Of a stretch of 44,379 bases of DNA, positions 1 to 44,379 are shown one piece after another. The position numbers were made by a program, and so were the translations under genes. The DNA is from Clostridia bacterium (GTDB lineage: Bacteria; Bacillota; Clostridia; Oscillospirales; Acutalibacteraceae). The notes beneath the pieces are model-generated. The model saw only the letters and a list, made by a program, of their open reading frames with translations, was not told the origin of the DNA and made no database searches. Every line of letters starts with the position of its first letter. Position 1 is the first letter of the stretch. The DNA lies in contig JAGAKF010000018.1 of assembly GCA_017625835.1 (NCBI GenBank), positions 1 through 44,379 on the forward strand, read 5' to 3'.

Positions 1-49
1 AGGCACTATCAAAGTCGAAGTGTTATATTTTAGCGTCGCAGACCCTTAA

Positions 50-139
50 TGTTTGCAATGCAAACACATCATTCGCGTAGCGAACATCATTCATCATATC
101 CGCACAGCGGATGCATCATTGCAAAGGCATCGCCTTTGC
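50..139. repeat. array of four different short palindromes separated by CATCAT-like spacers
   Basis: Four perfect short inverted repeats follow one another: TGTTTGCAATGCAAACA (50-66), TTCGCGTAGCGAA (72-84), ATCCGCACAGCGGAT (98-112) and GCAAAGGCATCGCCTTTGC (121-139). Each has a 3-base loop, the stems are unrelated in sequence, and the linkers all contain CATCAT or TCATCAT. The array lies downstream of the terminator of the leftmost operon. It codes for nothing I can see. It looks like an intergenic hairpin repeat element; positions 1-49 and 140-198 hold nothing else I recognise. Confidence 0.7.
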
Positions 140-198
140 TCTACAAACCCGAATTTATTGAATTTTTGAGAATTTATAAAATATTCACAATTCTAATA

Positions 199-228
199 AA
201 AAAGCACTTGAGTTAACAAGTGCTTTTT
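199..228 (-). terminator. intrinsic terminator of the seven-gene operon
   Basis: Inverted repeat AAAAAGCACTTG / CAAGTGCTTTTT with a 6-base loop, directly after the stop codon of the GH20 gene. On the minus strand it ends in a T run, so it should stop transcription of the operon that begins near 6950. It is symmetric enough to work in both directions. Confidence 0.85.
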
Positions 229-229
229 G

Positions 230-1783
230 TCAGTTCTTTTGTTTTTTCAATGCTTCGTTCTTTTTAAACTCCTTACCGTCTTTGCCGTGGCTAAACATCG
301 GGATAAGCTTGCGTCTGGTTTTATCATCAAGGCGGTAATAGTTAATCCCCTTGCTTCTGAGATAAAGCTTGTAGAACTTCTGACGTTCGCTGAAATCCTT
401 ATAGTTTCGTTTTTCAAGCTTTACCCAGGCCACCTCTGCAAGTGCGGAAAGCCTCGGATAAAGGCTGTACTCGATTGCTTCGGGAGTATCAATCCATTCT
501 GTCCAGAGTTCACCTTCGATACCCTTGACTCTTACGCCCTTTTTACGGAAGCCTTTTTTCTTTTCGTTGAATTTATAGGTTTTCTTCAAAGGGATTGAGC
601 CGTAGCTGTAATTGAAATAAAAATCAAGCATCGGAGAAAGAATAACTTCACGCTTCTTAGCCTGCTTTTTAACCATTACAGCGTTCTGGAATGTCCAGTA
701 CTGGCAGATGATGTTCTTATCAAGTTCATCGCCGAGGCAGTCATTCCAGGCAATACAGGTCTTTCCCCTGTGGCGAAGCATTTCATTGATTCTTCCCATG
801 AAGTACATCTGCAGATGCTTTTCATTCTTGAGAGAATTATCTTTGATTTTTGCCTGACACTTCGGACATTTGCGCCACTTGCCGTATCTTGCTTCGTCTC
901 CGCCGATGTGGAAGTAACGTGACTGAAACAAGGGGCAAACCTCGTCAAAAAGCTTTTCAAGAAAAGCATAAGTATTCTCGTTTCCTGCGCAAAGGATAGC
1001 AGGCATAATGCCCGTTGAAACATTGACATCTGTTTCCTTTCCGTCGCAGGAAAGCTCGGGATAAGCTGCAACCATAGCCGTTGTGTGGCCCGGTATATCA
1101 ATCTCAGGGATGACCCTCACGTGCCTTTGTGCTGCATATTGTACGATCTCGCGAATTTCATCGTGGGTATAGTAAAACGGTCCGTATTCGGGCTGTGATT
1201 CGTCCTGACCGCGTTTTCCGAGATAAGCATAGCGTCTTTTTGATGCAACCTCGTTAAGAAGCGGAAAAACCTTTGATTCAATGCGGTATCCCTGGTCATC
1301 CGCAAGATGCCAGTGGAAAACGTTGATTTTGAGCATCGACATATTATCGATAAGCTTCTTGACTGTTTCCTTGCCGAAGAAGTGTCTGCATTCGTCAAGC
1401 ATCATTCCGCGGTGACGGTAGCAGGGCTTATCCTCAATTAAGAAGCCTGTAATATTCTTCTTGCCGTCAACTTTTTTAACCTGCATAAGAATCCATTTAA
1501 GCGTTACAAACGCATAATAGGCACCGGTTGCAGTTGAGGCTTTGATATGGATATTACCGTTTTCTGTATAGAGGGCATAACCCTCCGGAGCGATACTTTT
1601 CGCCCTTGATATGATTATTTCGTTTTCGCCTGCATCCGAACGCGTGTGAAGGTATTCCGAAAGCGCATTTCCTACGCTCAGGAACGAGCGGACACAGTTG
1701 ACCGCCGTCATATCGGAGACAACAACCGTTTCATTATCCTTCACGTCATAACGTACGGGACGCGGAATTATCGAATATTTCAT
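230..1783 (-). CDS. GH20 family beta-N-acetylhexosaminidase, cytoplasmic
   Basis: A 517-aa glycoside hydrolase family 20 enzyme, expected to remove terminal beta-linked GlcNAc or GalNAc from oligosaccharides by substrate-assisted catalysis. A GH20b-like N-terminal domain occupies about residues 1-120. The catalytic TIM barrel follows, with GMMLDECRHF near 126-135, NVFHWHLADDQGYRIE near 164-179 and the signature HIGGDE at 292-297, where D296-E297 is the catalytic pair. No signal peptide is visible, so it probably acts on imported sugars in the cytosol. The ATG sits 1 nt after the ABC-F stop codon with an AAAGGGCGAG ribosome site, so it is the last gene of the operon. Its link to the peptide cassette upstream may be only transcriptional. 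The family is clear; the natural substrate is not. Confidence 0.93.
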   Translation of the reverse strand: MKYSIIPRPVRYDVKDNETVVVSDMTAVNCVRSFLSVGNALSEYLHTRSDAGENEIIISRAKSIAPEGYALYTENGNIHIKASTATGAYYAFVTLKWILMQVKKVDGKKNITGFLIEDKPCYRHRGMMLDECRHFFGKETVKKLIDNMSMLKINVFHWHLADDQGYRIESKVFPLLNEVASKRRYAYLGKRGQDESQPEYGPFYYTHDEIREIVQYAAQRHVRVIPEIDIPGHTTAMVAAYPELSCDGKETDVNVSTGIMPAILCAGNENTYAFLEKLFDEVCPLFQSRYFHIGGDEARYGKWRKCPKCQAKIKDNSLKNEKHLQMYFMGRINEMLRHRGKTCIAWNDCLGDELDKNIICQYWTFQNAVMVKKQAKKREVILSPMLDFYFNYSYGSIPLKKTYKFNEKKKGFRKKGVRVKGIEGELWTEWIDTPEAIEYSLYPRLSALAEVAWVKLEKRNYKDFSERQKFYKLYLRSKGINYYRLDDKTRRKLIPMFSHGKDGKEFKKNEALKKQKN

Positions 1784-1784
1784 A

Positions 1785-3377
1785 TTACTCGCCCTTTATT
1801 TCCTCAAGGTATTCGTCATAAGTGATTTCTTTATCATAGAAGCTGCCGGGTGTTACGTCAATGATTCTGTTTGCGATGGTCTGCACAAACTGGTGGTCAT
1901 GTGAAGTAAAGAGCACCGTTTCGGGGAACTTGATTATTCCCTCATTGAGCGATGCGATTGACTCGAGGTCAAGGTGGTTAGTAGGCTCATCAAAGATGAG
2001 AACATTAGCACCCGAAAGCATCATTTTACAAAGCATACAGCGTACACGCTCACCACCCGAAAGCACCTTTGCTTTCTTGGTCGCTTCTTCGCCTGAGAAC
2101 ATCATTCTGCCGAGCCAGCCTCTTACGTCTGTTTCGAAGATAAGATCGGAATAACGACGGAGCCAGTCGATAAGTGAATCCTCACAGCCGTCAAAGAACT
2201 CTGAGTTATCTGACGGGAAGTATGCCTGAGATGTTGTAACACCCCACTTGAAGGAGCCCTCATCAGGTTCAATTTCACCCATAAGAATCTGGAAAAGTGT
2301 TGTTTTTGCAAGTGAGTCAGTTCCGACAAAAGCAACCTTTTCGTCAGGCTTGATTGTAAAGCTTACGTTGTCAAGCACCTTGCGGTCGCCGATTGTTTTG
2401 CTGATTCCGCTAACCGTAAGAAGTTCGTTACCAACCTCACGGTCAGGCTTGAAAGAAACGAACGGGAAACGGCGTGAAGAAACAGGCATATCCTCGATAA
2501 CGAGATTATCAAGAAGCTTTTTACGGCTTGTCGCCTGCTTGGATTTTGAAGCATTGGCACTGAATCGGGCAATAAATTCCTGCAATTCTTTTGCTTTCTG
2601 TTCAGCCTTCTTATTCTGCTCACGGAGCTGACGCTGTGCAAGCTGAGTATAATCGTACCAGAAGTCGTAGTTACCGACGTACATACCGATCTTGCCGAAG
2701 TCGATATCTACGATGTGTGTGCAGACTTTATTAAGGAAATGACGGTCATGGGAGACAACGATAACCGTGCTGTCAAGCTCAATAAGGAACTCTTCGAGCC
2801 AGGCGATTGCATCAATGTCAAGATGGTTGGTCGGCTCGTCCATAAGAAGAATATCGGGATTTCCGAAAAGAGCCTGTGCAAGAAGAACCTTGACCTTGAT
2901 TTCATTGTCAAGGTCGCTCATCTGCTGATAGTGGTATTCATTTGTAACGCCGAGGCCGTTAAGGAGGATTTCAGCATCGCTTTCCGCGCTCCATCCGCCC
3001 ATCTCTGCAAATTCCTCTTCAAGCTCGCTGACACGTATTCCGTCCTCTTCCGAAAAATCCTCTTTCATATAGAGAGCTTCTTTTTCGTCCATAATTTCGC
3101 AGAGCTTCGGATTACCCATAAGCACCGTTCTGATTACATCGTATTCATCAAATGCAAAGTGATCCTGACGAAGAACCGACATTCTTTCGCCCGGAGTGAT
3201 TATAACCTCACCCTTATTCGGCTCAATTTCGCCTGAAAGGATTTTGAGGAAAGTTGACTTACCTGCACCATTGGCACCGATAAGGCCGTAACAGTTGCCG
3301 TTTGTGAATTTCAAATCCGCGCCCTTAAAAAGCTCTCTGCCGCCGTACTGGAGGCTTACATTAACCGTACTGATCAA
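1785..3377 (-). CDS. ABC-F family ATPase, YbiT type
   Basis: A 530-aa soluble protein with two ATP-binding cassettes and no membrane domain, the same length as E. coli YbiT. Walker A1 is GANGAGKST (34-42) and Walker B1 LLMDEPTNHLD (177-187). The inter-domain linker (about 240-310) has the FSANASKSKQATSR stretch typical of YbiT. Signature 2 is LSGGE (439-443) and Walker B2 IFDEPTNHLD (461-470). The second Walker A is unusual, GTDSLAKTT (352-360), with Ala before the Lys, and the first signature is degenerate (MSDLDNE). ABC-F proteins bind ribosomes and act in translation or antibiotic protection. The start is TTG, supported by AAGGAG 8 nt upstream, and overlaps the peptidase stop codon as TTGA, so its translation is probably coupled to that gene. 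A self-protection role is inference. Confidence 0.9.
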   Translation of the reverse strand: MISTVNVSLQYGGRELFKGADLKFTNGNCYGLIGANGAGKSTFLKILSGEIEPNKGEVIITPGERMSVLRQDHFAFDEYDVIRTVLMGNPKLCEIMDEKEALYMKEDFSEEDGIRVSELEEEFAEMGGWSAESDAEILLNGLGVTNEYHYQQMSDLDNEIKVKVLLAQALFGNPDILLMDEPTNHLDIDAIAWLEEFLIELDSTVIVVSHDRHFLNKVCTHIVDIDFGKIGMYVGNYDFWYDYTQLAQRQLREQNKKAEQKAKELQEFIARFSANASKSKQATSRKKLLDNLVIEDMPVSSRRFPFVSFKPDREVGNELLTVSGISKTIGDRKVLDNVSFTIKPDEKVAFVGTDSLAKTTLFQILMGEIEPDEGSFKWGVTTSQAYFPSDNSEFFDGCEDSLIDWLRRYSDLIFETDVRGWLGRMMFSGEEATKKAKVLSGGERVRCMLCKMMLSGANVLIFDEPTNHLDLESIASLNEGIIKFPETVLFTSHDHQFVQTIANRIIDVTPGSFYDKEITYDEYLEEIKGE

Positions 3378-3853
3378 TTCTTTTTCTCCTTTTCCTTAGG
3401 GAATCTGTCCCCTGTCAAAAACTTAATAAATGAATAAACCTTACTTTTAAAAAGATAGTAATACTTTCTGACATATCTTATCACAGGTAAAAACCTGACG
3501 TAAATTTTATACCCCGGATCCGTAACCTTATATGTCTTTCCGTTGCGGTCAAAAGAGTAAAGCACACCTATTATCTGATCGTGCCTTACGTTGTATTCGT
3601 TCTGCCACTGATTGTCACCGCGCATAACGTAGGTGTCACCATTGACGTAAATCACACGGTGAAGAATATACTGTCCGTTGTCCCTCTGATAAAAAGGTAC
3701 ATCTCCTTTTTTCAAATGTCCCTTAGGTTTTACAAGAGTTACCGTATCTTCGCGGTCACGGATAGTCGGGAGCATACTTACCCCTGCGGACACAAAAGAC
3801 ACCTCTCCGCTTTCTTCAAGAGTTTCCTTTATCAGCGGAGCAATATCGTTCAT
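3374..3853 (-). CDS. S24/S26-type signal-peptidase-like serine protease (Ser-His type)
   Basis: A 159-aa protein of the S24/S26 peptidase superfamily. The catalytic Ser box is AGVSMLPTI with Ser26. The general-base position is in YILHRVI (His65), as in SipW and ER-type signal peptidases, rather than the bacterial Lys. A later conserved box is GDTYVMRGDNQ. No clear N-terminal membrane anchor is visible; the C-terminal end is Tyr- and Lys-rich and amphipathic. I chose the ATG at 3853, 10 nt after the PqqD stop codon; a longer frame opens at 3916 but would overlap the PqqD gene by 53 nt and has a weaker ribosome site. Position within the cassette suggests it cleaves the leader of the small peptide encoded at 6678-6839, or another exported substrate. 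The fold is fairly sure, the substrate unknown. Confidence 0.8.
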   Translation of the reverse strand: MNDIAPLIKETLEESGEVSFVSAGVSMLPTIRDREDTVTLVKPKGHLKKGDVPFYQRDNGQYILHRVIYVNGDTYVMRGDNQWQNEYNVRHDQIIGVLYSFDRNGKTYKVTDPGYKIYVRFLPVIRYVRKYYYLFKSKVYSFIKFLTGDRFPKEKEKKN

Positions 3854-3863
3854 ACTTACTTTT

Positions 3864-4124
3864 TTACTCAACCAAATCTGCCCCTTTGAGTTTTTCAAGG
3901 AATTCCATAACCTCATCCTGAATGTCAGCGGGATTTACTTCACATTCCTTTGCAAGCGCTTCAACAACCTCGTTAGGCTCAGCGCCCTTTTCAAGCATAT
4001 TCCAGATAAACGTTCCCGTTTCATTGACTGTAATAAGTCCCGTGAAGTTAATTCCACCCAAAGCAACGACTATGCTGTTATTTCCGACTTTTCTGAGTCT
4101 GTATCCTTCTTTAATTTTCATCAT
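3864..4124 (-). CDS. PqqD-family peptide-binding protein (RiPP recognition element)
   Basis: An 86-aa protein with the PqqD winged-helix pattern: GYRLRKVGNNSIVVAL for the beta strands, ITVNETGTFIWNMLEKG for the conserved N/G-T-x-xW/I-x-LL region, then a helical C-terminus (EVVEALAKE...VMEFLEKLKG). Family members act as RiPP recognition elements that bind the leader of a precursor peptide and present it to a modifying enzyme. The gene overlaps the end of the exporter gene by 14 nt, which implies coupled translation. A second ATG directly follows the first. No radical SAM, YcaO or lanthionine enzyme is next to it, so the partner may be the HPr-kinase-like protein encoded at 5859-6557. Confidence in the family is high for a small protein. 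Confidence 0.85.
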   Translation of the reverse strand: MMKIKEGYRLRKVGNNSIVVALGGINFTGLITVNETGTFIWNMLEKGAEPNEVVEALAKECEVNPADIQDEVMEFLEKLKGADLVE

Positions 4125-5841
4125 TCTCTCCTCCGTACGTGTTGAGAATTTTTATCTTTTTGTTATCAATCCGAATTTCTTTGTTGCACACATTAAGTGC
4201 AGCGGGTTTGTGCGTAATAATGATGCACGTTCTGTTCTGAAGATCGCGGAGATTTTTGAGAAGTCGTTCTTCGGTAGCTTCATCAAGAGCCGATGTCGCC
4301 TCGTCGAGAAGCAGAATCGGAGCGCCATAAAGAATCGCTCTTGCGATAGCGATTCGCTGAATCTGACCTTCTGAAAGGCCCATTCCCCTCTCTCCTACGA
4401 CTGTTTCAAGGCCGTCGGGAAGTTCACGTACAAATTCATCAGCACAGCTGATTTCGACTGCGCGCATAATTTCTTCGTCAGTTTTACCTTCGCACATAAA
4501 CGTGATATTTTCACGAAGTGTACCTGAAAGAAGCATATTGCCCTGCGGTACATATGAAAAGAGGTCTCTTGTTCCTCTGTCAACAAGCCTTTCGTTCTGA
4601 CCGTCGCCTACGGTGATAGTTCCGCTTTCAGGATAAATAACACCGAGTAACAGCTTTAAAAGTGTACTTTTGCCTATACCGGAAATACCTGTTATTGCTG
4701 CAAAGTCACCCTTATTTACGGTTACACTCGCATCATCAAATATAAGGTCACGGTTGTATCTGAAAGTTAATGAGTTAAAGCTGATTGTTTTCAGATTTTT
4801 ATAGTATTCATCGACATCGCCGATTTCCTCGTGAGTGTCAAATTCGTCGTCATAATCTTCAAGTTCAATAAGTCTTTCGGCCGAAGCAATAATACCGTAG
4901 AACCGCGGCAAAACACCTGCGAGAGAAGAAAGCGGACCCTGAATCTGATTTACAAGCTGGAGAATGGCAGTCATCTGGCCAACGTCGATATGCCCTTGAA
5001 AAACACGGATACCACCAAGCACCATCGCAAAAAGATAACCGAGGCTGAATGCCATCTGCATACCTGTGTTGGCAAAGATACTGATTGTTGCACGTTTAAT
5101 TCTTATTTTATAATTCTTATTCTGAAGGTCCTTAGCTTTTGCAATTATCTGATCATACGCATTGAAAACCTTGATGACAAGAACACTTGTGATTGATTCC
5201 TGAAAAAACGAACGGACATTACCGTCTGCCTCCTGCGCAGCTTTATGAATCCGTTTAAGATAATTTCTGAAAAATCGTGTTGTTACTGCAATAAGTGAGC
5301 CGCCGCCAAGAAAAATAAGTGCAAAAATATAGTCCAGCTGTACCATAATCACAACTGAAGCAATAAGCTTAGTCAGAAGCGAAACAATATTCGGCAAAAG
5401 CCCTGTAACGCCGTCGCAGATTGTCTGCACATCGGAAGTCAGTCTGTTAAGAATATCACCGCTGTGGTGCTTCGTAAGCTGTGCATAATCCTTGCGGATT
5501 ATTTTTTCAAAAACGCGGCTTCTGATTTTGATTTCTATCTTAGCTTTTGCCCGTTCAAACATATTGTTGTTGAAAACCTTGAGCGCAAGCTGAAGAAGAA
5601 CAAGTATTAAAAGATAAATTGCTCCTTTTTTAAGAAGCTCTGCATCTTTAAGCGTTGCACCGTTGACAACATCCCTCATTCCGAATGCCGTAAGGATTCC
5701 GAAGAATGAAAGTGCAGCACTTAAAACAGAATAAACAAAAACAAAAAGCCAACTGCCTTTTGAAACACCAAAAATCCACTTTGCAGTGGATAGATCACTT
5801 CTATTTTGGGTTACAGGACAGTTGTCTTTTATCTTTCTCAC
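4111..5841 (-). CDS. ABC exporter with fused membrane and ATPase domains
   Basis: A 576-aa half-transporter. About six hydrophobic segments lie in residues 25-310 (type IV ABC exporter membrane domain) and an ATPase domain in 350-576. Walker A is GISGIGKST (385-393), signature LSEGQ (489-493) and Walker B ILLLDEATSALD (509-520), with a switch His in IIITHKPA. The signature has Glu in place of the first Gly, seen in some peptide exporters. It has no C39 peptidase domain, so leader removal needs a separate protease, consistent with the S24/S26-type enzyme downstream. It starts with GTG behind AAAGGAAAG. It lies 17 nt after the kinase-like gene and overlaps the PqqD gene. Likely role: export of the mature small peptide. 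Confidence 0.92.
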   Translation of the reverse strand: MRKIKDNCPVTQNRSDLSTAKWIFGVSKGSWLFVFVYSVLSAALSFFGILTAFGMRDVVNGATLKDAELLKKGAIYLLILVLLQLALKVFNNNMFERAKAKIEIKIRSRVFEKIIRKDYAQLTKHHSGDILNRLTSDVQTICDGVTGLLPNIVSLLTKLIASVVIMVQLDYIFALIFLGGGSLIAVTTRFFRNYLKRIHKAAQEADGNVRSFFQESITSVLVIKVFNAYDQIIAKAKDLQNKNYKIRIKRATISIFANTGMQMAFSLGYLFAMVLGGIRVFQGHIDVGQMTAILQLVNQIQGPLSSLAGVLPRFYGIIASAERLIELEDYDDEFDTHEEIGDVDEYYKNLKTISFNSLTFRYNRDLIFDDASVTVNKGDFAAITGISGIGKSTLLKLLLGVIYPESGTITVGDGQNERLVDRGTRDLFSYVPQGNMLLSGTLRENITFMCEGKTDEEIMRAVEISCADEFVRELPDGLETVVGERGMGLSEGQIQRIAIARAILYGAPILLLDEATSALDEATEERLLKNLRDLQNRTCIIITHKPAALNVCNKEIRIDNKKIKILNTYGGENDEN

Positions 5842-5858
5842 TTAAATCTTTCCTTTGA

Positions 5859-6557
5859 TTACTTTTTTCTCATAGCGTTGAATGCAACCTCTGCAGCCTC
5901 AACATTCATATTGCATCTGAGCTTATAAACAGGAACATTCTTTATAAGTTCGTCCATAAAGTCACATAACATAATTGTACGAGCCGGATGAGAAGGCCTG
6001 AGCGTTTGTGAAAAAAGAAGCTTTACTGCTTCATCAACACTCATCCGCTCTATTGAGTTTTCCTCAGCTTGTTCAATAAAGCATATGCCGCCAAGCTCCG
6101 CGAAAGTATTCTCGTTTAGGTCGTGTTTTCCGGAAAAAGGAGTGCCAAAGGCATAGTATTTGCCGTCAATTAACCTGTACGCTGCTTTATCGTCATTAAG
6201 AATAAATGCCCTTTCGCCCAAAAGCTTCAGCCAAAGAGCTGTATGGGTTGATTTACCCGTTCCGCAAGGTGCAGAAAACGAATAAGCCATACCGTCGACA
6301 ACAACTGTTGACGAATGAAGAAACATACCGTTATATTCAAGAAGCTTGACATTAAAGGCGGTACCCATCCAGAGATACTCCAGTTCTGCCTCAGACACAC
6401 CTGAATAAAGATTGAGTTGCTGTTCCATAAGATTATCTGTAACGCCGATATTAAAATCTGCTTTTTCATCACAAATATATTTTTCACTTCTCTTTCGGAG
6501 CATATCATATTTAGGCTCATAACCAACGTTGAGTCCCGCTATTTTATAAACAGGCAT
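5859..6557 (-). CDS. HPr-kinase-like P-loop protein of the peptide cassette
   Basis: A 232-aa protein with the HPr kinase/PEPCK-type P-loop: SAPCGTGKST (95-104), then ILNDDKAAYR (119-128) and FGTPFSGKHDLN, which matches the HprK order of P-loop, acidic DDK motif and G-T-P-F-x-G. It lacks the N-terminal DRTGG-like half and the full signature of true HPr kinase, so it is not the carbon-catabolite enzyme. Proteins of this class recur next to PqqD-like proteins in peptide cassettes: ScmC/ScmD in SynChlorMet, and the kinases that phosphorylate lasso peptides such as paeninodin. It may phosphorylate Ser or Thr of the neighbouring peptide. ATG with AAGGAG 8 nt upstream. The fold is well supported, the substrate is inference. 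Confidence 0.8.
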   Translation of the reverse strand: MPVYKIAGLNVGYEPKYDMLRKRSEKYICDEKADFNIGVTDNLMEQQLNLYSGVSEAELEYLWMGTAFNVKLLEYNGMFLHSSTVVVDGMAYSFSAPCGTGKSTHTALWLKLLGERAFILNDDKAAYRLIDGKYYAFGTPFSGKHDLNENTFAELGGICFIEQAEENSIERMSVDEAVKLLFSQTLRPSHPARTIMLCDFMDELIKNVPVYKLRCNMNVEAAEVAFNAMRKK

Positions 6558-6627
6558 AATTTTCGCTCCTTCAGAAGAATTTAAGCTTTAACCATATATA
6601 CTGCCAGCAGATATCGTTAAAACTTAA

Positions 6628-6662
6628 ATTCGGCAGACAACCTTTGGGATTGCCTGCCGAAT
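6628..6662 (-). terminator. hairpin between peptide gene and kinase-like gene, probable partial terminator
   Basis: A 13-bp inverted repeat, ATTCGGCAGGCAA / TTGTCTGCCGAAT with one G-U pair and a 9-base loop, lies 15 nt after the stop codon of the small peptide gene. The tail on the minus strand is only moderately T-rich (TTAAGTTTTAACG). This suits an attenuator or an mRNA 3'-end stabiliser that lets the peptide be made in excess over the downstream enzymes. Confidence 0.7.
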
Positions 6663-6677
6663 CCGTTTTCGGTTTGA

Positions 6678-6839
6678 TTAGCCGATGATAAGATCGCTAC
6701 CGATGCTCTCTGTCGCCGCAGCAGCAGTTGTAGTCTCACCTGCAACATCAGCGCCGATTGCTGCTGATGCGCCTTCAGCAGTAATCTCCTCAATGATATC
6801 GAACTTTTCAATTTCCATTTCAGGTTTCATATAAGTCAT
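6678..6839 (-). CDS. 53-aa candidate RiPP precursor peptide
   Basis: A short gene read from ATG at 6839 to TAA, with TGAGGTG as ribosome site 5 nt upstream. The N-terminal half is leader-like and charged (MTYMKPEMEIEKFDIIEEIT); the C-terminal half (21-53) is made almost only of Ala, Gly, Ser, Thr, Asp, Glu and Ile/Val, with an ETTTAAAATES block and the end SIGSDLIIG. There is no Cys, no aromatic residue after F13 and no signal peptide. It is the first gene after a strong promoter and is followed by a hairpin and by kinase-like, exporter, PqqD and peptidase genes. I do not recognise it as a named family. The gene call is based on ribosome site, leader-like pattern and position; precursor function is inference. 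Confidence 0.75.
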   Translation of the reverse strand: MTYMKPEMEIEKFDIIEEITAEGASAAIGADVAGETTTAAAATESIGSDLIIG

Positions 6840-6955
6840 TATTTTCACCTCAAATATTATTGGACTCGATAAGCGATAATAATAAGAAATTGATCAAGAT
6901 ATCTTTAGTTAACAACCAATTTCATAATAACTCTATTATCACTATATCTTGTTAG

Positions 6956-6984
6956 ATATTATCATAACAGCACTATTTTGTCAA
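6956..6984 (-). promoter_or_regulatory. strong promoter of the peptide operon
   Basis: TTGACA (6979-6984), a 17-base spacer, then TAATAT (6956-6961) preceded by TGA, an extended -10. The leader to the peptide start is about 110 nt and AT-rich. It contains ATAATA-ACTC-TATTAT (6924-6939), a possible operator or small hairpin just downstream of the start point. Confidence 0.8.
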
Positions 6985-7025
6985 TATTTTTCTCATCAGC
7001 TTATTATGGTTAAATAAAAATCAAA

Positions 7026-7047
7026 GCCCCGTGTTTTACCACGGGGC
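7026..7047 (-). terminator. intrinsic terminator after the 577-aa surface protein gene
   Basis: Inverted repeat GCCCCGTG / CACGGGGC with a 6-base loop, followed on the minus strand by TTTGATTTTTA. It ends the transcript of the surface-protein genes on its right and insulates the peptide operon promoter. Confidence 0.85.
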
Positions 7048-7089
7048 CAAGAAAAAATATTATGCGATTCTAATGTTTAATAATTGATA

Positions 7090-8823
7090 TTAGTAAACAA
7101 CAGTTGCATCAAGAGTAGAACCGGATGCAGCGAAGAATGTTTCAGCTGTACGAGTTCTGATTACGAGTGAACGTGTGCCATACGGGCCAAATGCATGGTT
7201 GATTGTCCATACGCGCTCACCGTCGATATCTTCATAAGGAACCTTACCGGCACCTGACCATGAAGTATATGTGTATGTTGTACCATCTTCTGCATAGAAC
7301 TGAATCTTAACTACGTCTGTGCTTGTCTTGAGGATGATGTCGTGCTTACCAGCGAGGATAACGCCACCGTTCTTAGCATCCGGATACATATCAGGAATCT
7401 CGATTGAGTGGATTGAGAGATCCTTCTTAACGAGACCTGTGAGAGTGAAATCTGTACCGTCTGTTACGCCGAGATCGCCGTAATCAGCATATACTGTGCA
7501 TGCAACTTCTGCTTCAGCTACGAAGATTTCGATCACCCATGTCTCGCCAGCTTCTGTTGCTGTGATATCAGCATCGTCACGAGTGAAGATCTGGTATCCG
7601 TCAGGAGTTGTAACACGAAGAGCATCAGGTGTACCTGTTACTTCAACTTCAACAACAGCTGTGTCACCGATGTATGTTTCACTAGTAACAACATCAACGA
7701 TTTCGCCCTTAACTTCAGGAGCGGGTTCTTCACCGATTGTAACTGTTTCAACGTTAGCCTGAATAGTCTGATCAAACAATGAGTTATAGTCAGCTGACAA
7801 GCCATATGTTTCCTTTGTGAGACTTTCATAATCAACACGATATGCGTTCCAAACAGAGTCTGTTCTACCTATCGATTGTTCAGCATTACCAACATTCTGG
7901 AACTTTGCAATAACGTCGTCAGGGATGAAGAATTCGATTTCTGTGCCGTCAGCAACGCCTTCCTTAACTTCATATGTAGCTGTGAAAAGGAGATCGTTAT
8001 TGAACTTTCTGCCGCCAAGGAACTCACCGTAGTCCAATGTCTGATTGTCGGGGTAAGTATAGATGTAAGATACGCCGTACTTATCGAGTTTTTCCTCTGT
8101 GTACATAGCTTCAGGCCAGTAGTTAAATCTACGGTCCTTCTTGATGCTGCCGTCTTCATTATACTCAACAGCAAGGTCTGTCTGAGTAGCTGAAACCCAA
8201 CCTGTGTCTGTTTCAGGTGTAGTAATGTCGATAGGCTTAAGGACAGACTTATCATAGAAGATACCGCCCAGAAGCTCACCAATTATGTAGTTTGATGTAG
8301 CGTAAACATCAACTGTAATTGTTTCGCCAGCCTTAGCGTACTCCTTATCAGCAACAATGTTAACGTCTACAACAGCCTTTGACTCATCACGGTATGCATA
8401 AGCATAATCGTAGAAAATGTCACACTCTGTTACCATTTCTCCACCATTATCATATGTGAAGTAGAGAATTGCCGGTGTTGCCATCTTGTTGTAAAGATTC
8501 CAATAATCTTCATTTGTTGATGCTGCATTGTACTCTTCGATGATCTCATCGTCCCAGAAGTAAAGGTTGTACTCAAGAACTTCCTGAGGTGCCGGTTCCT
8601 CTGCGCTACCGTCATAAAGCTTTGTACCTGTAAGCCATCTTCTGTCGATTTCATATTTCCAATCAACATCTGCGTCGTAATCTACGTACCAACCCTTTTC
8701 GGCAACTTCTGCCTCTGCTTCTTCAGGTGTGTAATCATAATAATCACCTGCAAAAGAAGCAACTGCGAAAGTGCCAAGAAGCATTGCTACTGCAAGAACG
8801 ATGCTTAAAACTTTCTTTGCCAT
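7090..8823 (-). CDS. secreted multi-domain surface protein with cohesin-like domain
   Basis: A 577-aa protein with a Sec signal peptide (about 1-25, ending AVASFA). Residues about 150-330 look like a cohesin or carbohydrate-binding-type beta sandwich: AVVDVNIVADKEYAKAGETI, then GGIFYDKSVLKPIDI, then LFTATYEVKEGVADGTEIEF. This is the order of strands seen in cohesins, which bind dockerins. Two more beta-rich Ig-like regions follow (about 375-470 and 475-577). There is no dockerin, wall-anchor motif or membrane segment at the C-terminus. ATG with GGAGG 8 nt upstream. It begins 56 nt after the end of the 1914-aa gene without a clear promoter between, so the two are probably co-transcribed. The cohesin call is by pattern only and should be treated as tentative. 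Confidence 0.65.
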   Translation of the reverse strand: MAKKVLSIVLAVAMLLGTFAVASFAGDYYDYTPEEAEAEVAEKGWYVDYDADVDWKYEIDRRWLTGTKLYDGSAEEPAPQEVLEYNLYFWDDEIIEEYNAASTNEDYWNLYNKMATPAILYFTYDNGGEMVTECDIFYDYAYAYRDESKAVVDVNIVADKEYAKAGETITVDVYATSNYIIGELLGGIFYDKSVLKPIDITTPETDTGWVSATQTDLAVEYNEDGSIKKDRRFNYWPEAMYTEEKLDKYGVSYIYTYPDNQTLDYGEFLGGRKFNNDLLFTATYEVKEGVADGTEIEFFIPDDVIAKFQNVGNAEQSIGRTDSVWNAYRVDYESLTKETYGLSADYNSLFDQTIQANVETVTIGEEPAPEVKGEIVDVVTSETYIGDTAVVEVEVTGTPDALRVTTPDGYQIFTRDDADITATEAGETWVIEIFVAEAEVACTVYADYGDLGVTDGTDFTLTGLVKKDLSIHSIEIPDMYPDAKNGGVILAGKHDIILKTSTDVVKIQFYAEDGTTYTYTSWSGAGKVPYEDIDGERVWTINHAFGPYGTRSLVIRTRTAETFFAASGSTLDATVVY

Positions 8824-8879
8824 AATATTTCCTCCTAAATTTTATATCTTTATCCATTGGCATGGATTAAAGCCATTAA

Positions 8880-11800
8880 TTATGCTTCTACGCCCTTACC
8901 TGTTACCTGGTCAATTACCATCTTACCACCGACAACTGAACGAATTACTGAAGCATCCTTTGAATTGATTGTTGCTCTTGTTCCTTCAACGTTAGCTGCA
9001 AGCTTTGCTGCACCTTCGAGCTTATCTGCTGCTCCTGTTACGGTGTCAGCCACTGCTGATGCATCTTTACCGTTAATCGATGCACTTCCGTCGATGTCAC
9101 CATAGATTACGATTACGTACTCTCCGATAACTTCGCCTGTCTTTTCTGACTTAACGATTACCTTTGAGCCTGTACCCATGTAACGTGCTGTTGTCATTTC
9201 ATACTCGAGCTTTACATTTTCGTAATCTGCATATGTGCTCTGGAACTTTGCCTTTGTAAGGCTGGTCTGGAGACCTACGATGTAGTTTACACCGCCCTGT
9301 GTAATGATTGAAGCTGTTCCCTTAACTCCGAAAAGCTCCGTAACAGCCGGAACAAGAGAGTCGATGTAACCCTGAAGAGTTACTGCCATTTCATCAACCT
9401 GAGCCTGTTTGTCGATCGTCAGGTCCATATTCTTTGAAACAGTTTCCTCTCTGTAAGCTACTATAAGAGACATTACCTCATTAAAGTTTTCATATGTATT
9501 AGTATAAATCTCCGAAGACGAATTGTCAAGCAAATCTAAGATTTTTTGAAGTTCTGTGTAATCTGCCAATTTTAACTTCAATTCATTGGTAAGATTAACT
9601 ATATTATTTGCAAAGAGAATAACTTTATCCTGCTCCGTGATATCAAGACCGTACTCAACTTTGTCGATTTCTGCCTGAAGCAGAGCAACCGAATCGTCTG
9701 TATACCAGCCTGTAGCGATCTTTTCATTCGCTGCTGTGATAGCATCTTCAACTGCGGTGTAGTCTGCGTCCATTACTATAAGCGATTCCGTCAGACCTTC
9801 AATATTTATAACTAATGAATCCACAAAATACTGGTCATAAAGGTTTTCGCTTTCCGAGTTGATTTCTGACTTTGCAAAGCTTACAGCTTCACGGAGCCTT
9901 GCAACAGAATCATATGTATAGATGCCCTTTTCGATTTCTTCTTCAGCAATTCTGATTACCTCGAGAAGCTCGTCAATGTACGGACCCTTGCGCTCAAGGC
10001 GGCCGATTGCTTCTGTAATCATCGCCGCAAACACGTCAACCTCATCCTGCCTGTCAGCAGTAAGTGTGTAGTCGACCTGAGCAATTACTTCACTGAGCTC
10101 TGCAACACTTTCATCTGTATACAATCCGGTTGCAATCTTTGAATCAGCAACCGCGATTGCATTTTCAACTGCAGTATAGTCAGCAGGTTTGAGGACAAGC
10201 TTACCTGTTGCTTCGACGATTGCTGCTGCGAAAGCATCGACATCCGCCTGCTTATCAATAGTCAAACCGTATTCAACAGCGTTAATTGCATTCTGCACAA
10301 GAACAACTGAATCGTCTGTATACCAGCCTGTATTTATCTTCTCGTTTGCAGCTGATATTGCATTTTCAACAGATGTGTAATCTGCACCATTAACCTCAAG
10401 TTTTTCAATTGCTGCATTGATTGCCGTTGCGTAACCGTCAACGGTTGACTGCTTAAGAATGTTATATCCGCGGACAACCTTGTTGATTGCTTTGTTGAGA
10501 TTTGCAACGCTTTCGTCTGTATAGATGCCCTTTGAGATTTCAGCATTTGCCTTCTCAATAGCTTCATCAACTGCAGTGTAATCAGCCTGTCTGTACTTAA
10601 GCATTGAAACAGCATCGTCGATTGCATAAGCAAACTCATCGACCTCATCCTGACGGGTATACGGATAGTCGCGTTCAACTGCCTCAATTGCAGCAAGAAC
10701 ATCTGCAACACTTTCATCAGTGTACAAGCCTGATTCAATTTCTGAACGGGCATATTGGATAGCATCATCAACATCTGTATAATCAGCATAGATTATTTCG
10801 AGCTTGCTTGTCGCATCAATAATAGCTGCAGCAAAAGCGTCAACCTCTTCCTGACGGGTAACCTTATAACCTCTGACAACAGCATTGATAGCCTTATTGA
10901 CATTTGCAACGCTTTCATCTGTGTAATAACCCTTTGCAATTTCAGCATTAGCTGCTGTGATAGCATCATCAACTGCAGTATAGTCTGCATCAAGCTGAAC
11001 GAGCTTTCCTACTGCATTATTGATTGCCGTTGCAAAAGCATCAACCTCGTTTTGTCTTGTAACAGGATAGTCGCGCTCAACAGCATCTATTGCTTCCTGA
11101 ACAAGTGCAATGCTGTCATCGGTATAAATACCCTTTTCAATCTCAGCGTTAGCAGCCACTATTGCATCATCTACCGCTGTATAATCAGCTGTCTTATAGC
11201 GAAGGAATTCAATCGCCTGCTCGATTGCGAGAGCATATGTGTCAACTTCCTCCTGATGAGTTATATCAAGATCGTAAACAACTGCACCAATCTGAGCCTG
11301 AAGGTGATTCCAGCTGTCCTCAGTATAAATCGAAGAATCTGTCGGCACCTTCTTAATCGCTGCGGTAACTGCACTGTAATCTGCACCCTTGTATTTAAGT
11401 CCTGTTATTGCATTGTTTATAGATGTAACATATCTGTCAACCGTAGCCTGCTTGTCAGCTGTATATGTACGGTTGATATTATTGATTGTTGCGTTAAGAG
11501 TTGCAACAGAAAGAGTTGTATACAAAGTAAGATCAGACGGCACATTAAGAAGTGCTTGATCCACCTGAGTATAATCTGCGGGAGCAATTACAAGCTTTGA
11601 AATTGCATCTGCGATAGCTGTTGCGTAGCCATCAACAACAGTCTGTTCTCTTATATCAAGACCTTCAACAACCGAAGCAACTACAACCTCCAGGTCTGCC
11701 ATTGATTCATCTGTATAATAAGGATGATCGGGATGTGCTGTCTCAAACTCGGTGTTAAGATCAATCTTCTCCTGTGCAAGAGCAAGCTGTTTATTTACCT

Positions 11801-14624
11801 GACTGTAATCTGCGGGAAGATATTCAAGCTGGTCGATTGCTTCGCTGATTGTAGTTACATAACCGTCTACCGTTGCCTGCTCGCTGATCGGTTTATTGAA
11901 TACAACCGAAGTATACGCTTGCGTAAGTCTGTCAAGGCTTGCTTCGGTATAAAGGTCCTCACCTGTTGTAACGATTTCATATGCTTCATCATAGACTGTT
12001 CTTACTTCAGAATAGTCTGCAGTATTCTCAACAAGTGAATTGAGTGCATTTGTGATTGCGGTTGCATAGCCGTTTACCGTTGCCTGATGTGAAAAATCAA
12101 GTCCTCTTTCAACATTTTCAATAGCCTGAATTACTGAAGACCAGTTAGAATAGAATGTTTCAGCCGTAAAACCATATGAATCAGCGTATGTGTTTTTGAT
12201 GAGATTTTCTCGTTCCTGAACCAGGTCAATCGCTGCATCGACAGACGAATAATCAGCCAGGTTCTTATTAAGGCTGTCAATCGCCGACTGAAGCGCTGTG
12301 GTTGCTCGGTTTATATCATTCTGGTATCTGATATCAAGATCCAGCTTGGATTCAAGATTTGCAAGAGCTGTATCAACAGCAGACATATCGTCATACTGGC
12401 TTCTGTCTATGCTGTTCGCCTTAGCAATCATCTGAAAAGCAGCAGTAGTATCTGCCGGTTTGTACTGAAGATTTTCAAGTTTTTCATTAAGGTTTGCCGT
12501 TGCTGTGTCGATCTTTGACTGGTACGATAAATCCTTACCTTTAAGGGCAACAAGCTCATTGTAGGCAGCGGTAAGCTCCGTTGCACAGTCTTCCACAAGA
12601 TAAGAAAGATTTACAGCCTTATATGCCGTTTCTGCTTTTGTCGCTTCAACATAGTTTGCTGACTTCAAAGAAAGTGCATTTATCGCTCTCTCGAGCTGAA
12701 GAACATAACCGTTAACAGTAGCCTGTTCACCTCTAAGGAGAGGATCAGCAACAATGTATCCGTCAAGTTCATCATATATGCATCCGAGTTTAGTTAACGT
12801 TTGTTCGAGGTTTGACCAGTTGTTATAAGCTTCGGAGGCAGGGATTCCGTAATTCGCAAGCGAGCGAGACATAATCGTATTTATTGTTTTAAGGTGAGCA
12901 TTGAATTCAGTGTAATCAGCGGGAGCTTCCTCAAGCTCACCAATAGCTGCAACGAGATCTGTACCCAACTTATCTACAGCAGGCTGATAAATTGCACTGT
13001 AATTATCTAAATAAGAATCCAGAATATTCTGCACCTTTGCCCATGAAGCCAGTGTGTAGAAAGTCTTATCTTTTGCCATCGCCTGAGCATAGTAAGCTGA
13101 TGCAACTGAATAGTCAGCCGTTCTCATTTCAAGATCATCATAAGCAGCAACAACTGCATTGTAAGCAGTATTGATTTCATCCTGAGTTGCATTCGGCTTT
13201 TTAAGGCAGGAAAGGGCTGATTTGTAAGCGTTGAGGAAAGCTTCCCAACCTGCAGAATAATACCAATCCTGAGGGTTGTAGCCCTTAAAATCGCCTGACG
13301 GAACATCAGTTGTCATAACTGTCGGGTCTGTTCCGTGAATCTGATCAATGAACGTACGCAAAGCACCCTTATCCGTCGTTATAATTCTCAAGCTGTGTGA
13401 ATGGCCGATAAAAACTTCATTCCAGTCAGCTGCAGTCTGATATTTATTGGTGAAGGTATAATCGCGTGTGCCAATAGAATCACTTGGAACTGAACCTGTA
13501 AAGTACTGCATAAACGAAGTTCCTGCGCCAAAGATTGATCCACTGTAGCCTGTAAGACCAATTTCATTTGCAGCATAGGTGTTATTTGTCAAAGCGCCGT
13601 CGTCATCTTCGTCTGAATAAGTGTTGCATACATTATAGTTTACATATGTATTACGGATAGAAACCGTAACCTGCTCATTGGAGTTTGAAGCCTGATCAAG
13701 ATTAGCTGTTACAAGACGAAGATTGAGGTCAGAAAGTGTTGAATGAATGCTTCGGTCAAAATAAACATATGAAATAGGTCTGTTATCATCTGCGTGATAA
13801 GCAATATTATAATCGCGTGAAGCGCTTTGTCCGTCTGACCTGTGCATAACGCCGTAATCCGTAGTCCATCCGGGTGCCGAACCTGTACTTTCAAAGAAAA
13901 CGCTGCCTTCACCTACTCCGTTATTGTAAAGAGTGCCGTAGGTGTTTGCGCCAAGAACATATGATGCTACATATGAACGGTTCTTAGTACTCTGACCAAG
14001 CCAGAAATCCTCGTATGTCCTCTTTGTTGAATACTCTCCTGCAGGTGTTGCAATCGCTTCAACATAAGAAACGCCGTAAGAATTATACGTCCTTGTATAG
14101 CTCTTACCGGTTACAGTATTATGATCTGTGTGAGTGTAGGCAATTGTGAATATGAGAGTTGTTCCTACTGTTGCGGTACCACCTGTTACAGACCATACAT
14201 ATGTACCGTTGGAAAATGAATAATCGCTGATAGTTACAGTAGTATTGCTGCAGGTAATCGTCGGTGCTGAGTCGAGCTCGACACCCGGAGTGAATGCAAT
14301 CTGAGTTGCAACGGGTGTTTCACCTGCATATGCTGTTGCAGAAGTGAATGATCCGTTCAGCTCAGGCATACCTGACGGTGTTGCCTTAACGATAACTGAG
14401 TTACTTCCCGAAGGCTGCTTCATTGAGTTAACGGCATAAGCAACTCGCGTTATATCCGTAACATAAACTGAAGCCACCGGTCTTTTGAGGACCAGTGAAG
14501 AATCCGTTGCCCTTGCATCAGCTGCAACAGCCGTAAAGACAGGCGAACCGAGAGTTATCGGCAAAGAAGAAAGTATGAGTGTCAAAGCAATTATTAAGCT
14601 TATAACCTTTCTGCATTTTTTCAT
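8880..14624 (-). CDS. giant secreted protein with 18 FIVAR-like helical repeats and a C-terminal dockerin-like module
   Basis: A 1914-aa secreted protein. I chose the ATG at 14624 because GGTGG lies 8 nt upstream; an ATG at 14639 would add five residues. The signal peptide is about 1-35. Residues about 40-480 form a beta-rich N-terminal region I do not recognise. Then about 18 repeats, most opening with ADYT/S, run to about residue 1760. They resemble FIVAR-type three-helix repeats (YTxESVxxLxxAI...QxxVDxxAxAI...L) used as stalks or ligand-binding arms. The last 100 residues (8883-9182) are a small beta module (GTGSKV...GEYVIVIYGD) and two dockerin-type segments. Loop 1 (DIDGSASINGKD) keeps the calcium ligands; loop 2 (near ANVEGTRATINSKD) does not. 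Probably a long cell-surface fibre protein held by its dockerin. Confidence 0.8.
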   Translation of the reverse strand: MKKCRKVISLIIALTLILSSLPITLGSPVFTAVAADARATDSSLVLKRPVASVYVTDITRVAYAVNSMKQPSGSNSVIVKATPSGMPELNGSFTSATAYAGETPVATQIAFTPGVELDSAPTITCSNTTVTISDYSFSNGTYVWSVTGGTATVGTTLIFTIAYTHTDHNTVTGKSYTRTYNSYGVSYVEAIATPAGEYSTKRTYEDFWLGQSTKNRSYVASYVLGANTYGTLYNNGVGEGSVFFESTGSAPGWTTDYGVMHRSDGQSASRDYNIAYHADDNRPISYVYFDRSIHSTLSDLNLRLVTANLDQASNSNEQVTVSIRNTYVNYNVCNTYSDEDDDGALTNNTYAANEIGLTGYSGSIFGAGTSFMQYFTGSVPSDSIGTRDYTFTNKYQTAADWNEVFIGHSHSLRIITTDKGALRTFIDQIHGTDPTVMTTDVPSGDFKGYNPQDWYYSAGWEAFLNAYKSALSCLKKPNATQDEINTAYNAVVAAYDDLEMRTADYSVASAYYAQAMAKDKTFYTLASWAKVQNILDSYLDNYSAIYQPAVDKLGTDLVAAIGELEEAPADYTEFNAHLKTINTIMSRSLANYGIPASEAYNNWSNLEQTLTKLGCIYDELDGYIVADPLLRGEQATVNGYVLQLERAINALSLKSANYVEATKAETAYKAVNLSYLVEDCATELTAAYNELVALKGKDLSYQSKIDTATANLNEKLENLQYKPADTTAAFQMIAKANSIDRSQYDDMSAVDTALANLESKLDLDIRYQNDINRATTALQSAIDSLNKNLADYSSVDAAIDLVQERENLIKNTYADSYGFTAETFYSNWSSVIQAIENVERGLDFSHQATVNGYATAITNALNSLVENTADYSEVRTVYDEAYEIVTTGEDLYTEASLDRLTQAYTSVVFNKPISEQATVDGYVTTISEAIDQLEYLPADYSQVNKQLALAQEKIDLNTEFETAHPDHPYYTDESMADLEVVVASVVEGLDIREQTVVDGYATAIADAISKLVIAPADYTQVDQALLNVPSDLTLYTTLSVATLNATINNINRTYTADKQATVDRYVTSINNAITGLKYKGADYSAVTAAIKKVPTDSSIYTEDSWNHLQAQIGAVVYDLDITHQEEVDTYALAIEQAIEFLRYKTADYTAVDDAIVAANAEIEKGIYTDDSIALVQEAIDAVERDYPVTRQNEVDAFATAINNAVGKLVQLDADYTAVDDAITAANAEIAKGYYTDESVANVNKAINAVVRGYKVTRQEEVDAFAAAIIDATSKLEIIYADYTDVDDAIQYARSEIESGLYTDESVADVLAAIEAVERDYPYTRQDEVDEFAYAIDDAVSMLKYRQADYTAVDEAIEKANAEISKGIYTDESVANLNKAINKVVRGYNILKQSTVDGYATAINAAIEKLEVNGADYTSVENAISAANEKINTGWYTDDSVVLVQNAINAVEYGLTIDKQADVDAFAAAIVEATGKLVLKPADYTAVENAIAVADSKIATGLYTDESVAELSEVIAQVDYTLTADRQDEVDVFAAMITEAIGRLERKGPYIDELLEVIRIAEEEIEKGIYTYDSVARLREAVSFAKSEINSESENLYDQYFVDSLVINIEGLTESLIVMDADYTAVEDAITAANEKIATGWYTDDSVALLQAEIDKVEYGLDITEQDKVILFANNIVNLTNELKLKLADYTELQKILDLLDNSSSEIYTNTYENFNEVMSLIVAYREETVSKNMDLTIDKQAQVDEMAVTLQGYIDSLVPAVTELFGVKGTASIITQGGVNYIVGLQTSLTKAKFQSTYADYENVKLEYEMTTARYMGTGSKVIVKSEKTGEVIGEYVIVIYGDIDGSASINGKDASAVADTVTGAADKLEGAAKLAANVEGTRATINSKDASVIRSVVGGKMVIDQVTGKGVEA
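9340..13119 (-). repeat. coding array of about 18 helical repeats of near 67 aa
   Basis: Repeat starts are marked by ADY codons. Six central units are exactly 67 codons (201 bp) each: 10989-11189, 10788-10988, 10587-10787, 10386-10586, 10185-10385 and 9984-10184. Flanking units are more divergent and vary in length. The four from 10386 to 11189 alternate in type (see findings). Confidence 0.8.
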
Positions 14625-14682
14625 ATCCAACACCACCATAAAATTATCGCATACTTACCCCACGATACTATTATACATAAAT

Positions 14683-14711
14683 ATTTTATCACAACAAACT
14701 TTGCAAGTCAA
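14683..14711 (-). promoter_or_regulatory. promoter of the 1914-aa and 577-aa surface protein genes
   Basis: TTGACT (14706-14711), a 17-base spacer and TAAAAT (14683-14688), preceded by TGA as an extended -10. The leader to the start codon is about 50 nt. Confidence 0.7.
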
Positions 14712-14771
14712 CAAGCTTTAAGTCTGTTTTGTAACAAGGGTAACGGGTTCATATGTAAATAAAGCAAAGAA

Positions 14772-14801
14772 AAACAACCGGTACTTTCGTACCGGCTGTT
14801 T
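14772..14801 (-). terminator. intrinsic terminator of the 1212-aa dockerin protein gene
   Basis: AAACAGCCGGTAC, loop GAAA, GTACCGGTTGTTT, then TTCTTTGC on the minus strand, directly after the stop codon. Confidence 0.85.
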
Positions 14802-14810
14802 GTGTTTAAT

Positions 14811-17800
14811 TTATTCTGCCAATGCGCGAGCGCCATTTACGAGATCAATGAAATCAACTGTTTCTTCAGCCTCACGTGTCTGGCTGATTGTCTCCTTGTA
14901 GAGACCTGCATTTTCAACAGACTTGGCATCTGATGTACCGATTGTTCCATCTTCGTTGAGGTCACCTGCGACGCCAACGTACTGGTTGTAACCCTTAACG
15001 CGGAGCATTGAAGCTGCATAAGCTCTCATAACAACTGCGTCCTGACCGTCGATGAAGCTGTCGCCGTTGACATCACCGAACAGGATGAGGGTGTATGTTG
15101 TATCGATATCGTATTCACCGTCACCATCCGGGTCGGATGCGATCTGAACCTTAGTACCTGTACCGTAACCTGCCTCAGTCGGTTCTGCAAGCATTGTATC
15201 ACCTGCTGTCGGAGAACCGAAGTACATTGTGAAATAGAAGTAGAAGTCATCGCCCCACATATCTCTTTCTTCCTGGCTGTAGAAGTCCTGATCGAAGCCG
15301 TAAATGTACTTATCCTTGTTGTTTGCGATCTGTGCTGTAGGATCATAGAACTCGATAACCGGAATAGCTGCAAGATTGTCGATAGCATCACGGAGTGCGT
15401 TTGCAATATTATCAACGTAAACCTGGCCGTCAATATCCCACTTGATTTCGTTATTGAAATCAACAGCATCGATATATGTGTCTACAACACTCTGAACAGA
15501 TTCCTCTGTGAAGAGATACGGATCAGAAAGGTCATAAATACGTGCAAGCTGGAACTCAAGCTCTGAATAGTCAGCATCGCCCTTGTTAGCCTTAAGACCT
15601 GCAACTGCGTCACGAAGCTGTGCACGAGCCATGTTAACCTTGGACTGCTGATAGTCACCAAGAGTACCTGATGCTGCATAGCTGTTGTACTCATTCATAA
15701 CCTTATTTGCAAATGCCATTGCCTTCTCGTATGCATCCCATGAACGGTTTGTATAGAGCTGGTTGCCTTCTGCATCAGTTTTTGAATAGTTAGCTGCAAT
15801 AGCCTTCTGATAGATCTTGTTGAGCTGATAGTTATTAGCAGTTGTCGGATAGTAGTCAAGAACATCCTGCTTTGTGTAGTAGAGTGCATAGTAAGCATAT
15901 GTGATATCAGCACGTGCCGGAGCCTCTACTGTAGGATCGTTTTCAGATGCGTCATACTGATCAAGTATGCCCTTTGCCCTATCAAGTGCATCCTCATAAT
16001 CTTTGAATGCCCAGATTTCATAGTCAACATCTGTGAAGTATTCGTAGCTATCCTCGTAATACTTGATGCCTTCGTTTTCAGGAATCTTAAGCTCTTCGTA
16101 AAGATCTCTGAGTTCCTTGATTGTGTATGATGTACCCGGAGGGCAGTTATCCTCGTAGTGTACCTTCATAAAGTCAAACTGATCAAGATCGATGATACCA
16201 ATAAGAGTTGCAAGAAGGTCAAGAGACTCACCTGCGAGTGTGCCCGGTCCTGTAATAGCTGTGATGCTATAGAGAAGCATATAAGCTGTTCTCTGAAGGC
16301 CTGTGCCGTTAAGAGCTGCATTGCTGTTATATCTTGACGGATACGAAGCACCTGTATCAGTTGTATTTCTTTCGATAAGAAGCTCATCAAGAGTTGTATA
16401 TGCGTAAGGAACGATGAGGTTAAGCTGGAATGCATTATTGTTGAGCTGGCCTACTGAAGCCTTTTCGCCAGGAAGACGGAAGAGACCGTTAAGAACACGA
16501 GCAACGAGGTTTACAAGAGCCTGGCTAAGAGGCTTGTTGAGCTCTGAATCAGGTCTGCTACCGATGATTCTGAGAAGACCGTTGATATCAAAGTTGAGCA
16601 CGCTACCTATGATGCTGTCAACAAAGAGGTTTTCCATACCGTACTGGCTGTCTTCAACACCGTAGAAGATGTTTGTGAGCGGAAGAACCTGGCCAACTGT
16701 CATATAAAGCTTATACCACGGGCTGTTCATATTAGCATCTGTCTTGTATGAATCATCAGGATAGAGATTAAAGAGAACTGCAAACTTACCAAGAAGCTGG
16801 TCAAAAACGCCGTTGAGCAACTCATCAAATGTCGGAGTAAGGTTATTGAGAAGCGCCTGATATGTAGGCTCTACATCACCGGGGATGTAACCAAACTGAC
16901 CAACGATGTAGTATCTGAGAACTGCTGCTGCAACGTCAAGACACTGCATTGAGTCAGGAATAAGTTCGCCACTTTCAATCTTAGCCTCGAAGTCAACTGA
17001 AGGAATAACTTCAGCTGCAAGGTTAACGAGTGTATATGTAGCAAGCTCTTTGATCGAGTTGCAGTTATGCGGGAAGTAGAAACCGTCAACAAAAGCATCA
17101 AGAATCATCTGAACTGCAAAAGCAAATACCTGCTCTTCAGTAGCTGTTTCAAGATATGCTGTGTCTTCCTCTGTAAGAACAGGGAAGTCTGAAAGCAATG
17201 ACGGAAGCATCGGGAGAACACCCTTAAGGAGGTCACCGAGCTGAGCCATAAGGTCAGGAGCAACTGTGAGGTACTCACCGCCGTTACCGTCGTCCTGAAG
17301 ATAAACGTAGCTTGTAATACCTTCCTTAAGAACATACTCGAGACCATAGTTGATCTTGTCGAGGTTGTTCGGAGCTTCAGGATTCGGGCAGCCTACCATT
17401 CTGAGGAAAGCTTCCATAATTTCTTCAGCTGTTGCATCTTCGGGAAGACCAACTGTTTCGTATGTAACGAAGAGGTTGATAACCATATCAACATATGACA
17501 TTTCCTCTGCTGTCGGGTCGTCAACAGGGATTTCGAGAAGGTCGATAAGAAGGTTACCTGCGAAAGGAAGAACGATATCGTCAATAAGGGCGATAAAGAT
17601 CTCACGGCAGAAATCATAGATAGATGCCTTTGTGATATCAACTTCATCTGCTGTAAGTGACGGACAAAGCTGAACAAGGCCCATCATATTCTTAAGTGTA
17701 CCGTCTTCGTTTGTTTCAAGACCAAGGAAATCAGCAACAACATTCTCGCCTGTTTCGGCATCAGCAAGCATATCGCAAAGGAACTTGATTGCACGGTTTG

Positions 17801-18449
17801 CAAGGAAATCGTTGATAATCTGGTCAAGATTTGAGTTAGCCTTGTCATAGTTTTCCTCAAGCATTTCAGGATCTATAAGGAGATTATAGACAGTATATGT
17901 AAGGAAACCGTGAAGGTCATTGAGCATCGGGATCATTTCGCCGAGGTCAACAAAGTTACCGATAAGTCCGAGGTCAAGGTCATTACCGATGAGCTTATAA
18001 AGCGGATCAGCGTTTGACTGAATGAACTGAAGGAACTTGCCAAAGAACTCAAGGTCGCTGAGGTTCGGTGAACGACGACGGAAGTTGCCATCCTCAGGAA
18101 TTGTCCAGTCCATAGACTCGATATCACCGAGGTTAAGGATTGTAGCAACACCGTAAAGCGCACTTGATGTAATGTTGTTAATTGTGTCGAAAAGAGAGTC
18201 AAGTGAGTAGATTCTGATTTCAATACCCACGATTTCTTCATTAACGTTCATGCCAGCAAAAACTTCGTCATCGAGGAAGTCAAGCATTGCAGAAGCACAC
18301 TGGTCGTTTGAGAAATACGGGCCATTGTTAGTATCATAACCCTGCGGTCTCTCATAGTTTGTCTTGTACGCACTTGCGCCAACAGTCAGGACGGATAACA
18401 TCATGAGCATTGAAAGCAATACGCACAACAGTCTTTTAGATTGTTTCAT
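14811..18449 (-). CDS. large secreted dockerin protein, mostly unknown
   Basis: A 1212-aa protein with a signal peptide (about 1-27, ending VGASA). Residues about 30-800 are helix-rich, low in Cys, and contain repeated ILxxL/LxxLL patterns; I do not recognise a named domain. Residues about 890-1040 hold helical segments (NRSWDAYEKAMAFAN, and a later FTEESVQSVVDTY) that resemble the FIVAR-like repeats of the protein encoded at 8880-14624. A beta module (YGTGTKVQI...TYTLILFGD) leads into a canonical dockerin with DVNGDSFIDGQD and DLNEDGTIGTSD (about 1125-1190), then a short acidic tail. C-ending codons dominate the two-fold boxes, suggesting strong expression. ATG with GGAGG upstream and its own promoter and structured leader. 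Likely surface-displayed; its biochemical role is unknown. Confidence 0.75.
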   Translation of the reverse strand: MKQSKRLLCVLLSMLMMLSVLTVGASAYKTNYERPQGYDTNNGPYFSNDQCASAMLDFLDDEVFAGMNVNEEIVGIEIRIYSLDSLFDTINNITSSALYGVATILNLGDIESMDWTIPEDGNFRRRSPNLSDLEFFGKFLQFIQSNADPLYKLIGNDLDLGLIGNFVDLGEMIPMLNDLHGFLTYTVYNLLIDPEMLEENYDKANSNLDQIINDFLANRAIKFLCDMLADAETGENVVADFLGLETNEDGTLKNMMGLVQLCPSLTADEVDITKASIYDFCREIFIALIDDIVLPFAGNLLIDLLEIPVDDPTAEEMSYVDMVINLFVTYETVGLPEDATAEEIMEAFLRMVGCPNPEAPNNLDKINYGLEYVLKEGITSYVYLQDDGNGGEYLTVAPDLMAQLGDLLKGVLPMLPSLLSDFPVLTEEDTAYLETATEEQVFAFAVQMILDAFVDGFYFPHNCNSIKELATYTLVNLAAEVIPSVDFEAKIESGELIPDSMQCLDVAAAVLRYYIVGQFGYIPGDVEPTYQALLNNLTPTFDELLNGVFDQLLGKFAVLFNLYPDDSYKTDANMNSPWYKLYMTVGQVLPLTNIFYGVEDSQYGMENLFVDSIIGSVLNFDINGLLRIIGSRPDSELNKPLSQALVNLVARVLNGLFRLPGEKASVGQLNNNAFQLNLIVPYAYTTLDELLIERNTTDTGASYPSRYNSNAALNGTGLQRTAYMLLYSITAITGPGTLAGESLDLLATLIGIIDLDQFDFMKVHYEDNCPPGTSYTIKELRDLYEELKIPENEGIKYYEDSYEYFTDVDYEIWAFKDYEDALDRAKGILDQYDASENDPTVEAPARADITYAYYALYYTKQDVLDYYPTTANNYQLNKIYQKAIAANYSKTDAEGNQLYTNRSWDAYEKAMAFANKVMNEYNSYAASGTLGDYQQSKVNMARAQLRDAVAGLKANKGDADYSELEFQLARIYDLSDPYLFTEESVQSVVDTYIDAVDFNNEIKWDIDGQVYVDNIANALRDAIDNLAAIPVIEFYDPTAQIANNKDKYIYGFDQDFYSQEERDMWGDDFYFYFTMYFGSPTAGDTMLAEPTEAGYGTGTKVQIASDPDGDGEYDIDTTYTLILFGDVNGDSFIDGQDAVVMRAYAASMLRVKGYNQYVGVAGDLNEDGTIGTSDAKSVENAGLYKETISQTREAEETVDFIDLVNGARALAE

Positions 18450-18471
18450 CTAAAAACACCTCCATTTTTTT

Positions 18472-18541
18472 GCCAAGTATCTCAGGAAGTGGACCAGTGA
18501 GACCCGATAGCTCACATAAAGCCCCACTAATACACTTTGGC
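18472..18541 (-). ncRNA. structured 5' leader of the 1212-aa dockerin gene, candidate cis-regulatory RNA
   Basis: Seventy bases between promoter and ribosome site fold on paper into nested stems. The closing stem is GCCAA / TTGGC extended by GTGT / ATAC across a one-base bulge. Inside are AGTGG / CCACT and GTGAG / CTCAC with a 9-base loop. The GGAGG ribosome site lies about 9 nt downstream of the closing stem. It does not match the riboswitch classes I can recall. Confidence 0.45.
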
Positions 18542-18549
18542 TTATACTA

Positions 18550-18578
18550 ATATTATCAAATAAAAACCAATTTGTAAA
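18550..18578 (-). promoter_or_regulatory. promoter of the 1212-aa dockerin gene
   Basis: TTTACA (18573-18578), a 17-base spacer and TAATAT (18550-18555), preceded by TGA (extended -10). It leaves a leader of about 95 nt. The rest of the gap 18579-18818 is very AT-rich and shows no gene or RNA I can recognise. Confidence 0.7.
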
Positions 18579-18818
18579 TAGATTTTTAACAAAAAACACA
18601 CGAAAAATTTTTAATTTTCTAATATTATTTAACTATTTTAAACGAAAAGAGAAGTCTGTTTTTTAACCTTTAAGCACACCTTACAAACCAAGTGATAAAA
18701 ATTTGTTAATTTTGTCAAGTAGACATTTTTGTAAGGATAATTATTGTGTTTCTATTTTCGCAAAACAAGTAAAAATATTATTTCTTTTTAAAAATTTTCA
18801 CTTTTTTCGTTTTGTCTA

Positions 18819-18847
18819 TTTAAATAGGAAACCAAAAGTTGTATACT
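18819..18847 (+). promoter_or_regulatory. possible promoter of the ECF S component / radical SAM pair
   Basis: TTTAAA (18819-18824), a 17-base spacer and TATACT (18842-18847), 30 nt before the start codon. The -35 is weak. Confidence 0.35.
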
Positions 18848-18877
18848 GTGCATTAGATTTTTTTAGAAGGTGTATAT

Positions 18878-19438
18878 ATGAAAAACAAAAGACATAACAG
18901 CTACATAAAAACCATTATACTTGCATCGGTTTTCACGGCAATAATAACCGTTATGACTTTTTTTATCAAAATTCCTGCTCATAACGGTTATATTCATATC
19001 GGTGACGCTGTTATATACATTGCCTCCTGCCTGCTTCCGTCACCTTTTGCACTCGTCAGTGCAGCACTAGGAGGAATGCTTGCTGACGGTCTCGGCGGTT
19101 TCATCATATATATAATACCGACAGCGATAATCAAAGCAATGATTTCTTCCGTATTCAGCAGTAAAGACGCAAAAATTCTTACAGTAAGAAATGTGATAGC
19201 TTTAATTCCTGCTACAGTTATTACAATTTCGGGTTACTATATTGCCGAAGCTATACTTGTCTCAATTTCAGTTTCTGACAGTTTCAGCCATTTTTATCAA
19301 TATCTGTTCACAGCAGCACCGTGGTTTTCAGCCTTATACAGCATACCCGGCAACATTATCCAGGCCGTTGCAAGTGCGGTTATGTTTATTTTACTTGCAA
19401 TTGCTCTTGACAAAATCAAAATCAAGGATAAAATATAA
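18878..19438 (+). CDS. ECF-type transporter substrate-binding (S) component-like membrane protein
   Basis: A 186-aa, very hydrophobic protein with about five to six membrane segments. The pattern (basic N-terminus, IILASVFTAIITVMTFF, then IPAHNGYIHIGDAVIYIASCLLP and ALGGMLADGLGGF) is that of ECF transporter S components, which capture vitamins and use a shared EcfA/A'/T module encoded elsewhere. I recall a family (TIGR04002) of such proteins linked to the radical SAM protein that follows, but cannot check it. ATG with AGAAGG upstream; the radical SAM gene starts 20 nt after it, so they form one operon. The ligand cannot be read from the sequence. Confidence 0.8.
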   Translation: MKNKRHNSYIKTIILASVFTAIITVMTFFIKIPAHNGYIHIGDAVIYIASCLLPSPFALVSAALGGMLADGLGGFIIYIIPTAIIKAMISSVFSSKDAKILTVRNVIALIPATVITISGYYIAEAILVSISVSDSFSHFYQYLFTAAPWFSALYSIPGNIIQAVASAVMFILLAIALDKIKIKDKI

Positions 19439-19457
19439 CAGGTACGGAGGATTGACT

Positions 19458-20060
19458 ATGGCTGATATTATTTACACTTATGCCGGCAGCGCATATATGA
19501 ACATTACGAATAAATGTCCCTGCTCATGCATTTTCTGCATCAGAAGCAACGGTGACGGACTGGGTTCTGCCGAATCTTTATGGTTAAAAAAAGATCCCAC
19601 TATTGATGAAATCAAAAGTGAGATTGATAATTTTGATTTTTCACCTTACAGCGAGGTAGTTTTCTGCGGCTACGGTGAACCGACGCAGGCTCTCGACAAC
19701 CTTATTGAAGCGGCAAAATATCTTAAAGAAAAACACGCTCTTAAAATCCGACTTAATTCAAACGGACTGAGCGACCTTGTAAACGGAAAGCCGACCGCTC
19801 ATCTCCTTGAGGGTGTTGTGGACAGCATTTCAATAAGCCTTAATGCACCCGATGCTGAAAGCTATCAGCGCGTAACGCGTTCAAAGTTCGGAGAAGAAGC
19901 CTACCCTGCTCTTCTTAAGTTTGCAGAGGATTGCAAGAAATATATCCCGAACGTAAAGTTTACGGTTGTTGATGTTATTTCCGAAGATGAGATTTCGGAA
20001 TGTAAAAAGATTTCTGAGAAAATGGGTATCCCCCTCAGAGTCAGAAAGTGGATAAAATAA
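19458..20060 (+). CDS. TatD-family-associated radical SAM protein
   Basis: A 200-aa compact radical SAM protein. The iron-sulfur motif is CPCSCIFC, giving C20, C24 and C27 in CxxxCxxC spacing, after NITNKC. GYGEPT (GGxEP-type) and LRLNSNG-like strands follow (KIRLNSNG), then SISLNAPD. The N-terminal pattern IIYTYAGSAYMNITNKCPCSC fits the family called TatD-associated radical SAM (TIGR04038 as I recall it). Members are short and lack a SPASM domain. The start is ATG at 19458, with GGAGG 7 nt upstream; the open frame extends further upstream, but only inside the S-component gene. Function unknown; together with the transporter it may process an imported cofactor or peptide. Confidence 0.85.
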   Translation: MADIIYTYAGSAYMNITNKCPCSCIFCIRSNGDGLGSAESLWLKKDPTIDEIKSEIDNFDFSPYSEVVFCGYGEPTQALDNLIEAAKYLKEKHALKIRLNSNGLSDLVNGKPTAHLLEGVVDSISISLNAPDAESYQRVTRSKFGEEAYPALLKFAEDCKKYIPNVKFTVVDVISEDEISECKKISEKMGIPLRVRKWIK

Positions 20061-20076
20061 GTCTGTATAGTGTTTG

Positions 20077-20107
20077 AAAGCTTGTACGTTTTGTGCAAGC
20101 TTTTTTA
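20077..20107 (+). terminator. terminator of the S component / radical SAM operon
   Basis: AAAGCTTGTAC / GTGCAAGCTTT with one G-U pair, followed by TTTTTT, 17 nt after the radical SAM stop codon. Confidence 0.85.
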
Positions 20108-20201
20108 TTTTGCTCGGTACAGTATAACAAAACACAAAAAAATAAACGGTGATCACTCACCGCTTCAAAAATTCGGAATATAAAAGATACAAATACATAT
20201 C

Positions 20202-20248
20202 ATAAAAAAGAAAAACCACACAGACCATACGCCCATAGGTCTGTGTGG
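20202..20248 (-). terminator. terminator of the heptad-repeat wall protein gene
   Basis: An 11-bp stem, CCACACAGACC / GGTCTGTGTGG (20216-20248), followed on the minus strand by TTTTTCTTTTTT. A second inverted repeat, AAGGGCG / CGCCCTT (20272-20299), lies between it and the stop codon. A small palindrome, CGGTGATCACTCACCG, lies at 20146-20161. Confidence 0.8.
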
Positions 20249-20311
20249 GGGCGTTAAAAAATTGATATCATAAGGGCGTTATCCGGAATAATCGCCCTTG
20301 TGAACTAAAAA

Positions 20312-21376
20312 TTAGTCTTCCTTCTTACGAAGTGCAACGATTGCTGCACCGCTTACTGCGAGAAGAGAGAAGATAGCAGCTGTAGCTGTTACGCTGTCGC
20401 CTGTGTCAGGGTTAACAACGTCGCCGTCAGCAGGCTTCTCTGTGGGAGCTTCTGTGGGAGCTTCTGTCGGAGCATCTGTGGGCTCTTCTGAAGGTTCTGT
20501 CGGCTCTTCTGAAGGCTCTGTGGGCTCTTCTGAAGGCTCTGTCGGCTCCTCTGAAGGCTCTGTCGGCTCTTCTGAAGGCTCTGTGGGCTCTTCTGAAGGC
20601 TCTGTCGGCTCCTCTGAAGGCTCAGTCGGCTCCTCTGAAGGCTCTGTCGGCTCCTCTGAAGGCTCTGTCGGCTCTTCTGAAGGCTCTGTGGGCTCTTCTG
20701 AAGGCTCTGTCGGCTCCTCTGAAGGCTCTGTCGGCTCCTCTGAAGGCTCTGTGGGCTCTTCTGAAGGCTCTGTCGGCTCCTCTGAAGGCTCTGTCGGCTC
20801 TTCTGAAGGCTCTGTGGGCTCTTCTGAAGGCTCTGTGGGCTCTTCTGAAGGTTCTGTCGGCTCTTCTGAAGGCTCAGTCGGCTCCTCTGAAGGCTCTGTG
20901 GGAGCTACATATACAGGGATGTTGTTAACAACCTTAGCGTCAACCACTTCCTGAGCTGCGTTCATGCAGTTTGAAACAGCAAGACTGAAATCAGCCTTAT
21001 CGATGTTTGCACCCTCAACCTTTTCAAATGTGTAAGTTGCGATAACTGTACCCTCTGTGCTGAGGTCTGCAGTAGCAGCACCTGAAACAAGACCTGTTGC
21101 AGGGTTTGTCATTGCGAAACCACCCGGCAAGTTAGCTGTGATAGCCTTGCATGACTTGATTTTTGCACTATTGAATTCAACACCAAAGTCGATTGCTGCA
21201 AAAGCACCCTTCTCAAGCTTAACTTCAATAACTACTTCTTTCTCTGTCTCTGAAGCGAGGTTCAAAGAAAGAGTTGCAGTTGTAGCAGCAAGAGCAGATG
21301 TAAGCATAACGATTGCGATGCTGAGAGCAACTGTTACAGAAACAACAGCTGACAATATCTTAGCAATTCTGTTCAT
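20312..21376 (-). CDS. wall-anchored protein with possible cohesin-like domain and 20 TEPSEEP heptads
   Basis: A 354-aa protein. Signal peptide about 1-30. Residues about 31-150 form a beta sandwich in cohesin-like order (LNLASETEKEVVIEVKLEKG, DFGVEFNSAKIKSCKAI, VIATYTFEKVEGA). Next come 20 perfect TEPSEEP heptads and short PTEA repeats, a Pro/Glu stalk. The C-terminus is a sortase-type sorting signal: NPDTGDS, a hydrophobic stretch (TATAAIFSLLAVSGAAIVAL) and RKKED. It would be cut at NPDTG and linked to the wall, holding the N-terminal domain away from the cell. If that domain binds dockerins it is a small anchoring scaffoldin. No sortase gene is in the window. ATG with AAGGTG 7 nt upstream; likely co-transcribed with the dockerin gene to its right. 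Confidence 0.75.
   Translation of the reverse strand: MNRIAKILSAVVSVTVALSIAIVMLTSALAATTATLSLNLASETEKEVVIEVKLEKGAFAAIDFGVEFNSAKIKSCKAITANLPGGFAMTNPATGLVSGAATADLSTEGTVIATYTFEKVEGANIDKADFSLAVSNCMNAAQEVVDAKVVNNIPVYVAPTEPSEEPTEPSEEPTEPSEEPTEPSEEPTEPSEEPTEPSEEPTEPSEEPTEPSEEPTEPSEEPTEPSEEPTEPSEEPTEPSEEPTEPSEEPTEPSEEPTEPSEEPTEPSEEPTEPSEEPTEPSEEPTEPSEEPTEPSEEPTDAPTEAPTEAPTEKPADGDVVNPDTGDSVTATAAIFSLLAVSGAAIVALRKKED
20481..20900 (-). repeat. 20 tandem 21-bp repeats encoding TEPSEEP
   Basis: Exactly 20 units of 21 bp. Units differ only at synonymous positions (CTT/CCT, GTC/GTG/TCA on the plus strand), so the protein repeat is perfect while the DNA is not. Confidence 0.95.
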
Positions 21377-21473
21377 TGTTTATCACCTTTTTCTCCTTTA
21401 TAGATTTGTGCAAAGCACATATATTTAGACATCTCGCGACTTAGGCGAAAATCGCCGATGAACTAAAACTTAA

Positions 21474-22460
21474 TTAATTGGCAAAGTTTGAATACTCGTT
21501 AACTGTTCTTGTAGTTGTATCTGTTCCCATTGAGAAAAAGAGAACATATGTTGTAACATCGCTACGCATATCAGACTCTGTTTTCATAGAAACAATCTGA
21601 CCCGATTCTGAATCAACAACACAAGAAATCTTACAATTAAGATACTCCATTGCATTAACTTCAACAGAAGCCTGGATATCTTCGCCACCGGTTGCTGTTC
21701 CGAGTTCTTCTTCCATTTCCTTGATAAATGTTGTTTTATCCGGAAGCTGAAGCATAGTAACGATCGGACTGCCTGCCTTAGGGTTCTTATCATCTTTGAA
21801 GATGATGTCGATCTGGTAGTTACCGTCCGGAAGAACAGTAAGCGTTATATCTTTGAACAATGAAGGATCCGTAATTTTGCACTCACCGGGAAGGTTGGCG
21901 AGAGCTGATGCGGAACCTGCTCTGAAAGTATTCTGGAAAGAGCTTTCCTTCATCATATCCTTTTTCATTGTTTCGAGCTCATCCTTCGGAACCATAGACA
22001 TAGCAGAACCTGAAAACTTAACATCGATTGCCTTTGTTTTCATATTGAGCTTGTACGCAGGAATTGTCTCTCTTGCTCCGTTAATTGCATTAGCATAGAG
22101 TGCAAGGATTTCTTCCTTGGTTTCGGGTGCCGGATTCTTATCTTCTTCATTTTTATCGTCGCCTGCTTCTTCTGCCGGGAAACTTGTAATAATACCAACG
22201 GCATACTGAAGAATAAGCAAAGCGTCAGAAGAATTGAGCTTCATATCGGCACTGACATCAGCTGCTGCAATATTTTCATCCGAAATCTGTGAAAGACCGA
22301 CAGAGTGCTGAAGAATTGCAAGAGCATCCGATGAATTAATTTTACCATCACTCGTTACATCGCCGTACATCACATCAGCTGCATAAGAAACAGCAACACA
22401 GCTCAACGCTGTAATCACAGCAAGAAGCAACGACACAAATCTTTTGAATGATCTGTTCAT
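21474..22460 (-). CDS. secreted protein with N-terminal dockerin and unknown C-terminal domain
   Basis: A 328-aa secreted protein (331 if the upstream ATG at 22469 is used; AAGGG is 9 nt before the chosen ATG). Signal peptide about 1-28 (ends VSYAADV). A dockerin follows at once: DVTSDGKINSSD...ILQHSVGL and DVSADMKLNSSD...ILQYAVGIITSFPA, about residues 33-95. After an acidic Asn/Pro linker, the C-terminal region (about 120-328) is a mixed alpha/beta domain I do not recognise (KAIDVKFSGSAMSMVPKDEL... IDIIFKDDKNPKAG). It may be a binding domain rather than an enzyme. It is divergent from the plus-strand dockerin genes and has its own promoter. Confidence 0.75.
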   Translation of the reverse strand: MNRSFKRFVSLLLAVITALSCVAVSYAADVMYGDVTSDGKINSSDALAILQHSVGLSQISDENIAAADVSADMKLNSSDALLILQYAVGIITSFPAEEAGDDKNEEDKNPAPETKEEILALYANAINGARETIPAYKLNMKTKAIDVKFSGSAMSMVPKDELETMKKDMMKESSFQNTFRAGSASALANLPGECKITDPSLFKDITLTVLPDGNYQIDIIFKDDKNPKAGSPIVTMLQLPDKTTFIKEMEEELGTATGGEDIQASVEVNAMEYLNCKISCVVDSESGQIVSMKTESDMRSDVTTYVLFFSMGTDTTTRTVNEYSNFAN

Positions 22461-22545
22461 TTTACTCATCCCTTAATTCAGATTGTTTTCGAACACAAGT
22501 CCAACGGGCGCACTACACCACATATAGTACTTCATATTCGGGTAA

Positions 22546-22574
22546 ATTATATACTACATACCGCTGTTTGTCAA
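22546..22574 (-). promoter_or_regulatory. promoter of the minus-strand dockerin gene
   Basis: TTGACA (22569-22574), a 17-base spacer and TATAAT (22546-22551): a near-consensus promoter. Confidence 0.85.
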
Positions 22575-22604
22575 TAGTAAAAGTTTGTATATAGGCATGT
22601 AGTA
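22552..22604. promoter_or_regulatory. inverted repeat between divergent dockerin promoters, possible operator
   Basis: TACTACATACC (22552-22562) and GGCATGTAGTA (22594-22604) are inverted with 10 of 11 matches. The left arm lies in the spacer of the minus-strand promoter and the right arm between the two promoters. Confidence 0.45.
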
Positions 22605-22622
22605 AGTAAATTTTATTTTGCA

Positions 22623-22651
22623 TTGACACCCGACTCTTTTTAATGTATAAT
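22623..22651 (+). promoter_or_regulatory. promoter of the plus-strand dockerin gene pair
   Basis: TTGACA (22623-22628), a 17-base spacer and TATAAT (22646-22651), both exact consensus; start codon 42 nt further on. Confidence 0.88.
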
Positions 22652-22693
22652 TATGAAGAATATAAATCTTAACTAGGTAAGGAGGAAGCAAAA

Positions 22694-23563
22694 TTGAATA
22701 AAACGAAGTTCAGAAGTGTTCTTTGTGTGATTCTTTCGTGCGTGATTCTTTTCTCGTGTTTCGGTATCGTTGCATCGGCAGCTAACGTCACGGTAGTAAA
22801 AAAGCCGTCACAGACCACATTCTACCAGGGAATCGACTGGGCTTACAATAAGTCAGGAAAGATTTCAGCTGTTAGCGGTGATTTTGATATTTCCGGTACA
22901 GTGCTTTCTTATAACTCAAAGCAAGTGTCCTACGCTGTTGAGAAATGGCCGAATATGTATTCAAAATCTGACAGCGGATCCTGGCAGGCCGGAAAAAACA
23001 CGATGCGAATTTATTGTGACGAATTTCCGTCAAACGTCTATGCAACCGTTCAGGTTAATCTTATTGAAGTTGAGAGTATAACAATCGTTTCTCCGCCCCA
23101 AAAAACTAACCTGATGCAAGACACCGATTGGGAACTCAGCGGCCTTGGTGATGTTGAGTTCACAACATTTGACCTTACGGGAACAAAACTCAGCGTGAAG
23201 TATACAGACGGATCGACCAAATTCGTTTCTTATCCCGATAACAAACTTATCGGCTGGGCTGTTCCGCAAAACGTTGATTCAGTTAAGCCCGGAGAGACAA
23301 CACTTTACGCAACTTTCTGCGGCAAAAGAGCTCCGTTCAAGGTTAATTTTATTCTGAAAGGCGCCAGCATTCCGGGCGACGTTAACTTTGACCTTAAGGT
23401 TAACTCACAGGATGCGCTGTCAATCCTTCAGCATTCCGTTAAAATTATCACTCTTGACAGTACCGCTCAAAAGCAGGCTGATGTTTCAAAGGATGGAAAA
23501 ATCAATTCGCAGGATGCGTTGATGGTTCTTCAATATTCAGTCGGTCTTGTTCCGGCTTTATAA
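22694..23563 (+). CDS. secreted Ig-like protein with C-terminal dockerin
   Basis: A 289-aa protein starting with TTG, supported by GGAGG 8 nt upstream. The signal peptide is about 1-30. Two Ig-like (Big_3-type) domains follow, about 33-120 and 120-215. Each opens with a PxxTxFYQGIDW or PQKTNLMQDTDW strand and carries a YTDGSTKFVSYPD-type hairpin. The C-terminal dockerin (about 225-289) has DVNFDLKVNSQD and DVSKDGKINSQD, each followed by ALxxLQxSV. No catalytic domain. Eighteen nt separate it from the next gene, so both share the 22623-22651 promoter. Likely an adhesion or spacer subunit of a surface assembly. Confidence 0.78.
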   Translation: MNKTKFRSVLCVILSCVILFSCFGIVASAANVTVVKKPSQTTFYQGIDWAYNKSGKISAVSGDFDISGTVLSYNSKQVSYAVEKWPNMYSKSDSGSWQAGKNTMRIYCDEFPSNVYATVQVNLIEVESITIVSPPQKTNLMQDTDWELSGLGDVEFTTFDLTGTKLSVKYTDGSTKFVSYPDNKLIGWAVPQNVDSVKPGETTLYATFCGKRAPFKVNFILKGASIPGDVNFDLKVNSQDALSILQHSVKIITLDSTAQKQADVSKDGKINSQDALMVLQYSVGLVPAL

Positions 23564-23581
23564 TTAAAAGGAGGAAAAACA

Positions 23582-24598
23582 ATGAAAATTACCAAATCAA
23601 TAGTTTCACTCGTACTTGTATTTTCAATATTTGCAAGTATGGCCGCTTTCTTCACAGTTGGTTCATCCGCTGCTGATAATTCACTCGGTGATGTTAACAG
23701 TGACGCCGCAATAAACTCGTTTGACGCCCTTATGATCGTAAGATACTGCACAGGCGTTGAAGAACTTACAACTGCTGAACTTAAAGCTGCTGACGTTGAC
23801 GGCAATAAGAAAATTAACTCAACAGACGCACTTTACATTCTTCACTTCTCAGTAGGCAAAATTTCAAGCTTCCCCGCAGGTGCCCCTGTTGATTCAGGCC
23901 GTATTGAAATCGTTGGCGGTTTCTGGTACGACCCTGCAACAGGTAAGGTTACAAATCCTGACGGTTCAGGCTTGCTCGGTTTCTCATATGATGCAAGAGA
24001 AGGCGTTTTCTATGCTTCAAGTAATGCATGGCAGAGAACATTCGGTTATACATACATCTACGATATTGCTGCTCCCGTAATCATCTGTTGGTTCGACACA
24101 ACACGAATCTTCTTCGAATATGACGACAAAGAGTGGATGGTTCAGCTTTGGAAGGGCCAGTACGGTTGGGTTCTTATCGGTGCTGAAATCGGTCTTTACT
24201 ACCGTGACTTCGGCGACAATACTCTCATCGACGAAAACGGTGTAAACTACTTCAAGTGCGCTGACGACGATCTTCTTATCAAGATGAGTATGACACTTTA
24301 CAGAAACAACACTACTCTCTTCTCACGCGGTCAGCAGTATTCATGGTGGCTCACAGGCTTTGTTCCGGGCGCTCTTAATAACTTCGGTTCAACACCTGCT
24401 GATACTCAGGAGCTTACACTCGACTCAACACTTACATTCACAGATGCTGATATGATGGAAGCATTCATTGAAGGTCTTGAAAACGTTGACAAGGTTGAGC
24501 ACAACGCTACATTCTCAGCAAGAAACTTCGAATTTGAAAAAGGCGTTAACTACTATGTTAACCGCGCAAAGAATTCAGTTACTTTCACATGGCAGTAA
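23582..24598 (+). CDS. secreted protein with N-terminal dockerin and DUF4474-like domain
   Basis: A 338-aa protein. Signal peptide about 1-30. The dockerin comes first: DVNSDAAINSFD and DVDGNKKINSTD...ILHFSVGKISSFPAG, about 36-98. The rest (about 105-338) matches my memory of DUF4474: FGYTYIYDIAAPVIICWFDT, EWMVQLWKGQYGWVLIGAEI, LYYRDFG and YSWWLTGFVPG. The function of DUF4474 is not known. Codon use shifts strongly to C-ending codons (TTC, TAC, GAC, AAC, ATC, AAG), like pgk at the right edge, suggesting an abundant product. ATG with AGGAGG 8 nt upstream. Second gene of its operon. Confidence 0.82.
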   Translation: MKITKSIVSLVLVFSIFASMAAFFTVGSSAADNSLGDVNSDAAINSFDALMIVRYCTGVEELTTAELKAADVDGNKKINSTDALYILHFSVGKISSFPAGAPVDSGRIEIVGGFWYDPATGKVTNPDGSGLLGFSYDAREGVFYASSNAWQRTFGYTYIYDIAAPVIICWFDTTRIFFEYDDKEWMVQLWKGQYGWVLIGAEIGLYYRDFGDNTLIDENGVNYFKCADDDLLIKMSMTLYRNNTTLFSRGQQYSWWLTGFVPGALNNFGSTPADTQELTLDSTLTFTDADMMEAFIEGLENVDKVEHNATFSARNFEFEKGVNYYVNRAKNSVTFTWQ

Positions 24599-24627
24599 TC
24601 TGAAACCAACTTAAAATGAATAAACAA

Positions 24628-24658
24628 AACGGCTCTCTTTCAGGGAGCCGTTCTTTTT
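24628..24658 (+). terminator. terminator of the plus-strand dockerin operon
   Basis: AACGGCTC / GAGCCGTT with a 9-base loop, followed by TTCTTTTT. Confidence 0.88.
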
Positions 24659-24674
24659 AACATATAAATAACAC

Positions 24675-24705
24675 AAACGCAGAGGTATTAAACTTCTGCG
24701 TTTTT
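24675..24705 (-). terminator. terminator after ispE (bidirectional)
   Basis: AAACGCAGA / TCTGCGTTT with an 11-base loop, 11 nt after the ispE stop codon. Runs of T flank it on the plus strand; the minus-strand tail is weaker (TTTGTGTTATTTA). Confidence 0.65.
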
Positions 24706-24715
24706 ATTCATGTAT

Positions 24716-25588
24716 TCAGTTTTTTCTTACAAGGCCTGACTTCACGGGTTTTGTTATGTATATGTTTTTAACTATTGATTTCAATGCTGAAGCCGCTGAC
24801 TGGGCCTTTGATTCGTCGTCAAAAATACCATAAACAGTCGGACCGCTTCCGCTCATACATGCCGCAAGCGCACCGTGACGGTTAAGCGTTGACTTGACAG
24901 GAACTCTCTCCGGAACTTCAATGAGCTGTTCGAAAACATTCTTTGTGCGCTTGCATATCTCGTAAAGATCGCCCTGTGAAGCGGCATACAGCATTCCGCA
25001 AGTATCAAGGTGACGGATATTCGTTGCAGTGTCAAAAACGGCAAAAGCTTCTTTAGTTGATACTCCCCTTTCAGGTTTTGCAAGAACAATATAACAATCG
25101 TCAAGTGCGGGCAACGGAGAAAGAATCTCGCCGACATTCTGCGCAAGGCAGGTGCCGCCCGTAAGACAGAAAGGAACATCTGCTCCGACTTTAAGTCCGA
25201 TCCTGCAAAGCTCCTGCTGAGTAAGGTCGGTTGCATATATATCATTGAGCGCTGCAATGACTGCTGCACCATCAGCACTTCCGCCTGCCATTCCCGCCTC
25301 AAAGGGTATTCTTTTTTCTATATGAATTGTTATACCTTCATTTTTAATTCCCGTATAATTAAAGAAAGCATCTGCCGCTTTGTAAGCGATGTTTCTTTTG
25401 TCGCAGGGAATCCCCTCTTCGTCCGAGGTTATATTGATTGCACCTGAACTGTCAGTTTCAACCGTCACTGTATCGTAAAGATCAACTGACTGCATAAGCA
25501 TAAAAAGACTGTGGTAGCCGTTGTCGAGTCGGGCAAGAATATCGAGCATCAGATTGATTTTTGCCGCTGCTTCGTAAGTAACTTTCAT
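24716..25588 (-). CDS. ispE: 4-diphosphocytidyl-2-C-methyl-D-erythritol kinase
   Basis: A 290-aa GHMP-family kinase that phosphorylates CDP-ME at the 2-hydroxyl, the fourth step of the MEP isoprenoid pathway. The N-terminus (AAAKINLMLDILARLDNGYHSL) carries the K and D/H substrate residues. The ATP loop is EAGMAGGSADGAAVI, and a C-terminal GHMP motif is CMSGSGPTVYGIF. Full length for the family. I prefer the ATG at 25588, since GAGG lies 7 nt upstream of it; an ATG at 25594 is too close to that site. A weak promoter (25622-25650) lies just upstream, so it seems to be transcribed alone. Confidence 0.95.
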   Translation of the reverse strand: MKVTYEAAAKINLMLDILARLDNGYHSLFMLMQSVDLYDTVTVETDSSGAINITSDEEGIPCDKRNIAYKAADAFFNYTGIKNEGITIHIEKRIPFEAGMAGGSADGAAVIAALNDIYATDLTQQELCRIGLKVGADVPFCLTGGTCLAQNVGEILSPLPALDDCYIVLAKPERGVSTKEAFAVFDTATNIRHLDTCGMLYAASQGDLYEICKRTKNVFEQLIEVPERVPVKSTLNRHGALAACMSGSGPTVYGIFDDESKAQSAASALKSIVKNIYITKPVKSGLVRKN

Positions 25589-25621
25589 TTCCATACCTCA
25601 TAAAACAGTATTGTAAATATT

Positions 25622-25650
25622 ATTATAACATCTTTATGCGGATTTGAAAA
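25622..25650 (-). promoter_or_regulatory. possible ispE promoter
   Basis: TTTTCA (25645-25650), a 17-base spacer and TATAAT (25622-25627). The -10 is consensus, the -35 weak. Confidence 0.45.
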
Positions 25651-25655
25651 GTAAA

Positions 25656-25695
25656 ACACAATATTTTTTAACTTGAAAATACTTAAATATTGTGT
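25656..25695. promoter_or_regulatory. perfect 11-bp dyad around the -35 of the DUF1858-trmK operon
   Basis: ACACAATATTT (25656-25666) and AAATATTGTGT (25685-25695) are exact inverted copies with 18 bases between them. The right arm touches the -10. Likely operator or AT-rich hairpin. Confidence 0.5.
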
Positions 25696-25700
25696 ATAAT
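25673..25700 (+). promoter_or_regulatory. promoter of the DUF1858-trmK-nif3-rqcH operon
   Basis: TTGAAA (25673-25678), a 16-base spacer and TATAAT (25695-25700), 32 nt before the first start codon. Confidence 0.7.
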
Positions 25701-25732
25701 ATATTTGTATATTTTTTTCGGAGGTAATTAAC

Positions 25733-25936
25733 ATGACAGAAGTTACAAAAGACATGATTATCGGCGATATTCTTGACGCTGACGTTGGCACTGCAAAGTT
25801 TTTCCTTGAAATGGGAATGCATTGTCTCGGCTGCCCCTCTGCAAGAGGTGAAAGCCTTGAAATGGCTTGCCAGGTTCACGGTGTAGATGTTGACGAGCTT
25901 GTTGCTGATATCAACGCTTATCTTGCAAGCAAATAA
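25733..25936 (+). CDS. DUF1858 domain protein (small CxxC redox-type domain)
   Basis: A 67-aa protein that is one DUF1858 domain: TKDMIIGDILDADVGTAKFF, then GMHCLGCPSA with the CxxC pair (about C30 and C33), then VHGVDVDELVADINAYL. The domain is also found at the N-terminus of ScdA/RIC-type and hybrid-cluster-associated proteins, where the cysteines may bind metal or take part in redox. Here it stands alone as the first gene of an operon with RNA-modification and ribosome-rescue genes. The stop codon overlaps the trmK ATG as TAATG. GGAGG ribosome site 10 nt upstream. Confidence 0.88.
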   Translation: MTEVTKDMIIGDILDADVGTAKFFLEMGMHCLGCPSARGESLEMACQVHGVDVDELVADINAYLASK

Positions 25937-26604
25937 TGCTTAAACTCAAATCAAGACTGAATATGGCTGCACGGATGGTAAGAAAGGGTTCACGTCTTGC
26001 CGACATCGGCACTGACCACGCTTACCTTCCGACAGCGCTCATACTCGACGGCACGGTTCCCTGTGCCATCGCTGCAGACTTGAGAAAAGGTCCATTGGAA
26101 AACGCTGAGGCAACCGTTAAACAATACGGTATCGCCGAAAAGGTTCAGTTGCGTCTTTCCGATGGACTTCAGTGTATTAACCAATCAGAGGTTGATGACA
26201 TTGTCGTTGCAGGTATGGGTGGAATTCTTATCTCCGAAATTTTAGAAGCTGCCCCTTGGGTAAAAAGCGAAAATATACAGCTGATTCTCCAGCCGCAGTC
26301 CCACGACGAGGTGCTTCGCAAGTGGCTCTGGGACAACGGATTTGAAATTAAAAAAGAAGAAGCCTGCTTTGAAGACGGCAAAACATACATATGTATGGCA
26401 ACAACATACACAGGCTTAACATCAATACACAGTGAGGCAGAGATTCTTCTCGGCGGTTTTATAAGCAAAAATGATGAAGCTTCCGTTTCTTTCTGCGAGA
26501 AGAAAATACACCGTACAGAAGTAAGACTTGCGGCACTAAAAAAATCCGATCCCGAAAATGGAGAAATCGAAACTTTAGAAAAAATACTCAACGAGGTGAA
26601 ATAA
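25936..26604 (+). CDS. trmK: tRNA (adenine(22)-N1)-methyltransferase TrmK
   Basis: A 222-aa SAM-dependent methyltransferase that makes m1A22 in tRNA. The SAM-binding motif is LADIGTDHAYLP (about 22-33), followed by AIAADLRKGPLENA, a conserved VAGMGGILI strand (about 92-100) and ILQPQSHDEVLRKWL. A helical C-terminal part (about 165-222) completes the usual length. Its start overlaps the previous stop by 1 nt, and its own stop overlaps the next start as TAATG, so translation of the three genes is coupled. The trmK and nif3-like pair is a common arrangement in Firmicutes. Confidence 0.93.
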   Translation: MLKLKSRLNMAARMVRKGSRLADIGTDHAYLPTALILDGTVPCAIAADLRKGPLENAEATVKQYGIAEKVQLRLSDGLQCINQSEVDDIVVAGMGGILISEILEAAPWVKSENIQLILQPQSHDEVLRKWLWDNGFEIKKEEACFEDGKTYICMATTYTGLTSIHSEAEILLGGFISKNDEASVSFCEKKIHRTEVRLAALKKSDPENGEIETLEKILNEVK

Positions 26605-27338
26605 TGGCAACCGTAAGAGATTTTTTTGAATATATAAATTCTATTGCCCCGATTGAAACTCAGGAAGAATGGGACAACAGCGGTATGCTCGTCGGCGATA
26701 TGAATGCTGAAGTTAAAAAAGCTGTCGTCGTTCTTGATATTGATATGTGGGCTGTGCAGAAAGCTATTGAACTCGGTGCTGACCTTATCATAAGCCATCA
26801 CCCCGTTATTTTCCGTGCAATGAAGAAATTTACTAAAGGCAGTGTTCCTTTTGAGCTTGCTTCAAATTCAATCAACGCTATCTGCTGCCACACCCCGCTT
26901 GATATTGCAGACGGCGGTACCAACGATGCTCTCGCAGAACTGCTCGGATTTACTGCATACAAGGGAGAAAATCCGATTCTCCGTTTTGCGGATATTAAGG
27001 AAACCTCTGCCGAGGCACTTGCGGATCTGCTTGCAGAAAAGCTTTCAACTAAAGTTCGCTTTGCAGATGCAGGAAAGAAAATAAGCAAAGTTGCAATCTG
27101 TACGGGCGGCGGAGCTTCACTCATATGGGAAGCAGGAAACGTCGACGCTTTTATTACAGGTGATGCAAAGCACAACGATTTCCTTGATGCTGTCGATTCA
27201 GGTATCTCACTTTTCGCGGCAGGACATTATGAAACGGAATTTCCTGTTATTCCTGTAGTCGCAGAGAAACTTAAGACAGTATTTGCAGACGTTGAAATAA
27301 TTGATATCAAACAGGAAAACCCTGTTAAATTTGCGTAA
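26604..27338 (+). CDS. Nif3-like dinuclear metal centre protein
   Basis: A 244-aa protein of the Nif3/YqfO/YbgI family, sometimes listed as GTP cyclohydrolase I type 2 homolog. Metal-binding residues appear in LIISHHPVIF (two His, about 64-65), CHTPLD (about 93-98) and the C-terminal GHYETE. This is the short form without the inserted CutA-like domain. The family forms hexameric toroids; the cellular reaction is still unclear. It overlaps trmK by 1 nt and precedes rqcH by 11 nt. Confidence 0.93.
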   Translation: MATVRDFFEYINSIAPIETQEEWDNSGMLVGDMNAEVKKAVVVLDIDMWAVQKAIELGADLIISHHPVIFRAMKKFTKGSVPFELASNSINAICCHTPLDIADGGTNDALAELLGFTAYKGENPILRFADIKETSAEALADLLAEKLSTKVRFADAGKKISKVAICTGGGASLIWEAGNVDAFITGDAKHNDFLDAVDSGISLFAAGHYETEFPVIPVVAEKLKTVFADVEIIDIKQENPVKFA

Positions 27339-27349
27339 GGAAAGTTTTT

Positions 27350-29098
27350 ATGGCACTTGACGGCATACTTTTGAATCTTGCAAAAAAAGAAATACTTGAC
27401 GGCGCACAGTTCAGCCGTGTTGAAAAAATACACCAGCCTTCCCGCGAAGAGCTGGTTATTCACCTGCGCGGAAAAGGCGGCGGAAAGAAGCTGTTTCTGA
27501 GCGTTCGCGCCAACAGTCCGCGAATACACTTCACTCAGCACGCTCCGGAAAACCCTGCCACACCTCCGATGTTCTGTATGCTTATGCGCAAAAGGCTCGT
27601 TAATGCAGCTCTCGTCGATGTAAGGCAGTCTGAACTTGACCGTGTGCTTTACATCGACTTTGATGCAACAAACGAAATCGGCGACAAGGTCAAGCTCACT
27701 TTGTCCATTGAAATTATGGCAAAACACAGCAACATCATTCTTTTTGACGGAGACGGTAAAATCGTCGATGCGCTCAAGAGAGTTGACCTTAGCCAGTCCA
27801 CCGTAAGGCAAATTCTGCCGGGATTCAGATACACAGCGCCGCCTCCGCAGAACAAACTGAGTATCCTTGAACATACAACAGAAAATATCATTGCTCAGAT
27901 AAGATCTTTCGATAACAAGACTTTATCCTCTGCTGTTCTTTCATCGCTTCAGGGTGTTTCCCCTCTTATAAGCCGTGAAATTTCAGGCGATTTTTCTGAT
28001 CATTACGTCGACGAAGTAAGCGACGTCGGATTCGAAGAACTCGGTAAGAAAATTGATGAATTGAGAAAAACAGTTGAAAGTGGAAACGGCATTCCATTTA
28101 TGCTAAAAGACGAAACAGGTAAGCCTGTCGATTTCTCGTTTATGCCAATCAGGCAGTACGGCACAAAATATTCAACAGAAAAAAAAGAAAGCTTTTCAGA
28201 GTTGCTGGATGATTTCTACTTTGAATGCGACCGACTTGACAGAACAAGGCAGAAAGCACAGGATCTCGTTAAATTCCTTAATTCGGCAATTGCCAGAATT
28301 TCAAAGAAAATCAGCCTTCAGCAGGCGGAGCTTAAACAATGCGCTGACAGAGAGCAGCTGAGAATCAACGCCGAGCTTATCAACGCAAACCTTTACAGAC
28401 TTGAGAAAGGTGCCGCTTTTTATGACCTTGAGAATTACTATGACGAAAATAAGGTTATAAGGATCAAAGCTGATCCGTCGAAGTCGCCTGCCGCAAATGC
28501 ACAGAAATATTTCAAGGATTACCGCAAGGCAAAGACTGCAGAAACAATGCTGACGGAGCTTATAGAACAAGGACAGAACGATCTGCAGTATCTTGAAACG
28601 GTTGCCGATGCGCTTGACAGAGCTTCCGCTCAGGCTGAAATTGAAGAAATCCGTAACGAATTGGTTGTAAGCGGATTCATGAAATTCAAACGTAAAAACA
28701 ACCAAAAACAGCCGAAGTTGCTGCCCCCGATGGAATACCGTACAACGGACGGATTCAGAGTCCTTGTAGGGCGAAACAATATGCAGAACGACAAGCTTTC
28801 TTTAAAGACAGCTTCAAAGAGTGATATGTGGCTGCACACGCAGAAGTTTCCCGGCTCTCACGTTATTATCGTCAGCGACAACAAAGAAATAAGCGACGAT
28901 GCAATTGTTGAAGCGGCGGAAATTGCGGCTTATCACAGCAAGGCAAGGGACGCAAAGCTTGTACCTGTTGATTACACTTACGTCAAGCATCTTAAAAAGC
29001 CTCAGGGCGCGCCTCCGGGCAAGGTTATATACCACGTTTATTACTCCGTAAACGTGACCCCGGACAGAACTAAAATCGAAAAAATGGAAATAAAATAA
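27350..29098 (+). CDS. rqcH: ribosome quality control protein RqcH (NFACT family)
   Basis: A 582-aa NFACT protein, which binds stalled 50S subunits and recruits Ala-tRNA to add C-terminal Ala tails. The N-terminal NFACT-N domain begins MALDGILLNLAKKEIL and contains the SVRANSPRIHFT strand. A long coiled coil lies at about 290-440 (KQCADREQL, EIEEIRNELV). The NFACT-R domain has GRNNMQNDKLSLKTASKSD and MWLHTQKFPGSHVII, then YHSKARDAKLVPVDYT. Older annotations call it a fibronectin-binding protein. Last gene of its operon; TAAGGAAAG ribosome site. Confidence 0.94.
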   Translation: MALDGILLNLAKKEILDGAQFSRVEKIHQPSREELVIHLRGKGGGKKLFLSVRANSPRIHFTQHAPENPATPPMFCMLMRKRLVNAALVDVRQSELDRVLYIDFDATNEIGDKVKLTLSIEIMAKHSNIILFDGDGKIVDALKRVDLSQSTVRQILPGFRYTAPPPQNKLSILEHTTENIIAQIRSFDNKTLSSAVLSSLQGVSPLISREISGDFSDHYVDEVSDVGFEELGKKIDELRKTVESGNGIPFMLKDETGKPVDFSFMPIRQYGTKYSTEKKESFSELLDDFYFECDRLDRTRQKAQDLVKFLNSAIARISKKISLQQAELKQCADREQLRINAELINANLYRLEKGAAFYDLENYYDENKVIRIKADPSKSPAANAQKYFKDYRKAKTAETMLTELIEQGQNDLQYLETVADALDRASAQAEIEEIRNELVVSGFMKFKRKNNQKQPKLLPPMEYRTTDGFRVLVGRNNMQNDKLSLKTASKSDMWLHTQKFPGSHVIIVSDNKEISDDAIVEAAEIAAYHSKARDAKLVPVDYTYVKHLKKPQGAPPGKVIYHVYYSVNVTPDRTKIEKMEIK

Positions 29099-29100
29099 TG

Positions 29101-29146
29101 AAACGCTTGTAAACTCCTGCTTTGGGTTTACAAGCGTTTTTATTTT
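29101..29146 (+). terminator. terminator of the rqcH operon
   Basis: AAACGCTTGTAAAC / GTTTACAAGCGTTT, a 14-bp stem with an 11-base loop, followed by TTATTTTT. It faces the malic enzyme gene and may serve both strands. Confidence 0.9.
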
Positions 29147-29207
29147 TAATAACAAATCAATCGGACGATTTTGTAAATTATTTTCTGATAAAACATAAAA
29201 GAAAAAA

Positions 29208-30377
29208 TCAGATTCGTGCTACGCCTGAATCTCTTGCTGCCTGTGCAACTGCTTCCGCAACCGCACTGCCGACTCTCGGATCGAAAGCTTTCGGAATAAC
29301 ATATTCGGGATTAAGCTCCTCGTCAGAAACAAGAGATGCAAGAGCCTTAGCCGCTGCAATCTTCATTTCTTCGTTAATGTCGCTTGCGCGGACATCAAGC
29401 GCACCGCGGAAAATTCCCGGGAACGCAAGAACGTTGTTAACCTGGTTCGGGAAATCGCTTCTGCCTGTGCCGACAACTGCCGCTCCTGCTTCTTTTGCAA
29501 GGTCAGGCATAATTTCGGGAACAGGATTTGCCATCGCAAGAACGATCGGGTCCTTTGCCATTGAACGAATCATATCCTGAGTTACAACACCAGGTGCGGA
29601 AACACCAATAAACACATCTGCACCCTTCATCGCATCAGCAAGAGTTCCGCGCATATGATTTTTATTGGTAAAGTCTGCGATATCCTGTTTTGCGGGAGCA
29701 AGGTCATCACCGTCACAGATAATACCCTTACGGTCACACATAATGATATCTCCGATACCCATAACCTTGAAGAGCTTTGCGATTGCGACACCTGCCGCAC
29801 CTGCACCGTTAAATACTGCGGTACAGTCTTCAATCTTCTTGCCGACGATTTTAAGCGAATTTATAAGAGCAGCGCAACAGATGACTGCCGTACCGTGCTG
29901 GTCATCGTGGAAGATAGGAATATCTGCCTTTTCTTTAAGCTTTCTTTCTATTTCAAAACAACGCGGTGCTGCGATATCTTCAAGGTTAATACCGCCGAAG
30001 CTGCCACAGAGAAGCGCGACTGTATTTACGAACTCGTCAACATCCTGAGTGCGTATGCAAAGAGGAAACGCATCAACTCCGCCGAACTCTTTAAAAAGAA
30101 CACATTTACCTTCCATAACAGGCATACCTGCTTCAGGGCCGATATCGCCGAGACCAAGCACAGCCGAACCGTCCGTGATAACAGCGACAAGGTTTGAACG
30201 GCGAGTAAGCTCGTAACTCTTGTTGATATCCTTCTGGATTTCAAGGCACGGCTGAGCAACGCCCGGTGTATATGCAAGTGAAAGAGCTTCTTTATTGTCA
30301 ACCTTTGCTCTTGCTATTACTTCAATTTTACCGTTCCACTCATAGTGGAGCTTAAGAGATTCTTTTGCGTAATCCAT
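29208..30377 (-). CDS. malic enzyme (oxaloacetate-decarboxylating malate dehydrogenase)
   Basis: A 389-aa malic enzyme of the short bacterial type, converting malate to pyruvate and CO2 with reduction of NAD(P). Landmarks are SLAYTPGVAQPC (about 32-43, catalytic Tyr), VITDGSAVLGLGDIG, FHDDQHGTAVICCAAL (metal-binding Asp) and the Rossmann loop FNGAGAAGVAIAKL (about 188-201). The C-terminal PTA domain of larger MaeB enzymes is absent. ATG behind GGGGGAT. It follows glpK with 100 nt between, which includes a possible promoter. Whether it uses NAD or NADP cannot be told safely. Confidence 0.94.
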   Translation of the reverse strand: MDYAKESLKLHYEWNGKIEVIARAKVDNKEALSLAYTPGVAQPCLEIQKDINKSYELTRRSNLVAVITDGSAVLGLGDIGPEAGMPVMEGKCVLFKEFGGVDAFPLCIRTQDVDEFVNTVALLCGSFGGINLEDIAAPRCFEIERKLKEKADIPIFHDDQHGTAVICCAALINSLKIVGKKIEDCTAVFNGAGAAGVAIAKLFKVMGIGDIIMCDRKGIICDGDDLAPAKQDIADFTNKNHMRGTLADAMKGADVFIGVSAPGVVTQDMIRSMAKDPIVLAMANPVPEIMPDLAKEAGAAVVGTGRSDFPNQVNNVLAFPGIFRGALDVRASDINEEMKIAAAKALASLVSDEELNPEYVIPKAFDPRVGSAVAEAVAQAARDSGVARI

Positions 30378-30408
30378 TATTTTTTATCCCCCAACTTAAC
30401 GATTACTA

Positions 30409-30437
30409 TTTATATCAGAATACATATTCAAGACCAA
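30409..30437 (-). promoter_or_regulatory. possible malic enzyme promoter
   Basis: TTGGTC (30432-30437), a 17-base spacer and TATAAA (30409-30414) preceded by TGA. The -35 lies in one arm of an inverted repeat, GACCAAGG / CCTTGGTC (30432-30457), which may also act as a weak glpK terminator. Confidence 0.45.
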
Positions 30438-30477
30438 GGCCACTGAGGACCTTGGTCATTGTGTCTGAAAAGACTGA

Positions 30478-31977
30478 TTATTCTTCTTCCCAACCCTTGG
30501 AACGCTCAACCGCACGAAGCCAGCCTTTGTAAAGCTTGTCTCTGTCTGCCTGCTCCATCTTGGGAATAAATACTTTTTCAACCTCACGGTTGCGCTCAAT
30601 TTCATCAAGGTTCTTCCACATTCCGACTGCAAGACCTGCAAGGTATGCCGCGCCGAGAGCCGTTGTTTCGACTGTCTTCGGACGGTTAACCATTGTTCGG
30701 ATGAGGTTTGCCTGAATCTGCATCATAACGTTACTTACACTTGCACCGCCGTCAACACGGAGTTCGGAAAGTGTAATCTGCGAATCTTTTGTCATCGCTT
30801 CAAGCAAGTCTGTCGACTGAAAAGCAATGCTTTCGAGCACGGCTCTTGCAAAATGCGCTCTGTTTACGCCTCGTGTAAGGCCTACAATCGTTCCTCTCGC
30901 ATACATATCCCAGTACGGAGCACCGAGTCCCGTGAAAGCAGGAACAAGATACATTCCGTTTGCATTCGGAACACTTTCCGCAAGCTCGTCACATCGGCTT
31001 GCGTGGTCAATCATATGAAGCTCATCGCGAAGCCATTTAATAACAGAACCGGCATTGAAGGCACTGCCCTCGATAGAATAAGTTGTTTTTCCGTTAAGAC
31101 TCCAGGCAACACCCGTAAGAAGGTTGTGCTTGGAATCAACTCGTTTTTCGCCTGTATTCATAAGAAGGAAACAGCCTGTACCGTATGTATTCTTCGCCTG
31201 TCCCGGATTGAAACAGCCCTGACCAAAAAGCGCCGCAGGCTGGTCACCGATTGCACCGCAGATCGGAATACCTGCCAGTTCTTCAAGACCGAGGATATTA
31301 GGCGCAATCTCGCCGTAAACTTTGCTTGATTCAACAGGAGTCGGAAGCATACACATCGGAACACCGAGCTTTTCGCAAAGGTATTCATCCCATTCAAGCT
31401 TATCAACATCGAACAACATTGTTCGTGACGCGTTTGAATAGTCAGTTATATGAACTTTACCTCCCGTAAGATTCCAGATAAGCCAGGTTTCAACCGTACC
31501 GAAAAGAAGTTTTCCGCTTTCAGCTGCAGCACGTGCTCCCTCAACATTATCAAGGATCCATTTGATTTTTGTACCTGAGAAGTAAGCATCAATCAGAAGT
31601 CCCGTATGCTCACGGATATAATCGCCAAGTCCTTCTTCCTTAAGCTGTTCGCAAAGATCAGCCGTACGGCGGCACTGCCATACGATCGCATTGTAAACAG
31701 GCTTACCCGTATCCTTATCCCAGATTATCGTCGTTTCACGCTGATTGGTGATACCGATACCTGCGATCTTCTTAACATCAAATTCACCCGAGTTAATAAC
31801 AGCAGTTATCGCTTTAAGCTGACTGTAAAGAATATCCATAGGATTATGCTCTACCCAACCCGTTTTCGGATAAATCTGATCAAATTCATTCTGTGCTTTG
31901 GATACTATTCTGCCCTGCTTATCGAAAACGATTGCGCGTGAGCTTGTCGTACCCTGGTCAAGAGCCAATACGTACAT
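30478..31977 (-). CDS. glpK: glycerol kinase
   Basis: A 499-aa FGGY-family kinase that makes sn-glycerol 3-phosphate from glycerol and ATP. The N-terminus is YVLALDQGTTSSRAIVFD; NQRETTIIWD (about 78-87), IWQCRR-like VWQCRRTADL, GAIGDQPAALFGQGC and the C-terminal GGASVSNVMMQIQANL are all as in GlpK. Full length. AAGGAGG ribosome site 8 nt upstream of the ATG. No glpF or glpD neighbour is present. The leader has a hairpin between promoter and gene that may take part in control. Confidence 0.96.
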   Translation of the reverse strand: MYVLALDQGTTSSRAIVFDKQGRIVSKAQNEFDQIYPKTGWVEHNPMDILYSQLKAITAVINSGEFDVKKIAGIGITNQRETTIIWDKDTGKPVYNAIVWQCRRTADLCEQLKEEGLGDYIREHTGLLIDAYFSGTKIKWILDNVEGARAAAESGKLLFGTVETWLIWNLTGGKVHITDYSNASRTMLFDVDKLEWDEYLCEKLGVPMCMLPTPVESSKVYGEIAPNILGLEELAGIPICGAIGDQPAALFGQGCFNPGQAKNTYGTGCFLLMNTGEKRVDSKHNLLTGVAWSLNGKTTYSIEGSAFNAGSVIKWLRDELHMIDHASRCDELAESVPNANGMYLVPAFTGLGAPYWDMYARGTIVGLTRGVNRAHFARAVLESIAFQSTDLLEAMTKDSQITLSELRVDGGASVSNVMMQIQANLIRTMVNRPKTVETTALGAAYLAGLAVGMWKNLDEIERNREVEKVFIPKMEQADRDKLYKGWLRAVERSKGWEEE

Positions 31978-32007
31978 AGTTCTGCCTCCTTGATCGATAT
32001 TAAACAG

Positions 32008-32038
32008 AGAGGATTATTGCTCATTAAAACAATCCTCT
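32008..32038 (-). promoter_or_regulatory. hairpin in the glpK leader
   Basis: AGAGGATT / AATCCTCT with a 15-base centre that pairs partly (TTG/CAA), between the promoter and the ribosome site. There is no good T run after it on the minus strand, so it is not an obvious terminator. Confidence 0.5.
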
Positions 32039-32054
32039 GCCTTGATTTAACAAT

Positions 32055-32083
32055 ATTTTATACCTTTTGCATATAAAAGTCAA
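32055..32083 (-). promoter_or_regulatory. glpK promoter
   Basis: TTGACT (32078-32083), a 17-base spacer and TAAAAT (32055-32060), giving a leader of about 75 nt. Confidence 0.65.
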
Positions 32084-32250
32084 CCAGGATTCAGCATGCT
32101 TTGTTGCTAAGACACGGATATCCGCAAGGTAAACTTTGTTGGTATTTTAATAAGATTTCAACATCTATATCTCAATGTGTAGTTGTTTTTAAAGAATATT
32201 TGTATTAAAATGTGATAGCTATATTATATTAAAAACAAGGAGACGTTTAA

Positions 32251-32496
32251 ATGGACATCGAAAAATTGAGAAAAAGACTTTATAAGCTTTCTGTTGCCTG
32301 CCTGATTGTTGCAGTAATTGTGTTTATCATCAATTATTTTGTGTTTCACTACGTAACAGATGACGGAATAACATTTGTATGGCATCCCGAAGCAGGCAAA
32401 CCCTTTGTTACTGACCTTATCGGTATTTTAGGCGCAGATATGGTTTTCGCATCAATTGTTTCCGCATTATGCGCAAAAATCGTCTGCAAGAAGTAA
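32251..32496 (+). CDS. small two-helix membrane protein, unknown
   Basis: An 81-aa protein with two membrane segments: LSVACLIVAVIVFIINYFVF (about 13-32) and LIGILGADMVFASIVSALCA (about 56-75). A 20-residue loop between them contains FVWHPEAGKPF, probably on the outer face given the Lys-rich ends. AAGGAG lies 9 nt before the ATG, and a terminator follows, so it is a real single-gene unit. I do not recognise a family. Confidence 0.75.
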   Translation: MDIEKLRKRLYKLSVACLIVAVIVFIINYFVFHYVTDDGITFVWHPEAGKPFVTDLIGILGADMVFASIVSALCAKIVCKK

Positions 32497-32530
32497 TTAC
32501 TCAACAGACAGCTACTTAATAAAAAATTAA

Positions 32531-32556
32531 GGCAACCGTTTCCGGTTGCCTTTTTT
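32531..32556. terminator. bidirectional terminator between the small membrane protein and PAP2 genes
   Basis: GGCAACCG, loop TTTC, CGGTTGCC, then TTTTTT on the plus strand and an A/T-rich TTAATTTTTT tail on the minus strand. It lies between convergent genes. Confidence 0.88.
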
Positions 32557-32567
32557 GATTTTTATTT

Positions 32568-33020
32568 TCAGTTGTAAAACAAGTATTTCAAAGCAAGTGA
32601 AATTGCAATACCCAGAATAGCGCCGACTACAACCTGAAACGGTGTATGTCCGATTGCCACCTTGAGGTTTACGTCCATTTCGACGTTGCCTTCTTTTATC
32701 AGACGCTTCAGCACCTTCGAATGCTTTCCCGTCTCATAACGAACGCCAAAAGCATCGTTCATAACGATAAAAGCAAGAAGAGCCGATACCGCAAACTGAA
32801 AAGAAGAGAATCCGTATGCTATGGCAGCAGCTGTACACAAAGCACATACGCTTGAAGCGTGTGAGCTTGGCATTCCGCCGTTTGCAATAACACGTTTGAA
32901 ACCCTTTATGGATTTTGCTTTGAATATTCCCTGGATGCCTTTTGCAAACTGCGCAGCAAACCAAGCCAGAACAAACGAAACCAAAGCGTGATTGGAAATA
33001 ATCTGTTTAAAAATATTCAT
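32568..33020 (-). CDS. divergent PAP2 family membrane protein
   Basis: A 150-aa membrane protein of the DUF212/YuiD family, distant relatives of the PAP2 acid phosphatases. Conserved blocks: GGMPSSHASSVCALCTA (about 48-64, the phosphatase-like SxxH), MNDAFGVRYETGKH (about 87-100) and IGHTPFQVVVGAILGI. Four membrane helices. It may act on lipid phosphates, but activity has not been established for the family to my knowledge. It begins 31 nt after the activase gene and probably shares its transcript. GAGGAG ribosome site. Confidence 0.9.
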   Translation of the reverse strand: MNIFKQIISNHALVSFVLAWFAAQFAKGIQGIFKAKSIKGFKRVIANGGMPSSHASSVCALCTAAAIAYGFSSFQFAVSALLAFIVMNDAFGVRYETGKHSKVLKRLIKEGNVEMDVNLKVAIGHTPFQVVVGAILGIAISLALKYLFYN

Positions 33021-33050
33021 TTTATACTCCTCAATAAAAGATATGCATCT

Positions 33051-36000
33051 TTATTGTTTTGCCATTTCATCTGCAGCAGAAAGAAGAAGCTTGATTCTGT
33101 TGACCTGGTTAACCTCAGATGCACCCGGGTCATAGTCAACAGCGGCAATATTTGCCTGCGGATATGTGTTCTTCATCGCTTTGATAACGCCCTTACCGAC
33201 AACGTGGTTCGGCAAGCATGCGAAAGGCTGAATGCAGACAATGTTCGGTGTTCCTGTTGTGATCAACTCTGCCATTTCACCTGCAAGGAACCAACCTTCA
33301 CCGTACTGATTACCGAGAGAAAGGAAAGGTTTTGCAAGCTCGGCAACGTCTTCAATCTTCATCGGAGCTTCGAATCGCTTGCTGTTTTCAAGAGCCTTGA
33401 TCGCAGGACGTCTGAGGATTCGGATCATTCTGACACCAACATGCGCAATAGCAGAAGCTGTCCACCTTGAGCCAAGATACTGATGCTTGTAATCATTCTT
33501 ATAAATATAATAGTTAAAGAAGTCGATCAGATCAGGAACTACTGCCTCCGCGCCCTCTCTTTCAAGAAGCTCAACAATGTGATTGTTTGCAAGAGGCATA
33601 TACTTAACAAGAATTTCGCCGACAACACCTACACGATGCTTTTTGAGATTCTCGTGAATCGGTAATTTATCAAACTCATCAACAATCTTCTGGCAAAGAT
33701 CATTATATGAATATGTCTTATCCTCACCTGTGAGGTGAGCTATACACAAATCAAGCAGCTTCGCGTGCAATTCATTTGCTGAGCCTTCAACAATTTCGTA
33801 CGGACGCACGCGGTAAAGGCATCGCATAAACAAATCGCCAAAAACAATAACCTTGATAGCATCCCAGATCATCTTCTTCGGAAGCTTGAAGCCCTCATTT
33901 TTCTCCATGCCGTTTGCATTGAGTGAGATAACAGGGATGTGAGAAAGGCCGACACTGCCGAGAGCTCGGCGGATAAATCCGACATAGTTACTTGCACGGC
34001 AGCAACCACCTGTCTGTGTCATAATAATAGCAAGCTTATCTGTGTCGTACTTTCCTGAAAGCACGGCATCCATAATCTGGCCGACAACAGTGATTGATGG
34101 GAAGCATGCATCGTTATTAACAAACTTCAGACCTGTATCAATCGCCTGACGGTTATCATTCTGAAGAACTTCAATATTAAAGCCATACTTGGCAAGAACC
34201 GGTTCTGCCATATCGAGATGGATCGGGCTGAACTGAGGAACGATGAGCGTATACTTATCGTCGTGCATCTGCTTTGTATACTCTGCTCTGCGGTAGTTAA
34301 CCGGCTTCGGATCAGGCTTAACGTTTCTTTCGTGTCTCTGATTCATTGCTGCAAGAAGACTGCGGAGTCTGATTCTTGCTGCACCGAGGTTATTAACCTC
34401 GTCAATTTTGAGAACGGTGTAAAGCTTATTACTGTTATCAAGGATTTCAAATACCTGGTCTGTTGTAACAGCGTCAAGACCGCAACCGAAAGAATTGAGC
34501 TGAATGAGTTCGAGGTCATCACGCTTACAAACGAACTCAGCTGCTGTATAAAGCCTTGAGTGGTAAACCCACTGGTCATTAGCACGCATCGGTCTTTCCG
34601 GGTTGAAATTGATCGGAAGGCTGTCCTCAGTAAGAACGCACAAGCCGTAAGACGCAATCATCTCGGGAATACCGTGGTTGATTTCAGGGTCGATGTGATA
34701 AGGTCTTCCTGCAAGGACAATACCGTAGCCCTTGTTCTTTTCCATTTCTTCAAGAACACGGCGACCTTCTTCTCTGATGTCTTCCTTTGCCTTGATCTGC
34801 TCAATCCATGCGGCGTGTACTGCTTCGCGAGCTTCATCCTCGCCGATCTGCCATTCCTTGCGGCAAAGCTTAACAAGACGGTCAGCCAATATCTGTTCGC
34901 TGGTGAAAGCCATAAACGGACGGAGATATTTTACGTCACCTTCCGTAACAGCCTCAACATTATTCTTGAGGTTTTCTGCATAAGAGACAACCATCGGGCA
35001 GTTGTAATGGTTCTGAGCGTCAGGTGTTTCCTGGCGTTCGTAGTAAATACACGGATGGAAAATTGTCTTTATGCCCTTATCAACAAGCCACTGTACGTGA
35101 CCGTGAGCAAGTTTTGCGGGATAACATTCTGATTCAGAAGGAATTGTTTCCATACCGAGCTCATAAATCTTTCTGTCTGAAAGCGGAGATACCTCAACGC
35201 TGAAGCCGAGCTTATGGAAGAATGTTGCCCAGAACGGGAAATTTTCATAAACATTGAGAACTCGTGGAATACCGATAACCCCTCTCGGAGCATTTTCAGG
35301 ATTCGGATAGTCGAAAATTCTCTTGAGCTTATAATCCACCATATTCGGTGCTTTTGATTTATTCTGCTCGCCTGCACCCTTTTCACAACGGTTACCCGTG
35401 ATATGACGGCGTCCGTCAGGGAATCTGTTGATCGTAAGCATACAGTTATTTGAGCAACCCTTACAACGGGTTGTTGTGCTTGTATATGTAAGAGAAAGAA
35501 TATCTTCAAGTTCCATCATAGAACCCGGCTGTCCGTGGTAACGATCTTTTGCAATAAGAGCCGCACCGAAAGCACCCATAACGCCTGAAATATCAGGACA
35601 GATTGCGTTTACTCCCGAAATTTTCTCGAAAGCTCTGAGAACTGCCTGGTTGTGGAATGTACCGCCCTGAACAACGATGTGAGAACCAAGATCCTTGCTG
35701 TCTGCAAGCTTGATAACCTTGTAAAGGGCATTTTTGATAACGGAATATGCAAGACCTGATGAGATGTCGGGAAGTCCTGCACCCTCCTTCTGTGCCTGCT
35801 TAACATTTGAGTTCATGAAAACAGTACAACGTGTTCCGAGGTCAACGGGAGTTTTTGCAAAAAGAGCTTCTTTACTGAACTCAGCTGCTGTGTAGCCCAG
35901 AGAGTTCGCAAAGTTCTCGATGAAAGAACCGCAACCTGAAGAACAGGCTTCGTTAAGCATAATTGTATCAACGGCACCGTCACGAAGCTTGATGCATTTC

Positions 36001-37268
36001 ATATCCTGACCGCCGATATCGAGAACACAGTCAACATCTTTATCGAAGAAAGATGCAGCCTTACAGTGTGCGATTGTTTCAACCTCACCCTCATCAAGGT
36101 TGAATGCTGTCTTGAGAAGGCCTTCGCCGTAACCTGTTGAACAGCTTCTTGCAATACGTGCTGTCTTCGGAAGCTTTTCGTAAATTTCGGCAATGGCTTT
36201 TTTAGCTGTTTCGATCGGATTGCCTTCATTGCTTGAATAGAATGAATAAAGCAATTTACCGTCGTCACTTATAAGAACAATTTTAGTCGTTGTTGAACCT
36301 GCGTCAATTCCGAGGAAGCAGTCACCGCTGTATGTAGCGATGTCACCCTTAGGAACAACAGCTTCGCCGTGTCTCTTTACAAACTCGTTGTATTCATCTT
36401 CATTTTCGAAAAGAGCAGGAAGACGAGGCATCTCGAATGAAACCTCAACACCCTGGTCGAAACGTGCAATCAATTCGTCAAGCTCAACTTCTGCACCGCC
36501 GTCTGTCATAGCAGCACCCGAAGCGGCAAAAAGATGAGAATTTTTCGGATCAGCGATTGTTTCGTCAGTAAGCTTAAGCGTTCTGATGAATGCATTCTTA
36601 AGCTCGGGCATAAAATGTAACGGTCCGCCAAGGAATGCAACGCAGCCCTTGATCGGCTTGCCGCAGGCAAGACCTGAAATCGTCTGATTAACAACTGCCT
36701 GGAAGATAGAAGCAGCAAGGTCAGCCTTTGTCGCACCTTCGTTGATGAGCGGCTGGATATCTGTTTTTGCGAAAACACCGCATCTTGCAGCGATGGGATA
36801 AATCTGTTTGTAATCCTTTGCAGCTTCGTTAAGTCCTGCTGCATCAGTCTGGAGAAGAGCTGCCATCTGGTCGATGAAAGAACCCGTACCGCCTGCACAA
36901 ACGCCGTTCATTCTTTCGTCAAGACCGCCTCTGAAATAGATAATCTTGGCATCTTCACCGCCAAGCTCAATTGCAACATCCGTCTGAGGGGCATAGAACT
37001 TCAGGGCTGTTGCAACGGCAACAACCTCCTGAACAAAAGGTATCCCAAGCGACTTTGAAAGATTGATTGAGCCTGAGCCTGTTATATTAATTTTAAGGTT
37101 TTTAATTCCTGTTTTTTCGACAGCTTCCTTAAGAAGCTCCGCAAGCACCTCACGGCACTGAGCCATATGACGACGGTAAACACCAAAAACAATTTCATTG
37201 TTCTCGTCAATAATAGCCAGTTTTACGGTGGTTGAACCCACGTCGATTCCTGCACGATATTCTTTCAT
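33051..37268 (-). CDS. double BadF/HgdC-type activase fused to DUF2229 and a HgdB-like region
   Basis: A 1405-aa protein of the large 2-hydroxyacyl-CoA dehydratase activase-related family. There are two ASKHA ATPase domains: AGIDVGSTTVKLAIID (6-21) and LGIDAGSTTTKIVLIS (319-334). Each keeps the two cysteines that bind a shared 4Fe-4S cluster in activases: GVCAGGTGSF and ARCGVFAKTDI in the first, EACSSGCGSF and TRCTVFMNSN in the second. After a CKGCSNNC motif (near 600) comes DUF2229 and a C-terminal part like a dehydratase subunit, rich in Cys. The two ATPases suggest an intramolecular electron activator. No dehydratase subunit, CoA-transferase or acyl-CoA gene is nearby, so the substrate is unknown. 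Its own strong promoter lies 140 nt upstream. Confidence 0.9.
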   Translation of the reverse strand: MKEYRAGIDVGSTTVKLAIIDENNEIVFGVYRRHMAQCREVLAELLKEAVEKTGIKNLKINITGSGSINLSKSLGIPFVQEVVAVATALKFYAPQTDVAIELGGEDAKIIYFRGGLDERMNGVCAGGTGSFIDQMAALLQTDAAGLNEAAKDYKQIYPIAARCGVFAKTDIQPLINEGATKADLAASIFQAVVNQTISGLACGKPIKGCVAFLGGPLHFMPELKNAFIRTLKLTDETIADPKNSHLFAASGAAMTDGGAEVELDELIARFDQGVEVSFEMPRLPALFENEDEYNEFVKRHGEAVVPKGDIATYSGDCFLGIDAGSTTTKIVLISDDGKLLYSFYSSNEGNPIETAKKAIAEIYEKLPKTARIARSCSTGYGEGLLKTAFNLDEGEVETIAHCKAASFFDKDVDCVLDIGGQDMKCIKLRDGAVDTIMLNEACSSGCGSFIENFANSLGYTAAEFSKEALFAKTPVDLGTRCTVFMNSNVKQAQKEGAGLPDISSGLAYSVIKNALYKVIKLADSKDLGSHIVVQGGTFHNQAVLRAFEKISGVNAICPDISGVMGAFGAALIAKDRYHGQPGSMMELEDILSLTYTSTTTRCKGCSNNCMLTINRFPDGRRHITGNRCEKGAGEQNKSKAPNMVDYKLKRIFDYPNPENAPRGVIGIPRVLNVYENFPFWATFFHKLGFSVEVSPLSDRKIYELGMETIPSESECYPAKLAHGHVQWLVDKGIKTIFHPCIYYERQETPDAQNHYNCPMVVSYAENLKNNVEAVTEGDVKYLRPFMAFTSEQILADRLVKLCRKEWQIGEDEAREAVHAAWIEQIKAKEDIREEGRRVLEEMEKNKGYGIVLAGRPYHIDPEINHGIPEMIASYGLCVLTEDSLPINFNPERPMRANDQWVYHSRLYTAAEFVCKRDDLELIQLNSFGCGLDAVTTDQVFEILDNSNKLYTVLKIDEVNNLGAARIRLRSLLAAMNQRHERNVKPDPKPVNYRRAEYTKQMHDDKYTLIVPQFSPIHLDMAEPVLAKYGFNIEVLQNDNRQAIDTGLKFVNNDACFPSITVVGQIMDAVLSGKYDTDKLAIIMTQTGGCCRASNYVGFIRRALGSVGLSHIPVISLNANGMEKNEGFKLPKKMIWDAIKVIVFGDLFMRCLYRVRPYEIVEGSANELHAKLLDLCIAHLTGEDKTYSYNDLCQKIVDEFDKLPIHENLKKHRVGVVGEILVKYMPLANNHIVELLEREGAEAVVPDLIDFFNYYIYKNDYKHQYLGSRWTASAIAHVGVRMIRILRRPAIKALENSKRFEAPMKIEDVAELAKPFLSLGNQYGEGWFLAGEMAELITTGTPNIVCIQPFACLPNHVVGKGVIKAMKNTYPQANIAAVDYDPGASEVNQVNRIKLLLSAADEMAKQ

Positions 37269-37373
37269 TTTTCTTCCTCCGCTTTAAAACAGTAAGAGTA
37301 AAATCACAATCTGAAACCGAAATAGCGCAACAGCATAATCGGTATTGCTCCAGACCCTGAATATATACTTAGC

Positions 37374-37388
37374 TGATTGTAACAATCA
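37374..37388 (-). promoter_or_regulatory. small hairpin in the activase leader
   Basis: TGATTG, TTA, CAATCA lies just after the presumed start point. The remaining leader (37269-37373) and the stretch 37444-37559 show no gene. Confidence 0.4.
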
Positions 37389-37406
37389 TTTATCAAAATC
37401 TTGAAT

Positions 37407-37435
37407 ATAATATCATTTTTAGTATTGTTTGTCAA
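37407..37435 (-). promoter_or_regulatory. promoter of the activase/PAP2 transcript
   Basis: TTGACA (37430-37435), a 17-base spacer and TATTAT (37407-37412) preceded by TGA. A dyad TTGTCA / TGACAA (37429-37443) overlaps the -35. Confidence 0.78.
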
Positions 37436-37559
37436 CATGACAAGGGGGTTTTGTTGTACAACCCGACATACAAATTATTCCAATTTACACATAAAAAACT
37501 ATGCAAAATATTTAAATGTTCAATTATAATCCAGCATTCATCTGATTCAGAATATGAAA

Positions 37560-37588
37560 AAACACGGTAGGATCACCCCACCGTGTTT
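37560..37588 (-). terminator. terminator of the serC-serA operon
   Basis: AAACACGGT / ACCGTGTTT, extended by GG/CC, then TTTTC on the minus strand, 18 nt after the serA stop codon. Confidence 0.88.
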
Positions 37589-37605
37589 CATAATTCTGCT
37601 ATCTT

Positions 37606-38730
37606 TTATTTAATAACTCTTACTTTGATTACACCGTTGATTGCTTCAACTGCTGCAAGTGCGTCAACGTCAGCAACTGTATAAGCGTAATCGCCTCTTA
37701 CAGCTGTCTTTACATCTGCGCCGAGTGCTGCTTTGACTGCATCTGTTGCATCAGCCTTATGGATAACGCAGGTGCGTGCACCGTTAACAGCTTCAAGCTT
37801 CATAGCCGGCATATTTACTGAGTTTACGATTTCACCCTTTTCGATATAAGCGATAAGCTCGTCTGCAGCCATAATTGCGCAGTTATCTTCGCTTTCGGGA
37901 GTTGATGCGCCAAGGTGAGGAATTGCAATAATTCCGTCAATGCCGATAACATCGTCTGACGGGAAGTCTGTTACATAAGCTGCAACCTTACCGCTTTCAA
38001 GCCCTGCCTTGAGGTCATCATTGTTTACAAGTCCGCCACGTGCGAAGTTAAGAATTCTTACGCCATCCTTGCAGAGTGCAAGTGTATCTTTATTTACAGT
38101 ATTCTTTGTCGAATCTGTGAGAGGAACGTGAATTGTGATGTAGTCGCTCTGCTTGAAGATTTCACTGATATCGTCAACAAGTACCATATCGTCTGACATA
38201 GCTACCTTGATACCCTCTGAAATATACGGATCATAGCCGACAATCTTCATACCGAGAGCTTCTGCAGCCTGAGCTACCTTGAAGCCGATTGCGCCCATAC
38301 CGATAACACCGAGAGTCTTGCCGAGAATTTCGGGACCTGCAAACTGTGACTTGCCTTTTTCAACAAGCTTACCTACTGCATCGCCCTCACCCTTGAGAGT
38401 TTTACACCAGTCAAGAGCAGCAGAAACACGGCGTGAAGCCATAAACATACCGCAGATAACGAGTTCTTTAACTGCGTTAGCATTTGCACCCGGTGTATTG
38501 AAAACAACAACACCCTTTTCAGCACAAGCTTCTACGGGGATATTGTTTGTACCTGCGCCTGCACGTGCGATTGCGATTGTTTCAGGAGCAAGCTCCATTT
38601 CGTGCATTGATGCTGAACGAACCATAATAGCTGTGGGATTTGCGATATCCTCACCGTATGCGTAGAGGTTCTTATCAAACTTATCTGTACCGCAAGCTGC
38701 GATTTTATTAAGAGTAAGAATATTGTACAT
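37606..38730 (-). CDS. serA: D-3-phosphoglycerate dehydrogenase
   Basis: A 374-aa NAD-dependent 2-hydroxyacid dehydrogenase that oxidises 3-phosphoglycerate, the first step of serine synthesis. Substrate loop RAGAGTNNIPVEAC (about 75-88), nucleotide loop LGVIGMGAIGFKVAQ (about 143-157), catalytic Arg in FARGGLVNNDDL and catalytic His in IPHLGASTPESE. The C-terminus (about 310-374) is short and ACT-like. The gene follows serC by 65 nt without a terminator, which supports the substrate assignment over other family members. Confidence 0.93.
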   Translation of the reverse strand: MYNILTLNKIAACGTDKFDKNLYAYGEDIANPTAIMVRSASMHEMELAPETIAIARAGAGTNNIPVEACAEKGVVVFNTPGANANAVKELVICGMFMASRRVSAALDWCKTLKGEGDAVGKLVEKGKSQFAGPEILGKTLGVIGMGAIGFKVAQAAEALGMKIVGYDPYISEGIKVAMSDDMVLVDDISEIFKQSDYITIHVPLTDSTKNTVNKDTLALCKDGVRILNFARGGLVNNDDLKAGLESGKVAAYVTDFPSDDVIGIDGIIAIPHLGASTPESEDNCAIMAADELIAYIEKGEIVNSVNMPAMKLEAVNGARTCVIHKADATDAVKAALGADVKTAVRGDYAYTVADVDALAAVEAINGVIKVRVIK

Positions 38731-38795
38731 AATAATTTCTCCTTAAAATTCAATGCCATTAACCCGAAGTTAATGACATTGAGATAATAATTTAA

Positions 38796-39878
38796 TTATG
38801 AATTAGCTTCTTCGAACTTCTTCATGAATTCTACGAGTGCTTCTACGCCTTCGATCGGCATTGCGTTGTAAACAGAAGCTCTCATACCGCCGACAGTCTT
38901 GTGACCCTTGAGGTTGATGAAACCTGCTTCTGTTGATTCCTTGACGAACTTTGCATCAAGGTCTGCATCGCCTGTTACGAACGGGATGTTCATAAGTGAA
39001 CGGTCCTCGGGAACAACTGTGCCCTTGAACATCTTGCTGCTGTCGAGATAATCGTAAAGGATTTTTGCCTTTTTAACGTTGTGAGCCTTCATCTCTTCAA
39101 GACCGCCGAAGCCCTTGATCCACTCAAGAACAAGCTTACACATGTAGATTGTGAAGCAAGGAGGTGTATTGTAAAGTGAACCTGCATCAGCGTGAACTTT
39201 ATAGTCAAGCATTGTCGGAGTGTACTCACGAGCATTACCGAGAAGATCCTCACGTACGATTACGATTACGAGACCTGCAGGAGCAACGTTCTTCTGAGCG
39301 CCGCCGTAAACAACAGCAAACTTTGAAACATCAACCGGCTCTGAGAAGAAGCAAGATGAAACGTCACAAACAAGAGGAATATCACCTGTATCGGGGATAT
39401 ACTTGAATGTAGTACCGTAGATTGTGTTGTTCATACAGTAGTAAACATAGTCAGCATCCGGACGGAAATCTTCGCGTGTTGTCTTCGGGATATATGAGAA
39501 CATTTTATCCTCTGAAGAAGCTGCGATTCTTACATCACCGTACTTCTGAGCTTCTTTATATGCCATCTTTGCCCAACGGCCTGAGATGATGTATTCAGCC
39601 TTGCCAGACTTGTTGAGGAAGTTGAGGGGAATTGCAGCAAACTGAGTTGATGCGCCACCCTGAACGAAAAGGATCTTGTAGTTGTCAGGAACATTGTAAA
39701 GTTCCTTAACGAGGTCGTGTGCACCGTCAATGATTGACTGGAAAACCTTTGAACGGTGAGACATTTCCATTACTGAATGTCCGCAACCCTGATAATCAAG
39801 CATTTCTTCTGCTGCCTTTTTGAGAACTGCCTCAGGCAACATTGAGGGACCTGCTGAGAAATTATAGACTCTTGCCAT
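38796..39878 (-). CDS. serC: phosphoserine aminotransferase
   Basis: A 360-aa class V PLP aminotransferase converting 3-phosphohydroxypyruvate and glutamate to phosphoserine. N-terminus YNFSAGPSMLPEAVL, then GGASTQFAAIPLNFL (about 73-87), the PLP lysine in YGGAQKNVAPAGL (about K196) and the C-terminal GGMRASVYNAMPIEGVEAL, all as in SerC. Adjacent serA and the shared promoter make a serine-synthesis operon. GGAGG ribosome site 8 nt upstream. No serB is in the window. Confidence 0.97.
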   Translation of the reverse strand: MARVYNFSAGPSMLPEAVLKKAAEEMLDYQGCGHSVMEMSHRSKVFQSIIDGAHDLVKELYNVPDNYKILFVQGGASTQFAAIPLNFLNKSGKAEYIISGRWAKMAYKEAQKYGDVRIAASSEDKMFSYIPKTTREDFRPDADYVYYCMNNTIYGTTFKYIPDTGDIPLVCDVSSCFFSEPVDVSKFAVVYGGAQKNVAPAGLVIVIVREDLLGNAREYTPTMLDYKVHADAGSLYNTPPCFTIYMCKLVLEWIKGFGGLEEMKAHNVKKAKILYDYLDSSKMFKGTVVPEDRSLMNIPFVTGDADLDAKFVKESTEAGFINLKGHKTVGGMRASVYNAMPIEGVEALVEFMKKFEEANS

Positions 39879-39935
39879 AATATTACCTCCGTATTAAATC
39901 GGTTCTTACCCGATATTTTTATATTATTACAGAGC

Positions 39936-39965
39936 ATTATACTCCCTTTGTTATATTATTGTCAA
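39936..39965 (-). promoter_or_regulatory. promoter of serC-serA
   Basis: TTGACA (39960-39965), an 18-base spacer and TATAAT (39936-39941). A small hairpin, ATCGGGT / AACCGAT (39898-39914), sits in the leader. Confidence 0.82.
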
Positions 39966-39994
39966 CATAAAAATGCTGTTTTTTTGACATTAAA

Positions 39995-40020
39995 AGCTGC
40001 AGAGCAAAAGCCCCGCAGCT
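39995..40020 (-). terminator. terminator of the C1 protease gene
   Basis: AGCTGC / GCAGCT extended through G-U pairs to an 11-bp stem with loop TTTT, then TTTTAATG on the minus strand, 14 nt after the stop codon. Confidence 0.75.
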
Positions 40021-40034
40021 GATTAACTTTTATT

Positions 40035-42989
40035 TTACCAGATCTTTGAAAATACATTGAAAATTTCTTTGATAAATCTGACTATCAGATCGATAATACT
40101 GAAGGAACTTTCTGTGCTTTCAGACCCTGTTTCTATGTTTTCAACATTATCATCTTCCAAGGGTTCATCAACCTGCTCAGGAGACTGATCAATAACATCA
40201 AGATACTCAGTGTAAGCTGACGAGGATTCGAAAAGAACCTCTGCCGTCTTGGTCTGGTCGACCGATGCAAGAAGTGTTCCTGCTTCCCTTAGTAACCTTA
40301 TATCACTGACGTCCGTTACACCGTCGTGGTTACAGTCCGCAGCCGCATAACAAACATCTCCGAGGCTGTCTATGCTGAGCATATTATTAACAAGGCAGTT
40401 TGCAAGAACCGCATCCTCTCCGTCGTACCAACCGTCGCCGTTTATGTCGCCGTAAAGAAGAATGGTGTATTCACCGACAACCTCTTCACCGTTCATAAGA
40501 AGTGCCTTTGTGCCTGAGCCGAGTCTGCCTGAGTTTTCATATGACCACGAATAACCCTCATCGGCAAGCTCGACATACTCGTCAAGAGAAACATCACCTG
40601 CTCTGATTCCGCTGATGACTCCCGTAAGATAATCGACCGATACGTCTGATTTTGTTTCGAAACCTGTTGCCTTTATGACCTCATTCTCAGTCTTTGAACA
40701 GCCCGTGCAGGTATGCGTTTTCTCACCGTCTTGCGTAGATGTCGGCTCTTTAACAAACACCCACTCAGAATATATATGCTCACCTGTCGGTTCAATATTC
40801 ACCCGATAACTTCCTCTGCACATAGAGCAGGTGTATTTTCCGACGCCGCTATTTTCGCAAGTCGGGCTTGTAACCACACTGTAAATATAGTCGTGATCAA
40901 CTTTAGGAATTTTCTGCGATTCGAGCGTCAGACCGCAGGTTTGACACAATCTAGCCAGAGTTCCTTCTCTCCAGCAGTTTGTAGCTATTTTAACTTCCCA
41001 ATCACCCGGACTGTGTCCTGTTGCGGGTATATCCTGTGTTTCAAGTATCGTACTGCATTCGGTACATTTTTTTGCAAGAATACCGGCTACTGTACAAGTC
41101 GTTACTCTTTCAACCATCCAATCACCCGGATTATGGTCTATCATCGGAATTTCACGTGAATCAAGCCACTTTCCGCACATCGTACATACTTTGCTCTCGC
41201 TGCCTTCTTTTGTGCAGGTCGCTTCCCGCCCGACTTTCCATTCTCCTGTATGCTCAAGCATCGGTATTTCCTGAGTTTCAGCGGTCTGATTGCATACGGT
41301 ACAGATTTTTACTGAAAGTCCCGTTTCGGTACAGCTTGCTTCTTTTTCGGTTATCCACGCACCCGTGGTATGAGCTATTCTGGGATAGAGCGTTTCCTCG
41401 AGAATTCCGTTACAGTCCAGACATACAATTCTCTCATATCCCTGACCGGAGCAATCGTCATATGTTTTAGTGACAGTCTCCTGATTGAGATGATCACAGG
41501 TAGTGACAGAAAATGCCTGGATACAGAAATTTTTACCGTCAATGCTTGAAAAAACACTTTCCGTCTGACGCCATGTTCCATTCCTATAAATCAAGCTCTC
41601 TCCCGGAGTTGAAGCTGAATAATCTCCACCTTCTATCGGAACACGAACGTTACCCGAAGAAACCGACATTTCAAGAACAACAGAGAATACGCACCCGTGT
41701 TCAAGCGGTACAGCTTCCGGCAAATCTATCGTATGATAACCTATACGAGGTATTTCAACGGTGAAAGACTGAGCCAGCTCACCGCTTGTCGGGTCGTTTG
41801 TTTCACCCGGAGACAAATTCACATATATGCTGACATTTACGGTAACATCCTCATTTTCAGTGTATGTTGATACAGCAGTAAGTTCTTCTCTGTATTTCGC
41901 AGTAAAAACATTTGCTATTTTTTCAGACGAGGCACTGTTTATCAAATGATCGGCGTCGCTGCCGTTGTGGGTATAATTGTTATCAAATTTTTCAGCCGGT
42001 TGAGTTGTAAAACCGCAAAAATCACTGATTGACTTATCGTAATATGAAATCCAGAAATAACCTCCGCCGTTTCCCCAACCTGAACCCCAGCTGTTTTTAC
42101 ACAGCCACGCACCGTTACCCTCGGGTCTGTTGCTGGAATTGAACTTACTCGCAGCAAAGTTATCGTCCCAGCCGATAACCGAAATCACATGGTTTGTGGC
42201 AGTTTGAATCGGATAATAATATGCTACATAATTGCTTCCGTTTTTAATATACGAATTGGAATCCGCATGATTATACGATGCTGTTATACTGCCGTTATCG
42301 ATAATCCATTGCTTAACTTCATCCGCAGTGGTACACTGCTCCATCGATCTGATTATAACGCCTGAGCTTGTATTAAATCTGTCCGCATCCGTATAAGTCG
42401 GCAATTTTGAAAGCTGCGAAGTTGTTGTCGGATAGTTGGACGTAACCTTGCTTCCGTCTGCTATACCTGCCCAACGTGCGAGCGCTCTTGTTACAAATCC
42501 GCAATCGCCGCCAAACTGATATACCTGCGCGCCAATGCCGTTGCCATCCCCGTAGTTGGGATCAGTTTTATTGTTAGTTGCAGTATTTATCGAAAACCAT
42601 GCAAGGTGAGGCTCGGAAAAATCCGTAGCACTGAGCTTCGTGTAACCGTTAACAATGCTGTTCGTTTCCAGAACACTTGTCGCCGCAAATACCCAACAGT
42701 TGCTTGAAGCTCCCTGATTTTTAACAGACGTGACCAAACTTTTTGAACGGGCATCATACGAAGACGGGATCGTTGACTCACTCATAGTGCCGAAATTTGT
42801 GTCGGGCTTCAGTCTGCCACCCGTCTCTACGACATTTCCGTTCTCATCGTATACCATCTGTTTGGTATAACCCATACTGCCCGGTTGCAGAGTTTCATCA
42901 TAGTCTTCAGCTGCAACCGAAACCAATGTTATAGGCATAACCGAAAGCATTATGCACAACGCAAGAATAATACTCAGACATCTTTTCAT
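40035..42989 (-). CDS. secreted papain-like (C1) protease with lectin-like domain, CxxC repeats and dockerin
   Basis: A 984-aa secreted cysteine protease. I chose the ATG at 42989 (GGGAGG 8 nt upstream) over a TTG at 43016. Signal peptide about 1-27 (ends VSVAA). Papain-family domain about 70-320: Gln92 (KNQGASSNCW), catalytic Cys98, His267 (ATNHVISVIGW) and Asn299 (CKNSWGSGWG). A beta domain (about 335-497) matches the lectin-like domain that often follows such proteases. Seven CxxC repeats (498-776), the GSGTKA...GEYTILLYGD beta module, and a dockerin with DINGDGWYDGED and DCNHDGVTDVSD (about 847-910) follow. The acidic tail ends in a hydrophobic helix (SFSIIDLIVRFIKEIFNVF). Likely displayed on the surface and degrading peptides or host proteins; the substrate is unknown. 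Confidence 0.9.
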   Translation of the reverse strand: MKRCLSIILALCIMLSVMPITLVSVAAEDYDETLQPGSMGYTKQMVYDENGNVVETGGRLKPDTNFGTMSESTIPSSYDARSKSLVTSVKNQGASSNCWVFAATSVLETNSIVNGYTKLSATDFSEPHLAWFSINTATNNKTDPNYGDGNGIGAQVYQFGGDCGFVTRALARWAGIADGSKVTSNYPTTTSQLSKLPTYTDADRFNTSSGVIIRSMEQCTTADEVKQWIIDNGSITASYNHADSNSYIKNGSNYVAYYYPIQTATNHVISVIGWDDNFAASKFNSSNRPEGNGAWLCKNSWGSGWGNGGGYFWISYYDKSISDFCGFTTQPAEKFDNNYTHNGSDADHLINSASSEKIANVFTAKYREELTAVSTYTENEDVTVNVSIYVNLSPGETNDPTSGELAQSFTVEIPRIGYHTIDLPEAVPLEHGCVFSVVLEMSVSSGNVRVPIEGGDYSASTPGESLIYRNGTWRQTESVFSSIDGKNFCIQAFSVTTCDHLNQETVTKTYDDCSGQGYERIVCLDCNGILEETLYPRIAHTTGAWITEKEASCTETGLSVKICTVCNQTAETQEIPMLEHTGEWKVGREATCTKEGSESKVCTMCGKWLDSREIPMIDHNPGDWMVERVTTCTVAGILAKKCTECSTILETQDIPATGHSPGDWEVKIATNCWREGTLARLCQTCGLTLESQKIPKVDHDYIYSVVTSPTCENSGVGKYTCSMCRGSYRVNIEPTGEHIYSEWVFVKEPTSTQDGEKTHTCTGCSKTENEVIKATGFETKSDVSVDYLTGVISGIRAGDVSLDEYVELADEGYSWSYENSGRLGSGTKALLMNGEEVVGEYTILLYGDINGDGWYDGEDAVLANCLVNNMLSIDSLGDVCYAAADCNHDGVTDVSDIRLLREAGTLLASVDQTKTAEVLFESSSAYTEYLDVIDQSPEQVDEPLEDDNVENIETGSESTESSFSIIDLIVRFIKEIFNVFSKIW
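40662..41498 (-). repeat. seven coding repeats of about 40 aa, each with a CxxC pair
   Basis: CxxC pairs at residues 523/526, 563/566, 602/605, 642/645, 682/685, 721/724 and 761/764. Six of the seven units carry a lone Cys about 10 residues earlier (for example ATCTKEGSESKVCTMC). Most units end in EIPxxxH followed by a GxW. Confidence 0.85.
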
Positions 42990-43028
42990 ACAAGAAACCT
43001 CCCGAAGTATTTTCAATCTTTATTTGAG

Positions 43029-43058
43029 ATTATAGCACTAAAAACATATAAACGTCAA
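43029..43058 (-). promoter_or_regulatory. promoter of the C1 protease gene
   Basis: TTGACG (43053-43058), an 18-base spacer and TATAAT (43029-43034), about 40 nt before the start codon. Confidence 0.78.
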
Positions 43059-43192
43059 TAAAAACCATATCGTTGCAGTAATTCACACTCAAATATTGTA
43101 ACGAAAAATTGCACAAAATCGTGCATAAATAAACGATTTTCAGCCAAATTATGTATATACTGATAAATGTTAATTTTTTGACATGATTTTAC

Positions 43193-43221
43193 TTGCAAAT
43201 TTTTCCTTTTTGTTATAAAAT
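43193..43221 (+). promoter_or_regulatory. possible pgk promoter
   Basis: TTGCAA (43193-43198), a 17-base spacer and TAAAAT (43216-43221), about 50 nt before the ATG. A TTGACA at 43179-43184 has no suitably spaced -10. Confidence 0.5.
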
Positions 43222-43270
43222 ACTATACGAAAATTTATAAGCGTATGCTTTATTTGAAAGGATGAAAATA

Positions 43271-44379
43271 ATGGACGCACTTAACAAGAAGACCGTTGAG
43301 GATCTTGAGGTTAGCGGCAAGCGAGTTCTCGTTCGTTGTGACTTCAACGTACCTCTCAAAGACGGCGTTATCACAAGCGACAAGAGAATTGTTGCTTCAC
43401 TCCCCACAATCAAGTATCTTATCGAAAACAACGCAAAGGTTATCCTTTGCTCTCACCTCGGCAGACCGAAGGGTGAATTCAAGCCTGAGTTCTCACTCGC
43501 TCCCGTTGCAGTACGTCTTTCTGAGCTTCTCGGCAAGGAAGTTAAGATGGCAACAGACGTTGTAGGCGAAAGCGCACAGGCTCTTGCAGCTTCTCTTAAC
43601 GACGGCGATGTTATGATCATCGAGAACGTTCGTTTCCACAAGGAAGAGACAAAGAACGATCCTGAATTCTCAAAGAAGCTTGCTGACCTTGCTGACCTTT
43701 ATGTTAACGATGCATTCGGTTCAGCTCACAGAGCTCACAGCTCAACAACAGGCGTTGCGGATTATATCCCCGCAGCTTGCGGTTACCTCATCCAGAAGGA
43801 AATCAACTTCATCGGCGGTGCTCTCGCTAACCCGAAGCGTCCCCTCGTTGCTATCCTCGGCGGTGCTAAGGTTTCTGACAAGATCGGCGTTATCACGAAC
43901 CTTCTTGACAAGTGTGACACAATCATCGTTGGCGGTGGTATGGCTTACACATTCATGAAGTCTCTCGGCTACAACATCGGTACATCTCTTCTTGAAGAAG
44001 ACCGTGTTGAAGACGCAAAGAATATGATGGAAACAGCTAAGGCTAAGGGCGTTAACTTCCTTATCCCCGTTGACAACAAAGTTGGTAAGGAATATGCTCC
44101 TGACACAGAGGCTATGGTGATCAACAGCGACGAAATTCCTGACGGTTGGATGGGTCTTGACATCGGTCCTAAGACACAGGAGCTTTTCGCAAACGCTATC
44201 AAGGGCAGCGGTACAGTTATCTGGAACGGACCTATGGGCGTTTCAGAGTGGGAGAACTTCGCTCAGGGTACAATCGCAGTTGCTACTGCTGTTGCTGAGT
44301 CAGGTGCTATCTCAATCATCGGCGGCGGTGACTCTGCTGCTGCTGTTCAGAAGCTCGGCTTCGCTGACAAGATGTCTCA
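43271..44379 (+). CDS. pgk: phosphoglycerate kinase, 3' end cut by the window
   Basis: The first 369 codons of phosphoglycerate kinase, which makes ATP and 3-phosphoglycerate from 1,3-bisphosphoglycerate in glycolysis; the frame runs open to the window edge. It begins [14 protein letters not shown]. Substrate-binding motifs are [10 protein letters not shown] (about 19-28), SHLGRPKG and a [15 protein letters not shown] block. ATP-side motifs are [19 protein letters not shown] and, near the edge, [11 protein letters not shown] and [11 protein letters not shown]. Codons are strongly biased (GAC, TTC, AAC, ATC, AAG), as expected for abundant glycolytic enzymes. AAAGGATG ribosome site. About 40-50 residues are likely missing. 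Confidence 0.97.

Follow-up and report, generated by a model that had tools for sequence, protein, structure and literature searches.

We find, in a 44,379-nt stretch of an Acutalibacteraceae genome (JAGAKF010000018.1, Clostridia bacterium, GCA_017625835.1; hereafter the window, meaning the whole stretch analysed), a set of five genes that is probably a RiPP-type cassette of the phosphorylated lasso peptide or linear polyphosphorylated peptide (LPP) kind, operating without macrocyclisation. The initial annotation had described five contiguous genes at 3374..6839, for a 53-aa Cys-free peptide, an HPrK-like P-loop protein, an ABC exporter, a PqqD-type recognition protein and an S24/S26-type peptidase. 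All are present as placed, on the minus strand, and are real and conserved. It had also reported no radical SAM, YcaO, LanM or lasso cyclase gene beside them, and none adjoins the window cassette. The features are as follows (K, B, S and D denote the cassette proteins, and L numbers the loci compared):

1785..3377, minus strand: ABC-F type ATPase (open reading frame list, Pfam); its membership of the unit is uncertain
3374..3871, minus strand: putative leader peptidase (S), archaeal/SipW-type signal-peptidase-like, with Ser47, His86 and Asp101
3864..4124, minus strand: PqqD-type RRE protein (B), 86 aa (PF05402)
4111..5841, minus strand: MsbA-like ABC exporter (D), 576 aa (PF00664 and PF00005)
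5859..6557, minus strand: HPrK-like putative peptide kinase (K), 232 aa, with invariant His81, Lys102 and Asp123
6678..6839, minus strand: precursor peptide M1-G53, 53 aa (open reading frame, RBS, orthologues, selection pattern)
6780..6839, minus strand: leader M1-T20, an RRE-binding type motif (Y3xxP6xM8, F13, E17, I19, T20)
6765..6767, minus strand: Ser25, candidate phospho-acceptor, the sole core Ser aligned in 4/4 sequences (window, L033, L034, L037)
6956..6984, minus strand: promoter-like site ahead of the peptide gene (TTGACA-17-TAATAT, second hexamer preceded by TG)
7025..7048, minus strand: terminator-like hairpin at the end of the upstream gene, with the same hairpin in L033
7090..8823, minus strand: 577-aa protein of secreted type, encoded upstream of the peptide gene

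From the HPrK-like gene onward, adjacent genes overlap or are separated by gaps within 20 bp. The ABC-F gene has a 4-bp overlap with the peptidase stop codon and is possibly co-transcribed with the cassette; it lies likewise downstream in L033, L034, L037, L047 and L084.

The peptide gene, which encodes no Cys, has a GAGGTG ribosome-binding site 6 nt ahead of its ATG and orthologues in L033, L034 and L037 (58-72% identity). Between the window and L033, the leader differs at 8 of 10.2 synonymous and 1 of 52.8 nonsynonymous sites (dN 0.02, dS saturated), compared with a dN of 0.37 and a dS of 0.45 in the core. The leader is under purifying selection and the core has dN close to dS, and on this pattern we set aside the reading that the open reading frame is not a gene. 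A conserved leader, YxxPEM...FD..EIT (YMKPEM in the window), precedes the fast-changing core. In 47 distinct peptides anchored on Y/F, Y is found in 45, P at Y+3 in 45, F at Y+10 in 35, D/N/E at Y+14 in 42 and T at Y+17 in 27; Ser occurs within Y+17 to Y+22 in 42, and only two contain Cys. The leader motif matches the site bound by lasso-type PqqD proteins, and cleavage is predicted near T20. In the window and the three orthologues closest to it, the candidate acceptor is at Y+22; in 25 of the 47 the position is Y+19.

The HPrK-like protein keeps the His, GxGKS and Asp-Asp residues of lasso-peptide kinases. His81, Gly101, Lys102 and Asp123 are found in 65/65 aligned sequences, Ser103 in 94% and Asp122 in 89%. 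The motif given for lasso-peptide kinases in the available text is H-GxxGxGKS-DD (PMC10368454); in the window kinase branch, Ala replaces the first Gly of Walker A (A96, conserved at 94%), which differs from the motif quoted for BsfK. Pfam returned nothing for this protein at E <= 1, the NCBIfam matches (ScmC, E 1.8e-4; HprK_rel_A, 1.9e-3) are both far below cut-off, and searches of PDB sequences gave no kinase match. The kinase is fused to the peptidase in L064, L068 and L079 (L064 also by NCBIfam).

The PqqD protein scores 57.6 bits against PF05402 (cut-off 23.4), and its best NCBIfam model is lasso_PqqD_Bac (35.2 bits, under its cut-off of 80). Against solved RREs, its profile matches TbiB1 (1.6e-12), TfuB1 (4.6e-8), LppB (2.9e-7) and PbaB1 (4.7e-7); in this profile comparison LppB and PbaB1 score alike and TbiB1 higher. 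In the peptidase, Ser47, His86 and Asp101 are invariant in 32/32 aligned homologues and Gly45, Ser47, Met48, Pro50, His86, Arg87, Gly100 and Asp101 in 45/45 aligned sequences, but every family match falls short of its cut-off (the best model, TIGR02228 for archaeal-type signal peptidase I, gives 30.8 bits against 51.85; PF00717, 20.5 against 23.3). Its matches to signal peptidases among PDB sequences are weak only. These residue numbers refer to the longest open reading frame (180 aa, 3374-3916, starting at 3916); because L034 and L035 begin near it, the TTG at 3871 is perhaps the actual start, giving about 165 aa. The exporter has no peptidase domain by Pfam.

In the pathway that we propose, the PqqD protein would grip the YMKPEM leader, and the ATP-using HPrK-like kinase would phosphorylate, possibly polyphosphorylate, a Ser just past it, with Ser25 the likeliest. 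Recruitment by the PqqD protein would let the Ser-His signal-peptidase-like enzyme remove the leader near Thr20, and the MsbA-like exporter would release an acidic linear phosphopeptide of roughly 33 residues. Phosphorylation and proteolysis followed by export, as the initial annotation had suggested, is the best-supported reading, although the published LPP logic was not named there. Phosphorylation and RRE-dependent leader cleavage have been demonstrated, according to the accessible parts of the papers, for LPP (PMC13381572) and for a phosphorylated lasso peptide (PMC10368454); for the window peptide we infer phosphorylation. What we observe here is which genes are present and in what order, their conservation, catalytic residues that are intact, leader and core evolution and co-occurrence; counting against the pathway are the low similarity to LPP-type proteins, A96, the cassettes without a leader open reading frame, the kinase genomes without a leader peptide, the lack of a kinase match among PDB sequences and the acceptor at Y+22.

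To place the cassette in its family, we compared 64 distinct places (the window and the 64 loci L033-L096, without the duplicate L038). At 33 of them, genes for kinase, PqqD and peptidase are found together, which exceeds chance; L093 was set aside by hand (372-aa kinase, radical SAM neighbour), leaving 32 full cassettes. We also surveyed 300 genomes of the family, taking E <= 1e-5 for a kinase of either branch and a strong match (E <= 1e-30) for the window branch. A kinase of either branch is present in 135 genomes, 133 of them with PqqD and 123 with NTP_transf_5, compared with 28 and 21 of the 165 genomes lacking it. Strong matches occur in 108 genomes (107 with PqqD, 97 with NTP_transf_5). 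Leader-type peptides (E <= 1e-4) were found in 55 genomes, 53 with a strong and one with a weaker kinase match, while 81 of the 135 kinase genomes have none at this threshold. The expectation that homologous loci carry a small open reading frame upstream was borne out only in part: a leader-motif frame is absent nearby in 16 of the 32 full cassettes, but of 20 genomes searched throughout (16 without an adjacent peptide), 14 have a match at E <= 0.5. At E <= 0.001 the count is 12 of 20, often scattered, and G070, G183, G042, G161, G049 and G055 yielded no leader-type peptide. One kinase-peptidase set can coexist with several scattered precursors, which are presumably served in trans.

The closest published logic is that of LPP, the linear polyphosphorylated peptides of Bacilli (Popov et al., 2026; PMC13381572). 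As far as the available text describes them, LPP clusters share with the window an HprK-like kinase with its catalytic residues, a discrete PqqD-type RRE, a SipW/archaeal-type Ser-His peptidase, an MsbA-like exporter, a YxxP-leader precursor with variable C-terminus and the lack of a cyclase. Their precursor motif is YxxPxVLxHQxIxFETxxS, and the clusters often sit in capsule loci. The VLxHQxIxFETxxS part is missing from the window leader, where Y and T are spaced by 17 and not by 15 as in LPP. The window kinase, of 232 aa, is shorter than those of the LPP-type loci L123/L126 (278-289 aa), and the window cassette has no NTP transferase beside it and is not in a capsule locus; NTP_transf_5 lies elsewhere in the window's genome (G000, contig C66, L190). 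FET-type peptides occur in L123, L126 and L131. Identity to LPP-type proteins is 26% over 155 aa for the kinase and 30% over 56 aa for PqqD, with only a 30-aa local match for the peptidase, whose identity to the LPP-type peptidase of L123 is very low. Among the cassettes compared, window K, B and S resemble the radical-SAM cassette of L123 most, and more than the LPP-type one. Because of the leader spacing, the lack of an adjacent NTP transferase and this closeness to a radical-SAM-type cassette, we do not file the window as LPP; most likely its cassette works like LPP but belongs to a separate branch.

Phosphorylated lasso clusters (paeninodin, pseudomycoidin, Bsf), as described in the accessible text (PMC9266682, PMC10368454), share the kinase residues, a PqqD-type B1, the YxxPxL leader motif (Met for Leu in the window) and an exporter, with an optional nucleotidyltransferase; the window cluster differs in having no cyclase C or B2, a serine peptidase replacing B2. 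The window K and B also show weak similarity, far below cut-offs, to HPr-rel-A (NCBIfam TIGR04352, TIGR04353). SynChlorMet cassettes, which we take from the NCBIfam model names (ScmC, ScmD, ScmE/F) to combine radical SAM, HPrK and PqqD proteins, have the HPrK-like and PqqD pair in common with the window, which differs in having no radical SAM gene beside the cassette and, with its relatives, almost Cys-free peptides. The parts of RRE-Finder (PMC7470986) and of a 2025 RRE paper (PMC12710340) available to us do not mention kinase, HPr, S24 or S26, and our literature search returned no other description of such clostridial cassettes. While the phosphorylation, proteolysis and export logic is already published for LPP of Bacilli, in the text available to us (PMC13381572), what is new is a common branch (108/300 family genomes), with kinase-peptidase fusions, scattered precursors and an association with secreted-protein genes. 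This extends a recent RiPP type beyond Bacilli, to a large group of Clostridia from the gut, and the leader pattern supplies a sequence rule for locating precursors.

A maturase acting in trans, either the radical SAM enzyme of a second HPrK cassette or another enzyme, could also modify the peptide, leaving the window cassette only to phosphorylate and trim it. Contig C57 of the window's own genome (L132) encodes a 281-aa HPrK, with a 381-aa radical SAM frame 20 bp away, and precursors and enzymes are often unlinked in the family. In the sister branch, whose kinases are longer, 13/14 have a radical SAM neighbour, and since that branch carries a maturase and such a cassette lies in the same genome, this reading keeps some probability, though we consider it unlikely. 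The initial annotation had asked whether relatives consistently carry a maturase; in the window kinase branch they do not. Only 2/65 tips (L040, L093) have a radical SAM gene within 1.5 kb and 4/65 within 5 kb, that of L040 matching the SCIFF maturase model (717.9 bits), and on the 2/65 we set aside a radical SAM reading for this branch. The scarcity of Cys in the 47 peptides also contrasts with the two and three Cys in the radical-SAM cassette candidates of L123 and L126. Somewhat less probable is that the HPrK-like protein is no peptide kinase but a regulator dependent on ATP, or a different transferase with the HPrK/PEPCK-like fold, as its very weak family scores, its altered first Walker A residue and the 14/64 places where the fetched stretch has its gene but neither PqqD nor peptidase might suggest. 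Its conserved His-Lys-Asp-Asp set argues for a kinase instead, as do its being often paired with or fused to the peptidase and its co-occurrence with PqqD across genomes.

A surface polysaccharide role, with the PqqD/HPrK pair tailoring a peptide-linked glycan or glycan carrier, comes to mind because relatives have Wzz-type, LytR-CpsA-Psr and NTP-transferase neighbours: NTP_transf_5 lies within 5 kb of 7/32 full cassettes, a Wzz/AAA_31-type protein is found in L056 with relatives in five more loci, and LytR_cpsA_psr in L040 with relatives in L073, L075 and L087. The frequent capsule-locus setting reported for LPP, in the portion of the paper available (PMC13381572), fits as well. However, no polysaccharide-type gene lies beside the window cassette, whose neighbours are ABC-F, GH20 and secreted-type proteins, and we regard this role as quite improbable; it is compatible with, and not exclusive of, a phosphopeptide pathway. 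A lasso peptide with a cyclase and a B2 peptidase encoded at another place in the genome would share the leader motif, HPrK kinase, PqqD and exporter with paeninodin-like clusters, by the available descriptions (PMC9266682, PMC10368454), yet is very improbable. PF13471 (B2) is absent from the window's own genome at E <= 0.1 (a MAG 77% complete), and 0/32 kinase-bearing genomes have it above cut-off (five matches lie below). PF00733 gives a 628-aa frame at 308 bits, which looks like an ordinary asparagine synthetase, plus one match below cut-off, and we found no macrolactam cyclase of PF00733 type in the window cluster. With no B2 gene found and no cyclase in the cluster, we set the lasso reading aside.

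Under the preferred phosphopeptide reading, the genes preceding the precursors offer a functional clue for LPPs, as precursor genes tend to follow large secreted-type protein genes: the gene just before the peptide is of this type at 25/34 peptide loci, against 70/1055 genes. The window locus is not among the 25. It is conceivable, though rather unlikely, that the phosphopeptides are the ligand or anchor of the large surface protein encoded just before each, in which case the trimmed, exported phosphopeptide might be joined to wall or glycan through its phosphates. If so, one maturation set would serve several scattered protein-peptide pairs, which would be a novel mode of surface-protein display or fixation. 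Should the phosphopeptides have a role at the cell surface, they may bear on the attachment of gut bacteria to fibre, mucus or each other.

Many secreted proteins preceding peptides share a C-terminal domain of ~105 residues (profile A7). Across 18 genomes (10 with kinase, 8 without), its 28 matches all fall in 8 kinase genomes, and a leader peptide follows 16 of the 21 evaluable matches (7 were not evaluable); 10 of these 16 are within the profile, and outside it the count is 6/11. In a fresh sample outside the training contigs, a peptide comes next in 1/20 (one had only 210 bp left), and with strict thresholds in 7/77. The domain is tied to kinase genomes (31/33) but does not by itself predict a peptide, and therefore we do not claim a docking role; the two latter counts led us to set aside A7 as a peptide-docking domain.

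The 577-aa secreted-type protein upstream of the window peptide matches no Pfam or NCBIfam family above cut-off; its relatives occupy the same place in L033, L034 (where the contig end cuts it) and L037. The peptide gene's own promoter-like site stands behind the terminator-like hairpin. Promoter-like sites in this region number 15, against 11.4 expected in shuffles. A site of similar kind was spotted by eye in L033.

All five minus-strand genes claimed for this cassette by the initial annotation are present in the window, in the following layout:

6678-6839, minus strand: precursor peptide gene (53 aa)
5859-6557, minus strand: HPrK-like kinase gene
4111-5841, minus strand: ABC exporter gene
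3864-4124, minus strand: PqqD gene
3374-3916 as ORF, minus strand: signal-peptidase-like gene, start perhaps the TTG at 3871
1785-3377: ABC-F ATPase gene, overlapping the peptidase stop by 4 bp
7048-7025: terminator-like hairpin between the peptide gene and the preceding secreted-type protein gene
6984-6956: TTGACA-17-TAATAT site, in the same interval

From the HPrK-like gene onward, the cassette genes overlap or lie at most 20 bp apart. By eye, a similar hairpin and promoter-like site occur in the related locus L033. The ABC-F gene also lies downstream of the cassette in L033, L034, L037, L047 and L084, possibly for self-protection, or just through operon drift.

The peptide has orthologues in L033, L034 and L037 (58-72% identity). 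Between the window and L033, leader codons 1-21 carry 8 synonymous changes over 10.2 sites and one nonsynonymous change over 52.8, while in core codons 22-53 dN is 0.37 and dS 0.45. RiPP precursors typically combine a constant leader with a fast-evolving core. Among small ORFs with a ribosome-binding site, [YFW]xxPx(hydrophobic) near the ORF start was found in 20/79 same-strand ORFs from -1600 to +300 of the kinase in the 32 full cassettes (two of the 20 appear spurious), vs 19/965 elsewhere in the same loci. Half of these cassettes (16/32) have such an ORF nearby; none was found near the kinase in nine kinase-peptidase loci, 14 solo-kinase loci or three fusion loci.

Precursors also lie scattered across genomes. 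A genome-wide leader-profile search of 20 chosen genomes gave matches in 14 (E ≤ 0.5) or 12 (E ≤ 0.001), with six in genome G075, four of them at E ≤ 1e-4. At that last threshold, 55 of 300 genomes of the window's family had a match: 53/108 with a strong kinase match, 1/27 with a weaker one and 1/165 others. Most kinase genomes (81/135) thus have no leader peptide detected by this profile at E ≤ 1e-4. The consensus of the 47 distinct peptides is Y-x-x-P-E-[LIM]-x-[IV]-E-x-F-D-x-x-D-V-I-T-x-S, with Thr at Y+17 in 27, Ser at Y+19 in 25 and Ser somewhere within Y+17 to Y+22 in 42; the aligned Ser is Ser25 (Y+22) in the window, L033, L034 and L037. Their cores are acidic on average, and only two peptides contain Cys.

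The kinase is common in this family. HPrK-like matches (E ≤ 1e-5, either tree branch) occur in 135/300 genomes and 71/135 genera of the family; a profile search of a phylum-wide sample matched 13/398 genomes, the window's own included. Of the 135, 108 reach E ≤ 1e-30, taken as the window's branch (a fetched kinase at 2.5e-28, in L095, belongs to the other). In raw counts that ignore kinship between genomes, PqqD is present in 107/108 strong-kinase, 26/27 weaker-kinase and 28/165 other genomes, and NTP_transf_5 in 97/108, 26/27 and 21/165. Across 64 distinct places (the window, 60 fetched regions and four loci of named contigs, less the duplicate L038), kinase, PqqD and peptidase genes occur together at 33. 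With L093 set aside by hand, 32 full cassettes remain, of which 17 have an ABC exporter; within 5 kb, seven have an NTP transferase and one has a radical SAM gene (two if L093 were counted). The kinase is fused to the peptidase at L064, L068 and L079. At nine of the remaining places it is accompanied by a peptidase without PqqD nearby, and at 14 it is alone in the fetched stretch. Genomes G075, G070 and G183 have a PqqD gene elsewhere, adjoining an ABC exporter (L186, L188, L189).

In a midpoint-rooted tree of 86 fetched kinases, whose direction is not fixed and from which two short or divergent sequences were omitted, the window kinase falls in a 65-tip branch (support 0.943). Radical SAM genes lie within 1.5 kb of two of these tips (L040, L093) and within 5 kb of four, while in the neighbouring 14-tip branch (support 0.767) 13/14 have one within 1.5 kb. 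On this pattern, the window cassette has not recently lost a maturase; the refuting condition named in the initial annotation, a maturase consistently present in relatives and lost here, does not hold for this kinase branch. The same organism carries a 281-aa HPrK-like gene beside a 381-aa radical SAM ORF near a contig end (L132 on contig C57, 6801-8809 of L132), which looks like a second RiPP cassette. In L040 (5646-8294), a SCIFF maturase (TIGR03974, 717.9 bits) is followed by an NTP_transf_5 gene and then an HPrK-PqqD-peptidase cassette, a possible connection between SCIFF and this machinery.

His81, Gly101, Lys102 and Asp123 are conserved in 65/65 aligned kinases, Ser103 in 94% and Asp122 in 89%. 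This matches the H-GxxGxGKS-DD set described for lasso-peptide kinases (PMC10368454), although the first Walker A Gly is Ala here. All 45 aligned peptidases share Gly45, Ser47, Met48, Pro50, His86, Arg87, Gly100 and Asp101. Bacterial type I signal peptidases have Lys at the position of this His. The same Ser-His distinction agrees with LppS mutants S29, H68 and D93 from the linear polyphosphorylated peptides (LPPs) of Bacilli (Popov et al., 2026; PMC13381572). As described there, the kinase LppK polyphosphorylates core Ser3, SipW-like LppS cleaves after Thr-1 aided by the RRE LppB, and clusters include exporter and NTP-transferase genes, often within capsule loci. Solved RREs of both lasso and LPP systems are among the matches of the PqqD profile.

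The FETxxS motif described for LPPs is present in peptides of distant genomes (L123, L126, L131), whose loci served as LPP-type comparators; in L123 and L126 they adjoin kinase, PqqD-type, peptidase and exporter genes. Beside this LPP-type cassette, both loci carry a second one of radical SAM, HPrK, PqqD and peptidase genes, making two related RiPP systems; the 57-aa candidate peptide of the second has two Cys in L123 and three in L126. Against L123, with E-values referring to an 11-sequence set, the window kinase shows 26% identity to the LPP-type and 37% to the radical-SAM-cassette protein (155 aa each), the PqqD 30% (56 aa) and 36% (87 aa), and the peptidase a 30-aa match and 29% over 146 aa. 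The LPP leader differs both in sequence and in spacing (15, vs 17 in the window's leader). Given this low similarity, the tree placement and the leader, the window cassette would work like an LPP system, but we do not class it as one. The probable mechanism is largely the one guessed at the outset (phosphorylation, proteolysis, export), and in principle had already been published (PMC13381572). This paper was the sole match in a literature search for "linear polyphosphorylated peptide", and its main text has no words starting clostridi, surface or secreted. New here are this branch, its abundance, the kinase-peptidase fusions, the scattered precursors and their link to secreted-protein genes.

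For that link, we looked at most 150 bp upstream of each peptide for a same-strand ORF of at least 330 aa whose N-terminus was hydrophobic or cut off. Upstream sequence was available for 34 of the 35 peptide loci (not all independent, as some share a genome), and 25 of the 34 have such an ORF, against a background of 70/1055 genes in the same loci. Seventeen have a hydrophobic N-terminus and eight are cut by the stretch end; gaps are often 2-60 bp. The window is outside the 25, its 577-aa neighbour lying 250 bp away behind the terminator-like hairpin, though L033, L034 and L037 show the same order of secreted-type gene then peptide. In two genomes of the same genus, a different YxxP peptide follows the gene of a far larger protein (L198 in G253; L222 in G177).

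Many upstream secreted-type proteins end in a common C-terminal domain of about 105 residues, of YARxYV..Y type (examples in L039, L044, L049, L063, L179 and L181). It had no above-cut-off Pfam match in eight examples, no NCBIfam match in five and no convincing PDB match. The domain occurs in 33/300 genomes, 31 of which carry the HPrK-like kinase; in a fresh sample, a peptide followed 1/20 of its genes. Around the window's cassette, several large proteins of secreted type lie at 8880-14639, 14811-18449, 21474-24598 and 40035-43016; by eye, they contain GDxNxDG motifs resembling those of dockerins. Another secreted-type protein, at 20312-21376, contains a long repeat of EPTEPSE and ends in an LPxTG-like sequence (NPDTGD...); its complementary strand is open as a GSVGSSE repeat ORF.
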